Below the pieces are notes generated by a model. It did not search any database and was not told the origin of the DNA. It saw only the letters and a list, made by a program, of their open reading frames with translations. A stretch of 64,000 nt of DNA, from assembly GCF_003201285.1 (NCBI RefSeq), contig NZ_QICS01000010.1:62001-126000 (forward strand), in the 5' to 3' direction. Of this stretch, positions 1 to 64,000 are shown piece after piece; the first letter of the stretch is position 1; each line of letters starts with the position of its first letter. A program made the position numbers and the translations under genes. This DNA comes from Lachnotalea glycerini. Lineage in GTDB: Bacteria; Bacillota; Clostridia; Lachnospirales; Lachnospiraceae.

Positions 1-872
1 TTTCAAATCGTCCTTATACCACATACAAATTCCTCGATGTTTTAAAAACCAGTATTAAGGGAAAACTAATATATTATGGACACGATCTTCATTATGCCAG
101 AGAAATGCGGGAATATAAGCTGACAAGAGATAAATTGCTATTGGCACATGCGAACCAAATGAAAATTTTAGAATATGCAATTATGGAGCAGGCGGATGTT
201 GTTTATTATCCGTCATACCTCGAAATAGAGGAAATTGCGAAAGAAGCTCCCCAAATAAATGCTGCTGCTATCCCTGTTTATGTATATGAAAAATCCAATC
301 AGAAAAAGCCACTTGATGCTAGATATCGTAAAGATTTAGTATTTGTCGGTGGTTTTGCGCATGAGCCGAATGTGGATGCAGTATGTTGGTTTGTGAATGA
401 AATATTTCCAGAAGTATTAGATAAAATCCCGGATATTAGATTTCAGATTATAGGCTCTAATCCGCCAGATAAAATCAAAAATATGGCTGATGAGCATGTA
501 ATTGTAAGAGGATTTGTTACAGAAGAGGAATTAGAAGAGACTTATTGCAATGCCAAAGCTGCTGTCGTACCATTGCGGTTCGGAGCTGGCATGAAGGGGA
601 AAGTGATTGAAGCTCTCTACTATAATGTTCCTGTGATAACTACAGAGGTAGGAGTACAGGGCTTACAAGATTATGAAAAAGTGATAAAGGTAGAGAATAA
701 GGCCGAAGCATTTGCTGATACATTAATTCATCTATATCAAAGTCCACAGATTTTAAATTTAATGACGGCTGAAATGCCTCAGTACATTAATCGATACTTT
801 AGCTTTGATGCAGCAGTAAAAATACTTAGAGATACGCTTTCATACTTTAAGTCGGAGGAGTTATACTTATGA
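1..872 (+). CDS. Glycosyltransferase, GT4-like, 5' end missing
   Basis: The reading frame is open from base 3, so the gene begins before the window and about 289 C-terminal residues are visible. The visible part is a GT-B C-terminal domain. It has a GGFAHEPN strand-loop and a FGAGMKGKVIEAL motif with the glutamate that usually binds the nucleotide-sugar, followed by PVITTEVGVQGL. The family transfers a sugar from a nucleotide donor in the cytoplasm. The stop overlaps the next gene by 4 bp, so it is the upstream member of the surface-glycan operon. The Met at 105 is internal, not the start. Donor and acceptor cannot be read from sequence. Confidence 0.85.
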   Translation, partial: SNRPYTTYKFLDVLKTSIKGKLIYYGHDLHYAREMREYKLTRDKLLLAHANQMKILEYAIMEQADVVYYPSYLEIEEIAKEAPQINAAAIPVYVYEKSNQKKPLDARYRKDLVFVGGFAHEPNVDAVCWFVNEIFPEVLDKIPDIRFQIIGSNPPDKIKNMADEHVIVRGFVTEEELEETYCNAKAAVVPLRFGAGMKGKVIEALYYNVPVITTEVGVQGLQDYEKVIKVENKAEAFADTLIHLYQSPQILNLMTAEMPQYINRYFSFDAAVKILRDTLSYFKSEELYL

Positions 873-1264
873 AAAAATTAATCGAGCAAATCATGAAATT
901 TGGAGTGGTAGGTTTTTTGTGCTTCTTTATAGATTATTTCGTGCTATTTGCTGCAACAGAGTATCTGGGAATTAATTATCTTATATCAAGCGCAATTTCG
1001 TTTTCTGTTTCAGTAATTGTAAATTATATTCTTAGCATTAAATTTGTTTTTGATACGAAAAAGGACACAAATAAAATAAAGGAATTTATCTTGTTTGTTG
1101 TATTAAGTCTGATTGGATTAGGTATCAATCAAATTATCATGTGGTTTACTGTTGAAAAAATGATGGTGTATTATATGCTTGCTAAGATAATAGCAACAGC
1201 CATAGTAATGGTTTATAACTTTATCACTCGTAAAGTTTTTCTAGAGGATAAAGGACAAGAGTAA
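869..1264 (+). CDS. GtrA family membrane protein
   Basis: A 131-residue protein with four hydrophobic segments and the opening KFGVVGFLCFFIDYFVLF, typical of GtrA-like proteins. Members are thought to move or help use lipid-linked sugars across the membrane for cell-surface glycans. It overlaps the preceding glycosyltransferase by ATGA and ends 14 bp before an esterase-like gene, so it is translated within the same operon. Its length is normal for the family. The substrate is unknown. Confidence 0.85.
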   Translation: MKKLIEQIMKFGVVGFLCFFIDYFVLFAATEYLGINYLISSAISFSVSVIVNYILSIKFVFDTKKDTNKIKEFILFVVLSLIGLGINQIIMWFTVEKMMVYYMLAKIIATAIVMVYNFITRKVFLEDKGQE

Positions 1265-1278
1265 TTGGAGATGTTTTA

Positions 1279-2220
1279 GTGAAGAAAAAAAATAGAATTA
1301 TAATACTGCTTACTATACTTTTATTAGTAGTAACAGGTGCACTTGTTTTTGTATTATTTGAGAATAGGAATAAAAATAAAGAAGTTACACTTAGTGAAGG
1401 CACTGAAGTGGATTTAGTCATGTTTATGGGGCAAAGCAATATGTCCGGAACGGGAGACAGCGATATGGCACCGACTGTAATAGATGGTGCAGGCTATGAA
1501 TTTCGTGCAATTTCAGATCCAACAAAATTATATCCCATCGAGGAGCCTTTTGGTGAATATGAAAATAAAGAAGGAGCTGTGGATGACAAGGATTTGAAAA
1601 CTGGTTCTTTAGTATCGTCCTTTGTTAATTCCTATTATAGCGGCTCGGGGGTACCAGTGATTGCTGTTTCAGCCTCGGCAGGTGGCAGCACCTTACATTC
1701 ATGGCGAAAGGACGGCACTTTGCTTCCCGACGCAGTGAATCGATACAACACAGCAAAAAGCTGGTTAACGGAAAATGGCTATGTAATCAGACACAGTTAT
1801 ATGGTATGGTTGCAAGGAGAAAGTGATGGAAATAAGCAAACCTCTCAGGAAGAGTACATTTCATCCATTAAAGATATTGTTTCAGTGATGCAGGAAAATG
1901 GGGTAGAGAAGTGTTTTATCATTAGAATCGGTATCCGTACCGAGGAACCAGGTATGTATGATACAATTATTGAGGCACAGACAGAATTGTGTAAGAATAA
2001 TGAAGACTTTATACTTATATCAACGAAGGCGGTTGAGCTTGACACATTAGGACTTATGAGAGATGAAGTCCATTATACTCAAGGTGGACTTAATCTAATT
2101 GGTGAGGAAGCAGGTGCCAATATGGCTTATTATGTGAAAACGGGCATGTCACCGGAACTTTATGATTACCAAAACGAAGACGTTTACAGTGATTCAAAGG
2201 AAGCAGAAGTGGTAGAATAA
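1279..2220 (+). CDS. SGNH/sialate O-acetylesterase-like protein (DUF303 type), membrane-anchored
   Basis: 313 residues. One N-terminal hydrophobic segment (about residues 8-28) anchors or exports it. The mature part opens with FMGQSNMSGTGD, the GQSNM nucleophile block of SASA/DUF303 esterases, and continues with SASAGGSTLHSW, WLQGESD and, near the C-terminus, DEVHYTQGG, which carries the Asp-x-x-His pair. These blocks together support an SGNH hydrolase that removes acyl (often acetyl) groups from carbohydrate. Translation starts at GTG 1279 behind GGAG at 1267-1270. In this operon it may deacetylate the glycan being made or one that is degraded. Confidence 0.8.
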   Translation: MKKKNRIIILLTILLLVVTGALVFVLFENRNKNKEVTLSEGTEVDLVMFMGQSNMSGTGDSDMAPTVIDGAGYEFRAISDPTKLYPIEEPFGEYENKEGAVDDKDLKTGSLVSSFVNSYYSGSGVPVIAVSASAGGSTLHSWRKDGTLLPDAVNRYNTAKSWLTENGYVIRHSYMVWLQGESDGNKQTSQEEYISSIKDIVSVMQENGVEKCFIIRIGIRTEEPGMYDTIIEAQTELCKNNEDFILISTKAVELDTLGLMRDEVHYTQGGLNLIGEEAGANMAYYVKTGMSPELYDYQNEDVYSDSKEAEVVE

Positions 2221-2296
2221 ATTTGCCAAAAAAAGTGAAAAATGATATAATTCATGCGAATAGAAAGCCATTGTGATTAATGATATGGAGGTTTTT

Positions 2297-3109
2297 ATGA
2301 AAGAAAAGATTTTACTGTTTATACCGGGATATAATTGTGAAAAGCAAATAACCAGAGTTCTTGGACAATTGGATGAAAGCATTTTAAAATATATTGATAA
2401 AGTTATTATGGTGAATAATAGAAGTACTGATAGTACGGAGAAAGTGGTATCAGAATTTATTGAGAACAATCAAAATGTTCCAATTGTATTACTTCGAAAT
2501 GATGACAATTATGGTCTTGGAGGCTCTCATAAGGTGGCATTTCAATATGCTATGGAGCATGGCTATGATTATGTCATTGTTCTTCACGGCGATGACCAGG
2601 GTGATATTCACGATCTTTATGCAGTACTTAAGAGAAAAGCATATCGTAAATACGATTGCTGTCTAGGCGCACGTTTTATGAATGGTTCTAAATTAAAGGG
2701 GTACTCAGGCTTTCGCACCTTTGGTAATTTGGTCTATAATATCTTGTTTTCGGTTGTTGTAAAGAAGAGAATTTTCGACCTTGGTTCAGGGCTTAACATG
2801 TACAACGTAAATATGCTGAGAAGCAAATTTTACGAGAAATTTCCGGATAATTTGATGTTTAATTATTGCATGATTATGGCTTCGAATTACTATAGACATC
2901 ACATAGCTTTTTTCCCTATTTCATGGAGAGAGGACGATCAGGTATCTAATGTGAAAATGATGAATCAGGCAGTTACCGTATTAAAGATGCTGGGAAGCTA
3001 TTATATCAATAAAAGCAGGTTTATACTATCCGATATGAGAGAGAAGAAGATAGAAAAATATAGTGCTAAAGTAATTGCAGAAAGTGGGATAGCAAACATC
3101 AATGAATAA
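2297..3109 (+). CDS. Glycosyltransferase family 2, polyprenyl-phosphate-sugar synthase-like
   Basis: 270 residues. I place the start at ATG 2297 because TGGAGG lies 5-10 bases before it; an upstream GTG at 2273 has no such site. The GT-A fold is clear: LLFIPGYN at the first strand, a VNNRSTDST donor loop, and LHGDDQGD with an acidic DxD-like group. It resembles dolichyl/undecaprenyl-phosphate sugar synthases that charge a lipid carrier at the inner face of the membrane. It overlaps the next gene, a flippase-like protein, by 8 bp, which fits making and moving a lipid-linked sugar. Confidence 0.8.
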   Translation: MKEKILLFIPGYNCEKQITRVLGQLDESILKYIDKVIMVNNRSTDSTEKVVSEFIENNQNVPIVLLRNDDNYGLGGSHKVAFQYAMEHGYDYVIVLHGDDQGDIHDLYAVLKRKAYRKYDCCLGARFMNGSKLKGYSGFRTFGNLVYNILFSVVVKKRIFDLGSGLNMYNVNMLRSKFYEKFPDNLMFNYCMIMASNYYRHHIAFFPISWREDDQVSNVKMMNQAVTVLKMLGSYYINKSRFILSDMREKKIEKYSAKVIAESGIANINE

Positions 3110-3977
3110 AAAAGCGGTATACTTAAGAATTAATATCGTAGTTATCTTATTATCCGTGGCATTTGCAACGTATAGAACAGATACCTTTTCGGTTATACAA
3201 CTTAATATAGGAGTAAAGCTTTTTTATTTCATTCCGGGATTTGCAATCGGATTTTTATTGGTTCATATTGCGAAAATGATGAGATTTTATCTCATATTAA
3301 TGGAGCAAAAAATTAATTTTTTACGATTTATCAAGATTTATATGAAAATAACTTTCGTAAACTTTGCACTACCCTTTAAACTTGGCGAAATATTTCGAAT
3401 TTATTGTTTTGCAAGAGAAACAAAGGATGGTAAAATTGGAATTTTGAGTGTAGTGATCGATCGATTATTTGATATCAGTGCTTTGCTTGTTTTATTAATA
3501 CCTTACGATTTACTTGTAGATAAAACATTATCACCGGTTACCTTTATTCTAACTCTGTTTGTAGCAGCTATTGTATTTTTATATCGAATTTTTTTACCTA
3601 CGTATTATTATTTAAATCAATATTTGATTACAAGTACAAATTCTAAGGAAGCAATAAAATGTTTATATATATTGGAAAGTGGAAAGACTTGGTATGATTA
3701 CATAAGAAGACTGCTGAAAGGCAGAAGCTCACTGATATTTATATTTTCCTGTATTGGTTGGGGAGCAGAGTTTTTTGTATTAATGTGTATGCAGGCGATT
3801 CTTCAAAAAGTATTAGGAATCAGTGGATTTGTAAAATATATCAATTCCATTTTTGGATTGGGAGAAACCCAGTTACTTAATGTTTACACAACTGTGAGCT
3901 GTATTATTCTTGCAATAATAACAGTGAGCGTGTACGGAATTTCTTATTTTCATAGAAGGAGAGCTTATAAATGTTAA
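3102..3977 (+). CDS. Lysylphosphatidylglycerol-synthase-TM-like flippase (UPF0104/AglD type)
   Basis: A 291-residue polytopic membrane protein with about seven hydrophobic segments. The block LPFKLGEIFRIYCF followed by VVIDRLFDI is the signature of the LPG_synthase_TM/UPF0104 family, which includes the flippase half of MprF and AglD-like proteins. Only the membrane part is present, with no aminoacyltransferase domain. It lies between a lipid-linked sugar synthase and a kinase-like gene, overlapping both by a few bases, so a role in moving a lipid-linked precursor is likely but inferred. Confidence 0.75.
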   Translation: MNKKAVYLRINIVVILLSVAFATYRTDTFSVIQLNIGVKLFYFIPGFAIGFLLVHIAKMMRFYLILMEQKINFLRFIKIYMKITFVNFALPFKLGEIFRIYCFARETKDGKIGILSVVIDRLFDISALLVLLIPYDLLVDKTLSPVTFILTLFVAAIVFLYRIFLPTYYYLNQYLITSTNSKEAIKCLYILESGKTWYDYIRRLLKGRSSLIFIFSCIGWGAEFFVLMCMQAILQKVLGISGFVKYINSIFGLGETQLLNVYTTVSCIILAIITVSVYGISYFHRRRAYKC

Positions 3978-5440
3978 AAAGAGTAATGGTTGTTTATGAT
4001 GATACCGTTGTAGCAGATAAGCTAGTAAAGAACATTACGGGGCCTAAAAGCTTTGGTAGTACAATTTTTAAGCGTAAAACATTAAAGGTCAGAATGAGAG
4101 ATGCATTAATGTCGAATAATTTCATATTTGATTTCCTTGATTATGAAAAAGGGAATAGCGTTGAGGATTTAGCTGGAGCATTAAAAGATGTGCCGGCTAA
4201 TTGTGCTGTAATGCATTTGTTTTCCAATTATGGAATAAAGGATATGGAAGGATTTAATTTGTTATTAGAAAAAGCGCAATTTATAAATACAAATATGATG
4301 GTAATGCAACAGGATAAAATAATGCTTGTTTTATTTGCAAGCGTAGAGGAATATATGAAATATATTAAGGAGCATCATAATTTGGAGGGACAGATTTCTT
4401 TTGATAAATTGAAAAATTATGATGTTATTCATTCAGATGCATTGGTAGATTTGGCAGAACTGAATAATTTTATGCAGTTTATTACAGGCGGGTTTGATGC
4501 CAGATTTTTTAATGCATTAGAAGGAGATGAATATACAGTAACAAAACGCTCCTCAAACAAGAAGAAAATTAAGAGTGAATATGAATTCTTTTATCTATTG
4601 CCTGATAATATGAAGATGTGGTTTGTGATGCCATTTCAATATGTTGAGGAAGATACTTATGCCTCGTATACAATGGAGCGCTATCATATGACAGATATCG
4701 CAATCCGCTGGATACACAACGCAATTAATTTAGAAGAATTTAATGATATATTAAAAAGACTGTTTCGATTTGTAACAAATCGAAATACGAAAGAAGTAAC
4801 GCTAGAAGAATATGAGACAGTTGAGAAAAACCTTTATATTACAAAAGTAAAGGAAAGAATGGAGGAACTTAAGAAAAGCTCTTATTATATTAAGTTCAAC
4901 CGTTTTATCAGCTCAGGCACAAGATTTCAAAGTATAGATGAAATCATTGATAAATATGAAGCTTTATATGCAACAGTGAAGAAAAACAGAAAAATAAAAC
5001 CGGAACTTGTGGTTGGACATGGTGATTTATGTTTTTCCAATATTTTATATAATAAAGAAACTTCTATGCTTAAGTTGATTGATCCGAAAGGAGCAACAAA
5101 AGAAGAGGAATTATGGACCAATCCATATTATGATATCGCAAAGCTGTCTCATTCCATTTGCGGACGGTATGATTTCTTTAACAGCGGTTTGTATGATATT
5201 AAAATAGAAGCAGATATGAAACTGAACCTATCATTGGAATTTAATAATGCTGAATATATGGAGCTTTTTAGGGATTATCTGGAAAGATATGGATTTGATT
5301 ATAATATGGTAAGAGTATATGAAGCCTCTTTGTTTTTATCTATGCTTCCGCTTCATATGGATAATCCACAAAAGGTATTTGGATTTTTATTGAATGCAAT
5401 TAATATTTTGGAAGAGGTAGAAAAATGTATACAGGATTAA
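3971..5440 (+). CDS. Aminoglycoside/choline-kinase-fold phosphotransferase of a capsule-type locus
   Basis: 489 residues in two parts. About the first 250 residues match nothing I recognise. The C-terminal half has the APH/choline-kinase catalytic loop HGDLCFSNIL (about residue 353) and a metal-binding LIDPKGA (about residue 369). Such kinases phosphorylate small alcohols or sugars. The neighbours are a HAD phosphatase (16-bp overlap) and, further on, a nucleotidyltransferase at 9544. Together these could activate a non-sugar decoration for the glycan. The substrate is not readable. It overlaps the previous gene by 7 bp. Confidence 0.7.
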   Translation: MLKRVMVVYDDTVVADKLVKNITGPKSFGSTIFKRKTLKVRMRDALMSNNFIFDFLDYEKGNSVEDLAGALKDVPANCAVMHLFSNYGIKDMEGFNLLLEKAQFINTNMMVMQQDKIMLVLFASVEEYMKYIKEHHNLEGQISFDKLKNYDVIHSDALVDLAELNNFMQFITGGFDARFFNALEGDEYTVTKRSSNKKKIKSEYEFFYLLPDNMKMWFVMPFQYVEEDTYASYTMERYHMTDIAIRWIHNAINLEEFNDILKRLFRFVTNRNTKEVTLEEYETVEKNLYITKVKERMEELKKSSYYIKFNRFISSGTRFQSIDEIIDKYEALYATVKKNRKIKPELVVGHGDLCFSNILYNKETSMLKLIDPKGATKEEELWTNPYYDIAKLSHSICGRYDFFNSGLYDIKIEADMKLNLSLEFNNAEYMELFRDYLERYGFDYNMVRVYEASLFLSMLPLHMDNPQKVFGFLLNAINILEEVEKCIQD

Positions 5441-5832
5441 CGTTTGTCTTTGATATCGATGGAACCATTTGTCCGATTAAACAAAAAGAGCAGGAATATA
5501 TTGAATTGGTTCCATACAAGGATATGGTAGATAAGATAAGAGAATATAAAGCAGGTGGAGCCAAAATTGTGCTCTTCACTTCTAGAAATATGAACAGCTA
5601 TAACGGTAATATAGGTATGATTAATGCAAATACTGCAAAGATTATGTTAGAATGGCTGGATAAATGGAGCATACCATATGATGAAATTATATATGGAAAG
5701 CCGTGGCCTGGTCATAGAGGTTTTTATGTAGATGACCGTTCAATCAGACCGGATGAATTTTTAAAGTATTCAGAGGATGAATTGAATGAGATCTGCAAAA
5801 AATCCAAGGAGGAGTATGGACATGAAAATTAA
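5425..5832 (+). CDS. HAD-family phosphatase of capsule biosynthesis type
   Basis: 135 residues, a compact HAD fold without a large cap. Motif I is FVFDIDGTICP with the nucleophile Asp and the acid/base Asp, motif II is VLFTSRNM, and the acidic motif is FYVDDRSIRPDEF. Small HAD proteins of this kind occur in capsule clusters next to kinases and nucleotidyltransferases. It overlaps the kinase gene by 16 bp and the next gene by 11 bp, so the three are translationally coupled. The likely role is removal of a phosphate from an activated intermediate. The substrate is unknown. Confidence 0.75.
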   Translation: MYTGLTFVFDIDGTICPIKQKEQEYIELVPYKDMVDKIREYKAGGAKIVLFTSRNMNSYNGNIGMINANTAKIMLEWLDKWSIPYDEIIYGKPWPGHRGFYVDDRSIRPDEFLKYSEDELNEICKKSKEEYGHEN

Positions 5833-6487
5833 TAAGATTAAAAATAAGAAAGAGTTTTTGATTGGAATGACGGTTGGAGCACTATCACTTGTCTTATTGG
5901 AAGCAATCTTGTTTGGCGGCAAGACAGCTTATGAAGCATATCAAGATAATGCTGACAGCCAGATTGTTTATGATGAGGGAGAAGATGACGAAGAAATTGA
6001 GGCTTCAGAAGGCGTATTCGCTGATAATGGAAACCCAATCATAAAAGACACCTATGATAAATATAGCATTGAAGTTATACCGCCAAGTGGCTATGTAATA
6101 GGTGAGGATTATGAAAGTGCTTACGGCATAGAATATTATAATGCAGATCAGTCAATAAGATTGGAGTATACAATCGAAAACAGTACTGCGGATGAAATGC
6201 AGTCATATTATGAATTTGAGAAAGAAATTTTCAAGACATCAGATGATGTGCAATATACAGATGTTTCCTCCACAGAAGTTACGACAATGGAAGTAAATGG
6301 GTATACGGTAAATTATTTATCTTTATCCTATACATATAATGAAACGGAAAAGTATACCGAATATTGTGCCTATGTAATGCTTGATGATGCGACTGAATAT
6401 ATGTGCTGTATCTATGGCATGACAGATGATGTGAATGAAGACATAATTAAGGAATGCTTTAACGCTCAATTATCAGTTACCAAATAA
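5822..6487 (+). CDS. Membrane-anchored extracytoplasmic protein, unrecognised
   Basis: 221 residues from ATG 5822, which has AAGGAGGAG at 5807-5815 in front; an upstream ATG at 5786 has no good site. A basic N-terminus is followed by one transmembrane segment (about residues 12-32), then an acidic linker. The outer domain of about 150 residues ends with a CAYVMLDDATEYMCCIYG strand pair. I do not recognise the domain. It lies between the HAD gene and CotH, overlapping the former by 11 bp, so it probably works at the cell surface with the CotH module. Confidence 0.65.
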   Translation: MKINKIKNKKEFLIGMTVGALSLVLLEAILFGGKTAYEAYQDNADSQIVYDEGEDDEEIEASEGVFADNGNPIIKDTYDKYSIEVIPPSGYVIGEDYESAYGIEYYNADQSIRLEYTIENSTADEMQSYYEFEKEIFKTSDDVQYTDVSSTEVTTMEVNGYTVNYLSLSYTYNETEKYTEYCAYVMLDDATEYMCCIYGMTDDVNEDIIKECFNAQLSVTK

Positions 6488-6510
6488 GCAGGAAAGCAGG
6501 AGCTGTTGCA

Positions 6511-8124
6511 ATGAAGAGAGTAGTTTTGATTGTAAATGTGTTACTATTAGCATTTATCTGCGTTTTTTATATAGTAAAGATAGATCAAAATCAATATATT
6601 AACTGTAAAATAGGAACACCAAAGGTCATACACAAGATTGAGACAAATGCTAATCTTACCACAGAGAATATCCTGCAAAATCTAATATTTAATGGTGAAT
6701 CACTGCCCTATGATACAGAATCCTCTACCTTTTATCTGCCATTATCCATGGACGATGAAAGCTGGGAATTTGGTGAGTTTACCTCAGGAGATGAAAGCGT
6801 TACTATATTATTTACAGAAGACTTTAAAACTGTTGACAAGCTTAATGCAATTGCAAATAATCAAAGTTTTACCTTTATTGCATTTACTAACGAAGAATAC
6901 CGTTATTATAATCTGATCTTTACAGGTTTGCCAATAATGAATATCACAATTAATGAAGGTAATTTGGATGACAGTGCTCAAATTGACATGAGTCTTTATT
7001 CTGCGAAGACAAAGTCGAATTGGGTAAAGACATCAATGGCAAATATTAGAGTAAGAGGGAATACTAGCCGTGAGTTTCCCAAAAAAGCATATAAACTGGA
7101 GCTTACCAAATTTGATAATACAGGAAACACAGTCAGTAATAAAATGTCTCTTCTTAATATGAGAAAGGACAATGATTGGATTTTATATGCAATGTATAAT
7201 GATGAATCAAAGATAAGAGATAAACTGTCGATTGATATATGGAGTCAATTTGGTGCAAATGATAATTCCTTTAGCTGTGATTATGGGACTAAGCTAGAGT
7301 ATGTCGAGCTTGTGGTAAATGGAGAATATTACGGAATTTATGGATTAATGGAGCCAGTCGATGCAAAAAAGCTGGGAGTGAAAACGGCAAGTGATGCAAG
7401 CGGGCAGGAATATATTTACAAGAGAAAAAATCCGTACGTTTTATCCTTAGATGAATTTATAGAGGATTCCGATATCATTACAAGATGTGGATTTGAATTA
7501 AAGGGACTTAGCAATTATGGACAAATCTCTTTGCAATCCTGGCAGCCACTGATAAACTTTATTCGCGTAAACAGTCTTTCAGATGAAAAATATATAAAGG
7601 AAATTGATCAGACAATTGATATAAACAGCGTAACCAATGCCTGGCTGTATCTTCAGATTATATCAGGAATGGATCATCGTGCTAAGAATATGTATTATGT
7701 AGCCAAAATGACAAGCAGTGGCATTCGCCTGTTTTTTGTCCCATGGGATTTAGACTTGACCTGGGGAAATGTAAGCAAAGGTGAAGAGTATCCGCCTTTA
7801 TATACTGCTTTTGAACCAGAAATCTTAACAGAGGAAGTAAACTGGGAAACCGGTCAAAGGGTGATTGATTTGAATGTCGACAATTCGGTTTCACTTGTGA
7901 AAGATAAATGGAATACACTTAGAAGCTCAATTTTAACTGATGATTCGCTGACCAAGCAGATTGAAGCGTTAGAGAATACCGTAGTAAACTCCGGAGCAAT
8001 GAAGCGAGATGAAGTGAGATGGCCAGACGCAGCCCATACGTATGACTATAGTAGTTTAAAGCAGTATGCACTTGATAAAATGGAGTATTTGGATACTTAT
8101 TTTGCTACATTAGGAGAGGAGTAG
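6511..8124 (+). CDS. CotH-family secretory protein kinase
   Basis: 537 residues with an N-terminal membrane anchor (about residues 5-24). The CotH domain is shown by IRVRGNTSREFPKKAYKLEL (about residues 184-203), with the lysine that binds ATP, and by FVPWDLDLTWG (about residue 410), with the metal-binding aspartates. CotH proteins are secreted atypical kinases, known for phosphorylating spore-coat proteins. Here it is followed 3 bp later by a VTC polyphosphate polymerase and then DUF4956, a trio that recurs in bacteria. It sits inside a glycan operon rather than a coat locus, so its target may be a wall or glycan protein; that is inference. Confidence 0.88.
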   Translation: MKRVVLIVNVLLLAFICVFYIVKIDQNQYINCKIGTPKVIHKIETNANLTTENILQNLIFNGESLPYDTESSTFYLPLSMDDESWEFGEFTSGDESVTILFTEDFKTVDKLNAIANNQSFTFIAFTNEEYRYYNLIFTGLPIMNITINEGNLDDSAQIDMSLYSAKTKSNWVKTSMANIRVRGNTSREFPKKAYKLELTKFDNTGNTVSNKMSLLNMRKDNDWILYAMYNDESKIRDKLSIDIWSQFGANDNSFSCDYGTKLEYVELVVNGEYYGIYGLMEPVDAKKLGVKTASDASGQEYIYKRKNPYVLSLDEFIEDSDIITRCGFELKGLSNYGQISLQSWQPLINFIRVNSLSDEKYIKEIDQTIDINSVTNAWLYLQIISGMDHRAKNMYYVAKMTSSGIRLFFVPWDLDLTWGNVSKGEEYPPLYTAFEPEILTEEVNWETGQRVIDLNVDNSVSLVKDKWNTLRSSILTDDSLTKQIEALENTVVNSGAMKRDEVRWPDAAHTYDYSSLKQYALDKMEYLDTYFATLGEE

Positions 8125-8127
8125 AAA

Positions 8128-8811
8128 GTGGCAGTGAAATATAGGCATGAATTTAAATATATATGCAATGAAATGGAGCTAGCTGTGATAGCAGGCAGAT
8201 TGCAACGTCTGATGAAGCCTGATAAAAATGCAGGCGAAAAAGGAATTTACAATATTCGTAGTCTTTATTTTGAAGATTACTATAATACTTGCTTTCAGGA
8301 AAACGAGGCAGGTACTGATCCTCGTGAAAAATTTAGAATCCGAATTTATAATGCTGCAACGAGTAGAATTACTCTGGAGCTAAAGAGAAAAGAAAGAGGA
8401 AAAACATTAAAGCAGTCATGCCCGATTACAATAGAACAGTGTCAGCAGCTTATGAAAGGAACACCTTTTTCTGCGAATAGTCAATATCCTCCAATTTTGC
8501 AAAAGCTTAACTACTTAATGCAGACCAGACGGATGAAGCCAATTATTATTGTGGATTATGATAGAACACCATATGTATGTCAAGATGGGAATGTACGTGT
8601 AACAATGGATCGAAATATTTCTTCATCTCCTTATGTAATGGATTTTTTGAATCCAAGCATCAGAAAAAGACCCATTATGCCTGCAGGACAACATATATTG
8701 GAAGTGAAATATGATGAATTTTTGCCTGATTATATTATAAAGAATATAGAGATTTCCACTCTAAGACAAACAGCATTTTCAAAATTCTATTTATGCAGAA
8801 TTTACAAATAG
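8128..8811 (+). CDS. VTC-domain polyphosphate polymerase-like protein
   Basis: 227 residues, all one VTC/CYTH-like tunnel domain. Visible features are the opening RHEFKYICN, the RSLYFEDYYNT strand, the basic pair of strands RIRIYN and LELKRKERGKT, and the closing ILEVKYDEFLP. Family members polymerise phosphate from NTP, or bind polyphosphate, in a tunnel lined by lysine and arginine. It starts at GTG 8128, 3 bp after cotH, with GGAGAGGAG overlapping the cotH stop. It is followed by DUF4956. The polymerising activity is inferred from the family. Confidence 0.85.
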   Translation: MAVKYRHEFKYICNEMELAVIAGRLQRLMKPDKNAGEKGIYNIRSLYFEDYYNTCFQENEAGTDPREKFRIRIYNAATSRITLELKRKERGKTLKQSCPITIEQCQQLMKGTPFSANSQYPPILQKLNYLMQTRRMKPIIIVDYDRTPYVCQDGNVRVTMDRNISSSPYVMDFLNPSIRKRPIMPAGQHILEVKYDEFLPDYIIKNIEISTLRQTAFSKFYLCRIYK

Positions 8812-8839
8812 ATTAGATAAGAAAAGGAGGTATTAAATT

Positions 8840-9514
8840 ATGAGTTTTAACGATATATTTAAGAAATCGTTTATAGAAGGATTTACAGGTACCGATATCA
8901 GTACATCTAAAATTGCTGCAACTATGCTTGTAACATGCATATTGGCTCTTTATATTTTTGCTATGTACCGTCTGGTTACCAGAAAGACTTTTTATTCAAA
9001 GACCTTTAATATTGCCATAACTATTATATCAATCATTACATCAGGAATTATTCTTGCAATGCAATCGAATCTTGTCATTTCACTTGGTATGGTTGGAGCA
9101 TTATCTATTGTGAGATTTCGAACTGCAATAAAAGACCCATTAGATTTGATTTTCCTATTTTGGTCCATTAGTATTGGAATTATATGCGGAGCAGGCATGT
9201 ATGAAATTGCATTGTTTATGTCAATACTGGTAACAATTGGTTTGCTTGGACTTGATTTGATTCCGGTAGCAAAGGCTCCCATGATTTTAGTAGTTAATTG
9301 TTCCGATAAGTCTAAGGAAGAAGCAATTATCAAAACAGTGAAACAATATTCCAAGGTATTTAAAATAAAATCAAGAAATATTTCAAACAATCATTTAGAT
9401 ATGGTAATAGAGGTAAGAACAAAAAAAGAATCAATGCTTGCAAATGATATATCGAACATAGAAAAGATTGAAACAGTTTCACTGCTGTCTCATGATGGAG
9501 AAGTTACTTTCTAA
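8840..9514 (+). CDS. DUF4956 membrane protein, partner of VTC/CotH
   Basis: 224 residues with about four transmembrane segments in the first 145 residues. These include the conserved block LSIVRFRTAIKDPLDLIFLF, characteristic of DUF4956. A small cytoplasmic domain follows (from about residue 150). It is preceded by AAGGAGG at 8824-8830. The gene follows the VTC polymerase by 28 bp. Members almost always sit beside VTC genes, so a membrane channel or scaffold for the polymerase is plausible, though no activity has been established that I know of. Confidence 0.85.
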   Translation: MSFNDIFKKSFIEGFTGTDISTSKIAATMLVTCILALYIFAMYRLVTRKTFYSKTFNIAITIISIITSGIILAMQSNLVISLGMVGALSIVRFRTAIKDPLDLIFLFWSISIGIICGAGMYEIALFMSILVTIGLLGLDLIPVAKAPMILVVNCSDKSKEEAIIKTVKQYSKVFKIKSRNISNNHLDMVIEVRTKKESMLANDISNIEKIETVSLLSHDGEVTF

Positions 9515-9543
9515 TTATAAGCATGAGGTAAAGGAGAGTAGGT

Positions 9544-10269
9544 ATGACTATAGTAATTACAATGGCAGGTTTAGGATCAAGATTTATAAAGGCGGGTTAT
9601 CAAGTGCCAAAGTACATGATCGAGGCACATGGAAAAACTTTGTTTGAATGGTCAATGGAGAGCCTGAACGGTTTTCATACACAGGATAATCATTACATTT
9701 TTATTGTAAGAAAAGAATCTGAGTCAAAGGATTTTATACAGAGGAAATGCAAGGATATGAATCTTTTAAATATAAGCATTATTGAGCTTGATTATTTAAC
9801 CGATGGACAGGCTACAACTGCTATGCTTGCAAAACAGTACTGGACAAAAGAATCTGAGCTTTTGATATACAACATAGATACTTATGTGGAAGCAGGACAA
9901 ATGCGGTCAGAGCAAGTGGAGGGCGATGGCTTTATTCCATGTTTTCATGCATCGGGAACGCATTGGAGCTTTGTGAAACTTGATGAGGGCGGCAAGGCAA
10001 TGGAAGTAAGGGAAAAGGATAGAATTTCAGATAATTGTACCTTGGGAGCTTACTATTTCAAGAGTTGTAAGCTATATGAAGAGCTGTATCAAGAGTATTA
10101 TTCTTCCAATGAAAATCTGGAAAATGGGGAGAAGTATGTTGCTCCTTTATATAATTATCTCATATCAAAAGGTGGAGATGTCAGGATTTCACTGGTTGAT
10201 TTTGATAAAGTACATGTACTTGGAACGCCGGAAGAATTAAATATATTTATTGAAACATATAAAGGATAA
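9544..10269 (+). CDS. Nucleotidyltransferase of capsule/modification type
   Basis: 241 residues with a GT-A-like NTP-transferase fold. MAGLGSRFIKAGYQVPKYM is the GxGxRF..K nucleotide-binding loop, and YNIDTYVEAG is the metal-binding block. It is shorter than hexose-1-phosphate nucleotidyltransferases and resembles cytidylyltransferases found in capsule loci. With the kinase (3971) and HAD protein (5425) it may make an NDP-activated substituent. It is preceded by AAAGGAG at 9531-9537 and followed 3 bp later by a membrane protein. Nucleotide and substrate are not decided by sequence. Confidence 0.75.
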   Translation: MTIVITMAGLGSRFIKAGYQVPKYMIEAHGKTLFEWSMESLNGFHTQDNHYIFIVRKESESKDFIQRKCKDMNLLNISIIELDYLTDGQATTAMLAKQYWTKESELLIYNIDTYVEAGQMRSEQVEGDGFIPCFHASGTHWSFVKLDEGGKAMEVREKDRISDNCTLGAYYFKSCKLYEELYQEYYSSNENLENGEKYVAPLYNYLISKGGDVRISLVDFDKVHVLGTPEELNIFIETYKG

Positions 10270-10272
10270 AAA

Positions 10273-11895
10273 ATGATAATCTTAGGGAATCGATTAAAAC
10301 TGAATAAGCTGGCACTTGTAATTGCCTTGATACATTGGGGAATCAGTTTTGCAAGTGATCGTCTGGTATTTACTTATCGGCTGCTTGATACAACGAATAG
10401 GGTAAGTTTGGCTAAAGCCATGCTTGCATGGGGAGCAAAGCTTGTTTTTTTGGCTTTGTTACTTGTGATGTGGCAGTTAATTATGGTTGCATTTTTGGAA
10501 CTTCGAAGTGGTAATGTGAGATTGAATCAATATATGAAATATACATTCATTTATTTAGCAATCATGCTTGTATTTTTTATTTTACTATTTCCCGGCCTAT
10601 GGAGGATGGATGAATTTGGAATATTAAAAAATGCAATCAATATTCTACCTCACTTTTGGCAGGGATACTTAACCTCGGTATTTTATATTTTTGCTTTGAT
10701 GCTGGTACCTAATCCAGCAGGAGTTGTATTTGTACAAGTAGTGGTAATCTCTCTCATAGTTGGCTATATCATATATAAATGCAGTCATGTGATTGAGCAT
10801 AGAGGGCTTGTTTATGTATTATATGTGCCATTTCTATTATTTCCGGTAATTGATTCTAATTTTTATCCGATTCGAATGTCGTTATACGCATTTTTGGAGT
10901 TGCTCTATGCGTTTGAGCTGTTTTTTATTAAGTATGAAAAAAGAGAGATAAAGAAGAAAAATATATGGCTTTTGGCTGTTTTGGCAGGCATCATTATATG
11001 CTGGAGGACAGAGGCAATTTATTATATTATTTTGGCACCGCTAACCTTTTTCATCTTGTTTTATCGTGAAACAAGTAGAAAATTAAAAATAGAATTTATG
11101 ATTGCGGTTGTTGTAATTGCTGGGTTGTTTACAAGTGTACAGATTCTTGGCAATAAAATGGATTCTAAAAATGATTATGAGTTAACAAGTATTGTACTTC
11201 CTATTACCCCATTGGTTAATGAAGCTTATGAAAATGGGGATCAAGATATATTGGAAACGATTGATAAGGTATTGGATACGAGTCTGTTAATCAATGGTTA
11301 CAAGGCGGGAGAATCCGGTATTTCTATCTATTGGAATCATACAGAGCTAAGAAGAAACTATACAAGCGAAGATTTTTCTGATATGAAAAGTGCTTATTAC
11401 CAATTAATTATGAAATATCCTAGTGTATTTTTAATAGAGCGATTGAAAACATTTATTGGCTCAACAGGTTTGTTAAATGAAACAGAAACCTTATTTGAAG
11501 AGGATACGCAGTATTATTACGTGGACTTTCGAGAGACTTATCATTATAAAGCAGTTCCCTTTCGAAGTAATATGGTTAAACTCTTAGAATTTACAGATAA
11601 TGAAACATTACACAATATCATATACAGCTTCATACCGCAGGCAATTTTTTTGATTGGAATCTGCGTTGTATTGCTAATCAAGAAGAAATGGGGATATTTC
11701 TTTCTTTGTGGAACGATTTGTGCTAAAATACCATTAATATTTCTAACGGCTCCGTCCATGCTGTTTATGTACTATTACTCCATCTATTTGATCGGAGCGT
11801 TTGGGGTAGGAATGATAGGTGTCATTATAGTTGATAGAATGTTAAAAAAAACGAATCAGAATGAAAGGTCTGGCAATTATGGAAGAATTCAATAA
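10273..11895 (+). CDS. Polytopic membrane protein, GT39/DUF6020-like
   Basis: 540 residues with ten or more hydrophobic segments. A luminal-type loop FPGLWRMDEFGIL after the second group of helices is reminiscent of lipid-linked-sugar-dependent (GT-C) glycosyltransferases, whose first outer loop carries acidic catalytic residues. A soluble stretch of about 120 residues lies before the last helices. Resemblance to DUF6020-type Lachnospiraceae membrane proteins is my best guess. It starts 3 bp after the nucleotidyltransferase and overlaps the next glycosyltransferase by 17 bp. A role in adding the activated group outside the membrane is inference. Confidence 0.6.
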   Translation: MIILGNRLKLNKLALVIALIHWGISFASDRLVFTYRLLDTTNRVSLAKAMLAWGAKLVFLALLLVMWQLIMVAFLELRSGNVRLNQYMKYTFIYLAIMLVFFILLFPGLWRMDEFGILKNAINILPHFWQGYLTSVFYIFALMLVPNPAGVVFVQVVVISLIVGYIIYKCSHVIEHRGLVYVLYVPFLLFPVIDSNFYPIRMSLYAFLELLYAFELFFIKYEKREIKKKNIWLLAVLAGIIICWRTEAIYYIILAPLTFFILFYRETSRKLKIEFMIAVVVIAGLFTSVQILGNKMDSKNDYELTSIVLPITPLVNEAYENGDQDILETIDKVLDTSLLINGYKAGESGISIYWNHTELRRNYTSEDFSDMKSAYYQLIMKYPSVFLIERLKTFIGSTGLLNETETLFEEDTQYYYVDFRETYHYKAVPFRSNMVKLLEFTDNETLHNIIYSFIPQAIFLIGICVVLLIKKKWGYFFLCGTICAKIPLIFLTAPSMLFMYYYSIYLIGAFGVGMIGVIIVDRMLKKTNQNERSGNYGRIQ

Positions 11896-13885
11896 GACGA
11901 ATGAAAGCAAAGCCAAAACAGAGGCAGATTATTATAAAAACTTATATTATAAAGAAAAAAATCAAAACTATGAGCTTAACGTAAAATTAGAAAAAGCGAA
12001 TGAAAAAATTGAATTTTTAGAGAGTAAGCTAAAAGGCATTAAGAGTACCTTTGTTTGGAAGCTGTCAAAACCCGCAAGAGTAGTTGTACATTTTTTGATT
12101 CGAACCAGAGACAGAATTAGACGCTGTGGCAGCTTAAAGGGTGTTCTAAGGAAAATGAAGCAAAAGATGTCACAAAGACAGGCTTATGAACTATTTGGAA
12201 CAAAAAGCTTTCCCACCGAGGAAGAGGCAAGAAAACAAAGAGAAACAAAATTTTGCCGAGAGATTAAGTTCAGTATTCTGGTGCCACTATACAATACACC
12301 AAAGAAATATCTGCATGAGATGATTGATTCTGTTGTAAATCAAACCTATCAAAATTGGGAACTATGTTTGGCAGATGGCAGTGATGACAAACATAATTAC
12401 GTAGGTGATATATGTAAAGAATATAACAATAAGGATAAAAGGATTCTTTATAAGAAAATAGAAAAGAATTTAGGCATTTCGGGAAATACCAATGTTTGTT
12501 TTGAAATGGCACATGGTGATTACATGGCATTGTTTGACCATGATGATATTTTGCATCCCAGCGCTTTATATGAAAATATGAAAGTAATATGCGAAAAAGG
12601 AGCAGACTATGTTTATACAGATGAAGCGACTTTCCATGGTAATTCAATCGATAATATGAGTACGATGCATTTTAAATCAGATTTTGCGATCGATACATTA
12701 AGAGCAAATAATTATATTTGTCATTTTTCTACATTCGATGCAAAGCTGTTAGAGAAAACAGGGTTATTTCGAAGCGAATTTGATGGCAGCCAAGATCATG
12801 ATATGATTCTGAGACTTACCTCAGCGGCAAAAAATGTATGCCACATTCCTAAAATATTATACTACTGGCGTTCCCATAAGAATTCGGTTGCTTCGGATAT
12901 TAATGCTAAGGTATATGCAATTGATGCCGCAAAAAGAGCAGTAGAGGATCATTTGACCCAGTGTGGTATCGACGGTGATGCCCAAAGTACAAAAGCGTTT
13001 CCAACGATATTTAAGATTAATTATCATTTAAAGGCAAAGCCGATTGTTTCAATAATAATTGCAAATAAAGACCATCTCAGGGACTTATCAAATTGTATTG
13101 AATCCATTAACTACAAATCAACCTATGATAATTATGAAATTATAATTGTAGAAAATAACAGTACAGATGAAAAGATTTTTGAATATTATGATACATTGGA
13201 TAAAGTACGAAATATTCGTGTGGTAAAATATGAAGGAGAGTTTAATTATTCTGCTATTAATAACCTTGGCGCATCTTATGCAAAAGGTGAATATATTATT
13301 TTGTTAAATAACGATACTGAGATTATTACTGGTAACTGGATTGAAGAATTATTGATGTATGCACAAAGAGAAGATGTAGGAGCAGTAGGAGCCAAGCTAT
13401 ATTATGAGGATGACACGATACAGCATGCCGGAATAGTAATCGGTCTGGGCGCTCATCGAAGCGCAGGACATACCCACTACAGATTGCCTAAGACCAATTT
13501 AGGCTATATGGGAAAATTATATTATGCGCAGGATGTGTCAGCAGTAACGGGAGCCTGCCTGATGGTGAAAAAACGTTTATTTGACCAGCTAAACGGATTG
13601 GATGAGAACTTTGCGGTAGCTTTAAATGATGTAGATTTTTGTTTAAGACTTCGTGAGATGGGATTTCTTAATGTATTTACCCCATTTGCTGAGCTATATC
13701 ACTATGAATCTAAATCCAGAGGTTTGGACGATAAGGATGAAAAGGCAAAACGTTATAATGAAGAAGTAGCTAAATTCAGGCAAAGATGGAGCACGTTGCT
13801 GGAATCAGGTGATCCATACTACAATGTAAACTTCTCATTAGACAGTGCAGAATATAAGGTTGTACCACCAAAAAAGGACAATTAA
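11879..13885 (+). CDS. Two-domain GT2 glycosyltransferase with N-terminal coiled coil
   Basis: 668 residues from ATG 11879 (GAAAGG at 11863-11868); ATG 11861 is a weaker choice. Residues 1-50 are a charged coiled coil. The first GT-A domain (about 125-370) has SILVPLYNTP and LFDHDDILHP. The second (about 380-640) has SIIIANKDH, VENNSTDE and ILLNNDTEI, followed by GACLMVKKRLFDQLNGLDE. Both donor loops and DxD-type motifs are intact, as in bifunctional rhamnan/O-antigen polymerising enzymes. A shorter homologue with a damaged second domain follows directly at 13887. Confidence 0.85.
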   Translation: MEEFNKTNESKAKTEADYYKNLYYKEKNQNYELNVKLEKANEKIEFLESKLKGIKSTFVWKLSKPARVVVHFLIRTRDRIRRCGSLKGVLRKMKQKMSQRQAYELFGTKSFPTEEEARKQRETKFCREIKFSILVPLYNTPKKYLHEMIDSVVNQTYQNWELCLADGSDDKHNYVGDICKEYNNKDKRILYKKIEKNLGISGNTNVCFEMAHGDYMALFDHDDILHPSALYENMKVICEKGADYVYTDEATFHGNSIDNMSTMHFKSDFAIDTLRANNYICHFSTFDAKLLEKTGLFRSEFDGSQDHDMILRLTSAAKNVCHIPKILYYWRSHKNSVASDINAKVYAIDAAKRAVEDHLTQCGIDGDAQSTKAFPTIFKINYHLKAKPIVSIIIANKDHLRDLSNCIESINYKSTYDNYEIIIVENNSTDEKIFEYYDTLDKVRNIRVVKYEGEFNYSAINNLGASYAKGEYIILLNNDTEIITGNWIEELLMYAQREDVGAVGAKLYYEDDTIQHAGIVIGLGAHRSAGHTHYRLPKTNLGYMGKLYYAQDVSAVTGACLMVKKRLFDQLNGLDENFAVALNDVDFCLRLREMGFLNVFTPFAELYHYESKSRGLDDKDEKAKRYNEEVAKFRQRWSTLLESGDPYYNVNFSLDSAEYKVVPPKKDN

Positions 13886-13886
13886 T

Positions 13887-15518
13887 ATGGATAAAAAGTC
13901 AGAAGGAAATAAAAGCGTTTTTGATATGCTAAGTAAAAAACTTACACCGGAAAATATAAAAAAAGGTGTAAACTACCTATCCCAAAATGGTGTAAAGCAA
14001 TTTGGTGCAAAGCTGGTAGGACAGCTTCAAAGAGAAAGTATTGACTATGAGAGCTATAGACAGGAAACAGAACCAGATGATAAACAACTGGAGAAGCAAA
14101 GAAAGTTTCAGTTTTCCTATAATCCTGTAGTCAGCATTGTAGTGCCGTTATATAAGACTCCTGAGTCCTTTTTACGCGCTATGATTGAATCGGTGCTAAG
14201 CCAGACCTATAAGTATGTTGAACTATGTCTTGCAGATGGAAGCGGCATAGAGGATTCCTTAATCGAAGAAATTGTAGATCAGTATAAGCAGGTAGACGGC
14301 AGAATTAAATACATTAAGCTTGAAGATAATCAGGGTATATCAGGCAATACCAACGAAGCACTTAAGCTTGCTAGAGGGCATTTTGTCGGATTATTAGATC
14401 ATGATGACTTTCTGGCTCCCAATGCAGTATTTGAAGTAGTTAAAATGATAAATAAAGAAAAGGCAGATGCAATTTATACCGATGAGGATAAAATTACAAA
14501 GGACGGTAATAAATTTTTTGAACCGCATTTTAAGCCTGCTTTTGATTTGGATCTATTAAGAAGCAATAACTATATCTGCCATTTTTTTGTAGTCAAAAAG
14601 GAAATTGTAGATCGAATAGAAGGCTTTCGTTCAGAATATGACGGTTCTCAGGATTATGATTTTATATTTCGCTCAGTTGAACAATCAAAGGTGATTCGTC
14701 ATATACCAAAGATTCTTTATCATTGGAGAGTGCATTCGAATTCAGTGGCAGATAATCCGGCCAGTAAGATGTATGCCTATGATGCTGGAAAAAGGGCAAT
14801 TGAAGCACATTTAAACAGACTGCATATTGAGGCATTGGTAACCCATACAGTCAATCTAGGCTATTATAGAGTGAAATATATGATACCGCAGACCCCATTA
14901 ATATCCATAGTAATTCGAGATATGAATCAACCGGATAATTATACACGGGCAGTTAAAAATATAGCAGCCCATACCAGCTACATGAATTATGAAGTAATTA
15001 AGGAAGCACAGTTGTTTCGCGCAAGAGGAGAATACATTTTATTCTTTAATGCATATTTGTTTCCACTGAAAAAAGATTGGCTGGAAGAGTTGCTTTCAAT
15101 CTGCGCACGTCGGGAAGTGGGGATAGTAGGAGGAAAAATTTATAAAGGAAATGAAATTTATAAAGCTGGAGTTCTCATAAATGAAACAAATGAGACAAAA
15201 AAGATTTTGTGGGCAGGAAAAAATGCCGTTACCAAAGAAGGTTTTGCAAATGGTGAGGTTGTGACAGTAACACAAATGTTTAACAAGCTTGCAAGATGGA
15301 ATCAAGGGTATTTTTGCAAGGCAATCATACAGCAGGAAACGGATGCTGTGTCAGGCCTATGCATGATGATGAAAAAAAGTATCTATTTTGATCATGGAGG
15401 ATTTAACCGTGCATTGGATAAGAGCTTTGTAGGAATCGATTTTTGTTTGAAAACAAGAAATGCAGGCTATAAGATAGTATATGCTCCATATGCTGAATTT
15501 GAGTTGAGGGAAAGCTAG
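13887..15518 (+). CDS. Two-domain GT2 glycosyltransferase with degenerate second domain
   Basis: 543 residues from ATG 13887, 1 bp after the previous stop. The first GT-A domain is intact, with SIVVPLYKTP, DGSGIED and LLDHDDFLAP. It is a clear paralogue of the upstream gene. The second domain starts normally (LISIVIRDMN) but lacks roughly 40 residues: the stretch with the donor loop VENNST and the helix before GEYI is gone. The NNDTE-type metal motif is replaced by FFNAYLFPLKK. The rest of the fold (AVSGLCMMMKK) remains. One active transferase site is therefore expected, the second domain being structural or decaying. Confidence 0.8.
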   Translation: MDKKSEGNKSVFDMLSKKLTPENIKKGVNYLSQNGVKQFGAKLVGQLQRESIDYESYRQETEPDDKQLEKQRKFQFSYNPVVSIVVPLYKTPESFLRAMIESVLSQTYKYVELCLADGSGIEDSLIEEIVDQYKQVDGRIKYIKLEDNQGISGNTNEALKLARGHFVGLLDHDDFLAPNAVFEVVKMINKEKADAIYTDEDKITKDGNKFFEPHFKPAFDLDLLRSNNYICHFFVVKKEIVDRIEGFRSEYDGSQDYDFIFRSVEQSKVIRHIPKILYHWRVHSNSVADNPASKMYAYDAGKRAIEAHLNRLHIEALVTHTVNLGYYRVKYMIPQTPLISIVIRDMNQPDNYTRAVKNIAAHTSYMNYEVIKEAQLFRARGEYILFFNAYLFPLKKDWLEELLSICARREVGIVGGKIYKGNEIYKAGVLINETNETKKILWAGKNAVTKEGFANGEVVTVTQMFNKLARWNQGYFCKAIIQQETDAVSGLCMMMKKSIYFDHGGFNRALDKSFVGIDFCLKTRNAGYKIVYAPYAEFELRES

Positions 15519-16487
15519 ATGAGTACTGAAAATAGTGTAGTATCGATAGTAATACCAAATTATAACGGAATAAAGTTTATTGCCAATTGTCTGAAATCAT
15601 TAGAGAAGCAGAGTTATCAAAATTTTGAGATTATTGTAGTAGATAATGGTTCAACAGATGGAAGCAAGGAGTTAATTTTACAGGAATTTAGTTATGTTAC
15701 AATGATATTTCTTGATAAAAATTATGGTTTTTGTAAGGCAGTAAATGATGGAATTAAAAAAGCAGGAACCCAATATGTTATTTTATTAAATAACGATACT
15801 GTGGTAAAGGAAAGTTTTGTAGAAGAATTAGTTAAAGCGATCGAACCATCCAGACAAATCTTTTCCTGTTCGGCGAAAATGCTTCAGTTATATGATAAAC
15901 AGTTAATCGATGATGCAGGGGATTATTATTGCGCATTAGGCTGGGCCTTTGCCAGAGGGAAAGGGGAAGAAGCTGTAAAATACAGCGAGGATACAAGGAT
16001 ATTTGCTGCATGTGCAGGCGCAGCAATATACAGAAAAGATATATTTGATGAAATTGGGTATTTCGATGAGGCTCATTTTGCGTATTTGGAAGATATAGAT
16101 ATCGGTTATCGGGCCAAAATTCATGGATACCAAAATAAATATGCAGCAAATGCAATTGTTTTTCATGCAGGCAGCGGTTCTAGTGGTTCAAGATATAATG
16201 AATTTAAGGTGGGACTGACCTCCAAAAACAGTGTTTATATTATCTATAAAAATATGCCTTTGATTCAAATTATCTTAAATATACCATTCCTTTTAGTTGG
16301 ATTTTTAATCAAGACAATATTTTTTATTAGAAAAGGTTTTGGAAGAATCTATATAGCAGGACTTGTACAAGGAGTGCGGTTGTCTGTGAAATTGAAAAAA
16401 GAGAAATTTCATATAAGAAACCTTGGCAATTATGTATCAATTCAGTTTGAATTGTGGACAAATATAATAAGGAGGTTCTTTTATTAA
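15519..16487 (+). CDS. Glycosyltransferase family 2, rhamnosyltransferase-like
   Basis: 322 residues, starting on the base after the previous stop. The GT-A domain shows SIVIPNYNG, VVDNGSTDGS, ILLNNDTVV and a later YLEDIDIGYRAKIHG block. A C-terminal hydrophobic stretch (about residues 245-270) would hold it at the membrane. Sequence type matches O-antigen/rhamnan glycosyltransferases. It is the last gene of the long unbroken string that starts before the window; the next gene has its own promoter. Confidence 0.85.
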   Translation: MSTENSVVSIVIPNYNGIKFIANCLKSLEKQSYQNFEIIVVDNGSTDGSKELILQEFSYVTMIFLDKNYGFCKAVNDGIKKAGTQYVILLNNDTVVKESFVEELVKAIEPSRQIFSCSAKMLQLYDKQLIDDAGDYYCALGWAFARGKGEEAVKYSEDTRIFAACAGAAIYRKDIFDEIGYFDEAHFAYLEDIDIGYRAKIHGYQNKYAANAIVFHAGSGSSGSRYNEFKVGLTSKNSVYIIYKNMPLIQIILNIPFLLVGFLIKTIFFIRKGFGRIYIAGLVQGVRLSVKLKKEKFHIRNLGNYVSIQFELWTNIIRRFFY

Positions 16488-16519
16488 GAAAAGATTAAAT
16501 AATTGTTAAGAAATATATA

Positions 16520-16548
16520 TTGCGTATATATAACAGATATTGTATTAT
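16520..16548 (+). promoter_or_regulatory. SigA-type promoter for the sugar-phosphate transferase
   Basis: TTGCGT at 16520-16525, a 17-bp spacer and TATTAT at 16543-16548, in the 116-bp gap before the transferase gene at 16604. It would start a second transcript for the initiating transferase and LCP genes. Confidence 0.55.
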
Positions 16549-16603
16549 AGATTTTATGGGTAATTAACTTAGTTTAATAAATGGGCGAAATGGGTGAGAA
16601 TGG

Positions 16604-18037
16604 TTGATAAAAGACAATCAGAGATATTTTAACAGATTGCATGTATTACTAGATGCGTTTATTATCGCAATATCCTATGCATTTTCATGGTATTTTCGAT
16701 TTATAATTGTACCAAAGCTAATAGGGATTTGGCCGAAGATAGAGCTGATCTTTAAATATAATAAATCAGCATCAGATATATATTTTTCAGCAATGATATT
16801 TGTAGTACCAAGTTATATTATTTTATACTTTGTTTTTAATTTATATACATCAAAGCGGGCACAAAGAAGAAAAACTGAGTTTTATAATATAGTAAAGGCA
16901 AATTTTGTTGGTCTTGCCGGATTTATGGTAATGCTATATTATATTAGAGAAGAAAATTTTTCACGAGCATTGATTTTTATTTTCTGTATTACGAATATTT
17001 GTGCCGAAACAATATTTCGAAATGCAGTTCGGTATTTTCTTCGCAATATCAGAACCAAAGGCTTTAATTTACGACATGTATTATTAGTGGGCTATAGTCG
17101 TGCTACCGAGGAATATATTGACAGAGTAAAAGCAAATCCTCAATGGGGATATGTTATTTGTGGAATTCTGGATGATAATGTGGAAAGAGGAACACAGTAC
17201 AAAGAGATAAAGGTGATCGGGAGCATAGAAAATCTAGCTATAATTCTGCCTGAGAATAAGCTGGATGAAATTGCAATTACTTTGAGACTTGCTGAATATG
17301 CTAAGCTTGAAAGAATTGTAAATCAATGTGAGAAATCTGGTGTTCATACGAAGTTTATTCCTGACTATAATCAGGTTATTCCAAACAAGCCATATACAGA
17401 GGATTTGTTAGGTTTACCAATCATTAACATCAGACATGTTCCGCTTACCAATACATTTAATATGATTATCAAGAGAATAATAGATATGATAGGTTCTTTA
17501 TTTTTAATTATATTGACTTCACCAATTATGTTAATTGCTGCTATTTTAGTAAAAACTACTTCAAAGGGGCCTTTAATTTATAGTCAGGAAAGAGTGGGGC
17601 TTCATAACAAATCATTTAATATGTATAAATTTCGCTCCATGGAAGTTCAATCGCCTAATGAAGAAAAAACGAAGTTTACAGTACCAAATGATCCGAGAGT
17701 GACTAAAATTGGTAAATTTATCAGAAAGACAAGCATAGATGAGTTTCCACAGTTTTTTAATGTTCTTTTTGGTAATATGAGTTTGGTAGGTCCAAGACCT
17801 GAACGGCCGTTTTTTGTTGAGAAATTCCGAGAAGAAATACCCAGATATATGGTAAAACATCAAGTTAGACCTGGGATTACCGGTTGGGCGCAAATTAATG
17901 GGTATAGAGGAAATACTTCCATTCGAAAGAGAATTGAGTATGATCTTTATTATATAGAAAATTGGACTCTTGGTTTTGATTTTAAAATATTATTTTTAAC
18001 GATATTTAAGGGGTTCATAAATAAAAACGCATATTAA
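16604..18037 (+). CDS. Polyprenyl-phosphate sugar-1-phosphate transferase (initiating enzyme)
   Basis: 477 residues. Five hydrophobic segments and a nucleotide-binding-like middle (VLLVGYSRATEEYI) precede the bacterial sugar transferase domain from about residue 285. That domain has KRIIDMIGSLFLI, YKFRSME, IGKFIRKTSIDEFPQF, SLVGPRPE and RPGITGWAQINGYRG. This enzyme loads the first sugar phosphate onto undecaprenyl phosphate and so starts repeat-unit synthesis. Start is TTG 16604 with GGTGAG at 16593-16598; no ATG fits the frame. The full five-helix architecture is like WbaP/EpsL-type enzymes. The sugar (glucose or galactose) is not determinable. Confidence 0.9.
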   Translation: MIKDNQRYFNRLHVLLDAFIIAISYAFSWYFRFIIVPKLIGIWPKIELIFKYNKSASDIYFSAMIFVVPSYIILYFVFNLYTSKRAQRRKTEFYNIVKANFVGLAGFMVMLYYIREENFSRALIFIFCITNICAETIFRNAVRYFLRNIRTKGFNLRHVLLVGYSRATEEYIDRVKANPQWGYVICGILDDNVERGTQYKEIKVIGSIENLAIILPENKLDEIAITLRLAEYAKLERIVNQCEKSGVHTKFIPDYNQVIPNKPYTEDLLGLPIINIRHVPLTNTFNMIIKRIIDMIGSLFLIILTSPIMLIAAILVKTTSKGPLIYSQERVGLHNKSFNMYKFRSMEVQSPNEEKTKFTVPNDPRVTKIGKFIRKTSIDEFPQFFNVLFGNMSLVGPRPERPFFVEKFREEIPRYMVKHQVRPGITGWAQINGYRGNTSIRKRIEYDLYYIENWTLGFDFKILFLTIFKGFINKNAY

Positions 18038-18054
18038 GAAAGGCATGGGAAAAA

Positions 18055-19167
18055 ATGGAAAAAAATACCAGAAAGGCTTCTGCGAAAACAACGGCAAAAA
18101 CATCTGGAAAGAAAAAAATAAGCAAAGCAGCGGCAGCTAAGAAAAAGAGAAGAAAAATTCTTTTTGCAGTGGAGGCAATTGTACTTATCATATTAATAGG
18201 GGTAATATTTGTGATGGGCAAATTTGACAAGCTTGATAAGACAGTTCAGATTAATGAAGACAATCTTACTGCTAACGAGGGAATCTCAAATATTGATGCA
18301 ATTACAGAGGGCTATACCAATGTTGCTTTATTTGGTGTTGATTCAAGAAGCAGTGGGACATTTGCAAAGGGAACACATAGTGATACCATTATAATTGCAA
18401 GTATTAACAACAAATCAGGTGATATTAAACTATGCTCAGTATATCGAGATACCTATTTAAACTTATCTGATGATACCTACAGAAAAGCGAATCAGGCATA
18501 TTTTAACGGTGGTCCGGAACAGGCAATCAAGATGCTCAACATGAATCTGGACTTGAATATTACAAAATATGTAGCGGTTGATTTTAATGCAGTTACGACA
18601 GTAGTCGATTTACTTGGAGGTATTGAAATTGATGTGCAGGAAGATGAAATAGACCATTTGAATAATTATACGGTTGAGACATCAGAAGTAACAGGTGTTA
18701 AGACCACGAAGCTTACAAAAGCAGGTTTACAGTTATTAGATGGGGTACAAGCTACCTCTTATGCAAGAATTCGTTACACCGATGGAGGAGATTATAAGAG
18801 AACGGAAAGACAACGGCTTGTTATTGAAAAAATTGCAGAAAAGGCAAAAAAGGCTAGTTTGACTTCCTTAAACAGTATTATAGATAAGGTATTGCCAAAT
18901 ATTTCTACTAATTTTACAGCAACGGAAATATTGGCATTAGCAACTAATGCGGCAAATTATAACCTTGCAGATCAATCGGGCTTCCCATTTGAAAAAACAA
19001 CGAAAAATTGGAAAAAGAGTATTGGAGATGTTGTTATTCCAGTTACACTTGAGTCAAATGTTTCTGAATTACATGCTTTCTTATTTGGGGAAGAGAATTA
19101 TACTCCTACTGCCACTGTACAGGCTATTAGTAAAAAAATAATTGAAGATACAGGAGTATCACAATAA
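18055..19167 (+). CDS. LytR-CpsA-Psr (LCP) family ligase
   Basis: 370 residues. A 40-residue lysine/alanine-rich cytoplasmic tail precedes one transmembrane helix (about residues 40-62). The LCP domain begins at about 95 with VALFGVDSRSSG and HSDTIIIASINN, then SVYRDTY with the conserved arginine. LLDGVQATSYARIRYTDGGDYKRTERQR carries the remaining basic residues, split here only for description. LCP enzymes transfer lipid-linked glycopolymers to peptidoglycan on the outer face. It follows the initiating transferase by 17 bp, which fits start and end of one pathway. Confidence 0.9.
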   Translation: MEKNTRKASAKTTAKTSGKKKISKAAAAKKKRRKILFAVEAIVLIILIGVIFVMGKFDKLDKTVQINEDNLTANEGISNIDAITEGYTNVALFGVDSRSSGTFAKGTHSDTIIIASINNKSGDIKLCSVYRDTYLNLSDDTYRKANQAYFNGGPEQAIKMLNMNLDLNITKYVAVDFNAVTTVVDLLGGIEIDVQEDEIDHLNNYTVETSEVTGVKTTKLTKAGLQLLDGVQATSYARIRYTDGGDYKRTERQRLVIEKIAEKAKKASLTSLNSIIDKVLPNISTNFTATEILALATNAANYNLADQSGFPFEKTTKNWKKSIGDVVIPVTLESNVSELHAFLFGEENYTPTATVQAISKKIIEDTGVSQ

Positions 19168-19201
19168 AATAGTGATATAGAACTGGTATCGTAAAAGAAA
19201 G

Positions 19202-19250
19202 AAGTAAGCGCTGTTATCCATTCAAAGTAAGGATCGCAGCGTTTACTTTT
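19202..19250 (+). terminator. Rho-independent terminator after the LCP gene
   Basis: Arms at 19202-19213 and 19236-19247 pair over 12 positions with one G-U (AAGTAAGCGCTG against CAGCGTTTACTT), followed by a short T run. Confidence 0.65.
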
Positions 19251-19307
19251 ATGGATTTATAGGGTAAAATACAAGATAAGCAGTAATTAAATATTATAGG
19301 AGTTTTT

Positions 19308-20225
19308 ATGCAAAATAAAACAGTTGATGTTATCATTCCAACATATAAACCGGATGACAAATTTGAACAGTTAATTGACAGGCTGGAGCGTCAAAGCTTT
19401 CCCGTAAATCATATCTATATCATGAATACGGGTGAGAGTTTTTTTCACTCAGAAAGTATTCATAAATATAGTAACATAAGTGTAGAACATATTAATCAAG
19501 AGGAGTTTGATCACGGTGAAACAAGAGATAAGGCAGCAAGAAAATCACATGCTGATCGGATTGTTTTTATGACACAGGATGCAATACCAGAAAATGAATA
19601 TCTGATAGAAGAACTGATGATTGGACTTGAATTAGATGGAGTAGGAGCTGCTTATGCCAGGCAGCTGCCAGAGGATAACTGTAATGATATCGAGAAATTT
19701 ACCAGAACTTTCAATTATCCAGAACAAGATAGCGTGAAATCACTGGTAGATATGGAGCGGTTAGGAATTAAAACTTTCTTTTGCTCCAATGTGTGCGCAG
19801 CTTATAATAAAGAATTATATGAAAGCCTAGGAGGATTTATCAGGCATACAATTTTTAATGAAGATATGATATTTGCGTCAAAAATTATTAAATCAGGAAA
19901 GAAAATAGCATATTGCGCAAATGCAAGGGTTATTCATTCACACAATTATACAAATCTACAGCAGTTAAGGAGAAATTTTGATTTAGCAGTTTCACAAAGG
20001 GATAATCCAGATGTCTTTGAGGGAATAAAATCAGAAAATGAAGGGATTCAATTAGTGCTGCAAACGGCAAAGCATTGTGTGAAAATTAAAAAACCATGGT
20101 TAGTATTTCTATTAATTATTAAAAGTGGCTTTAAATATATAGGCTATAAGCTCGGATATCAATATTATAGACTTCCTTTTTGGATGGTTAAAAGATTGAC
20201 TATGAATAAAGAATATTGGAAATAA
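19308..20225 (+). CDS. Glycosyltransferase family 2, rhamnosyltransferase-like
   Basis: 305 residues. DVIIPTYKPDDKF opens the GT-A fold. HGETRDKAARKSHAD is typical of the RfbF/WbbL-like branch, FMTQDAIPEN takes the place of the DxD block, and FNEDMIFASKII follows. A C-terminal amphipathic/hydrophobic stretch would associate it with the membrane. It has AGGAG at 19299-19303 and is 16 bp from glmS, so the two are probably cotranscribed. Likely a side-chain or repeat-unit transferase of the same glycan. Confidence 0.8.
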   Translation: MQNKTVDVIIPTYKPDDKFEQLIDRLERQSFPVNHIYIMNTGESFFHSESIHKYSNISVEHINQEEFDHGETRDKAARKSHADRIVFMTQDAIPENEYLIEELMIGLELDGVGAAYARQLPEDNCNDIEKFTRTFNYPEQDSVKSLVDMERLGIKTFFCSNVCAAYNKELYESLGGFIRHTIFNEDMIFASKIIKSGKKIAYCANARVIHSHNYTNLQQLRRNFDLAVSQRDNPDVFEGIKSENEGIQLVLQTAKHCVKIKKPWLVFLLIIKSGFKYIGYKLGYQYYRLPFWMVKRLTMNKEYWK

Positions 20226-20241
20226 GAAAGAGGTAAAAATT

Positions 20242-22068
20242 ATGTGTGGAATCGTTGGCTATATTGGTGAAAAGCAGGCAGCACCTATTTTATTGGATGG
20301 GCTGGAAAAATTAGAGTATAGAGGTTATGACTCGTCTGGAATTGCTGTCTTTGATGGTAAGCAGATCCAGATGAAAAAATCTATGGGTAGATTGAAAGTA
20401 TTAAATGAGTTAACACATGGAGGAGCAACATTACCAGGTTGTGCAGGAATTGGACATACAAGATGGGCAACACATGGAGAACCATCTGATACAAATGCAC
20501 ATCCCCATATGAACAAGGACAGCTCCATTGTTGTTGTTCATAACGGAATCATTGAAAATTATTTAAAATTAAAAAAGAAGCTGATAGACAAAGGGTATGA
20601 ATTTCAATCGGATACCGATACAGAAGTACTGGTACAATTATTAGACTATTATTATAAAGGCAATCCATTTGAGGCAATTACCAAGGTTATGCATCGGGTA
20701 GACGGTTCTTATGCGCTAGGAATTATGTTCAAGGAGTATCCGGGTGAAATCTATGCAGTCAGAAAAGAAAGTCCATTAATTGTCGGCACAAGCAACGAAG
20801 GTAATTTTATTGCATCCGATGTACCTGCAATATTAAAATATACACGAAATGTATACTTCATTGAAAATGAAGAAATAGTAAGAATAAGGGAAAATGAACT
20901 TAAGTTTTACAATACAGATGAAGAGGAAATAAAAAAAGAGTACACAACGATTGAATGGGATATTGAGGCAGCAGAAAAGGGCGGTTATGAGCATTTTATG
21001 CTAAAGGAAATCAATGAGCAGCCAAAGGCAGTGGCTGATACCTTAAATCCACGCTTAAAGGATGGGAAAGTTTACATCGAGGAACTTAATATGACGGACG
21101 AGGAAATTATTGCAATCAAAAAAATTTGTATTATTGCATGCGGTTCCGCATATCATACAGGAGTAACAGCTAAATATATATTTGAGGGAATCGCAAGAAT
21201 TCCGGTAGAAGTTGATTTAGCCTCCGAGTTTCGTTACAGAAACCCTATACTTGAGAAGGATACACTGGTTATTATTGTGAGCCAGTCTGGTGAAACGGCG
21301 GACTCTTTGGCTGCACTGAGGGAAGCCAAAAAACGCGGTGTAAAGGTGCTTGGAATTGTAAACGTGGTTGGCAGTTCCATAGCCAGAGAAGCGGATAACG
21401 TAATGTACACATGGGCAGGCCCAGAAATAGCAGTTGCTACGACAAAGGCATATAGTACACAATTAATCGCACAGTATTTGCTTGCAATCCAATTTGCTTA
21501 TGTGAGAGGTAAGATTTCAGATATAGAATTAGAGGAAATGATTAGAGACTTAAAGCGTTTGCCAGATCAGATTGAGCTGCTTGTTAATAATAAAGAAAAA
21601 ATTCAAAAATTTGCTAACCGATATATTGCGGCAAAGGATATTTTCTTTATTGGAAGAGGAATTGATTATGCCATTTCTTTGGAAGGTTCACTTAAATTAA
21701 AAGAAATATCTTATATCCATTCTGAGGCCTATGCAGCAGGAGAATTAAAGCATGGTACTATTTCATTGATAGAGGATGGAACATTGGTAACGGCTGTATT
21801 GACTCAGGAAGAGCTTTATCAAAAAATGATTAGTAATATGGTTGAGGTAAGAACAAGAGGAGCATTTGTTTTGGCAATTACCAATGAGGGAAATACAGAC
21901 GTAGAACGAGCTGCTGATTATGTCATATATATTCCTCAGACAAATAAATATTTCACTAATTCTCTGGCTATTATACCTTTACAATTGTTTGGGTATTATG
22001 TGTCTGTGGGAAAGGGTTGTGATGTGGATAAGCCTAGAAACCTAGCCAAATCTGTAACCGTTGAATAA
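20242..22068 (+). CDS. glmS: Glutamine-fructose-6-phosphate aminotransferase (isomerizing)
   Basis: 608 residues, the normal length. Cys2 of MCGIVGYIGE is the glutaminase nucleophile, with GHTRWATHGEPS and HNGIIENY completing the N-terminal domain. Two SIS sugar-isomerase domains follow, with CGSAYHTG, SQSGETADS and, in the second, GRGIDYAISLEGSLKLKE. The C-terminus is DKPRNLAKSVTVE. It makes glucosamine-6-phosphate, the entry to UDP-GlcNAc and wall synthesis. Only 16 bp separate it from the glycosyltransferase upstream, which leaves no room for a glmS ribozyme leader, so product-sensing by that ribozyme is absent here. Confidence 0.97.
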   Translation: MCGIVGYIGEKQAAPILLDGLEKLEYRGYDSSGIAVFDGKQIQMKKSMGRLKVLNELTHGGATLPGCAGIGHTRWATHGEPSDTNAHPHMNKDSSIVVVHNGIIENYLKLKKKLIDKGYEFQSDTDTEVLVQLLDYYYKGNPFEAITKVMHRVDGSYALGIMFKEYPGEIYAVRKESPLIVGTSNEGNFIASDVPAILKYTRNVYFIENEEIVRIRENELKFYNTDEEEIKKEYTTIEWDIEAAEKGGYEHFMLKEINEQPKAVADTLNPRLKDGKVYIEELNMTDEEIIAIKKICIIACGSAYHTGVTAKYIFEGIARIPVEVDLASEFRYRNPILEKDTLVIIVSQSGETADSLAALREAKKRGVKVLGIVNVVGSSIAREADNVMYTWAGPEIAVATTKAYSTQLIAQYLLAIQFAYVRGKISDIELEEMIRDLKRLPDQIELLVNNKEKIQKFANRYIAAKDIFFIGRGIDYAISLEGSLKLKEISYIHSEAYAAGELKHGTISLIEDGTLVTAVLTQEELYQKMISNMVEVRTRGAFVLAITNEGNTDVERAADYVIYIPQTNKYFTNSLAIIPLQLFGYYVSVGKGCDVDKPRNLAKSVTVE

Positions 22069-22079
22069 TTGGCTTTATA

Positions 22080-22123
22080 TAGCTTTCTAAGAATTTATTT
22101 TTTTAGAAAGCTAACATTTTTTT
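22080..22123 (+). terminator. Rho-independent terminator after glmS
   Basis: Eleven-base perfect arms at 22080-22090 and 22103-22113 (TAGCTTTCTAA against TTAGAAAGCTA) followed by TTTTTTT. It closes the glycan locus. Confidence 0.85.
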
Positions 22124-22142
22124 AGACAAATTTTGTTTTAAC

Positions 22143-22163
22143 TTTTATCACAGTTTAATCACA
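22143..22163 (+). promoter_or_regulatory. Tandem 10-bp repeat upstream of htrA-like gene
   Basis: TTTTATCACA (22143-22152) and TTTAATCACA (22154-22163) lie in the same orientation exactly 11 bp apart, 50-70 bp before the protease start. One-turn tandem boxes are the usual layout for OmpR-type response regulators, which control htrA genes in other Firmicutes. No regulator is linked here, so the assignment is tentative. Confidence 0.35.
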
Positions 22164-22212
22164 ATTCGTTGTTAAACTAAAGAAAATAAACAATAGTAAA
22201 GGAGAATGAAGC

Positions 22213-23697
22213 ATGTTTGAAAATGATAATGAAAACCAAGAAAATAAACAGAATAACGACTATTATGACAATTCAAGCAGTAACACTACCGACAGTGATA
22301 ACACCGGCGAATCTGAAGGAAGTGATCAAAGATATAGCCGAGCTTATTACAAGGCACCATATGGGAGTCTGGATATGAACACAAATCAATCTTCTGGAGG
22401 TAATCCGGGGAACAACAAAAAGAATAATAATAAGGGTGGCTTTGGTAAGAAGCTGGCAGTTGTTGCAACGCTTGCTGTGATTGGCGGTGGTTTGGCCGGC
22501 GGTTCTTTTGAAGCTGTCAGATATGTAGCAAATGAATTTAATAAGACACAGGTGGCATCAGTTGATTTGACCGGAATAGAAAGTACCGGAGACAGTGATG
22601 CCGATGCAAAAAATACAGTAGGGGATGATAAGACGATTGCCTCAACTGAAGCGACAACTCTGGCTACTAATGTAACAGATGTATCAAATGTAGTAGAAAC
22701 TGTTATGCCAAGTGTAGTTTCTATCACGAATGTTTCGACGACACAAGTTCAGGTTCCGGACTTCTTTGGATCATTTGGTGACGGAACACAGCAAGGAGGT
22801 AATACCTACGAGCAGGAGCAGGAATCAAGTGGTTCAGGAATTATAATACAAAAGAATGACTCAGAGCTTTTAATTGTAACAAATAACCATGTGGTATCTG
22901 ATTCTACTACCTTATCTGTTGGCTTCGTTGATGGGAGCGTAGTCAATGCCAAAATTAAAGGAACTGATTCAGATAATGATTTAGCAGTCATTGCAGTTTC
23001 ACTGGAGGATATAGACAGCAGTACTTTAAGTCAGATAAAGATAGCTGATTTAGGTGATTCGGATCAATTAAAGGTTGGAGAAGCCGCAATCGCAATTGGT
23101 AACGCGTTGGGATATGGACAGTCAGTCACTACTGGTGTTATTAGTGCAGTAAACAGAGAGATTACTGTAGATAATGTAACAAGCAGCTTAATTCAGACGG
23201 ATGCAGCAATCAATCCTGGAAACAGCGGCGGCGCACTTCTTAATATGCAGGGACAGGTAATCGGTATTAACTCTGTTAAATACTCATCAACGGATGTGGA
23301 AGGTATGGGATATGCAATACCAATAACAAAAGCAATACCAATTATTAATGAACTGGTAACAAAAGAAACTAAGGATAAAGTGGAATCAGAAGATATAGGC
23401 TACTTAGGAATTCAAGGTCTAGATGTGTCAGAAGAAGCAGCAAGCGCTTACAATATGCCAACCGGTATATATGTAAGAGAGGTGTTGGAAGGCAGTGCAG
23501 CTGAAACAGCTGGTATTAAAAAGGGTGATATTATAACTAAATTTGACGGCTCAAGCGTGGCTTCTATGGAAAGTCTGCAAGATATGCTTCAATATTATGC
23601 GGCTGGAAGCACAGTTACAGTTACAGTACAGTCTACCCAGGATGGCGAATATCAGGAAAAAGATATTGCAGTTACTTTAGGTCGAAAAACGCAGTAA
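22213..23697 (+). CDS. htrA: HtrA/DegP-like membrane-anchored serine protease
   Basis: 494 residues. An acidic, Asn-rich cytoplasmic tail of about 75 residues precedes a membrane anchor (about 82-102). The trypsin-like domain has the triad blocks TNNHVVSD (His), DNDLAVIAV (Asp) and INPGNSGGALLN (Ser). One PDZ domain (about 390-490, GIYVREVLEGSAAETAGIKKG split in two strands) completes it. It degrades or refolds misfolded exported proteins outside the membrane. AAAGGAGAATG precedes the start. It is a single-gene unit between two strong terminators. Confidence 0.93.
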   Translation: MFENDNENQENKQNNDYYDNSSSNTTDSDNTGESEGSDQRYSRAYYKAPYGSLDMNTNQSSGGNPGNNKKNNNKGGFGKKLAVVATLAVIGGGLAGGSFEAVRYVANEFNKTQVASVDLTGIESTGDSDADAKNTVGDDKTIASTEATTLATNVTDVSNVVETVMPSVVSITNVSTTQVQVPDFFGSFGDGTQQGGNTYEQEQESSGSGIIIQKNDSELLIVTNNHVVSDSTTLSVGFVDGSVVNAKIKGTDSDNDLAVIAVSLEDIDSSTLSQIKIADLGDSDQLKVGEAAIAIGNALGYGQSVTTGVISAVNREITVDNVTSSLIQTDAAINPGNSGGALLNMQGQVIGINSVKYSSTDVEGMGYAIPITKAIPIINELVTKETKDKVESEDIGYLGIQGLDVSEEAASAYNMPTGIYVREVLEGSAAETAGIKKGDIITKFDGSSVASMESLQDMLQYYAAGSTVTVTVQSTQDGEYQEKDIAVTLGRKTQ

Positions 23698-23751
23698 ACG
23701 GAAATAAAATGTTAAAAAATATCAACTCGATTTGCAAGCACAATATTAGTT

Positions 23752-23802
23752 AAAAAAGGTCATGTTGTTTTAGAAAAGTCTAAAACAACATGACCTTTTT
23801 TC
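23752..23802. terminator. Strong bidirectional terminator after htrA-like gene
   Basis: Perfect 23-bp arms at 23752-23774 and 23779-23801 separated by four bases, with A6 at one end and T6 at the other. It would stop transcripts from either side. Confidence 0.93.
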
Positions 23803-23916
23803 TTATATAGGAAATAAGTCCTAGAGCTGAATATATCAGCGTTTCAAGGTATACGTTAATTTTTTGACGATTCATTAAAAACGTTTGCAAAATGCATTTT
23901 TTGAAAACGATTTTTT

Positions 23917-23950
23917 TAGTCTATTCACGCTTTCAAATAGTCTATTCGTG
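23917..23950 (+). repeat. Direct repeat TAGTCTATTCRYG, two copies
   Basis: TAGTCTATTCACG at 23917-23929 and TAGTCTATTCGTG at 23938-23950 start 21 bp apart, two turns of the helix, ending 42 bp before the -35 box at 23993. This is the spacing expected of a regulator binding two sites on one face. Confidence 0.55.
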
Positions 23951-23992
23951 CAAAAACTATGTAAATAAATGTAAAAATGTGTTATTTTGTAA

Positions 23993-24021
23993 TTGTTTAC
24001 CAGAGGGGCAATAAGTATAGT
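23993..24021 (+). promoter_or_regulatory. SigA-type promoter for the structured RNA
   Basis: TTGTTT at 23993-23998, 17-bp spacer, TATAGT at 24016-24021. Transcription would begin near 24028, about 65 bases before the first paired arm of the RNA. Confidence 0.65.
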
Positions 24022-24027
24022 GCTCAT

Positions 24028-24240
24028 AATCATTGAAGAGCAGCTTTTTGTGGGGAAACTTCATTAGGGTAAAATAGTAATAGGGGATTTATTTAACTGT
24101 AGAAAGTTACGCAATATAATGAATCATGATATAAATCAAAGCTTGATTTATAGTTAGAAGGGTAAATAACTGTCTAACGACGATGCATTAGGGTGTGCGC
24201 CGTCGTTAGAAGCTTGCGTAAGTAAAATTTTACAGTTAGG
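24028..24240 (+). ncRNA. Candidate structured RNA of unknown family
   Basis: Perfect inverted repeats are nested. P1 is TAACTGTA 24094-24101 with TACAGTTA 24231-24238. P2 is TTACGCAA 24107-24114 with TTGCGTAA 24214-24221. Inside P2 three hairpins stand side by side: 24130-24139 with 24143-24152 (10 bp, 3-base loop), 24152-24156 with 24167-24171 (5 bp; it shares base 24152), and 24173-24182 with 24201-24210 (10 bp). Such nesting is unlikely by chance in AT-rich DNA and describes a multi-branch junction. The start is set by the promoter. The family is not recognised; clostridial RNAs such as raiA would be worth comparing. Confidence 0.65.
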
Positions 24241-24343
24241 AAGCAAACAAAAAGATTTAGATTATTCACTTATCTCGTGACAAAGAAATACAGCAAAAGA
24301 AGTTTTCAATTTAACAAGTATACTGAATTTAGGAGGATATACT

Positions 24344-25276
24344 ATGAATAACCCAAAATTAAATAATGTTTATAATGAATCCGATAAAAATAATTTTGTT
24401 GTAATGTATAATCAATTTGATATAACGAAAGAGAAGAAAGTGAGATCAAAAAAATTGGAAAATGAAAATATTTGTAAAAATTCAAAAGAAATTATAGAAT
24501 ATACGGATGATGTTGCAGAGCAGGTACGTGCTTTGTATGATAAGATAATATTGAATCTTGAAATGTATTTTCAGGGTGAAATATCAATGGATGATGTGAA
24601 TAATGAATTAAAACAATATTATTTTACAATAAAAAATTATTGCATAAAGACAGGCGTATTGGATGAAAAGCATGATGCATATAAAAGCAAAATACTAAAG
24701 GATATATATCGAAATTACCGATATAATTCAGTAATAGTAGCGGCAAATGTAAATGACGCAGAGGGTAAGAATTTGGCAGTCAAGTTATTTGATGATGATT
24801 TAAATGATTCTAATTATTTTGTTTATTACAATTCTAACTATTACTACGAGTGTGAAAAAGTAAGAGGCGCTTTGTATGATATGGTAAATAGATTGGCGCT
24901 GGAGGAAAATATCAGTGATTTTGATACAGAGTCCATTGATAAGAGAAAACGCTATGTATATGATTATGGTTTTAATCATGCATGGCTGTGGAATAATAAA
25001 ATGAATATTGAAAATGATGTGGATATTAATAAAAATTTGGTACCGCCCCAAAATATGCAGATATTCTTCAAAGAAAAACTAACGCCTCAAAAAGACTGTA
25101 AAATAGTAATATGCTGTAAAGATGAGCATATTGAATTGGACATCCGGCTTAAGGAGCAGGATAATTATAATCTTTTAGAAATATTGCAAAATAATGAACA
25201 TCCTATTATACAGAATGAGAAATTAAAGGACTTTTTAGATTCTTTCTACGTATCTGCAAGGATTAAAAATAAGTAG
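24344..25276 (+). CDS. Unrecognised 310-aa cytoplasmic protein
   Basis: 310 residues, rich in Asn, Asp, Tyr and Lys, with no signal peptide, membrane segment or motif I recognise. A helical segment (about 55-110, with EQVRALYDKIILNLEMYF) is followed by a mixed alpha/beta part. AGGAGG at 24331-24336 gives a confident start at ATG 24344. It lies directly behind the structured RNA and in front of clpX, which has its own promoter. Function unknown; it may be the gene controlled by that RNA leader. Confidence 0.7.
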   Translation: MNNPKLNNVYNESDKNNFVVMYNQFDITKEKKVRSKKLENENICKNSKEIIEYTDDVAEQVRALYDKIILNLEMYFQGEISMDDVNNELKQYYFTIKNYCIKTGVLDEKHDAYKSKILKDIYRNYRYNSVIVAANVNDAEGKNLAVKLFDDDLNDSNYFVYYNSNYYYECEKVRGALYDMVNRLALEENISDFDTESIDKRKRYVYDYGFNHAWLWNNKMNIENDVDINKNLVPPQNMQIFFKEKLTPQKDCKIVICCKDEHIELDIRLKEQDNYNLLEILQNNEHPIIQNEKLKDFLDSFYVSARIKNK

Positions 25277-25325
25277 TATGATAGAAGCGGATTGTTGGAT
25301 TCACTATTTTTTCATAATTCTTTAC

Positions 25326-25354
25326 TTGTTTGGTTTATCTATCTAAGTTATAAT
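25326..25354 (+). promoter_or_regulatory. SigA-type promoter for clpX
   Basis: TTGTTT at 25326-25331, 17-bp spacer, perfect TATAAT at 25349-25354, 64 bp before the clpX start. Confidence 0.75.
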
Positions 25355-25417
25355 AAAATAATATAACGATTAGATTGAATATACTTGCGTATATAGCTGC
25401 AGAAAGGATTATGTATT

Positions 25418-26863
25418 ATGTCAGAAATGAATAAAGATGATGATTTTGAAATAGAGGCAGTAGAGGAATTAGAGACGAAAAAGGAAGAAGATTCAGAAGA
25501 AGAAGATTATGAAGATATTTGCTATTTGTGCAGGAGGCCTGAGAGCAAAGCAGGTAAAATGATTGAACTGCCCAATAATATACACATTTGTTCAGATTGT
25601 ATGCAAAAGACCTTTGACGCTATGGGAAAGGGTGGTTTTGGCTATGATGATATTATGGGTATGTCAAACATTCCTAATATCAGTATGATTAATTTGGCAG
25701 ATTTACAAAATACGGTTCCCAAGAAGCAAAAGATTAAGAAGAAAAAAGTAAATGAAGAGAAGAAAGTTCCAGAACTAGATATTAAAAATATTCAAGTACC
25801 TCATAAGATTAAGGCGAGTTTAGATGAATATGTAGTGGGACAAGAACAGGCCAAGAAAGTTATATCAGTTGCCGTTTATAATCATTATAAAAGAGTCGCA
25901 ACGAATACGATGGATGAAATTGAAATAGAAAAATCTAATATGCTGATGATTGGGCCAACAGGAAGCGGGAAGACTTATTTAGTTAAGACACTTGCACGTA
26001 TCTTAGATGTACCTCTTGCAATAGCAGATGCTACTTCATTAACGGAGGCAGGTTACATAGGTGATGATATAGAAAGTGTAGTGTCTAAATTGTTGGCGGC
26101 AGCAGACAATGACGTAGAAAAAGCAGAGCGTGGAATTATCTTTATTGATGAGATTGATAAGATTGCGAAGAAGAAGAATACCAACCAACGAGATGTCAGT
26201 GGTGAGTCGGTTCAGCAGGGAATGCTTAAGCTTTTAGAAGGAGCAGATATTGAAGTGCCTGTAGGAGCGAATAGTAAAAATGCTATGGTACCGCTAACAA
26301 CAGTAAATACAAGGAATATTTTGTTTATTTGCGGAGGTGCCTTTCCAGACTTAGAAGAAATTATTAAGGAAAGATTAAATAAAGAATCATCAATGGGTTT
26401 TAAAGCAGATTTAAAGGATAAGTATGATAAAGATCCAAATGTTTTGAGTAAAGTAATAGTTGACGATATTAAGAATTTTGGTATGATTCCTGAATTTATT
26501 GGAAGGCTTCCAATTGTATTTACTCTTGATAGTCTTACCAAAGAAATGCTTATTAAGATATTAAAAGAACCCAAAAATGCAATTCTAAAGCAGTATCAGA
26601 AGTTATTGGAGCTTGATGAAGTTCAATTAAACTTTGATGATAATGCATTAGAATCCATAGCAGAAAAAGCACTGGAAAAGAAAACGGGTGCGAGAGCATT
26701 AAGAGCGATTATAGAAGAATTCATGTTGGATATTATGTACGAAATACCAAAAGATGAGAATATCGGACGGGTTACTATTACGAGAGAATATATAGAGAAT
26801 ATTGGAGGACCGGTTATTGATATGCGTGGTATTCTTAACTTAGAAAGAAGAAAAATGTTGTAA
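25418..26863 (+). CDS. clpX: ClpX, ATPase subunit of the Clp protease
   Basis: 481 residues, longer than the usual 410-430 because of a 34-residue acidic N-terminal extension and a Lys-rich linker at about 105-120. The zinc-binding domain has CYLC and CSDC (about residues 36-61). The AAA+ domain has GPTGSGKTYLVKT (Walker A), the pore loop GYIGDD, IIFIDEIDKI (Walker B) and sensor GARALRAI. MGFKAD stands where ClpX carries its IGF loop for docking ClpP. It unfolds proteins for ClpP degradation. No clpP or tig is adjacent, unlike the usual locus, so this may be a second ClpX. Confidence 0.9.
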   Translation: MSEMNKDDDFEIEAVEELETKKEEDSEEEDYEDICYLCRRPESKAGKMIELPNNIHICSDCMQKTFDAMGKGGFGYDDIMGMSNIPNISMINLADLQNTVPKKQKIKKKKVNEEKKVPELDIKNIQVPHKIKASLDEYVVGQEQAKKVISVAVYNHYKRVATNTMDEIEIEKSNMLMIGPTGSGKTYLVKTLARILDVPLAIADATSLTEAGYIGDDIESVVSKLLAAADNDVEKAERGIIFIDEIDKIAKKKNTNQRDVSGESVQQGMLKLLEGADIEVPVGANSKNAMVPLTTVNTRNILFICGGAFPDLEEIIKERLNKESSMGFKADLKDKYDKDPNVLSKVIVDDIKNFGMIPEFIGRLPIVFTLDSLTKEMLIKILKEPKNAILKQYQKLLELDEVQLNFDDNALESIAEKALEKKTGARALRAIIEEFMLDIMYEIPKDENIGRVTITREYIENIGGPVIDMRGILNLERRKML

Positions 26864-26877
26864 TTGTTTAAAACTTT

Positions 26878-26917
26878 AAGTACCAAAAATTCATTCATAG
26901 AATTTTTGGTACTTTTG
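26878..26917 (+). terminator. Rho-independent terminator after clpX
   Basis: Perfect 15-bp arms at 26878-26892 and 26900-26914 (AAGTACCAAAAATTC and its complement) followed by TTTTG. Confidence 0.85.
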
Positions 26918-27072
26918 TGATACACTAATAGCACTAAGCATATCAATTATTATAATGAGAATGTAAAGGATAATGAATTTTAGAATACGATTGGTCAGAT
27001 GGCTATTCAATATAACAATAAATTGAACAAAGATACAAAGATGAATTTAACAAAATAGAGTGAAAAAGGTGG

Positions 27073-27543
27073 GTGAATTACTTGATTTATTTCTTTATAT
27101 CAGCAGGAATTTTTTTAACAGATTGTGTTATAAAGCATTTTGTTGAAAAAAAACTAGAGTACAATAAATCGGAAAAAAAGTTCAATAATATGATAATTAT
27201 CCGTAAAGTTTATAATAAGGGTGGTGCCTTAAATGCACTGGAAAATAAACAGGAATTTGTGGCAGGCTTTTCAGCAGCACTCATGTGGTCTGTCATTGCT
27301 ACACAGTTTTTACTAATTGGCAGGAAAAAAACTGGTCTTCTTAAATTAGCACTTAGCTTTATTATTGGAGGCGGTGCCAGTAATTTATATGACCGAATGG
27401 TACGTAAATACGTGATAGATTATTTTAGCTTTAATGTTAAGATTAAAAAGATTAAAGATATTGTATTTAATATATCAGATTTATTTATTTTTACTGGTGT
27501 TGGAATTGCAGCATTCTATTCAATTCTTACAGATAGAAAGTAA
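27073..27543 (+). CDS. lspA: Signal peptidase II-like lipoprotein peptidase
   Basis: 156 residues with four membrane segments. The two catalytic aspartates are in the family blocks GGGASNLYDRMVR (about residues 97-109) and VFNISDLFIFTG (about 134-145); NKGGALN matches the conserved N-x-G-x-A region. It cleaves diacylglyceryl-modified prolipoproteins in the membrane. The start is GTG 27073, with AAAGGTGG running into it, so the exact start is uncertain. It stands alone rather than next to rluD, and its divergent N-terminus suggests an accessory copy. Confidence 0.82.
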   Translation: MNYLIYFFISAGIFLTDCVIKHFVEKKLEYNKSEKKFNNMIIIRKVYNKGGALNALENKQEFVAGFSAALMWSVIATQFLLIGRKKTGLLKLALSFIIGGGASNLYDRMVRKYVIDYFSFNVKIKKIKDIVFNISDLFIFTGVGIAAFYSILTDRK

Positions 27544-27941
27544 TACAGAAAGTTACCAAAATATTATATTAGTAAATATTTCAGGCGATATGCTTACATT
27601 TTATATGTGGACGTATTGCTTTTTTTATTTCATAAGAAAGACATTGTTGTTAATGTATAAAAGTTTTGATTCCTCGTATGAAATAAAAACAAAATGCGCA
27701 CGTATGCAAGTGGAAAATGTCACTGCGTGACTACATTCGGCGCTGCAATTAAATATATTTAAAATTTAATGAAAATATAATTTATCAATAATTTACTTTC
27801 TATATCAAACATGGTAGTATCATTAATAAAAATACGCCAATTGAATACAGCAGGCTGATAAGAAGGTGGAATTAGAATAACAGAGGCAAAGATTAGAGGC
27901 AAAGACAAAACAGTACTATAAGGTATATGGAGGATGAAAGA
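27544..27941. other. Intergenic region, 398 bp
   Basis: AT-rich with no convincing gene. A 98-codon frame ending at 27730 overlaps lspA out of frame and has no ribosome site. The only support is a promoter at 27792-27820 for the chemoreceptor, giving a leader of about 115 bases. Confidence 0.6.
27792..27820 (+). promoter_or_regulatory. Putative SigA-type promoter for the chemoreceptor
   Basis: TTTACT at 27792-27797, 17-bp spacer, TAGTAT at 27815-27820. A flagellar-sigma (SigD) promoter was looked for and not found with correct spacing. Confidence 0.4.
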
Positions 27942-29651
27942 ATGAAATTTACAATCAAAAAAAAGTTAATTTTTACATTTGTTTTAATCTCAGCAATTTT
28001 TATTGGTCTTAGCGGCTATTCAATTTATTCTTTGCATACAATTAATGAAAGGTCGACAGAGATGGAAGAGGTTTGGATTCCGGGAATTGAACATTCATTA
28101 ACGATTAATCAGTTGGCAACGAGCTTTCGCGTGCAGGAGTTGCAGCATGTTATTGCCAGTAATGAAACGGATATGAAAAGCTACGAGGATAAATTGAGTG
28201 AGATTGCTGACAAAATGGATACCAACCTTACTGAATATCAAAATACACTTTATAGCGACGCAACTAAGGATATGTTTGATACTATTTTACAATGTTGGAC
28301 TGAGTATTTAAGTGTACATGAGAAAGTAATTGCCTTAAGTACTCAGCTAAAGACACAGGAAGCAATGGAATTGTTAAATGGAGAATCTAAGGAATCTATG
28401 GATAAGCTTTTGGAAGCGACTACTGAGCTTGAGTCATACAATTTAACAGAGGCTCAAAATGCAAGTAATATGGGTGATAAGGATTATAAGACAAATTTTG
28501 TACTAACGATTATCATTAGTGCTTCCGCAATTATTTTCTCTATTGCAGCCGCTATCTTTATTATAATGAGTACGTTGGTACCCATTAAAGTATTGGGCAA
28601 AAAGCTTACCAATTTAGCTGAACGAGGCGGTGATTTGACTCAAAAAATTGTAGTAAAGTCAAAGGATGAAATTGGCGACTTAGCAGCTAGTGTAAATGAT
28701 TTTATTGATAATGTTAGAATAATATTAATACAGGTAAGAGACAGCGCTAATCAGGTAGAGGAAGTGGGAGACAATATTGTGAATTACTTGTATGATTTAG
28801 ACTCCTATGTTGAAGATACCTCTGCAGTTGTAGAGGAGTTGGCAGCAGGCTCAGAAGAAACGGCCGCGGCAACACAAGAAGTAAATGCTTCCTCTATTGA
28901 GATACAAAACGCGGTATTATCCGTAGCGAAAAAGGCTCAAGAAGGCTCTGAGAATGTAAAGGTTATAAGTGAACGGGCGTCTCATTTGAAGAAAAGTGCG
29001 ATTCATTCTCAACAACAGGCAATTAATGTTTCCAACAGCTCAAAGATAAAATTAGAGGATGCTTTGAAAATGTCACAAAGTGTGGAACAAATCCATGTTC
29101 TCTCTGATACGATTTTACAGATATCGGCTCAAACCAATCTATTAGCGTTAAATGCAGCTATTGAGGCAGCAAGGGCAGGCGAGGCAGGAAAAGGCTTTGC
29201 CGTTGTTGCGGATGAAATAAGAAGCCTTGCAGAAGGCTCAAAGAATACAGTAAATGAAATTCAGCTGGTAACAAATGATGTGGTAAACTCAGTTAAGGCT
29301 TTAGCGGAAAGTGCAAACGATATGATGGGATTTGTTGATAATACAGTTAAAAAGGATTATGAAGGGCTCAAAAGTACGGGAGAACAATACAGCAACGACG
29401 CTGATTTTGTGGACGAGCTGATTACTGATTTCAGTGCAACTTCCGAGGAGCTGGCTGCATCCATTGAATCTATTATTACTGCCATTGGTGAGGTTAGTAA
29501 AACAGTGAATGAGGGAGCTTCCGGTAATCAATTGATTGCAGAAAAGGCAACCACAATTGTTGAAAAGGTAGGGCAGGTGAAACAGCAGAATGAAATTAGT
29601 AAAGAGAGTATTCAAAGACTAAAGGAGGCAATTGAAAAGTTTACCTTATAA
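27942..29651 (+). CDS. Methyl-accepting chemotaxis protein
   Basis: 569 residues from ATG 27942, which has GGAGG at 27929-27933. Two membrane helices (about 9-29 and 190-212) flank a 160-residue four-helix-bundle sensor. HAMP follows (about 213-265) and then the signalling domain, with the hairpin tip [20 protein letters not shown] and [17 protein letters not shown] around residues 395-430. It passes an outside signal to CheA/CheW. No other chemotaxis gene is nearby. Ligand unknown. Confidence 0.93.
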
Positions 29652-29750
29652 TGAGTAAATAAAATGGTTCGCTCTATTTCACTTGAGTACTTTTCATACT
29701 AGTAAATAAGTGATACACTACTTATAGATTAGAGAAAGGGTGACATCAAT

Positions 29751-30911
29751 ATGGAGCGGACTATTTTAATATTTATATCAAGAATTTTATGTTATGAGTC
29801 AAATCATTTTTTTATTGCTGAAATGAGTAAGGAGTTAAAAAAATTAGGCTATGAAATAGAGATATGTGAAATCGAGATGGAAGAGTCAGATATAGAAGAG
29901 AAGCTGGAACAATATATTGGTAAGAAGTTTCGTGCGATTATTGATTTTAATTCAAGACTGCAACGCCTAGAGCTGGATTCAGGAGAAAGGTATTTGGATC
30001 AAATTGATGCTCCGTTTTATAATTATATTGTAGATCATCCGCTATATCACCATCCAGTTATTAATATTAAATTAAAGAATTCCAACATTATCGCGATTGA
30101 CAGAGCACATTGTGAATATGTGAAAGAATATTATCCGGATATTAAAAAAGTAATATTTATGCCACTTGGTGCAATGAAAGCGATGAACATAATTCCATAT
30201 GAAGAAAGACGGATAGATGTGTTGTTTTCTGGAACCTACAGCTCAGCGGCCAAGCTTTTAGAGGAAATAAATTTTTCTGATTTAAAAGAAGAACTATGCT
30301 TATTTGTAGATGAATTAAAGGCAAATACGAATGTAACACAGGAACAGGCACTTAGGAATATATTGGATAGAACGGGTGAGCAGCTTTCAAAACGTGAATT
30401 TAGGGAGCGTTTAAATGCCTATTATGTGGCAGACAAATATGTGCGTGCTTATTATAGGGAAAAGATAATTCAAGAGCTGTTAAATCATCAGATAAATGTT
30501 ACTGTCTATGGATATGGGTGGGAAGATTTTAAATGTAATAATAAGGAATATTTACATATTAATCAGTTGGTCAGCTTTCCTGTTTCTCTGGAAATCATTG
30601 CAGCATCTAAAATTGTTTTAAATATCATGCCCTGGTTTAAGGATGGAATTCATGACAGAGTGCTTTCTGCTATAGTCAATAAGGCGGTATGCGTTACAGA
30701 AACCAGTCGATATGTGGAGGAAAATTTTGCGGACAATGAAAATATTGTATTATACTCCTTAGACCATATAGAGCAGCTTCCAGATAAGATTCAGGCACTT
30801 CTTGATAAGGAAGAAAAGGCAAAAAGTATTAGTGAATGTGGATATGATTTAGTAAATGCAAAACATATGTGGAAAAATAGGATAGAAGAAAATATAGATA
30901 AAATAATATAA
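29751..30911 (+). CDS. CgeB-like glycosyltransferase (GT1_2/DUF3880 type)
   Basis: 386 residues, GT-B layout. An N-terminal domain with HPLYHHPVINIKL and PLGAMKAMN is followed by a C-terminal domain with YGYGWED and SKIVLNIMPWFKDGIHDRVL, plus a conserved acidic patch. This resembles CgeB/spore-maturation glycosyltransferases. It ends 18 bp before the YesM kinase start, so it is cotranscribed with a two-component system, an unusual pairing. Acceptor unknown; protein or surface glycan are both possible. Confidence 0.75.
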   Translation: MERTILIFISRILCYESNHFFIAEMSKELKKLGYEIEICEIEMEESDIEEKLEQYIGKKFRAIIDFNSRLQRLELDSGERYLDQIDAPFYNYIVDHPLYHHPVINIKLKNSNIIAIDRAHCEYVKEYYPDIKKVIFMPLGAMKAMNIIPYEERRIDVLFSGTYSSAAKLLEEINFSDLKEELCLFVDELKANTNVTQEQALRNILDRTGEQLSKREFRERLNAYYVADKYVRAYYREKIIQELLNHQINVTVYGYGWEDFKCNNKEYLHINQLVSFPVSLEIIAASKIVLNIMPWFKDGIHDRVLSAIVNKAVCVTETSRYVEENFADNENIVLYSLDHIEQLPDKIQALLDKEEKAKSISECGYDLVNAKHMWKNRIEENIDKII

Positions 30912-30929
30912 AAAGTGAGTGGAGGAATA

Positions 30930-32687
30930 ATGAATTTATTGAAGTGTTGGAAAAATCATTTTAATAATTTTAGGCTGTCCCAGAAGATGCTTTTTGTATA
31001 TTTTTTGATTTTTGGTGCTTTTAGCACCATTAGTATAGCGGCTATGCAGACTACTTTGGCTATTTACGATAATAAAATATACGAGAATTCTCTACAGGAA
31101 CTCTTTTATTTTGTAAATACCATAGAAAATGAACTGGATAATATAGAAAAGAGCTCAAGCAGCATCGCAATCGATTATGAGATTCAAAAGCAACTAACCA
31201 ATATGATGTCAATGAGTAATAAACAAGAGTATTTGTTAAATATGTCATCCTTTAGAAGTCAGCTATTAAACGAAGCCCTAGGAAATGAAAGTATAATGAA
31301 CATTATATATACGGATCGAAATGGTGTGGAATTAAATGTGGGAGAAAAATACGTTGCACTTCCAGAAGATATATATCGTACTATTTTGGAAAAAGCGGAT
31401 GAAGCCAAAGGTGGATTTGTGTATATTGAACCAACGCTGGAATTCCCATATTTAGTATCAGGAAGAGATATTAAAGAGCATATTGATTATAGCTTAGATT
31501 ATTTAGGCACACTTATTTTTATTAACGATATTAATGTTATTTTTGAAAGAAACTACGAATTTTTAAAAAGCGGACAGAAGAATATTTGCGTATTTTCTAA
31601 TAATGAAATAGTTTATGAAAACGATGGAGAATATTTTAAGGATATCCCCTCTATAACAGATGAACAAGGTTATCGTATTATTAATATCAAACATAAGAAA
31701 TACTTTATGTGCTATTTAAAAAGTGAAAAAACGGAATGGACTTTTGTAAATCTGTTTCCATATACAAATATATTTATGTTAAATTCAATTATTCGTATGC
31801 TTATGTTGGTAGGCTTTTTTGTATTATTTATCACAGCCTATTTTGCAATGAAAAAATTATCCTTATATATAACTGCACCCCTCGAAAAACTAACAAAATC
31901 TATGCAGATTATCGAGAGAGGAGAGTTCGAACAGGCAAAATTATATTTGGACAAAGTGGAAGCTTTGAGTGAAGTTGGAATATTAAAGAAAGATTTTCTT
32001 ATTATGATTGATGAAGTGATGACACTGATTCATGAAAACTATGAGAAACAAATTATATTAAAAGATACACAATATCGTGCACTTCAGGCGCAGATTAATC
32101 CACATTTTTTATATAATACTTTAAATTCCATTAACTGGATGATTAAGAGTAATGAGAATGAGGATGCATCTAGAATGATTCTTTCCTTGGGAACACTACT
32201 AAGAGTTGCTCTTAGTAGTAATACAGTTAGTACAGTGTTGGAAGAGCTTGAGTTGGTTGAGGATTATATATTTATACAAAAATTTCGTTACGGAAAACGA
32301 GTTGAATTTATTATAAAGAAATGCAGTGGATTGGAGCTATTTAAGATTCCGAGCATGAGTATTCAACCGTTAGTAGAAAATGCAATATTTTATGGGGTGG
32401 AAAATTCCCTGCAGCCTTGTACCATTGAAATTAAACTAGATAAAGAAGAAGATTACTTGAATATAATCGTCAGTGATAACGGAATGGGCATGGAGGATGA
32501 TTTACTAGAAAAAGTAAAAAATTTTCAAGTTAAAACAACGGGAAATGGAATTGGGCTTAAGAATATTAAAGAAAGACTGACGTTGCTATTTTGTGAAGAC
32601 TTTAAATTGCAAATTCAAAGCAAAATAGGAGAAGGTACAATGATAAAAATGACAATTCCAACTTATAGGAGTGATTTTAATGTATAA
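30930..32687 (+). CDS. YesM-type sensor histidine kinase
   Basis: 585 residues from ATG 30930, with GGAGGA at 30919-30926. Membrane helices at about 20-42 and 285-307 enclose a Cache-like outer sensor. HAMP is followed by the His_kinase block QAQINPHFLYNTLNSI with the phosphoacceptor His, and a HATPase domain with SDNGMGMEDD and NGIGLKNIKERL. It is partner to the overlapping YesN regulator (8 bp). Such pairs sense plant or mucin oligosaccharides and turn on the adjacent ABC transporter. Confidence 0.93.
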   Translation: MNLLKCWKNHFNNFRLSQKMLFVYFLIFGAFSTISIAAMQTTLAIYDNKIYENSLQELFYFVNTIENELDNIEKSSSSIAIDYEIQKQLTNMMSMSNKQEYLLNMSSFRSQLLNEALGNESIMNIIYTDRNGVELNVGEKYVALPEDIYRTILEKADEAKGGFVYIEPTLEFPYLVSGRDIKEHIDYSLDYLGTLIFINDINVIFERNYEFLKSGQKNICVFSNNEIVYENDGEYFKDIPSITDEQGYRIINIKHKKYFMCYLKSEKTEWTFVNLFPYTNIFMLNSIIRMLMLVGFFVLFITAYFAMKKLSLYITAPLEKLTKSMQIIERGEFEQAKLYLDKVEALSEVGILKKDFLIMIDEVMTLIHENYEKQIILKDTQYRALQAQINPHFLYNTLNSINWMIKSNENEDASRMILSLGTLLRVALSSNTVSTVLEELELVEDYIFIQKFRYGKRVEFIIKKCSGLELFKIPSMSIQPLVENAIFYGVENSLQPCTIEIKLDKEEDYLNIIVSDNGMGMEDDLLEKVKNFQVKTTGNGIGLKNIKERLTLLFCEDFKLQIQSKIGEGTMIKMTIPTYRSDFNV

Positions 32688-34203
32688 AGCGCTAATTGTG
32701 GATGATGAAGAAATTGAAAGAAATGGAATGGTGAATCTGATACCTTGGGAGGAACAAGGGATTGAGATTGTAGGAGATGCATGGAATGGTTTTGAAGGTT
32801 ATCAGATGGTAAAGGAAATGGAGCCAGATATAGTGATAACGGATATTAAGATGCCTGGTATGGATGGAATCGAATTAATTGCTAAGGTTCAAAAAGATTA
32901 TCCCGATACATTTTTCATTGTTCTTTCAGGTTATGGAGAATACGAATATACAAGCCGTGCAATGGAGCTTGGAGTAAAATACTATATTTTAAAGCCTTGT
33001 GATGAAACAAAAATTTTAAAGGTAGTAAATCAAGTAAAATTGGAAATTCAGGAAAAGAAAAAGTGTAAGCGTTATGAGGACAAGAAGTATAATGAAGAAA
33101 TCAAGAAATTATTGCCGCGTGCAAGAGAACAGTTTTTTAATAAAGTTTTGTCTGGAGTAATTGTTTCAAACAGAGAATTTCAAATTTATCAAGGGAATAA
33201 TGAGGCAGATAATAAAGTATGTATATTAAACTGTCGCATTGATGGAGAGATTGATGATTTAGGAAAATTTGTTCTTCAAAATATAACAGAAGAGTTTATT
33301 ACCCTAGAAAAAGTTGTTATGAGCACATACATTGATAACGAAGTAGTTTTTATGCTTAAAGATGTAAATATAACTTTTATTCGTAGTGTAATACAAAAGT
33401 TAAGAATTGAATATAAAAATTATTGTAAGAAGCAGATTAGCGCAGCATTAAGTGATACAGATGAATTCATTAACATGAAAGAGTTATATGATCAAACAAG
33501 AGAGCGGTTATTTTTTGACTCTTATGGCAGTACGCATGGTTTGGCCACTGCTGAAAGTTTACGAAAAGCAGGAGAAGAAAACTTGCGTTTGTTAGATTTT
33601 GATAAATTTAAGCAGGTAGATGATTATGTCACTTTATTATATGAAACAAATATATTGTTTGCCAAGCTTACATTAGAACACTATAATACGGATGAAATAA
33701 AAAATGTTGTTGTTACATTATTAAATAATTTGTTAAAAGAAGAAATTCAAGAATTGCAAATTCAGGTACAGGATAAACGCTCTAAAAGAGAGCTTTATAA
33801 GTATCTGATAGATAAAATTGTGAGAAATAAACCATTAATTCTAGGGTATACACATAATGGAAGCCGGGACAATAACAGGATACAAGAAATACTTTTTGAA
33901 ATTTACAGTAACTTGGATCAGAGAAATTTAAGCTTGCAGTGGCTGGCTAAGGACATTTTATTTCTGAATGAAGAATATTTCGGAAGATTATTTCAAAGAA
34001 CTATGAATAAAAAATTCTCAACTTTTGTTTTCGAAATAAGAATAGAAATGGCAAAACGATTAATTCAGTTTAAACCTGAGCTGCTAATTTCAGAATTAGC
34101 TGAATTGGTAGGATATACGGCAGATGGACAATATTTTTCCAAGGTATTTAAAAAGTATACAAACGTAACACCATCCGAATATAAGGAAATGGTAATGAAA
34201 TAA
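32680..34203 (+). CDS. YesN-type response regulator with AraC DNA-binding domain
   Basis: 507 residues from ATG 32680; the gene overlaps the kinase stop. The receiver domain has ALIVDDEEIER and the phosphorylation site in VITDIKMPGMDG (Asp at about 54), with LSGYGEYEY and YILKPCD. A long middle region leads to a C-terminal AraC double helix-turn-helix from about residue 405, including LAKDILFLNEEYFGRLF and VGYTADGQYFSKVFKKY. It probably activates the substrate-binding protein gene 215 bp downstream, where tandem repeats are seen. Confidence 0.92.
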   Translation: MYKALIVDDEEIERNGMVNLIPWEEQGIEIVGDAWNGFEGYQMVKEMEPDIVITDIKMPGMDGIELIAKVQKDYPDTFFIVLSGYGEYEYTSRAMELGVKYYILKPCDETKILKVVNQVKLEIQEKKKCKRYEDKKYNEEIKKLLPRAREQFFNKVLSGVIVSNREFQIYQGNNEADNKVCILNCRIDGEIDDLGKFVLQNITEEFITLEKVVMSTYIDNEVVFMLKDVNITFIRSVIQKLRIEYKNYCKKQISAALSDTDEFINMKELYDQTRERLFFDSYGSTHGLATAESLRKAGEENLRLLDFDKFKQVDDYVTLLYETNILFAKLTLEHYNTDEIKNVVVTLLNNLLKEEIQELQIQVQDKRSKRELYKYLIDKIVRNKPLILGYTHNGSRDNNRIQEILFEIYSNLDQRNLSLQWLAKDILFLNEEYFGRLFQRTMNKKFSTFVFEIRIEMAKRLIQFKPELLISELAELVGYTADGQYFSKVFKKYTNVTPSEYKEMVMK

Positions 34204-34252
34204 AGGAAAGAAGATAGTAAGAGTGTTATTTGCTGTCTTCTTTCCTTATTTT
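34203..34252 (+). terminator. Rho-independent terminator after yesN-like gene
   Basis: Arms at 34203-34217 and 34233-34247 pair over about 14 positions (AAGGAAAGAAGATAG against CTGTCTTCTTTCCTT), followed by ATTTT. Confidence 0.7.
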
Positions 34253-34260
34253 CAAGAAAA

Positions 34261-34327
34261 AGGTCAGTTTTTTTCAAAGGGTAAGACAGTTTTTTTTATT
34301 ATATTTTATTGAATTATGGGCTACAAT
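34261..34327 (+). promoter_or_regulatory. Tandem operator-like repeats and weak promoter for the sugar ABC operon
   Basis: AGGTCAGTTTTTTT begins at 34261 and its repeat AAGACAGTTTTTTT at 34283, so the shared CAGTTTTTTT recurs 22 bp apart. A TACAAT -10 box at 34322-34327 has no good -35, and the second repeat lies about 43 bp before the expected start. That is the layout of an AraC-type activator site, here presumably the YesN-like regulator. Confidence 0.5.
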
Positions 34328-34417
34328 CCAATAGTAAGATATTTAAGTATCTGTAATAGGTGAAGCATTTCAAAGATAATTGAAATGTATTTTTATTTGG
34401 AAAAGGAGAGAGAAAAT

Positions 34418-35803
34418 ATGAATTTGAAAAAAGTAACAGCCTTATTTATGGCTTCGTTGATGTCATTTTCACTGGCAGGCTGTGGGGGCAGCAAAGAAGC
34501 ATTGTCTGAGGATGATCAGAAAACACAAACAAATGAGGCAACAGTCCAAGAGGCAGAAACTGAAAATACGAATACTTCAACTGCTGAGGGTGAACCTGTA
34601 ACAATTAAGATAACCTGGTGGGGAGGGCAATCCAGACACGATTATACCCAAAAGTTATTAAACAAATACACAGAACTTAATCCCAACGTAACTTTTGAAG
34701 CGTTACCTTCTGGATGGGACGGCTATTTTGATAAGCTTTCTACACAAGCAGCATCAGGAGCTATGCCAGATATTGTGCAGATGGACTATTTGTATATTTC
34801 TACCTTTGCAAAAAATAATTCAATAGCAGATATGCAGGAATTTGTAGATAATGGAACAATAGACTTAGCTAATGTGGATTCGAATCTGGCTGACTCAGGG
34901 AAAATAGATGGAAAACTGGCAGGTTTAGTCTTATCCAGTTCCTTATTGACTGTTGGAATAAATAATTCTGTATTTGCAGAGGCCGGAATTGATAAACCTA
35001 CATCCGATTGGACATGGAGTGATTTTTTAAAAATATGCAAAGAAATTAATAACAAAACAGGAAAATATGGTTTTTCCGCTATTATGGCAGATGATACAAA
35101 TAATTTTAATTATTACGTAAGGCAACATGGTCAGACTTTATTTAGCGAAGACAACAAAAGTTTAGGGTATTTTGATGACGCTATTTATGTGGATTTCGTA
35201 AATATGATAAAAGAACTAATAGATGCTAAAGCAACGCCAAACCCAGATGAATATGATGCAATCAAAGCCTTAGGCTACGAGGCTATGCCAGTTGCTACGG
35301 GCGATGGTGCTATGGTTACAGACTGGTCTAATTACGCTTGTCGACTTGAGGAAGTAAATAAAAACATTTCTTTAGTTACCCCACCAAAAGGAGAGAGTGA
35401 AGCAGCAAATGGTTTGTGGCTGAAACCGGGTATGTTTTTCTCTGTTTCAGAAACTTCAAAAGTTAAAGAGGAAGCTGCCAAATTTATTAACTGGTTTATT
35501 AATTCAGAAGAGGCAAATGAGATCATACTGGCAGAGAGAGGAACCCCTGTTTCTTCTGAAATTCGAGATTATTTAACAAATTCAGGAAAATTATCGGATA
35601 AGCAAAAGGAAATGTTTGAATATGTAAATAATGCGGGCGCCCTATGTGGAGAAGCACCTGCTCCTGATCCGGTAGGTATTTCAGAAATCAATGAATCCTT
35701 TAATAAGACTGTTTATAGTGTCTTATATGGTCAGGCAACTGTAGAAGATGCGGCTAAGACATTTAGGGAAAGTGCGAATGAAATACTGGCAAGAAATAAT
35801 TAG
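34418..35803 (+). CDS. Sugar ABC transporter substrate-binding lipoprotein
   Basis: 461 residues from ATG 34418 (AAAAGGAGAG in front). The lipoprotein signal ends in SLAGCGG, so Cys at about residue 21 is lipid-linked. A Glu/Thr-rich linker leads to the periplasmic-binding fold of family 1, with ITWWGGQSRHDYTQKLL and DIVQMDYLY typical of oligosaccharide binders. It captures an oligosaccharide outside the cell for the two permeases that follow. An ATPase gene is missing, so a shared MsmK-type ATPase encoded elsewhere is expected. Confidence 0.9.
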   Translation: MNLKKVTALFMASLMSFSLAGCGGSKEALSEDDQKTQTNEATVQEAETENTNTSTAEGEPVTIKITWWGGQSRHDYTQKLLNKYTELNPNVTFEALPSGWDGYFDKLSTQAASGAMPDIVQMDYLYISTFAKNNSIADMQEFVDNGTIDLANVDSNLADSGKIDGKLAGLVLSSSLLTVGINNSVFAEAGIDKPTSDWTWSDFLKICKEINNKTGKYGFSAIMADDTNNFNYYVRQHGQTLFSEDNKSLGYFDDAIYVDFVNMIKELIDAKATPNPDEYDAIKALGYEAMPVATGDGAMVTDWSNYACRLEEVNKNISLVTPPKGESEAANGLWLKPGMFFSVSETSKVKEEAAKFINWFINSEEANEIILAERGTPVSSEIRDYLTNSGKLSDKQKEMFEYVNNAGALCGEAPAPDPVGISEINESFNKTVYSVLYGQATVEDAAKTFRESANEILARNN

Positions 35804-35874
35804 TTTTTATTAAAAATAGAGGGAAGGGTCTGCAAGATATGCAATGTCCCTTTCCTTCTGCAAGGAGTGAGAGT

Positions 35875-36774
35875 GTGAATTTAACAAAAAAAATGAGAAA
35901 TAATTTAATTGCTTACTTATTATTAACTCCGTGGCTGGCTGGATTTGTTATCATGTATTTGATACCTATGGGAATTTCAATATATTATTCGTGCACTGAT
36001 TTTAATTTACTTAATGTTCCACAATTTATAGGATTAAGTAACTATAATAGAATTTTTTTACAGGATGACACCTTTTATCAAGCCTTAAAGGTAACTTTTA
36101 CTTACGTTTTGATATTAGTTCCCTTTAGGCTCGCTTTTGCCCTTGGAGTTGCTATGTTATTAAATAAAAAATATCGAGGAATTGGAATTTATAGAACATG
36201 TTACTATATTCCATCTATTATTGGGGGGAGTATTGCAGTATCAGTTGTTTGGAAGCAGATATTTGGTAATCAAGGAGTTATTATGTCTATACTTTCAGCT
36301 ATGGGAATCGAGCAAAAAACTTCACTATTAGGAAATCCAAATACTGCTTTGTTGGTTATTATTTTAATGGGTATATGGCAATTTGGATCTTCTATGTTGA
36401 TATTTTTATCTGCACTGAAACAGATTCCATTATCTCTTTATGAATCGGCAGATGTGGATGGAGCTAGGAGTGTAATTAAATTTTTAAAAATTACCATACC
36501 TATGCTGACACCAACTATATTTTTTAATCTGATTCTACAAATAATCAATGGATTTCGTGTGTTTACAGAGAGCTATGTCATTACTAATGGAGGACCATTA
36601 GATAGTACTTTATCCTATGTTCTTTACTTATATCGCAGGGCATTTACTTATTTTGACATGGGATATAGCTGTGCACTTGCCTGGGTATTAGTTGCAATTA
36701 TTGCTATGTTTACTATTGTTTTATTTAAGACTCAAAAAAATTGGGTATTTTATGAAAGTGAGGAGGAATCATGA
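35875..36774 (+). CDS. Sugar ABC transporter permease (MalF type)
   Basis: 299 residues from GTG 35875 with AAGGAG at 35862-35867; an in-frame ATG at 35839 is the alternative. Six membrane helices are visible. The EAA loop reads SLYESADVDGARSVIKFLKI, where the ATPase docks. LTPWLAGFVIMYLIP is the typical MalF-type first helix. It overlaps the second permease by ATGA. Imports the oligosaccharide delivered by the binding lipoprotein. Confidence 0.93.
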   Translation: MNLTKKMRNNLIAYLLLTPWLAGFVIMYLIPMGISIYYSCTDFNLLNVPQFIGLSNYNRIFLQDDTFYQALKVTFTYVLILVPFRLAFALGVAMLLNKKYRGIGIYRTCYYIPSIIGGSIAVSVVWKQIFGNQGVIMSILSAMGIEQKTSLLGNPNTALLVIILMGIWQFGSSMLIFLSALKQIPLSLYESADVDGARSVIKFLKITIPMLTPTIFFNLILQIINGFRVFTESYVITNGGPLDSTLSYVLYLYRRAFTYFDMGYSCALAWVLVAIIAMFTIVLFKTQKNWVFYESEEES

Positions 36775-37625
36775 AAGTAATTTCTAAAAAGAAAAAAATT
36801 GCTGTAATTAAGTTTCATCTATTTTCAATAGTATTGGGATTTTTTATGATATACCCGTTGCTTTGGCTAGTTTCAAGCTCTTTTAAGAGCAATGAAACTA
36901 TTTTTATTGATTCTTATACTTTAATACCCAAAAGTATGGATGCAATAAAAAATTATGGAAGTGGATGGGAGGGGATTGCAGGAATACGTTTTGGAATATT
37001 TTTATTAAATTCTACAGTAGTTACAGTAATTGGAACAGTAACCTGTGTTTTTTCTTCCTTATGTGCTGCTTATGCTTTTTCCAGAATCAAGTTTAAGTTA
37101 TCAAATTTTTGGTTTGGATGTGTCATGGTGACATTAATGATACCACCTCAGGTGATGATTGTACCACAATATATTATTCTTAAAAAATTACACTTTATTG
37201 ATACCTTAACTGCTTTGATTTTACCATGGTGTTTTGGAGGAGCGTTTTTCATATTTTTAATGACCCAGTTTTTCAGGGGAATTCCACGAGAACTTGACGA
37301 AGCAGCTTCAATTGACGGTTGCGGAAAAATAAGTATCTTATTTAAAATTTTGGTTCCAATTGTGAAACCTTCCATTATTACTTCCTCAATTTTTGCCTTT
37401 TACTGGATATGGCAGGATTTTTTTCAACCATTAATTTTTATGAATTCGACTAAGAAATTCACGGTGCCCCTTGCTTTGAATATGTATCTGGATCCAAATA
37501 CTTATAACAATTATGGAGGACTATTCGCGATGTCGTGTATTTCACTGATACCTATTTTATTATTCTTTATAATTTTTCAAAAATATCTGGTAGATGGAAT
37601 TGCCATGGATGGAATTAAAGGATAG
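36771..37625 (+). CDS. Sugar ABC transporter permease (MalG type)
   Basis: 284 residues, six membrane helices. The EAA loop is ELDEAASIDGCGKISILFKI; YPLLWLVSSSFKSNETIF is the normal MalG-type opening. Its ATG overlaps the previous stop, so translation is coupled. GH115 follows 35 bp downstream, which suggests that the imported substrate is a glucuronosylated xylo-oligosaccharide that is then processed inside the cell. Confidence 0.93.
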   Translation: MKVISKKKKIAVIKFHLFSIVLGFFMIYPLLWLVSSSFKSNETIFIDSYTLIPKSMDAIKNYGSGWEGIAGIRFGIFLLNSTVVTVIGTVTCVFSSLCAAYAFSRIKFKLSNFWFGCVMVTLMIPPQVMIVPQYIILKKLHFIDTLTALILPWCFGGAFFIFLMTQFFRGIPRELDEAASIDGCGKISILFKILVPIVKPSIITSSIFAFYWIWQDFFQPLIFMNSTKKFTVPLALNMYLDPNTYNNYGGLFAMSCISLIPILLFFIIFQKYLVDGIAMDGIKG

Positions 37626-37660
37626 AATAAGTTTATTACAAATAAATACGGAGGTTAGAA

Positions 37661-39709
37661 ATGGAAGAATTTTTTAAAATTACTTCGAAAATTAAAATTT
37701 TAAATCATACTGGGTTGATTGGAGTTGACAGGGCAATAAAAAGATTTCAAAAAGATATTTCCATGTCATTGAAAGAAAAAAAAGAGGAAAACGGTGCGAT
37801 TAATTTAATAAAAGAGAAAGTCTCAAATGAGTGTTTTCATATCTATTTTGAAAACGGTGAAATGTGTCTTGCGGCAAATGATGAGTTAGGATTTATATAT
37901 GGACTTTTTTATATAAGTGAGAGTTATTTGGGTGTACAGCCTTTTTGGTTTTGGAATGACCAGAGCTTCAATAAGATGGAATGTGCATACATACCTATCA
38001 ATGAGTATTGGTCAAAAGCCTATAAGGTAAAGTATCGTGGTTGGTTTGTTAATGATGAAGTATTAATCAGTCATTGGAAAATCAAAGGAGATTGTAGTAA
38101 ACCATGGGAAATGATATTTGAAGCATTGCTTCGCTTAGGAGGGAACATGGTGATTTCTGGTACGGATAAAAACTCTAAGAAATATAAGAAACTGGCATTA
38201 GATATGGGCTTATGGGTTACGCAGCATCATGCAGAACCGTTAGGGGCAGAGATGTTTTCCAGAGCATATCCTCAATATGTTCCTTCCTATGCTAAATTTC
38301 CAGAATTGTTTCAGGGATTATGGAAAAGAGCAATTGAAGAACAAAAAAATGAAAAAATTATATGGAACTTAGGTTTTCGAGGTCAGGGAGATATTCCTTT
38401 TTGGAACACAGATCCATTATATGACACCCCAGAAAAAAGAGGTGAGCTCATTAGTTCTCTGATTGAAATGCAATATAATATGGTATTAGAAAAAGTAAGT
38501 AATCCAATCTGCTGCACAAATTTATATGGTGAAGTCATGGAGCTGTATCATCAAGGTTTACTAAAGCTTCCAGAGAATATTATTAAAATTTGGGCAGATA
38601 ACGGCTACGGTAAAATGGTTTCTAGAAGGCAGGAAAATCATAATCCAAGAATTTATGCCTTACCATATAAAATAGAAGATGGAGGGCATCATGGAATTTA
38701 TTATCATGCATCGTTCTTTGATTTGCAGGCAGCCAACCATATAACAATGTCGCCAAACTCAATTGAATTTGTAAATAGAGAGTTTGATGAGATCATACAA
38801 AAGGGTGCCAATGATTTTTGGATTATTAATTGTTCGAATGTGAAACCTCATGTATTTTTGTTGGACTTCATTTCTAGAAGGTGGAGAAATGAAACAATTG
38901 ATGTTAAAAAATGGAGCCAGAATTATATTAAAAGCTATTACATTCACTCTGTTATAGTGGCTAAAAACAAAATTGTTGAGGAGATTTATGCATGTATACA
39001 GGCATATTTTGAGGCTGTTATTTCATTTGGAGTAAATGAGGATGAACATGCAGGAGAACAGTTTTACAACTATACAGTTCGTATATTAGCTTCCCAATGG
39101 CAAAAAGGGAAATTTGAAGAAAGTGTAAAAGAATTAGTCTGGGCTTTTAAGGACATGAGTTTTAAAAAGCAGATGAAAAGGTTCTATGATATTTGTCTGG
39201 AAGGATTACAACGTTTTGAAAAGTTATATTTAAAATGTATTCAAGTAATGAAAAACCTCGAAGAAGATAAACAATACTTTGAAGATTCCATTTTTTTGAA
39301 TGTACAGATTCATTTGTATTGTTTAAAAGGGGTAGTTAACTTTTGTGAAAGCTATCATAGATTTTGTAAGGAAGAATATTGGCAGTCATTTTATCTTATT
39401 GGAAAATCAAAGGAATACTTTGAACAGGCTAATCAAAGTATGAGAGAGAAAGAGCATGGCTTGTGGGAAGGATTTTACGAAAACGAATGTTTAACTGATA
39501 TAAAGCAAACGGCATATGTTCTTCGTGGTATTATGAGCTACATTAGAAATATAGGGGAAGGACCACATTTTTATTATTGGCAAAGACAGTTTCTCTACTC
39601 AGAGGAAGATAGAAAAGTAGTACTAATTACAAACATGGAAAACCATATGACGGATGAGGCATTATATGATTGCATAAATAGAAAAGTAAATGATGAACTA
39701 TTAATTTGA
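37661..39709 (+). CDS. Glycoside hydrolase family 115-like alpha-glucuronidase
   Basis: 682 residues with no signal peptide, so cytoplasmic. GH115 blocks are recognisable: LGFIYGLFYISESYLGVQPFW in two strands, YRGWFVNDEVLI (about residue 126), NLGFRGQGDIPFW, KRGELISSLIEMQ and IWADNGYGKMV. The family removes (4-O-methyl)glucuronic acid from xylan or its oligosaccharides. It is shorter than typical GH115 enzymes (900 or more), lacking C-terminal accessory domains, which suits an intracellular oligosaccharide enzyme behind an ABC importer. Family assignment is by motif memory, substrate by context. Confidence 0.75.
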   Translation: MEEFFKITSKIKILNHTGLIGVDRAIKRFQKDISMSLKEKKEENGAINLIKEKVSNECFHIYFENGEMCLAANDELGFIYGLFYISESYLGVQPFWFWNDQSFNKMECAYIPINEYWSKAYKVKYRGWFVNDEVLISHWKIKGDCSKPWEMIFEALLRLGGNMVISGTDKNSKKYKKLALDMGLWVTQHHAEPLGAEMFSRAYPQYVPSYAKFPELFQGLWKRAIEEQKNEKIIWNLGFRGQGDIPFWNTDPLYDTPEKRGELISSLIEMQYNMVLEKVSNPICCTNLYGEVMELYHQGLLKLPENIIKIWADNGYGKMVSRRQENHNPRIYALPYKIEDGGHHGIYYHASFFDLQAANHITMSPNSIEFVNREFDEIIQKGANDFWIINCSNVKPHVFLLDFISRRWRNETIDVKKWSQNYIKSYYIHSVIVAKNKIVEEIYACIQAYFEAVISFGVNEDEHAGEQFYNYTVRILASQWQKGKFEESVKELVWAFKDMSFKKQMKRFYDICLEGLQRFEKLYLKCIQVMKNLEEDKQYFEDSIFLNVQIHLYCLKGVVNFCESYHRFCKEEYWQSFYLIGKSKEYFEQANQSMREKEHGLWEGFYENECLTDIKQTAYVLRGIMSYIRNIGEGPHFYYWQRQFLYSEEDRKVVLITNMENHMTDEALYDCINRKVNDELLI

Positions 39710-39744
39710 ATGATGACTATAAAAATAAATATGTAAACATTAAA

Positions 39745-39779
39745 ATCTCCTTCTCTTATTAATAAGCAAAGAAGGAGAT
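39745..39779. terminator. Convergent terminator between GH115 and the reductase
   Basis: Arms ATCTCCTTCT (39745-39754) and AGAAGGAGAT (39770-39779), with an inner CTTATT/AATAAG pair, lie between two genes that point at each other. Confidence 0.7.
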
Positions 39780-39787
39780 AAAGTATC

Positions 39788-41017
39788 TTAAAATTCAATA
39801 AATTCGGATAAGCTATTATCTGAGATATTTGTGGTAAGAACTTTCATTACCTTATTATTATCTAAATAAGCAACACTGGGAAATTCCTGAATGCTTAAGC
39901 GTTTAGCAATTCCATCTGATTTATAAATATCTATTTTTGAAATATTTAATTTTGTTTTACTATATTTAGAGGAAAAGGCTTCAATAACAGGAAGCAGCTC
40001 ACAGCTTTTTTGATCTGCTGCATTATAAAGAAATACAAGGGAGGGCTTACCATCATTCAAGATTTGCTTCTCAAATATTTCACTTTCATAAATATATTTT
40101 TCGGCACAGTATCCGGCAACAGCGCCATCACCAACAGCAGTTGCAACCTGCTTTAGAAATTTATCCCTAACATCACCAACTGCAAATACACCTGGAATAT
40201 TTGTTTCCATTTTTTCGTTGGTCATCAGATAACCATTTCGGTTCATATTCAAAGAATCTTTAAAAATTTCTGTATTAGGGAGATATCCGATAAATAAGAA
40301 ACAGGTATCCACTTTTACATGTAATAACTCGTTCGTTTTTAAATTCTTAAGCACTACAGTATTTAAATGTCCATCGCCTTCATAACCAGCTACTACAGTA
40401 TTCCACATAAATTCCATTTTTGGGTTTTGAAGTGCTTGATTTTTGGCAATTTCATTACAGTCCATTTTACCATTGTCATGCATAACAGAAACGATTACTT
40501 TTTGAGCAAATTTTGTTAAGAACATTCCTTCTTCAATCGCTGCATCTCCGCTTCCAATTACCATTACTGTTTTATCAGTATTTGAGGCTGCATCACAGGT
40601 TGCACAAAAAGAAATACCCTTATCATATAAATATAAGTCCTCATTCTTGGCTCCGGTTAAACGTGGTTTTCCTCCGGAAGCGACAATCACTGATTTTGCT
40701 GTGTAATTGGTGCGGAAAGTTTCAATCAATTTTAAGTCGCCTTTTAAATCTACTTTTTTAACATCGGTTAATTTGAAAGTTACACCGAATTTCTTTGCCT
40801 GTTTATGAAATAATTCCATTAAGCCTAAACCTGTCGTACCATCAGGGAAGCCCGGATAATTCTCTATTTCATTGGTATAAGTGGCTAAACCGCCAACTAG
40901 TGATTTTTCAATAATCAAAGTTTTTAGTCTGGCACGCCCGCAATAAATACCGGCTGTTAATCCGGCACTTCCTCCTCCGATAATAATGACATCATAATTT
41001 TCTATCTTTTTTTCCAT
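39788..41017 (-). CDS. Thioredoxin reductase fused to a thioredoxin-like domain
   Basis: 409 residues. Residues 1-310 are a complete low-molecular-weight reductase: IIGGGSAGLTAGIYCGRA (FAD), the redox pair in FCATCDA, VIGSGDAAIEEG (NADPH) and GVFAVGDVRDK. A C-terminal thioredoxin fold of about 85 residues follows (SLVFLYNAADQKSC, then FPSVAYLD with the cis-proline context). Where thioredoxins have WCGPC this one has ADQKSC, a single cysteine. It is the last gene of a sulfur-transport operon, so it may reduce an imported sulfur species or TusA. RBS GAAAGGAA precedes the start. Confidence 0.85.
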   Translation of the reverse strand: MEKKIENYDVIIIGGGSAGLTAGIYCGRARLKTLIIEKSLVGGLATYTNEIENYPGFPDGTTGLGLMELFHKQAKKFGVTFKLTDVKKVDLKGDLKLIETFRTNYTAKSVIVASGGKPRLTGAKNEDLYLYDKGISFCATCDAASNTDKTVMVIGSGDAAIEEGMFLTKFAQKVIVSVMHDNGKMDCNEIAKNQALQNPKMEFMWNTVVAGYEGDGHLNTVVLKNLKTNELLHVKVDTCFLFIGYLPNTEIFKDSLNMNRNGYLMTNEKMETNIPGVFAVGDVRDKFLKQVATAVGDGAVAGYCAEKYIYESEIFEKQILNDGKPSLVFLYNAADQKSCELLPVIEAFSSKYSKTKLNISKIDIYKSDGIAKRLSIQEFPSVAYLDNNKVMKVLTTNISDNSLSEFIEF

Positions 41018-41057
41018 TGTAAATTCCTTTCAATTAGGCTATAGTCTTAAGCTTTTA

Positions 41058-41606
41058 CTACATGAAATATTTAGCCAGCAGCTTGCTCCCGAAAAAGGCA
41101 CCTACCAGTAAAAACGCACCAAATATCCAGCCAGATAAGGAGAAAGAAGCGATACTGGTAAATAAAGCACCAATATTGCAGCCCATTGCCATTCTGGCTC
41201 CATAGCCCATAAGCAAACCACCGATAACAGCAGCAATAATTTGCTTTATTGATTTAATTTTTTTTATCTTGAATTGCGATGCATATAATGTAGCAATAAG
41301 AGCACCAAGGATAATTCCAAGATTTCTGATGGTTCCACCATCTTGTATCAGTCCATTTGCTAAGGTAGCCTGTGTTTTTTCATCAGCAAAAAAGCTCCAG
41401 TGATTTACGTTGCCGCCCATTGCTTGAAAAAGCCATGCTCCCCAGTGTGCAAAGGTTGTACTTACTCCCCAGCCATGTTGAAATATAGCAAAATGGGCAA
41501 TTTGAAACACTGCAAGTAATACAGCACCGGCAACATATGTAATAGGTTCTTTCATTAGCTTTTTATAGATTTCATTGTTTCCAAGCTTTATAAAAAATTC
41601 TTTCAA
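41058..41606 (-). CDS. YeeE/YedE half-size sulfur transporter, second half
   Basis: 182 residues with about four membrane helices. GGLLMGYGARMAMGCNIGALF is the conserved YeeE/YedE cysteine helix (shown in pieces: GYGARMAMGCNIG). Full-length YeeE/TsuA proteins carry two such repeats in one chain; here two separate genes supply one each, as in PmpA/PmpB. Substrate is probably thiosulfate or another sulfur (possibly selenium) anion. It is 24 bp downstream of tusA, in the order YeeE-A, TusA, YeeE-B, reductase. Confidence 0.85.
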   Translation of the reverse strand: MKEFFIKLGNNEIYKKLMKEPITYVAGAVLLAVFQIAHFAIFQHGWGVSTTFAHWGAWLFQAMGGNVNHWSFFADEKTQATLANGLIQDGGTIRNLGIILGALIATLYASQFKIKKIKSIKQIIAAVIGGLLMGYGARMAMGCNIGALFTSIASFSLSGWIFGAFLLVGAFFGSKLLAKYFM

Positions 41607-41630
41607 TGTCTTTCACCTTTCTTTAAAGTG

Positions 41631-41858
41631 CTATTTTGTTTTTTCAATAATTACTTCCCACTCACCATCATCTACTTCATCTATTTCAACATTATAGCCT
41701 TGAGTTCTTGCCCAGTCAGGTACATTTTTCATGGCACAGCTATGATCGATTGCAACAATCAATACGTCACCAACAGAAAGCTCTGCTATTTTCTTTTCAC
41801 ATTTCATCAGTGGAATAGGGCAAGCCTCTCCCAAACAATCTAAATTAAATTCAGCCAT
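41631..41858 (-). CDS. TusA/SirA-family sulfur carrier
   Basis: 75 residues. The opening LDCLGEACPIPLMKCEKKIA carries the conserved CPxP cysteine that bears the persulfide. It accepts sulfur from the membrane transporter and hands it on in the cytoplasm, as TsuB does for TsuA. It is translated from ATG 41858 with GGAGGA in front and lies between two YeeE halves. A second TusA is at 43680-43910. Confidence 0.93.
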   Translation of the reverse strand: MAEFNLDCLGEACPIPLMKCEKKIAELSVGDVLIVAIDHSCAMKNVPDWARTQGYNVEIDEVDDGEWEVIIEKTK

Positions 41859-41896
41859 TTTATAAATTCCTCCATTGTATTATTTTAATTTTTAGT

Positions 41897-42583
41897 TTAT
41901 TCACTACCCATTTTCTTTTGTTGCCATTTAATAGCAGCTATGTACAAAAGTACAATAATTAATAATTGAACAACAATTGCTCCAAACCATCCCAAAATGT
42001 TGGGTAAAAATATTTTTGGAGCGCTTTCGTTTAATGTACTCCAAATTGTCCCCATGTCATGTGCTCCCCATAATGAGCCAATCACAAAGAAGAACAAAGA
42101 GACAATTTGCATCGTAAATCCTTCCCCGACACGCATCAGCGTACCGGATGCGCAGCCTCCTGCAATAACCATACCAATACCAAACAGGATGGCACCAAGA
42201 ATAAGTGGGATCCCAATAGGATTAACCCCCGCCATACTTAAATTTGTTTCGCTTCCGTTTAAAACTGAATTTAGCTTAATCGCAAAAAAGCCTACCGATG
42301 CTAAGCTGATTGCAACCAAAACAGCACGAGTAACAGTGGTACTGCCGGTTATAAAAGGATCTCGAAAAGCTGCGGTAAAACAAAATCTTGACCGCTGCAG
42401 GGTATAACCAAATAAAAGTCCAAAGGCAAGATAAATGGGAAGCTTAAGGCTAAATCCCGATAAATAAAATCCAAAGCCGATTACTAATACCGTTATTACA
42501 AGTGCATAAGGTATCTGACTCTTCTTTGGTTTACGGGGTGCTCTGGTGCGTGAAATACTTGTTTTTTGTTCTTGATCAGGCAT
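41897..42583 (-). CDS. YeeE/YedE half-size sulfur transporter, first half
   Basis: 228 residues. A basic cytoplasmic tail of about 25 residues precedes five membrane helices. Conserved blocks are LQRSRFCFTAAFRDPF and GMVIAGGCASGTLMRVGEGF, each with the cysteine seen in YeeE/YedE transport helices. It is the first gene of the operon, reading away from the LysR gene. It starts at ATG 42583 with GAAAGGAGG upstream. Together with the 41058-41606 protein it would make one transporter. Confidence 0.87.
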   Translation of the reverse strand: MPDQEQKTSISRTRAPRKPKKSQIPYALVITVLVIGFGFYLSGFSLKLPIYLAFGLLFGYTLQRSRFCFTAAFRDPFITGSTTVTRAVLVAISLASVGFFAIKLNSVLNGSETNLSMAGVNPIGIPLILGAILFGIGMVIAGGCASGTLMRVGEGFTMQIVSLFFFVIGSLWGAHDMGTIWSTLNESAPKIFLPNILGWFGAIVVQLLIIVLLYIAAIKWQQKKMGSE

Positions 42584-42636
42584 TTAAATACCTCCTTTCG
42601 TAAAATTGTTAATAATATAACAAACACTGTATTTGA

Positions 42637-42645
42637 ATTATAGCA
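42637..42645 (-). promoter_or_regulatory. Extended -10 promoter of the sulfur operon
   Basis: On the minus strand TGCTATAAT (42645 down to 42637) is a perfect extended -10. The start would be near 42630, 47 bp before the first gene. A LysR-type palindrome is centred about 64 bp upstream of that start. Confidence 0.6.
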
Positions 42646-42683
42646 TGAAAAGGCTTTGGTCAGGTAAACGGAAATTACAATAG

Positions 42684-42704
42684 ATGATAAGAAAAACTTA
42701 TCAT
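42684..42704. promoter_or_regulatory. LysR-type operator palindrome
   Basis: ATGATAAG (42684-42691), five A, CTTATCAT (42697-42704): perfect 8-bp arms containing ATAAG-N5-CTTAT, the shape of LysR-family boxes. It lies between the divergent lysR and YeeE genes. Confidence 0.7.
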
Positions 42705-42805
42705 ACGTTTCACAAATTAGCGATACAAAACTACTTTAATCTGTTATAGTATAAAAAATAGGTTTGGTATGATTTGTATGAGCATCACAATGGGGGAAAG
42801 AAAGT

Positions 42806-43702
42806 ATGAATATTGAATTTTTGAAAATGTTGATCGAAGTGGTAAAATGTAAGAGTATTCGAAAAGCATCAGCATCGAAAAGTATCTCACAGTCAGCGCT
42901 TAGTCAGGAGATTCAAACAATAGAGCGTAATTTTAATGTTAAGATTTTTGATAGAACACATAAAGGAGTTGAGCTGACGGAAGCGGGTATGATTGTATAT
43001 AAGCATGCGGTTGAGATTACTGCTTTATACGATAAAATGACAGATGAAATTTCAAATTATCAAAGTAAAAACCAAAAGCTAAGAATCAGTGCTACTTCTG
43101 TTGCCTGCTCTTATGCTTTGCCATGTACACTATATCATATCAAGAACAAGTTTCCTTCATACATCATTGAAATGGAGACGTTGCCAAGTAATGAAATCGA
43201 GAAAAATATTGCGCTTGGAATCGGAGATATTGGAATTGTGGTTGGAAAACCAGAAAATGAATCCTTTATTTACAAGAGGGTTTATTCGGATCAGTACTAT
43301 CTGGTTGCCGGGTATCATATGGATGTACCAAGTAAATTAAAAATGAAAAATCTACATCAGTACCCACTTTTAATGCTTTCCAAAACGCAAAAATCCAGGA
43401 AGATATTAGAAGCATATTTCAAAGAAAAAGGCTTAGAAATGAATGATTTGAATATTTTATATGATCTGGATTCAATAGAGTCGATTAAAGTTTCGGCGAT
43501 ACAAGAGTACGGATTGGCATTTCTTCCTTATATGGCGATTAAGAAAGAATTATATAATAAACAGTTGAAAATAATTGATTTGGAACATTTTGATTTCAAG
43601 TGTGAATATTATACCATTAAAAGAAAGCAGGATTATAATCGCTCGGAGCATATGAGCATTATATCTTATATAGAAAAAATTATACAGAAGACAGTATGTT
43701 AG
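42806..43702 (+). CDS. LysR-family transcriptional regulator
   Basis: 298 residues. The N-terminal winged helix has IRKASASKSISQSALSQEIQ in two helices and FDRTHKGVELTEAG. The C-terminal two-lobed effector domain begins at about residue 90 (LRISATSVACSYALP). It is divergent from the YeeE-TusA-reductase operon with a palindromic operator between, so it most likely controls that operon in response to a sulfur metabolite, as CysL/CbbR relatives do. A GGGGGAAAG site precedes ATG 42806. Its 3' end overlaps the convergent tusA by 23 bp. Confidence 0.9.
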   Translation: MNIEFLKMLIEVVKCKSIRKASASKSISQSALSQEIQTIERNFNVKIFDRTHKGVELTEAGMIVYKHAVEITALYDKMTDEISNYQSKNQKLRISATSVACSYALPCTLYHIKNKFPSYIIEMETLPSNEIEKNIALGIGDIGIVVGKPENESFIYKRVYSDQYYLVAGYHMDVPSKLKMKNLHQYPLLMLSKTQKSRKILEAYFKEKGLEMNDLNILYDLDSIESIKVSAIQEYGLAFLPYMAIKKELYNKQLKIIDLEHFDFKCEYYTIKRKQDYNRSEHMSIISYIEKIIQKTVC

Positions 43703-43910
43703 AGATTGTAATTTCCCAAACACCTATAATTGCTTCATTATCATGAAAGGAAAAGTGATGCATGCGGCAAAAATCCTTAATTGAAGTTAAAGAGCAGCTG
43801 TGGTCGGTTATAAGCATAACGGTGCCCCCTTTTTTTATATTCGGGATTTCCTTTTCAAGCATGAGTAGAGGAATTGGGCACATATCGCCTAAGCAATCAA
43901 TTACTTTCAT
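43680..43910 (-). CDS. Second TusA/SirA-family sulfur carrier
   Basis: 76 residues from ATG 43910, where AGAAAGG lies upstream; a longer frame to 44012 adds an implausible 34-residue head. KVIDCLGDMCPIPLLMLEK carries the CPxP cysteine. It overlaps the end of lysR tail to tail by 23 bp. It is a paralogue of the carrier at 41631-41858, which suggests different sulfur donors or acceptors. Confidence 0.9.
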   Translation of the reverse strand: MKVIDCLGDMCPIPLLMLEKEIPNIKKGGTVMLITDHSCSLTSIKDFCRMHHFSFHDNEAIIGVWEITISNILSSV

Positions 43911-44070
43911 AAGTATACCAACCTTTCTTACAGTGCGGACAAGATTTGCAAATCGATCGCAATATTTTGGAACCGATAGTGTAATAGTGTAACAAAATAT
44001 AAACTTTGTCAAGAAGTTTAAAAGGTCTTATATAATAGAATAAACATAATTATAATGATAGGAGGCAGAT

Positions 44071-44754
44071 ATGGAGGACATGATTTTCGCTCTGCAAAAC
44101 AGTGTTCTTTGCAAAGGAATGAGCGAAGAACAGATTAGTAATTTTATTAACACCAGTCGTATTACAAAGAGGCAATACAATAAGGGAAGTATTATTTTTC
44201 ATGAGCAGGACAAGCCGGTAAAGTTATATTTGCTCATGGAAGGCAGGGTTTCGATTTGCAAGGATACGATGTCTGGAAGAAAGATTTTGATAACAGAGAT
44301 AACCAGATGCGGTGATATATTTGGAGAAATTTATCTTTATATGCAAAAAGAACAGTATAATATTTATGCTACTGTGCAAGAAAATGCAAAGATCATGGAA
44401 TTTAATTCGGAATTATTTGCTATGAAAAAGGGTATGCTTGAACCCTCTCACATTATTGTATTTCAAAATATTTTAATGCTGTTTGCGCAGAAAGCTTACA
44501 ACATGAATATGAAATTACAGGTCTTAAGCAGCGGAAATTTAAGACAGTGTCTTGTTAGATTTCTATTTAATCAACAGATGGAAGAAAACGTAATTCAGTT
44601 ATGTATGACAAGAGAAGCAATGGCAGAATATTTGAATGTGGCAAGACAATCCTTATCAAGAGAGTTTGGCGAAATGCAGGAGGAAGGCCTGATTAAGGTC
44701 AATAAAAAAACAATAACAATATTAGATCAAGAAAAGTTGGAGGAATATTTATAA
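44071..44754 (+). CDS. Crp/Fnr-family regulator, probably HcpR-like
   Basis: 227 residues. A cyclic-nucleotide-type beta-barrel (about 15-130, GDIFGEIYLY) leads to a long dimer helix and a C-terminal winged helix with MTREAMAEYLNVARQSLSRE. No Fe-S cysteine set like Fnr is evident. It lies just upstream of hcp, whose promoter has a Crp/Fnr-type palindrome at about -41.5. HcpR proteins of this family turn on hcp under nitrosative stress, so that role fits. ATAGGAGG precedes ATG 44071; TTGTCA at 44006-44011 may be its -35. Confidence 0.88.
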   Translation: MEDMIFALQNSVLCKGMSEEQISNFINTSRITKRQYNKGSIIFHEQDKPVKLYLLMEGRVSICKDTMSGRKILITEITRCGDIFGEIYLYMQKEQYNIYATVQENAKIMEFNSELFAMKKGMLEPSHIIVFQNILMLFAQKAYNMNMKLQVLSSGNLRQCLVRFLFNQQMEENVIQLCMTREAMAEYLNVARQSLSREFGEMQEEGLIKVNKKTITILDQEKLEEYL

Positions 44755-44787
44755 GTCTGATGAAACAGTCGTCAGTGCGGGTTTTAT

Positions 44788-44824
44788 AAATGATAAAATG
44801 TATTTACTTAAATGATAAAATGTA
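44788..44824 (+). repeat. 15-bp direct repeat upstream of hcp
   Basis: AAATGATAAAATGTA occurs at 44788-44802 and again at 44810-44824, 22 bp apart; the second copy runs into the Crp/Fnr site. Confidence 0.6.
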
Positions 44825-44864
44825 ACAATTGTGACAGAAATAACAAAACTAACATGCTATGATT
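44821..44864 (+). promoter_or_regulatory. hcp promoter with Crp/Fnr-type site
   Basis: TGTAACAATTGTGACA (44821-44836) is palindromic at 14 of 16 positions. A TATGAT -10 box lies at 44859-44864 with no good -35. For a start near 44870 the palindrome is centred at about -41.5, the class II activator position. Confidence 0.65.
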
Positions 44865-44931
44865 CTATTAACAAATAAATAATACTCGAATGTAATCGAG
44901 TTCAATATTTCACAATGAATAGGAGAATCAT

Positions 44932-46569
44932 ATGGAAAATAAAATGTTTTGTTATCAGTGTCAAGAGACAGCAGGATGTCAGGGATGTACTCAGATGGGT
45001 GTCTGTGGAAAAACTCCGGAAGTAGCAGCAATGCAGGACTTACTTATTTATGTAACCAAGGGGTTAGCTGAGATAACAACTAAACTTAGAGATGAAAAGG
45101 TAACAATTGAAAAGAAAATAAATCATCTCATTACATGGAACTTATTTACAACTATTACAAATGCCAATTTTGATGAAGCTGTATTTATTGAAAGAATAAA
45201 AAATACTTTAGATGTAAAAAAAGAATTATTAAAAAAATTATCGAATCATAGCAGCTTATCAAAGGCAGCTATATGGGAAGAATATGATATAACCCAAATG
45301 AAGAAGAAAGCTGCAGAGGTTGGAGTTCTTGCCACTGAAAATGAGGATGTCAGAAGTCTTCGTGAATTAATCACATACGGACTAAAGGGTTTATGTGCTT
45401 ATTTGAAGCATGCGAATGTACTTGAAAAAGAGAATGAAGCGGTTGATATTTTCGTTCAGGAAACATTAATGAAATTATTAGATGATTCTTTGAGTGTAGA
45501 TGATCTGATTGGATTAACACTTCAAACAGGAAAATTTGGTGTAGATGGAATGGCACTGTTAGATGATGCCAATACTTCTGCTTATGGTAATCCTGAAATT
45601 ACAAGTGTTAATTTAGGTGTAAGAGCAAATCCGGGCATTCTGGTATCAGGACATGATTTGCGTGATATTGAAATGTTGCTAGAGCAGACACAAGGAACCG
45701 GAATAGATGTATATACCCATTCAGAAATGCTGCCTGCTCATTATTATCCGGCATTTAAGAAATATGATAACTTTGTAGGGAACTATGGAAATGCATGGTG
45801 GAAGCAAAAAGAAGAATTTGAAAGCTTTAACGGACCGATTTTAATGACAACTAACTGTATCGTGCCTCCAAAGTCTAGTTATAAAGAACGTTTATTTACA
45901 ACCGGAAGTGCAGGTATGGTAGGCTGTAAGCATATACCGGGCAGTGAGGGTGAAAAGAAAGACTTTACAGAATTGATTAATCTGGCAAAGACCTGTCAGC
46001 CACCAACAGAAATTGAAACAGGAAGTATAGTGGGAGGTTTTGCTCATAATCAGGTATTTGCGTTGGCAGATAAAGTGGTTGATGCGGTTAAATCTGGAGC
46101 GATCAAGAAGTTTGTCGTTATGGCAGGCTGTGACGGCAGAGCGAAATCAAGAAATTATTATACCGATTTTGCAAAGGCTTTACCAAAAGATGCGGTTATT
46201 TTGACAGCAGGTTGTGCAAAATATAAGTATATCAAATTAGATTTAGGAGATATCGGAGGAATACCAAGGGTATTGGATGCAGGACAATGTAATGACTCCT
46301 ACTCTTTAGTACTGATAGCATTAAAATTACAAGAGATTTTTGGATTGGAAAGTGTCAATGATTTACCAATTGCCTATAATATTGCATGGTATGAACAAAA
46401 AGCAGTAATTGTATTACTATCTTTGCTCTACTTAGGCGTAAAAAACATTCATTTAGGACCAACGCTTCCAGCCTTTTTATCACCAAATGTTGCAAATGTA
46501 TTAGTAGAAAATTTCGGTATTGCAGGAATTACCGATGTTGAAAATGACATGAAGCTCTTTTTTGAATAG
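44932..46569 (+). CDS. hcp: Hybrid cluster protein (hydroxylamine/NO reductase)
   Basis: 545 residues, the normal length. The N-terminal cysteine cluster [17 protein letters not shown] with a further Cys in GVCGK binds a 4Fe cluster. Ligands of the hybrid Fe-S-O cluster are visible in the C-terminal half ([27 protein letters not shown]). It reduces NO or hydroxylamine in the cytoplasm of anaerobes. A dedicated Crp/Fnr regulator is upstream, and a ferredoxin-type partner follows by 9 bp, giving a complete nitrosative-stress unit. Confidence 0.97.
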
Positions 46570-46578
46570 GAGGAGACT

Positions 46579-47322
46579 ATGATTAGGCAGATTATAAAGA
46601 TAGAGGAAGAGAAATGTAATGGCTGTGGAGCTTGTGCCAGTGCTTGTCATGAAGGAGCAATTGCTATGATTGATGGCAAAGCAAAGCTGATTCGGGATGA
46701 TTATTGTGATGGCTTGGGTAACTGTTTGCCGGTCTGCCCAACAGGTGCAATTACATTTGAAGAAAGAGAAGCGGCTGAATATGATGAAGAAGCAGTGGAA
46801 CAGTACCAAAAGAATAAGAAGCAAATGCAGGAGCAAAGTAGTGGTGCTTGCCATACAGGCGGTTGTCCTGGCAGCGCAGCGAGGGCATTAAAGCAAGAGA
46901 ACGCAGAGAAGATAGAAGAAGAGATACAAGAAAGTCACACTTACGCAGCAAAAAAAAGTGAGCTGATGCAATGGCCGGTGCAAATCAAGCTCGTTCCAGT
47001 AAATGCCCCTTATTTTGATAATGCAAATCTTTTAATTGCTGCAGACTGTACTGCTTATGCATACGCTAATTTCCATCAGGATTTTATTAAGAACCATATT
47101 ACGCTCGTAGGCTGTCCGAAGCTTGATGAGGGAGACTACTCAGAAAAATTAACCGCAATTATTAAAAACAATCATATTAAGAGTGTGAAAGTAGTTCGTA
47201 TGGAAGTACCATGCTGTGGTGGAATGGAGCATGCTGTTATACAAGCATTAAAAAATAGTAATAAAATGATCCCTTGGCAGGTGGTAACGATTTCTTGTGA
47301 TGGAAAAATATTAGATAACTAA
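46579..47322 (+). CDS. 4Fe-4S ferredoxin-type electron donor for Hcp
   Basis: 247 residues. Two ferredoxin motifs are in the first 60 residues (CNGCGACASAC and CDGLGNCLPVCP). A Glu-rich linker with CHTGGCPG follows, and a C-terminal domain contains GCPKLD and VPCCGGMEHA. This arrangement is common directly behind hcp in clostridia and presumably feeds electrons to it. GGAGG at 46569-46573 lies just before ATG 46579. The C-terminal domain has extra cysteines that may bind a further cluster. Confidence 0.88.
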   Translation: MIRQIIKIEEEKCNGCGACASACHEGAIAMIDGKAKLIRDDYCDGLGNCLPVCPTGAITFEEREAAEYDEEAVEQYQKNKKQMQEQSSGACHTGGCPGSAARALKQENAEKIEEEIQESHTYAAKKSELMQWPVQIKLVPVNAPYFDNANLLIAADCTAYAYANFHQDFIKNHITLVGCPKLDEGDYSEKLTAIIKNNHIKSVKVVRMEVPCCGGMEHAVIQALKNSNKMIPWQVVTISCDGKILDN

Positions 47323-47363
47323 ATCACTTAATTTCTTTATTAAGCAAAGAAGGGAGAGAGAAA

Positions 47364-47705
47364 ATGAGTATAAATAATACAATTATGAAAAATATAGTCA
47401 AATCAGAAGTAGTAGAATTAAAGGAGCAGGTTGGATATTTGGAGCATCAGGTGGTAAGCAAGACCTTAGTTCAGAATGAAGCTCTTAATATTACATTGTT
47501 TGCATTTGACAAAAACGAGGAAATCAGTTCTCATGAATCTAAGGGAGATGCTTTTGTTACATGCTTGGACGGCGAAGGTGAAATCACAATTGATGATGCA
47601 AAATACAGTTTAACTGAAGGTCAGTCAATAGTAATGCCTGCACGGCATCCACATGCTGTTTTCGGAAAAGAAAAATTTAAAATGCTGTTAGTAGTCGTGT
47701 TTTAA
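47364..47705 (+). CDS. Cupin-domain protein
   Basis: 113 residues forming one small beta-barrel. The motif EEISSHESKGDAFVTCLDGE and later MPARHPHAVFG give the His/Glu metal site of cupins. It lies 41 bp after the hcp-associated ferredoxin, with AAGGGAGAG upstream, and probably belongs to the hcp operon. Small cupins of this kind are often found with hcp. The ligand is unknown. Confidence 0.85.
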   Translation: MSINNTIMKNIVKSEVVELKEQVGYLEHQVVSKTLVQNEALNITLFAFDKNEEISSHESKGDAFVTCLDGEGEITIDDAKYSLTEGQSIVMPARHPHAVFGKEKFKMLLVVVF

Positions 47706-47724
47706 CATTGTAATAGTGGTATAG

Positions 47725-47759
47725 CTTAAGGGGTATCAAAATTATTGATATCCCTTAAG
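47725..47759. terminator. Convergent hairpin between cupin and DUF421 genes
   Basis: Arms 47725-47739 and 47745-47759 pair over 15 positions with one mismatch-like step (CTTAAGGGGTATCAA against TTGATATCCCTTAAG). No long T run follows. Confidence 0.55.
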
Positions 47760-47801
47760 TATGTCATATAATTAAAATAGATTCTGTTGAATTGACATGT
47801 A

Positions 47802-48509
47802 TCATTCAAAAAGATCAAGCATCATTTTTTCACCATGCTTTTTGTATACCTGAAGCTTGTTATTTAAATCGCAAGTAGCTAAAAAAATATCTGAAATTTC
47901 TTTGATATCATGAGATTTCAACTGATCTATCAGCCATTTTTCATTTTTCCCGGTATGTTTTAGGTTTTCAAAAAGAATATTACCATCTATAATCACGTTG
48001 GCTACCAAATTATCCTGAGTTGGCTTAATGCCAAGATCTTTACCAATAATAGGGCGCTGGTCAGATACAGGAAGAATACTCACTTTACCGTTTGCTTCTA
48101 ATATTATTGTTTGAATATTAGATAAATCGAAATATCCATTGATTCTTAATTGTGACATAAATTCATTAATATCTATTCTGGCTTTTTGCAAATTTTTAGA
48201 AAATATCTCTCCATTATCAAATAGTATAATAGCTTTTCCTGTGACTAGTCGCCTGAGCTTGATAGATTTATCAGTTAAAATGGAAAGCAAAAATATAATA
48301 ATTCCATATACCAGCATTGCGACAAATGGCTTTAAAGAATCTGTAAATTCAGTGGTAGCAAGCTCCGCGGCAATGGAACCGATTGTAATACTGTTAATGT
48401 AATCAAACATGCTAAGCTGTGACATTTCACGGTTACCAATCAGCTTGGTTATGATAAATAAAGTTAGAATAGAAACCAGAGAGGTAAAAAGTGCCTGTAA
48501 TATTTCCAT
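47802..48509 (-). CDS. DUF421/YetF-family membrane protein
   Basis: 235 residues. Three membrane helices (about 5-80, with GNREMSQLSMFDYINSITIG) are followed by a soluble double domain (GKAIILFDNGEIF and NVIIDGNILFENL). This is the YetF/YcaP layout. Function is not established; some relatives affect spore or stress traits. It is a single gene, converging on the hcp operon. Confidence 0.88.
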   Translation of the reverse strand: MEILQALFTSLVSILTLFIITKLIGNREMSQLSMFDYINSITIGSIAAELATTEFTDSLKPFVAMLVYGIIIFLLSILTDKSIKLRRLVTGKAIILFDNGEIFSKNLQKARIDINEFMSQLRINGYFDLSNIQTIILEANGKVSILPVSDQRPIIGKDLGIKPTQDNLVANVIIDGNILFENLKHTGKNEKWLIDQLKSHDIKEISDIFLATCDLNNKLQVYKKHGEKMMLDLFE

Positions 48510-48741
48510 TTTTAAGCTTCCTTTCTAATGTATTGAAACTATAGCAATTAAAATATTACTGTTAGTATCGTTACTTTCTATAAAATTATGTATGAAAGTA
48601 GTAAATTAACTTAAGTTTGACTAAATAAAAATGCCATTTGTGATTTCTTTTTTGAAAAACAACTTCTTTTTATGTACTACTGATTAAATAATAATGTAAA
48701 GAAATACACCCTCTTTGATCAATGAAGGTGTATGTTCAATT

Positions 48742-48819
48742 TTATTCTATTTTTTTACCACACTTTGTACAGAAGAGATTAACTTTTGTAAGTGAGTTTC
48801 CGCACTGCTCGCAGTAGCC
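48742..48819 (-). pseudogene. Zinc-ribbon tail in frame behind the reductase stop codon
   Basis: Reading on past the TAA at 48820-48822 in the same frame gives 25 codons that encode two CxxC pairs (CEQC and CTKC, ten residues apart) followed by GKK and a TAA at 48742. This is the normal zinc-ribbon pattern. There is no start codon of its own in this frame. It is either a tail lost by a nonsense change or one reached by readthrough. Confidence 0.6.
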
Positions 48820-50814
48820 TTAAATATGGTTGGCAACTTCATAGGCATCCCAAATAGCATACATAATGTTTGATACCTTTTTGGCATCTCCGAGTAAATG
48901 TAAATCAGAAACCTCAAATTCCAAATCATAATATAAAGAGTTTTGCTCCTGATAACCAACAGAGAGTATAACACTATCACAGGTAATTTCTTTTTCACCG
49001 TCAGAAGTAGTCATTTTCAACTGACCATTTTCAAATTTGTTTACCTTAGCATCAGTTATTACATCAATGTGGTTGAATGGAATTAATTTCTCTAGCATTT
49101 CACTGTTAGCATGACAAAGAGGTCCGTTTACGGCCAGTATTTTGTGAAGAGCTTCCACAATGGTTACCTTTTTACCTTGTTTTGCAAGCCAAAGAGCAGT
49201 TTCACAGCCGACTAGACCGCCACCAACTACAACAGTAGTTTCACCTGCATCTTTAGAGCCAAGCAATACCTCAGAAGCAGTATATACCTTGGCATTATCA
49301 CCCAAAGAAAAGACTTTAGGAGTAGAGCCGGTTGCAATGATGACCGTATCACATTTTGATGATAATACCATATCTTTTGAAACTGTAGTATTTAAATGAA
49401 CGGGAATGTCTAAGTCCTTTAACTGATTGGTAAACCATTTTGCTAAAGCGATATCATCCTCCTTAAAATCAGGAGCTCCGCCCGGAATTAAATTACCGCC
49501 TAATTGAGAAGATTGTTCGTAAACTTCCGGTTCATGACCACGAAGCTTCAATACTCTGGCAGCTTCACAGCCGGCAATACCACCGCCAACAATCATAACC
49601 TTTTTCTTCTTTAAAATTGGAGTTAATGCAGTGGCACGTTCGCGACAGGCTTGTGGATTTACTGCGCAGTTTAACATTGAGTATTCCTGAATACGCCCCA
49701 TACAGCCTTCTTGACATGAAATACAAGGGCGAATAGACGACGCCTGATTCATTCTTAATTTGTTTACATAATCTGGATCAGCAAGTAGTGGTCGACCCAG
49801 GCTAATCATGTCACAGGTTCCATTATCAATAGCTTCTAAGGCCATAACAGGATTGTCCATTCTACCGGCGCAAATAATAGGAACGCCAACAGTCTCTTTC
49901 ATTATTTTAGAAAAAGGACGATATAAGCCCTTTTCCTGATACATTGGCGGATGACTCCAATACCAAGAATCATATGACCCAACGTCAACATCCAAAGAAT
50001 CATAGCCATAAGCTACTAATAATTTGGCTGCCTCAATTCCCTCTGGTAAGTCTCGTCCCTTTTCTATGAATTCTTCACCGGGTAAAGCACCATCACGTAA
50101 ATCCTTAATAAAGCTCTTAGGACTGTAGCGAAGCGCAACAGGAAAATCCTTTCCGCAGCGAGCCTTGATTTCTTCAACAATCTCTTTAGCAAAACGAAGG
50201 CGATTTTCAAGACTTCCTCCGTATTCATCTGTTCTTTGATTAAACAATGAGATAGCAAATTGATCAATTAAATAACCTTCATGCACCGCATGAATTTCAA
50301 CACCGTCGAAGCCAGCACGTTTTGCATGAAAAGCACCATCTCCGAATTTCTTAACAATGCTCTTGATTTCCTCAACAGTTAATGCACGACAGGTCTTATC
50401 AAGCCATCTATGCTGGATTGGAGATGGAGCTACGGGTGGGTAATCACCAAGATTGGTTGGAATTGTTACACGTCCAAATCCACCGGACATTTGTAAGAAA
50501 ACCTTGGCGTTGTAAGCATGAATTCGTTCAGTCATTTCTCGTCCGGTTCTTACAAACTGAACCGGATTATGTGTGGAACAAGGAACATTAGGCATACCGT
50601 GTTCCTCTACTTCATTGTCGACAAAGGTTACCCCCGTAATGATTAATCCGGTTCCGCCCTTGGCACGCTCGGTATAATAGTCAATACCACGTTGATTAAA
50701 GCCACCTTCTGCATCGGCAAGACCAAGAGGTCCCATCGGAGCCAGAGCAAACCGGTTTTTAATTGTGACAGAGCCAATTTTAATTGGTGTAAAAAGATTT
50801 TTGTACTGAAACAT
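48820..50814 (-). CDS. Old-Yellow-Enzyme-type FMN/FAD/Fe-S oxidoreductase
   Basis: 664 residues. An FMN TIM barrel (1-350, FALAPMGPLG, HAVHEGYLIDQF, CAGRMDNP) is followed by a 4Fe-4S site CISCQEGC with a further Cys 11 residues on. Then come FAD (VGGGIAGCEAARVL) and NAD(P)H (VGGGLVGCETALWL) domains. This is the 2,4-dienoyl-CoA reductase/BaiCD-BaiH/enoate reductase architecture. It reduces an activated C=C bond; the substrate is open. The gene has its own PadR-type operator overlapping a TTGACA promoter, and a zinc-ribbon tail lies in frame beyond its stop. Confidence 0.92.
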   Translation of the reverse strand: MFQYKNLFTPIKIGSVTIKNRFALAPMGPLGLADAEGGFNQRGIDYYTERAKGGTGLIITGVTFVDNEVEEHGMPNVPCSTHNPVQFVRTGREMTERIHAYNAKVFLQMSGGFGRVTIPTNLGDYPPVAPSPIQHRWLDKTCRALTVEEIKSIVKKFGDGAFHAKRAGFDGVEIHAVHEGYLIDQFAISLFNQRTDEYGGSLENRLRFAKEIVEEIKARCGKDFPVALRYSPKSFIKDLRDGALPGEEFIEKGRDLPEGIEAAKLLVAYGYDSLDVDVGSYDSWYWSHPPMYQEKGLYRPFSKIMKETVGVPIICAGRMDNPVMALEAIDNGTCDMISLGRPLLADPDYVNKLRMNQASSIRPCISCQEGCMGRIQEYSMLNCAVNPQACRERATALTPILKKKKVMIVGGGIAGCEAARVLKLRGHEPEVYEQSSQLGGNLIPGGAPDFKEDDIALAKWFTNQLKDLDIPVHLNTTVSKDMVLSSKCDTVIIATGSTPKVFSLGDNAKVYTASEVLLGSKDAGETTVVVGGGLVGCETALWLAKQGKKVTIVEALHKILAVNGPLCHANSEMLEKLIPFNHIDVITDAKVNKFENGQLKMTTSDGEKEITCDSVILSVGYQEQNSLYYDLEFEVSDLHLLGDAKKVSNIMYAIWDAYEVANHI

Positions 50815-50848
50815 AAATACCTCCTTGTTAAAATGTTATCATAAATTT

Positions 50849-50887
50849 AGCATATCATACACATAAAAACATGTCAATAATTACATG
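50849..50887 (-). promoter_or_regulatory. Promoter of the oxidoreductase with PadR-type operator
   Basis: On the minus strand TTGACA (50877-50872), 17-bp spacer, TATGCT (50854-50849). CATGT-N8-ACATG at 50870-50887, matching the ATGT-N8-ACAT form bound by PadR proteins, overlaps the -35 box. The padR gene is next upstream. Confidence 0.7.
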
Positions 50888-50900
50888 ATTGAATAAAAAT

Positions 50901-51000
50901 AAATAAGGACTGTTGTAAAAAAGAAATACCCAATATAACATAATTTATTTATTATTTTATAATTTAGTATTTCCAATTTAGTTACAACAAATCCTTATTT
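50901..51000 (-). terminator. Large imperfect hairpin after padR
   Basis: AAATAAGGACTGTTGTAA (50901-50918) pairs with TTACAACAAATCCTTATTT (50982-51000) with one bulge, and inner bases pair further. On the minus strand it is followed by ATTTTTATT, so it probably ends the padR transcript. Confidence 0.6.
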
Positions 51001-51030
51001 TTTCTAAAACATATTTACTTTAAGTCTCAT

Positions 51031-51561
51031 CTACAACTTGCTTAGACATATTTTTAACCAGTCTAAATAAGCATTTTCGCGCATGATAGCGCTTAATAAT
51101 ACCATATAATCCCCAAATTCGACGGAGCCTATTAAGGGTTCATGGCTATATTCATCCAGACGCTGCTTAAGAAATTGATATTTAGCAAATCGTTTTTCAT
51201 ATTGATCCTTAATCAGGGCTTTTAGCTGGTTCTGATTCATATTTTCTGAAAAGTACATTCGTAAGCGAAAGACATCCTTAGGGGTCGGCTCCAGTTCCTC
51301 TGCAATAAGAAGCCATTGCGCCAAATCAGTTATACCTTCTTTGGTAATCGAATATACTTTTTTTTCTAGAACTTCACCACTAATCTGAACTTCATATTTG
51401 ATTAATCCTTCTTCTGTTAATCGTTTTAGTTCAGGGTAAATCTGGCTATGCTTAGCGTGCCAGAAGTTCATTAAATCCCGGTCAAATTCTTTGGATATAT
51501 CATATCCTGTCATTGGATGTCTATTTAATAATCCCAGAATGGCATATTTTAATACACGCAT
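51031..51561 (-). CDS. PadR-family transcriptional regulator (Vir/AphA type)
   Basis: 176 residues. A winged helix (YAILGLLNRHPMTGYDISKEF, then HSQIYPELKRLTEEGLI) is followed by the C-terminal helical dimerisation domain of the longer PadR subfamily. PadR proteins repress detoxification or phenolic-acid enzymes and release DNA on ligand binding. The PadR-type site over the promoter of the neighbouring oxidoreductase makes that gene the likely target, so its substrate may be an aromatic or enoate compound. Confidence 0.9.
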   Translation of the reverse strand: MRVLKYAILGLLNRHPMTGYDISKEFDRDLMNFWHAKHSQIYPELKRLTEEGLIKYEVQISGEVLEKKVYSITKEGITDLAQWLLIAEELEPTPKDVFRLRMYFSENMNQNQLKALIKDQYEKRFAKYQFLKQRLDEYSHEPLIGSVEFGDYMVLLSAIMRENAYLDWLKICLSKL

Positions 51562-51742
51562 AGTTCCTCCATTATAAAAATTAATGCAATCCTTTCAAAA
51601 AAATGCTGAGAGGCAATTGTTAATATCATAGCAATATCAATACAATAGCACTATAGATAATGCTTTGTCAAATGCCAATCGAGCATTTAATTCATGATAA
51701 GGAAAGCAATTGATATGATTTATCTTATCTAGATAAAATAAA

Positions 51743-51793
51743 TTGATATTTGTAATAATATGTATTATAATAATTAGACAATATATTGTCTAA
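51743..51793 (+). promoter_or_regulatory. marR promoter with perfect palindromic operator
   Basis: TTGATA (51743-51748), 17-bp spacer and TATAAT (51766-51771) are followed by the perfect 20-bp palindrome TTAGACAATATATTGTCTAA (51774-51793), where transcription should start. A second palindrome, TTATCTAGATAA, lies at 51725-51736. Confidence 0.75.
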
Positions 51794-51808
51794 ATGAAAG
51801 GAGGTAAT

Positions 51809-52285
51809 ATGGAATTATTTTTAATACAGCAAATTTATGCGACATTATTTGCTACAAATAATAAAATACAGACAATGTTTGACAAACAATATAAGGATTT
51901 AACGTTACGTCAATTTATGCTTTTGCTGGCAATCAGTCACATACCTGAGGGAGAATGTACGTTTAACAGGTTAGCAAAGCAATTAGGAACTTCAAAGCAG
52001 AATATTAAGCAATTAGTGACTATTTTGAAAGAAAAGAGATATATTCTGGTTGAAGCTAGTAAAGTGGATAAGCGGGCAAAAAATATTAGTTTAACACAAG
52101 GTGGAATTGAGATAGGAGTAGCTTATGCAGAGGTTGGAAATGTTTTTTTGAACAATATTGCAAGTCAGTTTACAATGGAAGAATTAGAACAACTTTGGAA
52201 TCTGCTAAAACGATTTTATGCTTTTGATGGAGTGCAGATGGATGGTTTTGACATCCATCCTAACAATGAGAAAGGAAGAGATTAA
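51809..52285 (+). CDS. MarR-family transcriptional regulator
   Basis: 158 residues from ATG 51809, with AAAGGAGG at 51796-51803. The winged helix is seen in TFNRLAKQLGTSKQNIKQLV and the wing KVDKRAKNISLT (the DxR-type motif). A perfect palindrome at its own transcription start implies autorepression. It overlaps a CPBP-family gene downstream, so the pair forms one operon. The ligand is unknown. Confidence 0.88.
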   Translation: MELFLIQQIYATLFATNNKIQTMFDKQYKDLTLRQFMLLLAISHIPEGECTFNRLAKQLGTSKQNIKQLVTILKEKRYILVEASKVDKRAKNISLTQGGIEIGVAYAEVGNVFLNNIASQFTMEELEQLWNLLKRFYAFDGVQMDGFDIHPNNEKGRD

Positions 52286-53042
52286 AATTAAAGATAAAAT
52301 AATTGTGAATTATTTAATGATAACATTTCTTATATCATATGGATTATGGGGAACGATTATTATTGCAAATCAATTCGGATATTTAAAAATCAAAAATCCA
52401 GTTTGTATGAGTTTATTGTTATTAGGTGCTTTTGGTCCAACAATTAGTTCCTATATTGTGCAAAAAAAAGATGGAAGGATTTCTAGCTTAAAAGATTTTA
52501 TCAGAAAAGCTTTTCGTTTTAAAGATTCAGTGGTTTCATATAGTTTGGTAATACTTTTTCTTGTATTATATTTTATCTATCCTGCAATCAGAGGCAGAGT
52601 GACATTGGGAATTCCTATTTACCTATCTGTGTTAATGATTCCGCTTATGTTATTTGGAGGTGGAATGGAAGAGGTTGGATGGAGATGGGTTCTGCAACCA
52701 GAGTTAGAGAAAATATTTCCTTTTGGTGTGGCTACGGTTATTACATCATTAATTTGGACATTTTGGCATTTACCACTGTTTTTTATTAAAGGTTCATCTC
52801 AGTCATATGTTAATTTTTTTGCATTTCTTATTCTGTTAATTGGTATGTCTTTTGCTCAAGCTACAATATATGGATATAGTAAAAATATTTGGTTATGTGC
52901 ACTTGTTCATTGCTCTTTAAATGCACTTCCTATTACCTTTGTATTTGAAGAAAGTGTATCTATAAATATAGGTATTTCAATTATCATGGTAGTAGGTTCA
53001 CTAATAGTAAGACAGGTATTAAAAAAGTCCATCACTTATTAA
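52266..53042 (+). CDS. CPBP-family intramembrane protease-like protein
   Basis: 258 residues if ATG 52266 is used, overlapping marR by 20 bp; this start lacks a good ribosome site, and a start further in, near the marR stop, is possible. About seven membrane helices are present. The Abi/CPBP motifs are MEEVGWRWVLQPELEK (EExxxR), FWHLPLFF and HCSLNALPI, giving the Glu and His residues of the membrane active site. Members process prenylated proteins or give bacteriocin immunity. Here it is under MarR control. Confidence 0.8.
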   Translation: MRKEEIKIKDKIIVNYLMITFLISYGLWGTIIIANQFGYLKIKNPVCMSLLLLGAFGPTISSYIVQKKDGRISSLKDFIRKAFRFKDSVVSYSLVILFLVLYFIYPAIRGRVTLGIPIYLSVLMIPLMLFGGGMEEVGWRWVLQPELEKIFPFGVATVITSLIWTFWHLPLFFIKGSSQSYVNFFAFLILLIGMSFAQATIYGYSKNIWLCALVHCSLNALPITFVFEESVSINIGISIIMVVGSLIVRQVLKKSITY

Positions 53043-53092
53043 AACATTCATAAATATAATAGTTTATAAAATCCTCAAGAACATGTATAATG

Positions 53093-53153
53093 TAACTTAT
53101 CGTAAGAAAATCAAGCGTCAGCGAAGCTGGCATTTGATTTTAACGATAAGTTA
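53093..53153. repeat. Long inverted repeat between CPBP and MATE genes
   Basis: TAACTTATCGT (53093-53103) mirrors ACGATAAGTTA (53143-53153); GAAAATCAA pairs with TTGATTTT inside, and CAGC-GAA-GCTG forms the tip. No T tract follows, so it is not a classic terminator. A smaller GTTTCC/GGAAAC pair lies just beyond (53158-53172). Confidence 0.6.
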
Positions 53154-53244
53154 ACGAGTTTCCCAAGGAAACGAGTGAAGAAATGAAACGAGAAGAATCA
53201 AAGTATTAATGAACATACGATAAGGCAAAATATTTGGAGGAACT

Positions 53245-54621
53245 ATGAAAAAGTACATTGGGGATAAGAAATTTTACAAAATGGTATTAATTTTGGCAAT
53301 ACCAGTTATGATACAGAATGGAATAACAAACTTTGTCAGCTTATTGGATAACATTATGGTTGGACAGGTTGGAACGGAGCAGATGTCAGGCGTTGCAATT
53401 GTCAATCAATTAATTTTTGTATATAATTTATGTATTTTTGGAATTGTATCAGGTGCCAGTATATTTGGAACGCAATTTTACGGAAAAGGTAATTATGAGG
53501 GGATGAAAAATGCATTTCGATTTAAAATCATCTCTTGCATTATTATGAGTGGAATTGGAATTTTTATTTTATATGGTTTTCAAACCGAATTAATTTCCCT
53601 TTATCTGCATGAGGGAAGTGGCATTGGAGATATTAATGCGGCATTCAATTATGCAAGGGAATATCTGCTTATTATGCTCACAAGTCTGGTTCCTTTTGCA
53701 ATTTCACAGGTTTATTCTAGCACGCTGCGTGAAATGGGGAAAACAGTAGTACCCATGATTGCAGGAATTGTTGCTGTATTTGTAAATATGGTATTGAATT
53801 ATATTTTGATTTTCGGTAAATTTGGCGCTCCTGTATTAGGCGTGCAAGGTGCTGCAATTGCAACGGTAATTGCAAAATACATGGAATGTATCATTATAGT
53901 GACTTGGGTGCACCGACATGCAGCTGATAATAAATTTATTATTGGAGCTTACCAAAGCTTTGCAATACCAAGGCAGTTGGTAAAGCAGATTATGATTAAG
54001 GGTGCTCCGCTGATGGTTAATGAGGCACTTTGGGCAAGCGGAATGGCAATTATTATGCAGTGCTATTCAATAAGAGGGCTTGAGGTGATTGCGGGAATGA
54101 ATATTTCTACGACTATATCAAATATGTTTAATATTGTTTTTATTGCCCTGGGAAGCTCAGTTGCTATTATAATTGGACAATTATTGGGGGCGAACAAGAT
54201 GGATGAGGCAAAGGATACAGATGCCAAATTAATTTTTTTCTCAGTAGTAAGCTGTATTTTTATTGGAATTATTATGGCTATCGTGGCACCACTGTTTCCG
54301 GCTATTTATAAAACCAGCGATGAGGTTAAATATCTGGCCAGCCGATTTATCATGGTGGCAGCGCTATGCATGCCAATTAATGCATTTACACACGCAAGTT
54401 ATTTTACGCTTCGTTCAGGTGGAAAAACAATTATCACCTTTTTGTTTGATAGCGTATTTGTGTGGGTTATTAGTATACCGGCGGCTTATTTTTTGACAAG
54501 GTTCAGCGACTTACATATTATTATGGTTTATTTAATTTGTCAGCTATTGGATATTATAAAATGCATCATTGGATATATTCTTATTAAAAAAGGTGTTTGG
54601 TTGCAGAATATTGTGGTGTGA
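53245..54621 (+). CDS. MATE-family multidrug/metabolite exporter
   Basis: 458 residues, twelve membrane helices in two related halves. LLDNIMVGQVGTEQMSGVAI is the typical first-half signature; TISNMFNIVFIALGSSVAIIIG in the second half is a counterpart, given here in part. It expels cationic compounds by Na+ or H+ exchange. TTGGAGG is at 53234-53240. A 61-bp inverted repeat and a further hairpin lie in the 200-bp upstream region and could regulate it. Confidence 0.92.
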   Translation: MKKYIGDKKFYKMVLILAIPVMIQNGITNFVSLLDNIMVGQVGTEQMSGVAIVNQLIFVYNLCIFGIVSGASIFGTQFYGKGNYEGMKNAFRFKIISCIIMSGIGIFILYGFQTELISLYLHEGSGIGDINAAFNYAREYLLIMLTSLVPFAISQVYSSTLREMGKTVVPMIAGIVAVFVNMVLNYILIFGKFGAPVLGVQGAAIATVIAKYMECIIIVTWVHRHAADNKFIIGAYQSFAIPRQLVKQIMIKGAPLMVNEALWASGMAIIMQCYSIRGLEVIAGMNISTTISNMFNIVFIALGSSVAIIIGQLLGANKMDEAKDTDAKLIFFSVVSCIFIGIIMAIVAPLFPAIYKTSDEVKYLASRFIMVAALCMPINAFTHASYFTLRSGGKTIITFLFDSVFVWVISIPAAYFLTRFSDLHIIMVYLICQLLDIIKCIIGYILIKKGVWLQNIVV

Positions 54622-54691
54622 TAAGAAGTTACGTTATATATAAAAAAACTCTGACATATAATAATTGTAAGAGGATTATGTTGGAGTTTTT

Positions 54692-55207
54692 ATGAAATTT
54701 GATTACAATAAGATATTCCATAATACCGAAACATTTATTAAAGATAAACTGAAAAGAAATGGGGTTATGGCAGGAGCAATGCTAATATTGCTAGCGGTTG
54801 GGATGCTATTTACACCAAAACTGGTATCGATAACCACAAGCACAAATGCAAGTAAAAGAGAGCTTCCCATTTACTGTGTGGAGACACAAAAACCTCAAGT
54901 CGCATTAAGCTTTGATGCAGCATGGGGAAATGAAGATACACAAAAAATTTTGGATATTCTTGCAAAACACGAGGTTAAGGTTACATTTTTTATGACAGGA
55001 GGCTGGATAGAGGAATATCCAGAGGATGTAAAAAATATTGCACAAGCCGGTCATGATCTGGGCAATCATAGTGAAAATCATAAGCAAATGTCACAACTTA
55101 GCAAGCAGGAGTGTATTGAAGAAATTCAAAAGCCGCATGAGAAAGTAAAGGAACTGACTGGAATTGATATGTTTTTATTCAGACCACCTAATGGTAATAG
55201 GGTATAA
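54692..55207 (+). pseudogene. PdaB-like sporulation polysaccharide deacetylase, 3' part cut off
   Basis: 171 residues. A membrane anchor (about 26-48) precedes the NodB-fold domain. Motif 1 is VALSFDAAWGNEDT, with the Asp typical of the PdaB branch, and motif 2 is GNHSENHKQM. The reading breaks off in motif 3 right after FRPPNG, where about 80 further residues are expected. A serine recombinase gene begins 3 bp on, pointing back. The gene therefore looks split by an integrated element; the missing part should lie past the other end. GGAG at 54681-54684 precedes ATG 54692. Confidence 0.8.
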
Positions 55208-55210
55208 TGA
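55184..55210. other. Probable left attachment junction of the integrated element
   Basis: The deacetylase sequence is normal up to the codons for Arg-Pro-Pro-Asn-Gly (55181-55195), then loses similarity and stops at 55207. The recombinase gene ends at 55211. Integrases of this family normally sit at one end of their element, so crossover probably lies within about 55184-55200. The exact core needs the other end. Confidence 0.6.
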
Positions 55211-56671
55211 TTAAGATAAAAAATAATAAATCTTAACTGTTTCGTTTTTCTTATCATATACAATCTCTGAAATAATAGACTTTATAGCAGTGTTCTTTTC
55301 ATTTCTTGTTGCAGATTCAGAGATAAGGATATCATAAACATTTGATATTCTTTGCAACATTTCTTCAGAATTTTTTTCAGAAGACAACGACTCTATAGCT
55401 TCGATCTGATTTAAAATATCTTGTTTTTCATCTGTAATAATTTTTTTATTTTCTCTATATTCTTCAAGAGTATCAACACCATTCCTATAAGCTTCTTTGA
55501 TTCTAAATTCCTTTTTATCGTACTTATCAAGAGCGTTATATAGCGCTTCTAATTCACTAGATTTTTCAATAGAAGCAATGTTTGTATATTCAAGCTCTTT
55601 ATTAAGCATTGCCTCCTGGATATCCTTTAATATTGCTTTTTCAATTTTGGTTGTCCTTATGTAATGTGATTCAGTACATTGATGTTTTTTATATCCAGAA
55701 CATTGAAAACCCGGTCGCTGTCCACCGTTTGAAACTAAGCTTCTACCGCAAGAAGAGCAACGAAGCATAGCACTTAACCAATGAATTTGACTTTCAGGTG
55801 GTAAAGCTTTATATTTATACTCACGTTTTAACCTTGCTTGAGCTAATTCAAATAGTTCCTTTGATATAATAGCTTCATGAGTACCTTTACGAACAATAAC
55901 TTCATCATGATCCATTTTATTACGCTTTTGACGAAATTCAAAGGGCACACCCCACATGACAAGACCACAATAAACAGGATTATCTAATATATATTTTATA
56001 GGTCTACTGAAAAAAGGGTTGCCATGAATAGTAACGGCTCCTAAATTATTTAATTCTTTAGCAATGGCATAAAAAGACATATTGCGATAAACATAATCCT
56101 CAAATATCTTTACAACAAAAGCTCTGTTCTTCTCATCGATAACTATATTGCCGTTATCATAAATATAACCAAATGGCGTCCTAGTTTGCCTAGTTCCCCT
56201 TAATGCATTCTCTGTCATACCCCTTTTTACTTCACCGGATAACCGAATTGAATAGTATTCATCCATCCATTCTATAATACGTTCAATTAAAGAACCAAAT
56301 GGACCGTCAATGAGCGGTTCTGATATACTGATTACATCAATATTGTTTTTCTTAAGTAAAGATTTGTATACAATACTTTCTTCCTGATTTCTGGCAAAAC
56401 GGCTGTATTTCCATACAATAATAACATCAAAGGGATGTTCTTTTGATTTGGACATACTTATCATTTTCTGAAATTCAGGACGCTTATTAGCATATTTTCC
56501 AGAAATACCATTTTCAACGAATATAAATTCTTCAGGAACGAAAATATTATTTTTCTTAGCATACTCAAGCAACAAGCGCTTTTGAGCGTCAGGGGATAAT
56601 TCCTCTTGTTTATCTGTGCTAACCCGGATATATGCAGCACCTGTCAGGATTTTAGAATTAAAGTCACTCAT
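55211..56671 (-). CDS. Large serine recombinase (element integrase)
   Basis: 486 residues. The resolvase domain opens with AAYIRVSTDKQ, with catalytic Ser18, and has VWKYSRFARNQEE. The recombinase domain (about 165-290, RQTRTPFGYIYDNG) leads to a zinc ribbon (CSSCGRSL and CSGYKKHQC). A long C-terminal coiled coil follows (about 370-450). Such enzymes integrate and excise phages, ICEs and sporulation-gene intervening elements. It ends 3 bp from the broken deacetylase, placing it at the left boundary. AAGGAG precedes ATG 56671. Confidence 0.95.
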   Translation of the reverse strand: MSDFNSKILTGAAYIRVSTDKQEELSPDAQKRLLLEYAKKNNIFVPEEFIFVENGISGKYANKRPEFQKMISMSKSKEHPFDVIIVWKYSRFARNQEESIVYKSLLKKNNIDVISISEPLIDGPFGSLIERIIEWMDEYYSIRLSGEVKRGMTENALRGTRQTRTPFGYIYDNGNIVIDEKNRAFVVKIFEDYVYRNMSFYAIAKELNNLGAVTIHGNPFFSRPIKYILDNPVYCGLVMWGVPFEFRQKRNKMDHDEVIVRKGTHEAIISKELFELAQARLKREYKYKALPPESQIHWLSAMLRCSSCGRSLVSNGGQRPGFQCSGYKKHQCTESHYIRTTKIEKAILKDIQEAMLNKELEYTNIASIEKSSELEALYNALDKYDKKEFRIKEAYRNGVDTLEEYRENKKIITDEKQDILNQIEAIESLSSEKNSEEMLQRISNVYDILISESATRNEKNTAIKSIISEIVYDKKNETVKIYYFLS

Positions 56672-56841
56672 GATAATAACTCCTTTGCAATTTATCTAAT
56701 AATATTACAATACATTATAGCATGACATCTATTTGCTTGTTAAGGACGAATGATTATATCATTTTAGTCTGATTTAGTCGTTTAAGCCGTTCCTAGTAGT
56801 GTAGGGGCGGGTTTTGCCATAATGTATTTAAACTTTCACTA

Positions 56842-57990
56842 CTAAGCTTTTAGTGTTTTCAAATCTGTTCGCGGTCCCCTTGTCAGATCAATGCAATATG
56901 GTTCAGGCATTTCATAGGTACCCCATTTTGTATGTAATAATTCCGTAGGGATGTCTTTGAACGGAAGTAAATACCGATTTGCAATATTGATTATTTGACT
57001 AGAATATTCAACTATCTGATCCATATCACACAGGGAATATCTTAATTCTTTTTTGCTTTCATCTGGTACGATAAAAGTTTTTGAAGTATTTGTTAAAATT
57101 AATCGGCATAACCATTTTCTAGAATTATTTTCATAAAGAACTGCTATATATGATTCAGTATATTTAAAAGAAATTTTATCAATATCAACAGTGTTTTTAA
57201 GGATTTCTTTTATAATTGAAAGAGCCTCCCATTCTTCGCTGGTACTCAAATTAGAATCTTTTTCCGTATTTTCGATACTCGCAGTATTCAAGGCGGATTG
57301 AAGCCTTTCATTTAGAACCTCGTTAAGATAGTCGTTCAGCGATTTTTTGAGTACAGGTCTGAATTTTTCAAGTACTGTTTGAGTTTTGGCACCTTTATAT
57401 ATTGACTGTAAAAACAATTTTACGAAATCATCAGATGGTCTTTGAAACTGTTGCTCTATAATACCCTTGAAAATACTATTATACTTTAGCAAAGAAGCAG
57501 TATTCATGATATCGGGAATATCAAGCATCTCTTTTTTGAATTTTATGATTTGGTTTATCTGATTGTCTTTTAGGTTTAATATATTTAGATAAAGGAATGG
57601 CTCTTTATCCATTTTATTTTTCTCATCCAAATCCGTATAAAATCTATACTCGATACCATTTGTAAGAATAGCAAATTTGGCAGAAGTGGCTACGTAATAC
57701 CTAAAGAGTTGAGAACTATGCCTATCCAACTTTTTATTAGAAGCCTTTGCTTCTATCAGTATAACTGGTTCGCCGTTAAGTAAAATTGCATAATCAACTT
57801 TTTCACCTCTTTTAATTCCAACATCAGCAGTATATTCGGGGCAAAATTCAGATGGATTAAAAACATCATAGCCTAAAAGCTGAAAGAACGGAACAATCAA
57901 TGACATTTTTGTTGCTTCCTCTGTTTGTGCGGCATCTTTTAGGGAAGCTGCCCGCTCAATAAAATTTTTAAATTCGTCTTTGAAATCCAT
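56842..57990 (-). CDS. Restriction-type nuclease, HsdR N-terminal-like
   Basis: 382 residues from ATG 57990, behind AGGAGG at 57997-58002; a longer frame to 58053 lacks such a site. Residues 1-150 resemble the type I restriction R-subunit N-domain: VDYAILLNGEPVILIEAKA has the PD-(D/E)xK Asp, Glu and Lys. YYVATSAKFAILTNGIEYRF follows in two strands. The rest is unrecognised. No helicase, HsdM or HsdS is present, as in standalone phage or element proteins of this kind. Defence or anti-competition role is inference. Confidence 0.8.
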   Translation of the reverse strand: MDFKDEFKNFIERAASLKDAAQTEEATKMSLIVPFFQLLGYDVFNPSEFCPEYTADVGIKRGEKVDYAILLNGEPVILIEAKASNKKLDRHSSQLFRYYVATSAKFAILTNGIEYRFYTDLDEKNKMDKEPFLYLNILNLKDNQINQIIKFKKEMLDIPDIMNTASLLKYNSIFKGIIEQQFQRPSDDFVKLFLQSIYKGAKTQTVLEKFRPVLKKSLNDYLNEVLNERLQSALNTASIENTEKDSNLSTSEEWEALSIIKEILKNTVDIDKISFKYTESYIAVLYENNSRKWLCRLILTNTSKTFIVPDESKKELRYSLCDMDQIVEYSSQIINIANRYLLPFKDIPTELLHTKWGTYEMPEPYCIDLTRGPRTDLKTLKA

Positions 57991-58190
57991 ATTTTTCCTC
58001 CTCTTTATCAGTTCGGTTGTTTTTTGTTTTTGTTTTATACTTTTTTCATACACAATAAAATATGCGTAAATTTTATTGTTATAATTTTAATTATAATTAT
58101 CCAAAATATACCAAAATAAGTCAATAGTGAAATAACGATAAAAACCGACATTTAACACCTTAAATTGCCAGAAGTTATTTTTCCCTATTT

Positions 58191-58199
58191 TGTTATAAT
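58191..58199 (+). promoter_or_regulatory. Extended -10 promoter for the XRE gene
   Basis: TGTTATAAT at 58191-58199 is a perfect extended -10, about 90 bp before the gene; no -35 at normal distance. Confidence 0.45.
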
Positions 58200-58287
58200 T
58201 AATAAAAGGGGGATGTGTATGTCTGAAAAAACGTAGGCTATATCTTTACTACCGCCTGTGATTTATATCATCTTATCAGGAGGATAT

Positions 58288-58488
58288 ATGATAACGATTA
58301 ACACATATAAAGCACATATTGATAGAAATATCAGTACAAGGAAATTGGCAGAGCTAACAGGGCTGAGTAAGAGCACGATCAATAATATAGATTGTGGAAA
58401 GACCTCACCAAATTTGCAGCAGCTAGAAGCAATTGCAAAAGCGTTAGATCTAAAAATGACAGAGCTGTTTAAATCGGAGTATAAATAA
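58288..58488 (+). CDS. XRE-family repressor-like regulator
   Basis: 66 residues from ATG 58288, with AGGAGG at 58278-58283. A single Cro/CI helix-turn-helix makes up the whole protein: RKLAELTGLSKSTINNIDCG and LEAIAKALDLKMTELF. It is divergent from the nuclease gene and probably controls the element. No effector or protease-sensitive domain is attached. It is followed by a hairpin terminator. Confidence 0.88.
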   Translation: MITINTYKAHIDRNISTRKLAELTGLSKSTINNIDCGKTSPNLQQLEAIAKALDLKMTELFKSEYK

Positions 58489-58530
58489 TTTATCATATCA
58501 TATATTACAGCCAAAATCTTTCAAAATGAA

Positions 58531-58554
58531 AAATGTCCAGAATTATGGACATTT
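58531..58554 (+). terminator. Hairpin after the XRE gene
   Basis: Perfect arms AAATGTCCA (58531-58539) and TGGACATTT (58546-58554), followed by an AT-rich run without a strong T tract. Confidence 0.55.
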
Positions 58555-58585
58555 CAATATTTTCTATTTATTTAGACAAGATATT

Positions 58586-58594
58586 TGTTATAAT
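58586..58594 (+). promoter_or_regulatory. Extended -10 promoter for the 39-aa ORF
   Basis: TGTTATAAT at 58586-58594, identical to the extended -10 at 58191-58199, 32 bp before the small ORF. Confidence 0.45.
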
Positions 58595-58625
58595 GCTGTA
58601 AAGGAAATGAAAGGGGAGCTATACA

Positions 58626-58745
58626 ATGCAATATACAAAAGAAAATCTTAATTACAAACAATTACTCATAGCAGTGATAGAAAATTTTAACGAGGAGCAG
58701 CTAAAAAAATTGTATTATATAGCAATAGGGATGAAAAAGGAATAG
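58626..58745 (+). CDS. Small 39-aa protein
   Basis: MQYTKENLNYKQLLIAVIEN begins a 39-residue, probably helical protein. Support comes from AAAGGGGAG in front, a promoter box 30 bp upstream, and a stop codon that falls inside the left arm of a perfect terminator. It was too short for ordinary ORF calling. No family is recognised; a small regulator or antirepressor of the element is possible. Confidence 0.6.
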   Translation: MQYTKENLNYKQLLIAVIENFNEEQLKKLYYIAIGMKKE

Positions 58746-58767
58746 CCAACAAAGACTATTCCTTTTT
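58734..58767. terminator. Bidirectional terminator between two convergent small genes
   Basis: Perfect 12-bp arms AAAAAGGAATAG (58734-58745) and CTATTCCTTTTT (58756-58767). The stop codons of both convergent genes lie inside the arms. Confidence 0.88.
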
Positions 58768-58947
58768 TTCTTTCTGGATACAAGTCCTATAAATCCTTAT
58801 AAATATTTGTAATGAAAAACTAGCAAGTAAGCAAATCGTTGGTGAAAATTTCAAACACCAAAGAATCACAAACAATAATATACTTATTCCAGCCTCCCAC
58901 GGTTTCATAGTATATTTTGACGTTAATATGCGTTTAATATTTTTCAA
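58756..58947 (-). CDS. Small membrane protein, 63 aa
   Basis: I favour TTG 58947 as start, behind AGGGG, giving 63 residues. A longer frame from ATG 59001 has no ribosome site and overlaps the remnant of another gene. A basic head (KNIKRILTSKYTMKPWEAG) is followed by two hydrophobic segments (ISILLFVILW and LLASFSLQIFI) and a Lys-rich tail. It ends in the shared terminator. Function unknown. Confidence 0.5.
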   Translation of the reverse strand: MKNIKRILTSKYTMKPWEAGISILLFVILWCLKFSPTICLLASFSLQIFIRIYRTCIQKEKKE

Positions 58948-59009
58948 GTGTATGCCCCTATTCCTTTTTTTTCGTTTTGATAAACTTACTAAATTCTTCA
59001 TATAAGTAA

Positions 59010-59457
59010 TTAATTATTAGACGATAATCCTGAAATAATTGTATCTGTCTGTGTTGCATCAACTAGAATTTTATTTAATTCAAATGTATCATCAGTTTTT
59101 ACTATTGTCAGGCTTAAAAATGCATTATCATCTAAATCAAGATAATTAACGGAAATAAATTTGAAATTAAGATTGTCTGGAGTAGTTTCATAAGCAATCT
59201 TATAATATTTCATTGAAGAAATAAATTTATTTATAATATCTGTTACGTTTTCAGAAGTGACGGATATATCAGTATGTACTAATACATTTAAAGAATCAGC
59301 TGATGAAGAGCATTCCACATTTTCGCCGTAAGAAGTTTTTGCCCAAGCGGTGGCATATTGTAGAGGGCTCTTGGCTTACACTTGAACCGCATGCAGTAAT
59401 AAATAATGAAATACTAATTAGAATGGTAACAGTTAATAATTTGTTGTAAATTTTCAT
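59010..59457 (-). pseudogene. Small lipoprotein gene interrupted by a frameshift
   Basis: From ATG 59457 the frame encodes a lipoprotein signal (MKIYNKLLTVTILISISLF, then ITACGSS with the lipid Cys) but runs out soon after. In the next frame the sequence continues sensibly as QYATAWAKTSYGENVEC and then about 100 residues to 59010. The switch lies at about 59363-59375. The downstream frame alone starts only at a GTG (59318) without a ribosome site. Either a real one-base change or a sequencing error. Function unknown. Confidence 0.6.
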
Positions 59458-59550
59458 ATAATCCCTCATTTCGATAAATAGTTTAAAAAGTTACGATACT
59501 ATTATCCGAAATTTATCACGATATGTCAATGAATATAAACGTATTAATTA

Positions 59551-59581
59551 AAAAAAGAATAGCACAAAACTATTCTTTTTT
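59551..59581 (-). terminator. Terminator after the DUF2441-like gene
   Basis: Perfect 12-bp arms AAAAAAGAATAG (59551-59562) and CTATTCTTTTTT (59570-59581). The TAG at 59570 ends the shifted frame of the gene upstream. Confidence 0.8.
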
Positions 59582-59951
59582 CTTTTTGTCATATTTCTCA
59601 AATTCTTTATATAAGTAATCAAAGTTGCTTGATAATCTTTTTGAAAAATTAAAAATTGAAAAGCCTGATTTAACATATAAGTTTTGAATCAATCTTATTA
59701 AGAACTTTAGCGGGTAAAGGTATTACGGAATATCTATCGATTGTGTACGAGTCGGATTCACTAATAGTTACAGGCTTTCCGGATAGTTGCTTGTCAATAT
59801 AACTCACTTCATTTTTAGCAAAGTGAGAAATTGAGGTGAGTCCTATTAGTTCTAACTGATGTTCACCTTCAAAATTCGAACAACAAGAATATAAATCTAA
59901 TATTTGACCTTCATGTAGTGAATTATTACGGTCAATGTGATAAGCAATCAT
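59570..59951 (-). pseudogene. DUF2441-like small gene with 3' frameshift
   Basis: From ATG 59951 (AGAGGAG upstream) 93 residues open with MIAYHIDRNNSLHEGQIL, resembling DUF2441 proteins, and stop at 59670. Reading on in the next frame from about 59680 gives 34 further sensible residues ending YLYKEFEKYDKKKKE, with the TAG at 59570 placed inside the terminator arm exactly as for the neighbouring genes. A one-base loss in an A run (59683-59686) would explain it. A matching tail lies at 58958-59008. Function unknown. Confidence 0.5.
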
Positions 59952-59983
59952 AATATGCTCCTCTCTTATCTATTTCAACATGC

Positions 59984-60335
59984 CAGTGCTGATAAGAAAG
60001 GTATAAATAAGAAAAAGGATTAATTCAACAACATAACTATAAAAGTAGAAATAATATTTAATCAGAAAGGTTGGTGAGAGTATGAGTCAAACGCTATTAA
60101 CAAGAGAAGAAATTGAAAAGAGACTTCCAAAGCTTGAAAGAATGGCAGAAATTTGGGGAAAGTCAGATGAGTATGGAAAAGGATATTTGCAAGGAACAAT
60201 TAACACATTAGCAGCAGTTGCAAATACATCTAAGAAAACTGCATAGTATGAGGGCTTTGCGTATTCATCTCAGAAAGGAAAGCAATCATAAATTAGAACT
60301 CCTTTCAAATGTATTCAGCAATTCAGTGCTGATAA
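59984..60335 (+). repeat. Two copies of CAGTGCTGATAA upstream of small ORFs
   Basis: CAGTGCTGATAA at 59984-59995 and 60324-60335, 87 and 97 bp before the starts of two small genes. Bases after each copy also resemble each other (AA...GTATA). Probably shared promoter or regulator boxes. Otherwise 59952-60081 and 60247-60431 hold nothing else I can support. Confidence 0.4.
60082..60246 (+). CDS. Small 54-aa protein of the element
   Basis: 54 residues beginning MSQTLLTREEIEKRLPKLER, with a charged helix and then GYLQGTINTLAAVANTSKK. GAAAGG and GGTGAG precede the ATG. A clean start and natural composition support a real gene, though too short for usual calling. No family recognised. It is the first of a run of small plus-strand genes leading to the Rep gene. 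Confidence 0.6.
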   Translation: MSQTLLTREEIEKRLPKLERMAEIWGKSDEYGKGYLQGTINTLAAVANTSKKTA

Positions 60336-60431
60336 CAACAGTATAGAAAAATCGTAAAAATTTACAAGAAATGAAATAGATAGTCAACAAGTACAAGCAA
60401 AGCAACATAAATTAAAACTGGAGGTGATCCT

Positions 60432-60590
60432 ATGAAAGAACTAAAAGTAGTTAGATACATAAAAATGGATGGTAAGTGTATGCCATGGAGTGATTTAACA
60501 GAGAAAGAACAAGAAGAACTAAAAGAAAAATTAAATCAGCAAGGTATGAAATCATTAGGATATGTTCCAGTAAAAAAGGAAACCGCTTAG
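60432..60590 (+). CDS. Small 52-aa protein of the element
   Basis: 52 residues, MKELKVVRYIKMDGKCMPWS then a Glu/Lys-rich helix and GYVPVKKETA. A full GGAGGTGATC ribosome site at 60420-60429 gives strong support. The stop TAG forms the loop of a small hairpin, AAACCGC/GCGGTTT. Similar short proteins occur in Firmicute mobile elements, but I cannot name a family. Confidence 0.7.
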   Translation: MKELKVVRYIKMDGKCMPWSDLTEKEQEELKEKLNQQGMKSLGYVPVKKETA

Positions 60591-60597
60591 GCGGTTT
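60580..60597 (+). terminator. Short hairpin at the end of the 52-aa ORF
   Basis: AAACCGC (60581-60587 region) pairs with GCGGTTT around the stop codon loop. No T run follows, so it may pause or protect the RNA rather than end it. Confidence 0.35.
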
Positions 60598-60723
60598 ATG
60601 GAGGACAAGCTAAAAAGTGACAAAAATGAACTCAATGAATCAAGAGATAACAAATAAAGAATCGTTGACTACATAGGGAAAAGTAATTAGTCATAATTTT
60701 AAATGTTAGAAAGGAGAATACTC

Positions 60724-60843
60724 GTGAATCTGGACAATAAAACAGTGGGTGAGTTAATTGATTCATATGAAGAAAATGAACAGACAGTCACAATCAATGA
60801 CGGACATGTATTCATAAATAAGAAAGAGGGTGAGAGGGATTAA
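60724..60843 (+). CDS. Small 39-aa protein of the element
   Basis: 39 residues from GTG 60724, with AAAGGAG at 60711-60717: MNLDNKTVGELIDSYEENEQ followed by a beta-like TVTINDGHVFINKKEG. It overlaps the start of the 3D-domain gene by 14 bp, so the two are translationally coupled. No family recognised. Confidence 0.6.
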   Translation: MNLDNKTVGELIDSYEENEQTVTINDGHVFINKKEGERD

Positions 60844-61234
60844 AAAGAAAATCTCATTAATAGCAGCATTAATAATTTTATGCTTCGTTGTACAAGCTGA
60901 TGCAAAGCAAAGTAATTTCTATGGACAAGTTAACAAGTTTACTGTTTATGGTTATTGCGCTTGTAAAAAGTGCTGCGGTAAAACGGATGGCATTACTTAT
61001 ACGGAAACCAAAGCCATTCAGGATAGAACCATAGCAGTAGATCAAAATAGTATACCCTTAGGTTCTACTGTGCTAATTTATTATGAAAACAGCTTAGTCG
61101 GGATATATCAAGCAGAAGATATAGGTGCAGATATTAAGGGCAATAAGATTGATATGTATTTTGACTCTCATTCAGATGCGAATGACTGGGGTGTAAGAGA
61201 ATGCGAAGTGATTATCGTGGATGCGAAAGGGTAA
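60830..61234 (+). CDS. Secreted 3D-domain cell-wall protein
   Basis: 134 residues from GTG 60830. A signal peptide (about 1-24, ISLIAALIILCFVVQADA) precedes the 3D double-psi barrel: FTVYGYCACKKCCGKTDG, TIAVDQNSIPLGSTV and AEDIGADIKGNKIDMYF. The three aspartates are seen in the last block and in DSHSDANDWG. It probably cuts or remodels peptidoglycan glycan strands, as YocH/YorM-type proteins do, and in a mobile element may aid transfer or release. Confidence 0.88.
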   Translation: MRGIKKKISLIAALIILCFVVQADAKQSNFYGQVNKFTVYGYCACKKCCGKTDGITYTETKAIQDRTIAVDQNSIPLGSTVLIYYENSLVGIYQAEDIGADIKGNKIDMYFDSHSDANDWGVRECEVIIVDAKG

Positions 61235-61250
61235 AGAAAGGACTTTATTA

Positions 61251-61514
61251 GTGAAAATAGAAAATAGCATTAAAACAAGTGAATTTGAAGTGGCACGAAA
61301 GGAAGCTTTTAGCATCAAAGGCAGTAGCAGTGGAATGAGGTACATAGGAGCAGTTGAGTACAAGGATGGAAATGTAAATAAATTTTTTAAAGATGAAAAC
61401 GGAGACTACTGGTTCGAAAGTTGGCGAAGAGTAAATGACAAGCTGATAACCGAAGAGGAATATATCTTTGGAAAGAAAATAAAGTCATTTAGGAAAAGAG
61501 CAGCCTATTACTAA
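61251..61514 (+). CDS. Small 87-aa protein of the element
   Basis: 87 residues from GTG 61251, with AGAAAGGA at 61235-61242; an in-frame ATG at 61221 would overlap the previous gene. MVKIENSIKTSEFEVARKEA is followed by beta-rich VEYKDGNVNKFFKDENGDYW and a basic end. Looks like a small soluble element protein. No family recognised. Confidence 0.6.
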   Translation: MKIENSIKTSEFEVARKEAFSIKGSSSGMRYIGAVEYKDGNVNKFFKDENGDYWFESWRRVNDKLITEEEYIFGKKIKSFRKRAAYY

Positions 61515-61543
61515 AATAAAAATAAGTCGGGAGGGGAGACACG

Positions 61544-61723
61544 ATGAAAAAGCTTATAAATTCTATAAAAGTTGTAAGAATAAATATTTGCGTCAAATTG
61601 CATATGAACGGATTTACAACGCTTGCATATTTTGTAGACAAAGAGACATGTACCTATCTGGATTATTTGAAAAGAGTAGCAAGGATAGTGAAAGAGCATT
61701 GTATTAATGAATCTGATGATTAA
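61544..61723 (+). CDS. Small 59-aa protein of the element
   Basis: 59 residues, MKKLINSIKVVRINICVKLH then a helix YLDYLKRVARIVKEHC. Preceded by GGGAGGGGAG, a strong ribosome site. Part of the same run of small genes. Function unknown. The 188 bp after it contain a short possible hairpin (CAAGGG...CCCTTTG, 61854-61875) and no credible gene; an 18-codon frame at 61741 has its ribosome site too close to be convincing. Confidence 0.6.
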   Translation: MKKLINSIKVVRINICVKLHMNGFTTLAYFVDKETCTYLDYLKRVARIVKEHCINESDD

Positions 61724-61911
61724 ATTAGGATTTAGGAGGTATGGAAAAATATTGGTACAGATTTAAGCATAACGATATAGAATCACAAATGCCATAAGAC
61801 AATAAAACTATATTAATAATTATATCAAAAGTATGGCAGAAAGTCAATAAAATCAAGGGTTTTCATGCCCTTTGAGTAACATTCTAAGTATATTAAAGTT
61901 AGAGGTGGACA

Positions 61912-62730
61912 ATGGCATACTGGAAAGATACATGGCCGTTTATTAATTCAATTGAGTATGAATATAAGTTCGCAGGGAATTACGGAGCAAAGGGAGAAAA
62001 AAGGGGAGAAAGAAAAAAGGCTACTCCGGAACAAATCAAAAAGCAGAATCAATTGAACAAAGAAAAACGTATGAGAAGAGTAATCAAAGCCAATTTCTTA
62101 TCGGAAGACTACTGGATTACATTAAAGTATCCAGAGGGAACGAGAAAGAAAGTGGAGGAAGTGAAAAAGGAACTCAAAAAGTTCCTTGATGATATGAGGA
62201 AAGCATATAAGAAACGAAGTGAAATATTCAAATTCATATATCGGATGGAGATCGGAGAGCTTGGTGGAATCCATATTCATATTTTACTAAACCGAATACA
62301 GGGAAAGCCACATACAGATTTATTGATCAAGGAGCTGTGGCCTCATGGGACAATTAATTATCAAACCTTATATGAATATGGTGGATATAAAAAACTAGCA
62401 AATTATATCGTGAAGCCTCCAGATGAAGAGGTATATGAACAACTTAGTCTATTCGAGGAAGAGGAACAAAAGCAATTCATAAGATATTCTTCTTCGAGGA
62501 ATTTAATCCGGCCAGAACCAGAACGAAAGGTATACCGAAGATGGACGGTAAAACAACTAATCGAAGATGGACCAAAACCAACCAAAGGTTTTTACATAGA
62601 CAAAGATTCAATCATAGTCGGAGTCAATAAGTATACCGGAATGTCGTACCTACAATACACCGAATGCCGCATCAATGAAATCAAAGATCGAGAAGAATAC
62701 GAGAAATTAAAACAGGAAGGAGTGGGATAA
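61912..62730 (+). CDS. HUH rolling-circle replication initiator (Rep/G2P-like)
   Basis: 272 residues. GGIHIHILLNR (about residue 118) is the His-hydrophobe-His metal site, and YGGYKKLANYIVKPP (about 158-172) supplies the catalytic tyrosine(s) and the lysine of the third motif. A basic N-terminal region precedes them. This is the REP_ORF2/G2P-type replication protein of small phages and plasmids, which nicks one strand at an origin. AGAGGTGG lies just before the ATG. Inside an integrated element it implies a circular, self-replicating stage after excision. Confidence 0.85.
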   Translation: MAYWKDTWPFINSIEYEYKFAGNYGAKGEKRGERKKATPEQIKKQNQLNKEKRMRRVIKANFLSEDYWITLKYPEGTRKKVEEVKKELKKFLDDMRKAYKKRSEIFKFIYRMEIGELGGIHIHILLNRIQGKPHTDLLIKELWPHGTINYQTLYEYGGYKKLANYIVKPPDEEVYEQLSLFEEEEQKQFIRYSSSRNLIRPEPERKVYRRWTVKQLIEDGPKPTKGFYIDKDSIIVGVNKYTGMSYLQYTECRINEIKDREEYEKLKQEGVG

Positions 62731-62731
62731 C

Positions 62732-63139
62732 TTGTTTGACGTAAATATTTACATAGAGACAACCATCAAAAGCGCCAACGTGGGTGCCGGATACTACGGC
62801 TATGTAGTTGAGTATATGCTCCAAAAGAAGCAAGAATCGATCACCAGAGTAGAGATAGAAAAGGAAGTTAATATTACGGCAAATCAACTTTATCTTATGG
62901 CATGTTATAGAGCTTTAGAGATACTAGAAAAACCTTGTGACATTATCATTTATACTGATTCGGCTTACCTACAAAACGGCATCAATACATGGATGCACCA
63001 ATGGTATCAAGCAGACTGGATTGGTGCAAAAGGAGAACACATCAAAAATTTAGATCTATGGAAACCGTTGCATGAAATTGCAAGTAAACATTTAATCAAA
63101 GTAGAAAATGTCAAAGCCTATATTATTAGTATATTATAA
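62732..63139 (+). CDS. RNase H-fold protein, catalytic residues partly lost
   Basis: 135 residues from TTG 62732 with AGGAAGGAG at 62713-62721. The fold is seen in VNIYIETT, YYGYVVEYM, NQLYLMACYRALEIL and IIIYTDSAYLQNGI. Of the four acidic residues of RNase HI only the Asp of YTDSAY is plainly kept: the usual first Asp is Glu, the Glu of the ELLA-type helix reads Tyr, and the protein ends (VKAYIISIL) before the last acidic block. It is probably inactive or binds RNA-DNA only. It follows Rep by 1 bp. Confidence 0.75.
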   Translation: MFDVNIYIETTIKSANVGAGYYGYVVEYMLQKKQESITRVEIEKEVNITANQLYLMACYRALEILEKPCDIIIYTDSAYLQNGINTWMHQWYQADWIGAKGEHIKNLDLWKPLHEIASKHLIKVENVKAYIISIL

Positions 63140-63253
63140 AGCATTTTATGAGTTTTAGATAGATACAATAATTTAGTCTTTAATTAAGTAATTGTACATT
63201 GACAACTGAATACGGTATGTTTATATTACTATTTGCTTAAAAATAAATATTGT

Positions 63254-63282
63254 TTGTATAACATTAGCTATTGTTGTATAAT
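63254..63282 (+). promoter_or_regulatory. SigA-type promoter for the secreted protein gene
   Basis: TTGTAT at 63254-63259, 17-bp spacer, TATAAT at 63277-63282, 54 bp before the next start. Confidence 0.65.
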
Positions 63283-63336
63283 TTAATATGTCTATAAAGA
63301 TAGATAAAAAAGCACATAGAAAGGTAATATCATATC

Positions 63337-64000
63337 ATGAAAAAAATATTAAAAAAAGCCGTAAGTATAACTTTAGCAATTTGTTTAACCTTTTCTGCTG
63401 GATCAACATCACAAGCTTTTAGTAATGTAACAAATGACACTAATTACTATTTGGAGAATCTTAGCAATCAATTTGATACAATGACTGCCGAAGAGTTAAA
63501 TCAATATATAGGTGATAATATACAAGAATTAGAAAATCAAAACTCGCAATCCTTAAATCAAATTCCATGTAATAAAAGCACCAGTACTAAGGTATCTGCA
63601 ATATGGTTAGCAGGTGCAAAATATATGGAAAAAAAAGGAAATACATGTACAGCTAAATTACTTGAATACTCTGTTTTAGGTAAAAATTATACCGAAACTC
63701 AAATATCACCAAATGGATTATTCGCAAAAAAAATTGTTACATCATCTGCATTTACAAGTTATTTAAAAAAAGTGAAAAATAATAAGGCACCCGCAGGAAT
63801 TGCCTTTGAAAAAAGTGATAATGCAGATTTATTTTATGCATTACATTATACTGATGCAAGCACCAAAGTTAACTTTGCAGGAACAGTTCTTGCAACTTAC
63901 AATGTTACAATAACAGATACTTTTGATTTTTCTCTAAGCACAGATGATTATAAAGATATCATCACTACTAGTGCTAATAACTATGCATGGTTTTCTCAAA
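63337..64000 (+). CDS. Secreted protein of unknown family, 3' end beyond window
   Basis: The frame is open from ATG 63337 to the window end, so at least 221 residues. MKKILKKAVSITLAICLTF is a clear signal peptide, with cleavage probable near SQAFS. The mature part is rich in Asn, Thr and Ser and has two cysteines (in IPCNK and NTCTA), a helical start (MTAEELNQYIGDNIQELEN) and later strands YALHYTDAS and ATYNVTITDTFDFS. AAAGG is present upstream. I do not recognise the family. It has its own promoter, so it is a separate cargo gene. Confidence 0.8.
   Translation, partial: MKKILKKAVSITLAICLTFSAGSTSQAFSNVTNDTNYYLENLSNQFDTMTAEELNQYIGDNIQELENQNSQSLNQIPCNKSTSTKVSAIWLAGAKYMEKKGNTCTAKLLEYSVLGKNYTETQISPNGLFAKKIVTSSAFTSYLKKVKNNKAPAGIAFEKSDNADLFYALHYTDASTKVNFAGTVLATYNVTITDTFDFSLSTDDYKDIITTSANNYAWFSQ

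Follow-up and report, generated by a model that had tools for sequence, protein, structure and literature searches.

The window, that is, the whole stretch of 64,000 nucleotides analysed here (G000:C10:62001-126000, from a genome, G000, of 4.86 Mb in 48 contigs), holds a polysaccharide deacetylase gene that breaks off at the edge of a phage-like element, which raises the question whether this gene is merely truncated or has been split by an element whose excision could restore it. The preliminary description had placed the end of the gene inside the third catalytic motif and a large serine recombinase (LSR) 3 bp beyond it, and both placements are correct. The open reading frame at 54692-55207 terminates with FLFRPP, followed by NGNRV and a stop codon, inside motif 3 (motif numbers as in the NodB/CE4 literature), and its match to Pfam Polysacc_deac_1 (4e-32) stops at profile position 107 of 124. 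The recombinase combines Resolvase, Recombinase and Zn-ribbon domains (PF00239, PF07508 and PF13408), all above cut-off, in one protein. The gene and its junctions comprise the following features:

53245-54621, plus strand: MATE-type efflux gene, named by resemblance; synteny marker 5' of the deacetylase
54692-55207, plus strand: PdaB-like polysaccharide deacetylase, 5' fragment, 171 aa; codons to FRPP of motif 3, then five element-derived codons and a stop
55176-55189, plus strand: attL core TATTCAGACCACCT, 14 bp; second copy at attR, L042:10397-10410 (minus strand), at the start of the 3' gene fragment
55190-55212, plus strand: attL prophage arm, inverted repeat of the attR arm (GTAATAGGGTATA...ATGATT)
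55211-56671, minus strand: large serine recombinase, 486 aa, convergent with the deacetylase fragment
G000:C13:132085-132396 (L042:10085-10396), minus strand: deacetylase 3' fragment, 103 codons, near the end of contig C13

The missing part of the gene is present in the same genome. Using the C-terminal 102 residues of an intact same-genus homologue as query, we obtained one strong match in G000 (C13:132091-132393, minus strand, 72% identical), beside the other end of the element, and no other close copy of the deacetylase gene was found in G000. A missing C-terminus had thus been rightly anticipated, its length being 103 residues rather than the proposed figure of about 80. The direct repeat expected at both junctions is the 14-bp core common to attL and attR, which occurs once in the window, where 0 occurrences are expected (100 shuffles). 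The outer arms GTAATAGGGTATA and ATGATT are mutually inverted, a match reached by none of 500 shuffles, and the prophage accordingly has the identical short core at both ends and the inverted phage arms by which LSR prophages are recognised. Joining the flanks in silico gave ...MFLFRPPYGDYNNTVIEAAYE..., with the FRPPYG motif and the whole reading frame restored exactly, and the joined protein departs from intact homologues at none of 64 highly conserved columns (conservation of 93% or more in a set of 19 intact homologues).

Comparison with uninterrupted homologues gave the same picture, as the intact genes of both same-genus relatives (G001 and G002; open frames of 282 and 296 aa) run on past the break point. 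The MATE-type neighbour is found upstream of the intact gene in G002 as well, and a different gene is found there in G001. Since both checks, the 3' fragment with its repeat and the homologues continuing past the break, were favourable, a gene-splitting element restorable by excision is well supported. Among the surroundings seen by eye, the region downstream of the intact gene has, in both G001 and G002, nitrogenase-like genes together with their regulators (L043:283-10554; L044:339-1909). Tail-fibre-like and amidase-like genes directly follow the deacetylase 3' end of G000, outside the prophage (L042:4145-9786, on C13), and a tail-fibre-like gene follows the intact deacetylase of G002 (L044:11746-12909); these phage-like genes are possibly remains of earlier prophages at the locus.

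attL lies on contig C10 and attR on C13, and a split might be simulated by chimeric contigs in a genome whose gene is really intact. In keeping with such an artefact, both contig ends fall in a repeated amidase gene: C10 ends (148918) in the start of an amidase-like gene, named by resemblance, and the attR core is 528 bp from the C13 end, the intervening DNA including the 3' end of the amidase gene. Five copies or parts of this gene are present in G000, namely at the two contig ends, at C2:1-405 and C14:9-528, and as a whole copy at C13:127793-128650. The contigs evidently broke because the amidase gene is repeated, leaving about 268 bp unassembled. Four of the five copies or parts lie at contig ends: G000 has several prophage ends akin to one another, and the assembly broke at them. 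In principle, the C10 end could join C2 or C14 instead of C13; judging by the common core and the inverted arms, attL and attR belong together. Against an artefact stand the junctions themselves, which are internal to their contigs, 31.7 kb away from the end of C10 and 0.5 kb from that of C13, and agree in core and arms, the splitting of the same site on one single contig in genome G100, and the failure to find a second close gene copy in G000. Assembly error was rejected on the position and agreement of the junctions, and we regard it as hardly credible. An exact-pattern search of IMG/VR viral contigs did not find the joined phage site (attP), although records of G000 may be missing there.

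The element delimited by the two cores measures about 32.5 kb (31,729 + about 268 + 528 bp). Its left part, within the window and beyond the recombinase gene, includes the following:

55190-64000, strand not applicable: prophage left part, continuing to C10:148918 (31.7 kb), followed by a gap of about 0.27 kb in the repeated amidase gene and 0.5 kb on C13 to attR
56714-56743, minus strand: sigma-A-like promoter of the recombinase, TTAACA-N18-TATAAT, consensus match only
56842-58053, minus strand: HSDR_N-domain protein, from domain search
58258-58488, plus strand: HTH repressor-like protein
60432-60590, plus strand: 52-aa protein, weak candidate recombination directionality factor, common to the site-3 prophages of the window and G100
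61912-62730, plus strand: phage replication initiation protein
62732-63139, plus strand: RNase H-like protein

Together with genes for both terminase subunits (small and large), tail sheath, tape measure, baseplate and holin, this gene content makes the element look like an ordinary complete prophage of a contractile-tailed temperate phage. Only four ORFs are common to this prophage and the one at the same site in G100 (blastp E <= 1e-4), i.e. the recombinase, the 52-aa protein, the replication initiator and the RNase H. The 52-aa protein (37% identity between the two, E 3e-8; matching phrog_26314, of unknown function) is therefore a candidate directionality factor, and a place in the replication module is equally conceivable for it. 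A sigma-K consensus match lies 18 bp before its start, being one of five in the element and too near the ribosome-binding site to trust. Another phage-like region of G000 carries a second recombinase, 51% identical to that of the window (L061:11292-12791, on G000:C17).

The window's split is one of many in the PdaB-like gene family and not a single case. A search of 299 sampled genomes of the source's family, probably the Lachnospiraceae to judge by named relatives of the recombinase and by two Butyrivibrio loci (below), detected a PdaB-like gene in 119, of which 115 had a best match of E <= 1e-50 and four a weaker one; G100, G123 and G279 matched less well because their genes are split, and G231 because its gene is frameshifted. 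Fragmentary matches were searched again with N- and C-terminal queries in 20 genomes and then joined. Among the matches listed (E about 6e-34 or better), at least 16 of the 119 genomes carry a split gene (G000, G018, G044, G047, G075, G100, G123, G125, G142, G178, G187, G242, G268, G279, G281 and G290). Their insertions number at least 19 and fall into four sites, of which three are catalytic motifs:

Site 1, between FDAAW and GNED, motif 1: 10 insertions
Site 2, between FFMTGG and W: 1 insertion
Site 3, between FRPP and YG, motif 3: 3 insertions, the window's included
Site 4, between QWDVD and S, motif 4: 5 insertions

Three genomes (G100, G123 and G044) harbour two elements each, leaving the gene in three pieces. 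In G100 and G123 a single contig carries all three pieces in order, separated by elements of 11.0 and 39.7 kb in the former and of 2.4 and 4.8 kb in the latter. The third piece of G044 is on a separate contig; pieces are likewise distributed over different contigs in G075, G142, G178, G187 and the window's genome. The recombinase at site 3 of G100, where the split lies on one contig, is 67% identical to that of the window. A second, intact copy of the gene is retained in G268 and G281. Two further splits were identified in other families of the order, G034 and G040, the N-terminal piece of G040 not being found.

Core lengths across the insertions range from 2 to 14 bp, the cores of 2-5 bp being the script's best in-frame join and little proof alone; the join of G142 (core GTGGA) was accepted on inspection. 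When junctions were tested singly, inverted arms were recovered in 8 of 19 (the window, both of G044, site 3 of G123, G075, G047, G034 and G279; match reached by at most 5% of shuffles) and not in the other 11, in a test that left out G290, G142 and the second join of G034. The notion that the arms are inverted repeats at most junctions was accordingly dropped. The 13 measured elements span 1.5 to 39.7 kb, and some small ones (G268, 2.3 kb; G279, 2.7 kb; G047, 3.3 kb; G123 site 3, 4.8 kb) have few genes besides the recombinase. By eye, the G279 element (L147:5335-8005) comprises its recombinase and two small ORFs resembling an antitoxin and a PIN-domain toxin. Two elements, those of G242 and of G123 site 1, have no recombinase and thus could not excise alone. 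At the loci of the recombinase-less elements (L153:6132-7601 and L144:7702-10084), one contains a single long ORF of 425 aa and the other encodes a LysR-like regulator and membrane proteins, again by eye.

Several candidate splits were rejected. G231, still counted within the 119, has a single-base frameshift in one stretch, and the break in the G292 gene comes from contig ends (position 19549 on C20, 15377 on C36). G042, G119 and G036 have an intact gene and displaced 3' fragments, which begin at or near site 4 (L155:6514-6753 and 13673-14410; L156; L163). In G042, the gene end from site 4 past the stop codon is present twice, in the intact gene and in the displaced copy (312 of 330 bases identical), and no recombinase was found at the duplicated end. 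It looks as if an element had brought its own gene end, which may represent a second way of keeping the gene. G036 also has an extra deacetylase piece (residues 77-200) 7 kb upstream of its intact gene (L163:5755-6108).

The 20 LSRs in or beside split genes group mostly by site. One clade belongs to site 1 and another to site 4, and the window and G100 form a pair at site 3; different lineages thus use different motifs of one gene. The site-3 recombinase of G123 falls beside the site-1 clade, and those of G290 (site 2) and G034 stand apart. Among the best 8 of 466 phage-database records, the closest relative of the window recombinase is 39% identical to it. One PdaB fragment (L062) was detected among the 75 IMG/VR relatives of this recombinase, in a record whose recombinase is by eye the same as that of G100. 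None of the 80 genome contigs kept from 327 recombinase relatives has a PdaB-like fragment beside the recombinase; two have an intact gene and six have weak paralogues only. The two contigs with an intact deacetylase, 62-67% identical, are from Butyrivibrio (L195 and L208), the gene lying about 4.5 kb from a recombinase of the window type (L195:2644-3312 and 8001-9437; L208:2767-3549 and 8001-9449).

Whether restoration of the gene would matter to sporulation depends on what the gene is. Its nearest curated family is PdaB (TIGR02764), and five intact homologues scored 207.3 to 222.4 bits against a cut-off of 237.4, three of them scored without their first residues; hence the name PdaB-like. 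SpoIVA is present in 114 of the 119 genomes with the gene versus 79 of the 180 without it (Fisher p 6.5e-23, kinship ignored), including all 15 split genomes counted, the window's among them, and additionally G142. As a rough control, a pair of SpoIVA matches, which might mean a split, was seen in no more than 3 of 194 genomes.

The preliminary description had also pointed to a -10-like sequence before the gene, weakly resembling that of a forespore sigma factor. This sequence, CATATAATA, is present at 54655-54663, and mother-cell sigma-E fits it no less well than a forespore sigma factor does:

54634-54662, plus strand: sigma-E-like promoter of the deacetylase, TTATATA-N14-CATATAAT, consensus match only

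The same two boxes recur at the same spacing in G001 and G002, and the window contains an equal-scoring alternative site. Upstream of 39 intact and split genes, which are partly related, CATAYAHT was found in 13 against 0.8 in shuffles (largest 4), and bipartite promoter scores of the 39 upstream regions gave z 6.5 for sigma-E, 3.1 for sigma-K, 1.9 for sigma-F/G and 1.3 for sigma-A. Possible counterparts are known from C. difficile, in which sigma-E controls three polysaccharide deacetylases and its promoters carry an ATA -35 (PMC3789822). The sigma-E-like signals point to mother-cell expression; excision in that cell would do no harm to the genome of the spore. Since the gene tracks SpoIVA and carries a sigma-E-like motif, a role of the type known from skin and SPbeta is plausible.

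Fourteen of the 16 joined genes were rebuilt for the conserved-column test (G123 and G279 were excluded by the motif filter; G142 and G040 were not entered), and 19 of 32 intact loci passed the filter. At the 64 columns, seven joined genes show no change, two show one, two show two and one shows three, with 7 changes in G034 and 21 in G044, whose joined gene lacks the third piece; intact genes left out singly had 0 to 25 changes (mean 3.1). The joined gene of G125 gave a dN/dS of 0.019 to its nearest congener (intact median 0.065) and that of G279 0.13 to its three nearest congeners (intact median 0.137), so that split-versus-intact values are similar to intact-versus-intact values in the two genera tested. 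Since most congeners are intact (11 of 12 for G125, 10 of 11 for G279), these insertions are young and the dN/dS test is low in power, and the conserved halves may only mean recent insertion. For the window gene, dS is saturated, and its branch is the longest of three in the genus (0.24 vs 0.07 and 0.16); the genus of G047 is represented by one genome only.

The explanation that we consider best, and probable as a whole, is an LSR prophage in the motif-3 attB of a sporulation-type gene, restorable by excision. A temperate contractile-tailed phage would have integrated via its own LSR into an attB formed by the codons for motif 3 (FRPPYG), and this integration would have cut the sporulation-type PdaB-like gene into its 5' and 3' pieces; recombinase and directionality factor together would excise the prophage, the gene being rejoined without base loss. 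The parts of this explanation that were demonstrated in silico, namely the two halves, the 14-bp core, the inverted arms, the exact in-frame restoration, the intact same-genus homologues and the recurrence at four sites, leave very little room for doubt, and the split and its exact restorability are firm. That excision is timed to sporulation is a more tentative proposition, for which the chances seem to us somewhat short of even. Upstream of the 20 LSRs, no enrichment of sigma-E or sigma-K promoters was found (z 1.2 and 0.9); for SPbeta and the skin element of C. difficile, a constitutive recombinase and a regulated directionality factor are described (PMC5595907).

A serious competitor, though one to which we give less than even weight, is that the element is an active prophage of the ordinary kind. 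Its attB would be a conserved sequence coding for a catalytic motif, the spore gene that it inactivates would be dispensable, and it would depart only upon SOS-type induction, independently of development. The complete structural gene set, the sigma-A-like recombinase promoter, the missing enrichment of sporulation promoters and the young age of insertions in two genera agree with this, and LSRs are known to converge on conserved genes (PMC10083194). It accounts less readily for a gene found mostly in SpoIVA-bearing genomes being targeted repeatedly by several recombinase lineages, for the small recombinase elements with few other genes (G268, G279, G047 and G123 site 3), and for the G042 stretch with a spare 3' end, in which the gene was left intact. 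That the split gene is instead a pseudogene, with the element stuck in a lineage losing the function, appears unlikely: elements without recombinase do exist, G268 and G281 keep a second intact copy and the window gene has the longest branch of its genus, yet neither half of the window gene has a stop or frameshift, none of the 64 conserved columns is changed, the recombinase and both att sites are intact, and SpoIVA is present in the genome. Returning to the restorable prophage, a wider and rather doubtful extension would make the PdaB-like gene a hot spot for DNA-level splicing, in which several unrelated LSR lineages, each with its own motif, and stacked elements occupy a gene from which the mother cell may remove one or two elements per sporulation to make the enzyme; selection might favour such a refuge because the gene is not expressed during growth and is required solely in a doomed cell.

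Intervening elements in sporulation genes have been described as a handful of single cases in the sources covered, where the known split genes are sigK, spsM, spoVFB, spoVR, gerE and yabG (PMC4191935, PMC5595907, PMC10747680); in the PdaB-like family, 16 genomes between them have at least 19 insertions, spread over four sites. Comparisons within this family could address whether mobile elements tend, over evolution, to settle in genes that only a dying cell needs, by what route directionality factors are brought under developmental control, and whether a spore-wall step is lost or delayed where phages lodge; the family also provides recombinase groups with defined attachment sites as a resource. 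Moreover, annotation would call the split genes truncated, and censuses of spore genes may thus undercount them.

Among the matches listed from the full-text open literature, subscription journals and preprints apart, no split pdaB-like gene was found. An LSR prophage in a spore-type gene is of a known kind; this particular gene, its four insertion sites and the stacking of elements did not turn up in the literature covered. Convergence alone is not new, since LSRs often converge on single conserved genes (PMC10083194). As in the family studied here, several lineages share one target in the magnesium chelatase-type protease and the prolyl isomerase described there; these targets, in contrast, are not described as sporulation genes in the part of that source covered, and the word 'deacetylase' is absent from its main text. 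The elements vfbin (spoVFB), vrin (spoVR), gin (gerE) and yin (yabG) are similarly recombinase-bearing and lodged in split sporulation genes, whereas each is described, in the material covered, at one place in one gene and none in a deacetylase gene (PMC5595907, PMC4191935, PMC10747680). SPbeta in spsM of Bacillus subtilis is likewise a phage with a serine recombinase, reported as constitutive (PMC5595907), inside a spore polysaccharide gene that is restored by excision; it differs in gene and phage, and its sporulation-specific excision and directionality factor have been demonstrated, their counterparts in the window prophage being a proposed excision and a candidate factor (PMC4191935). Skin in sigK of B. 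subtilis and C. difficile shares with the window a recombinase downstream of the 5' gene piece and exact rejoining; skin, however, is a defective prophage in a sigma-factor gene, whereas the window holds a full prophage in an enzyme gene, with relatives that carry two elements per gene (PMC4191935, PMC10747680, PMC5025042, PMC6957869).
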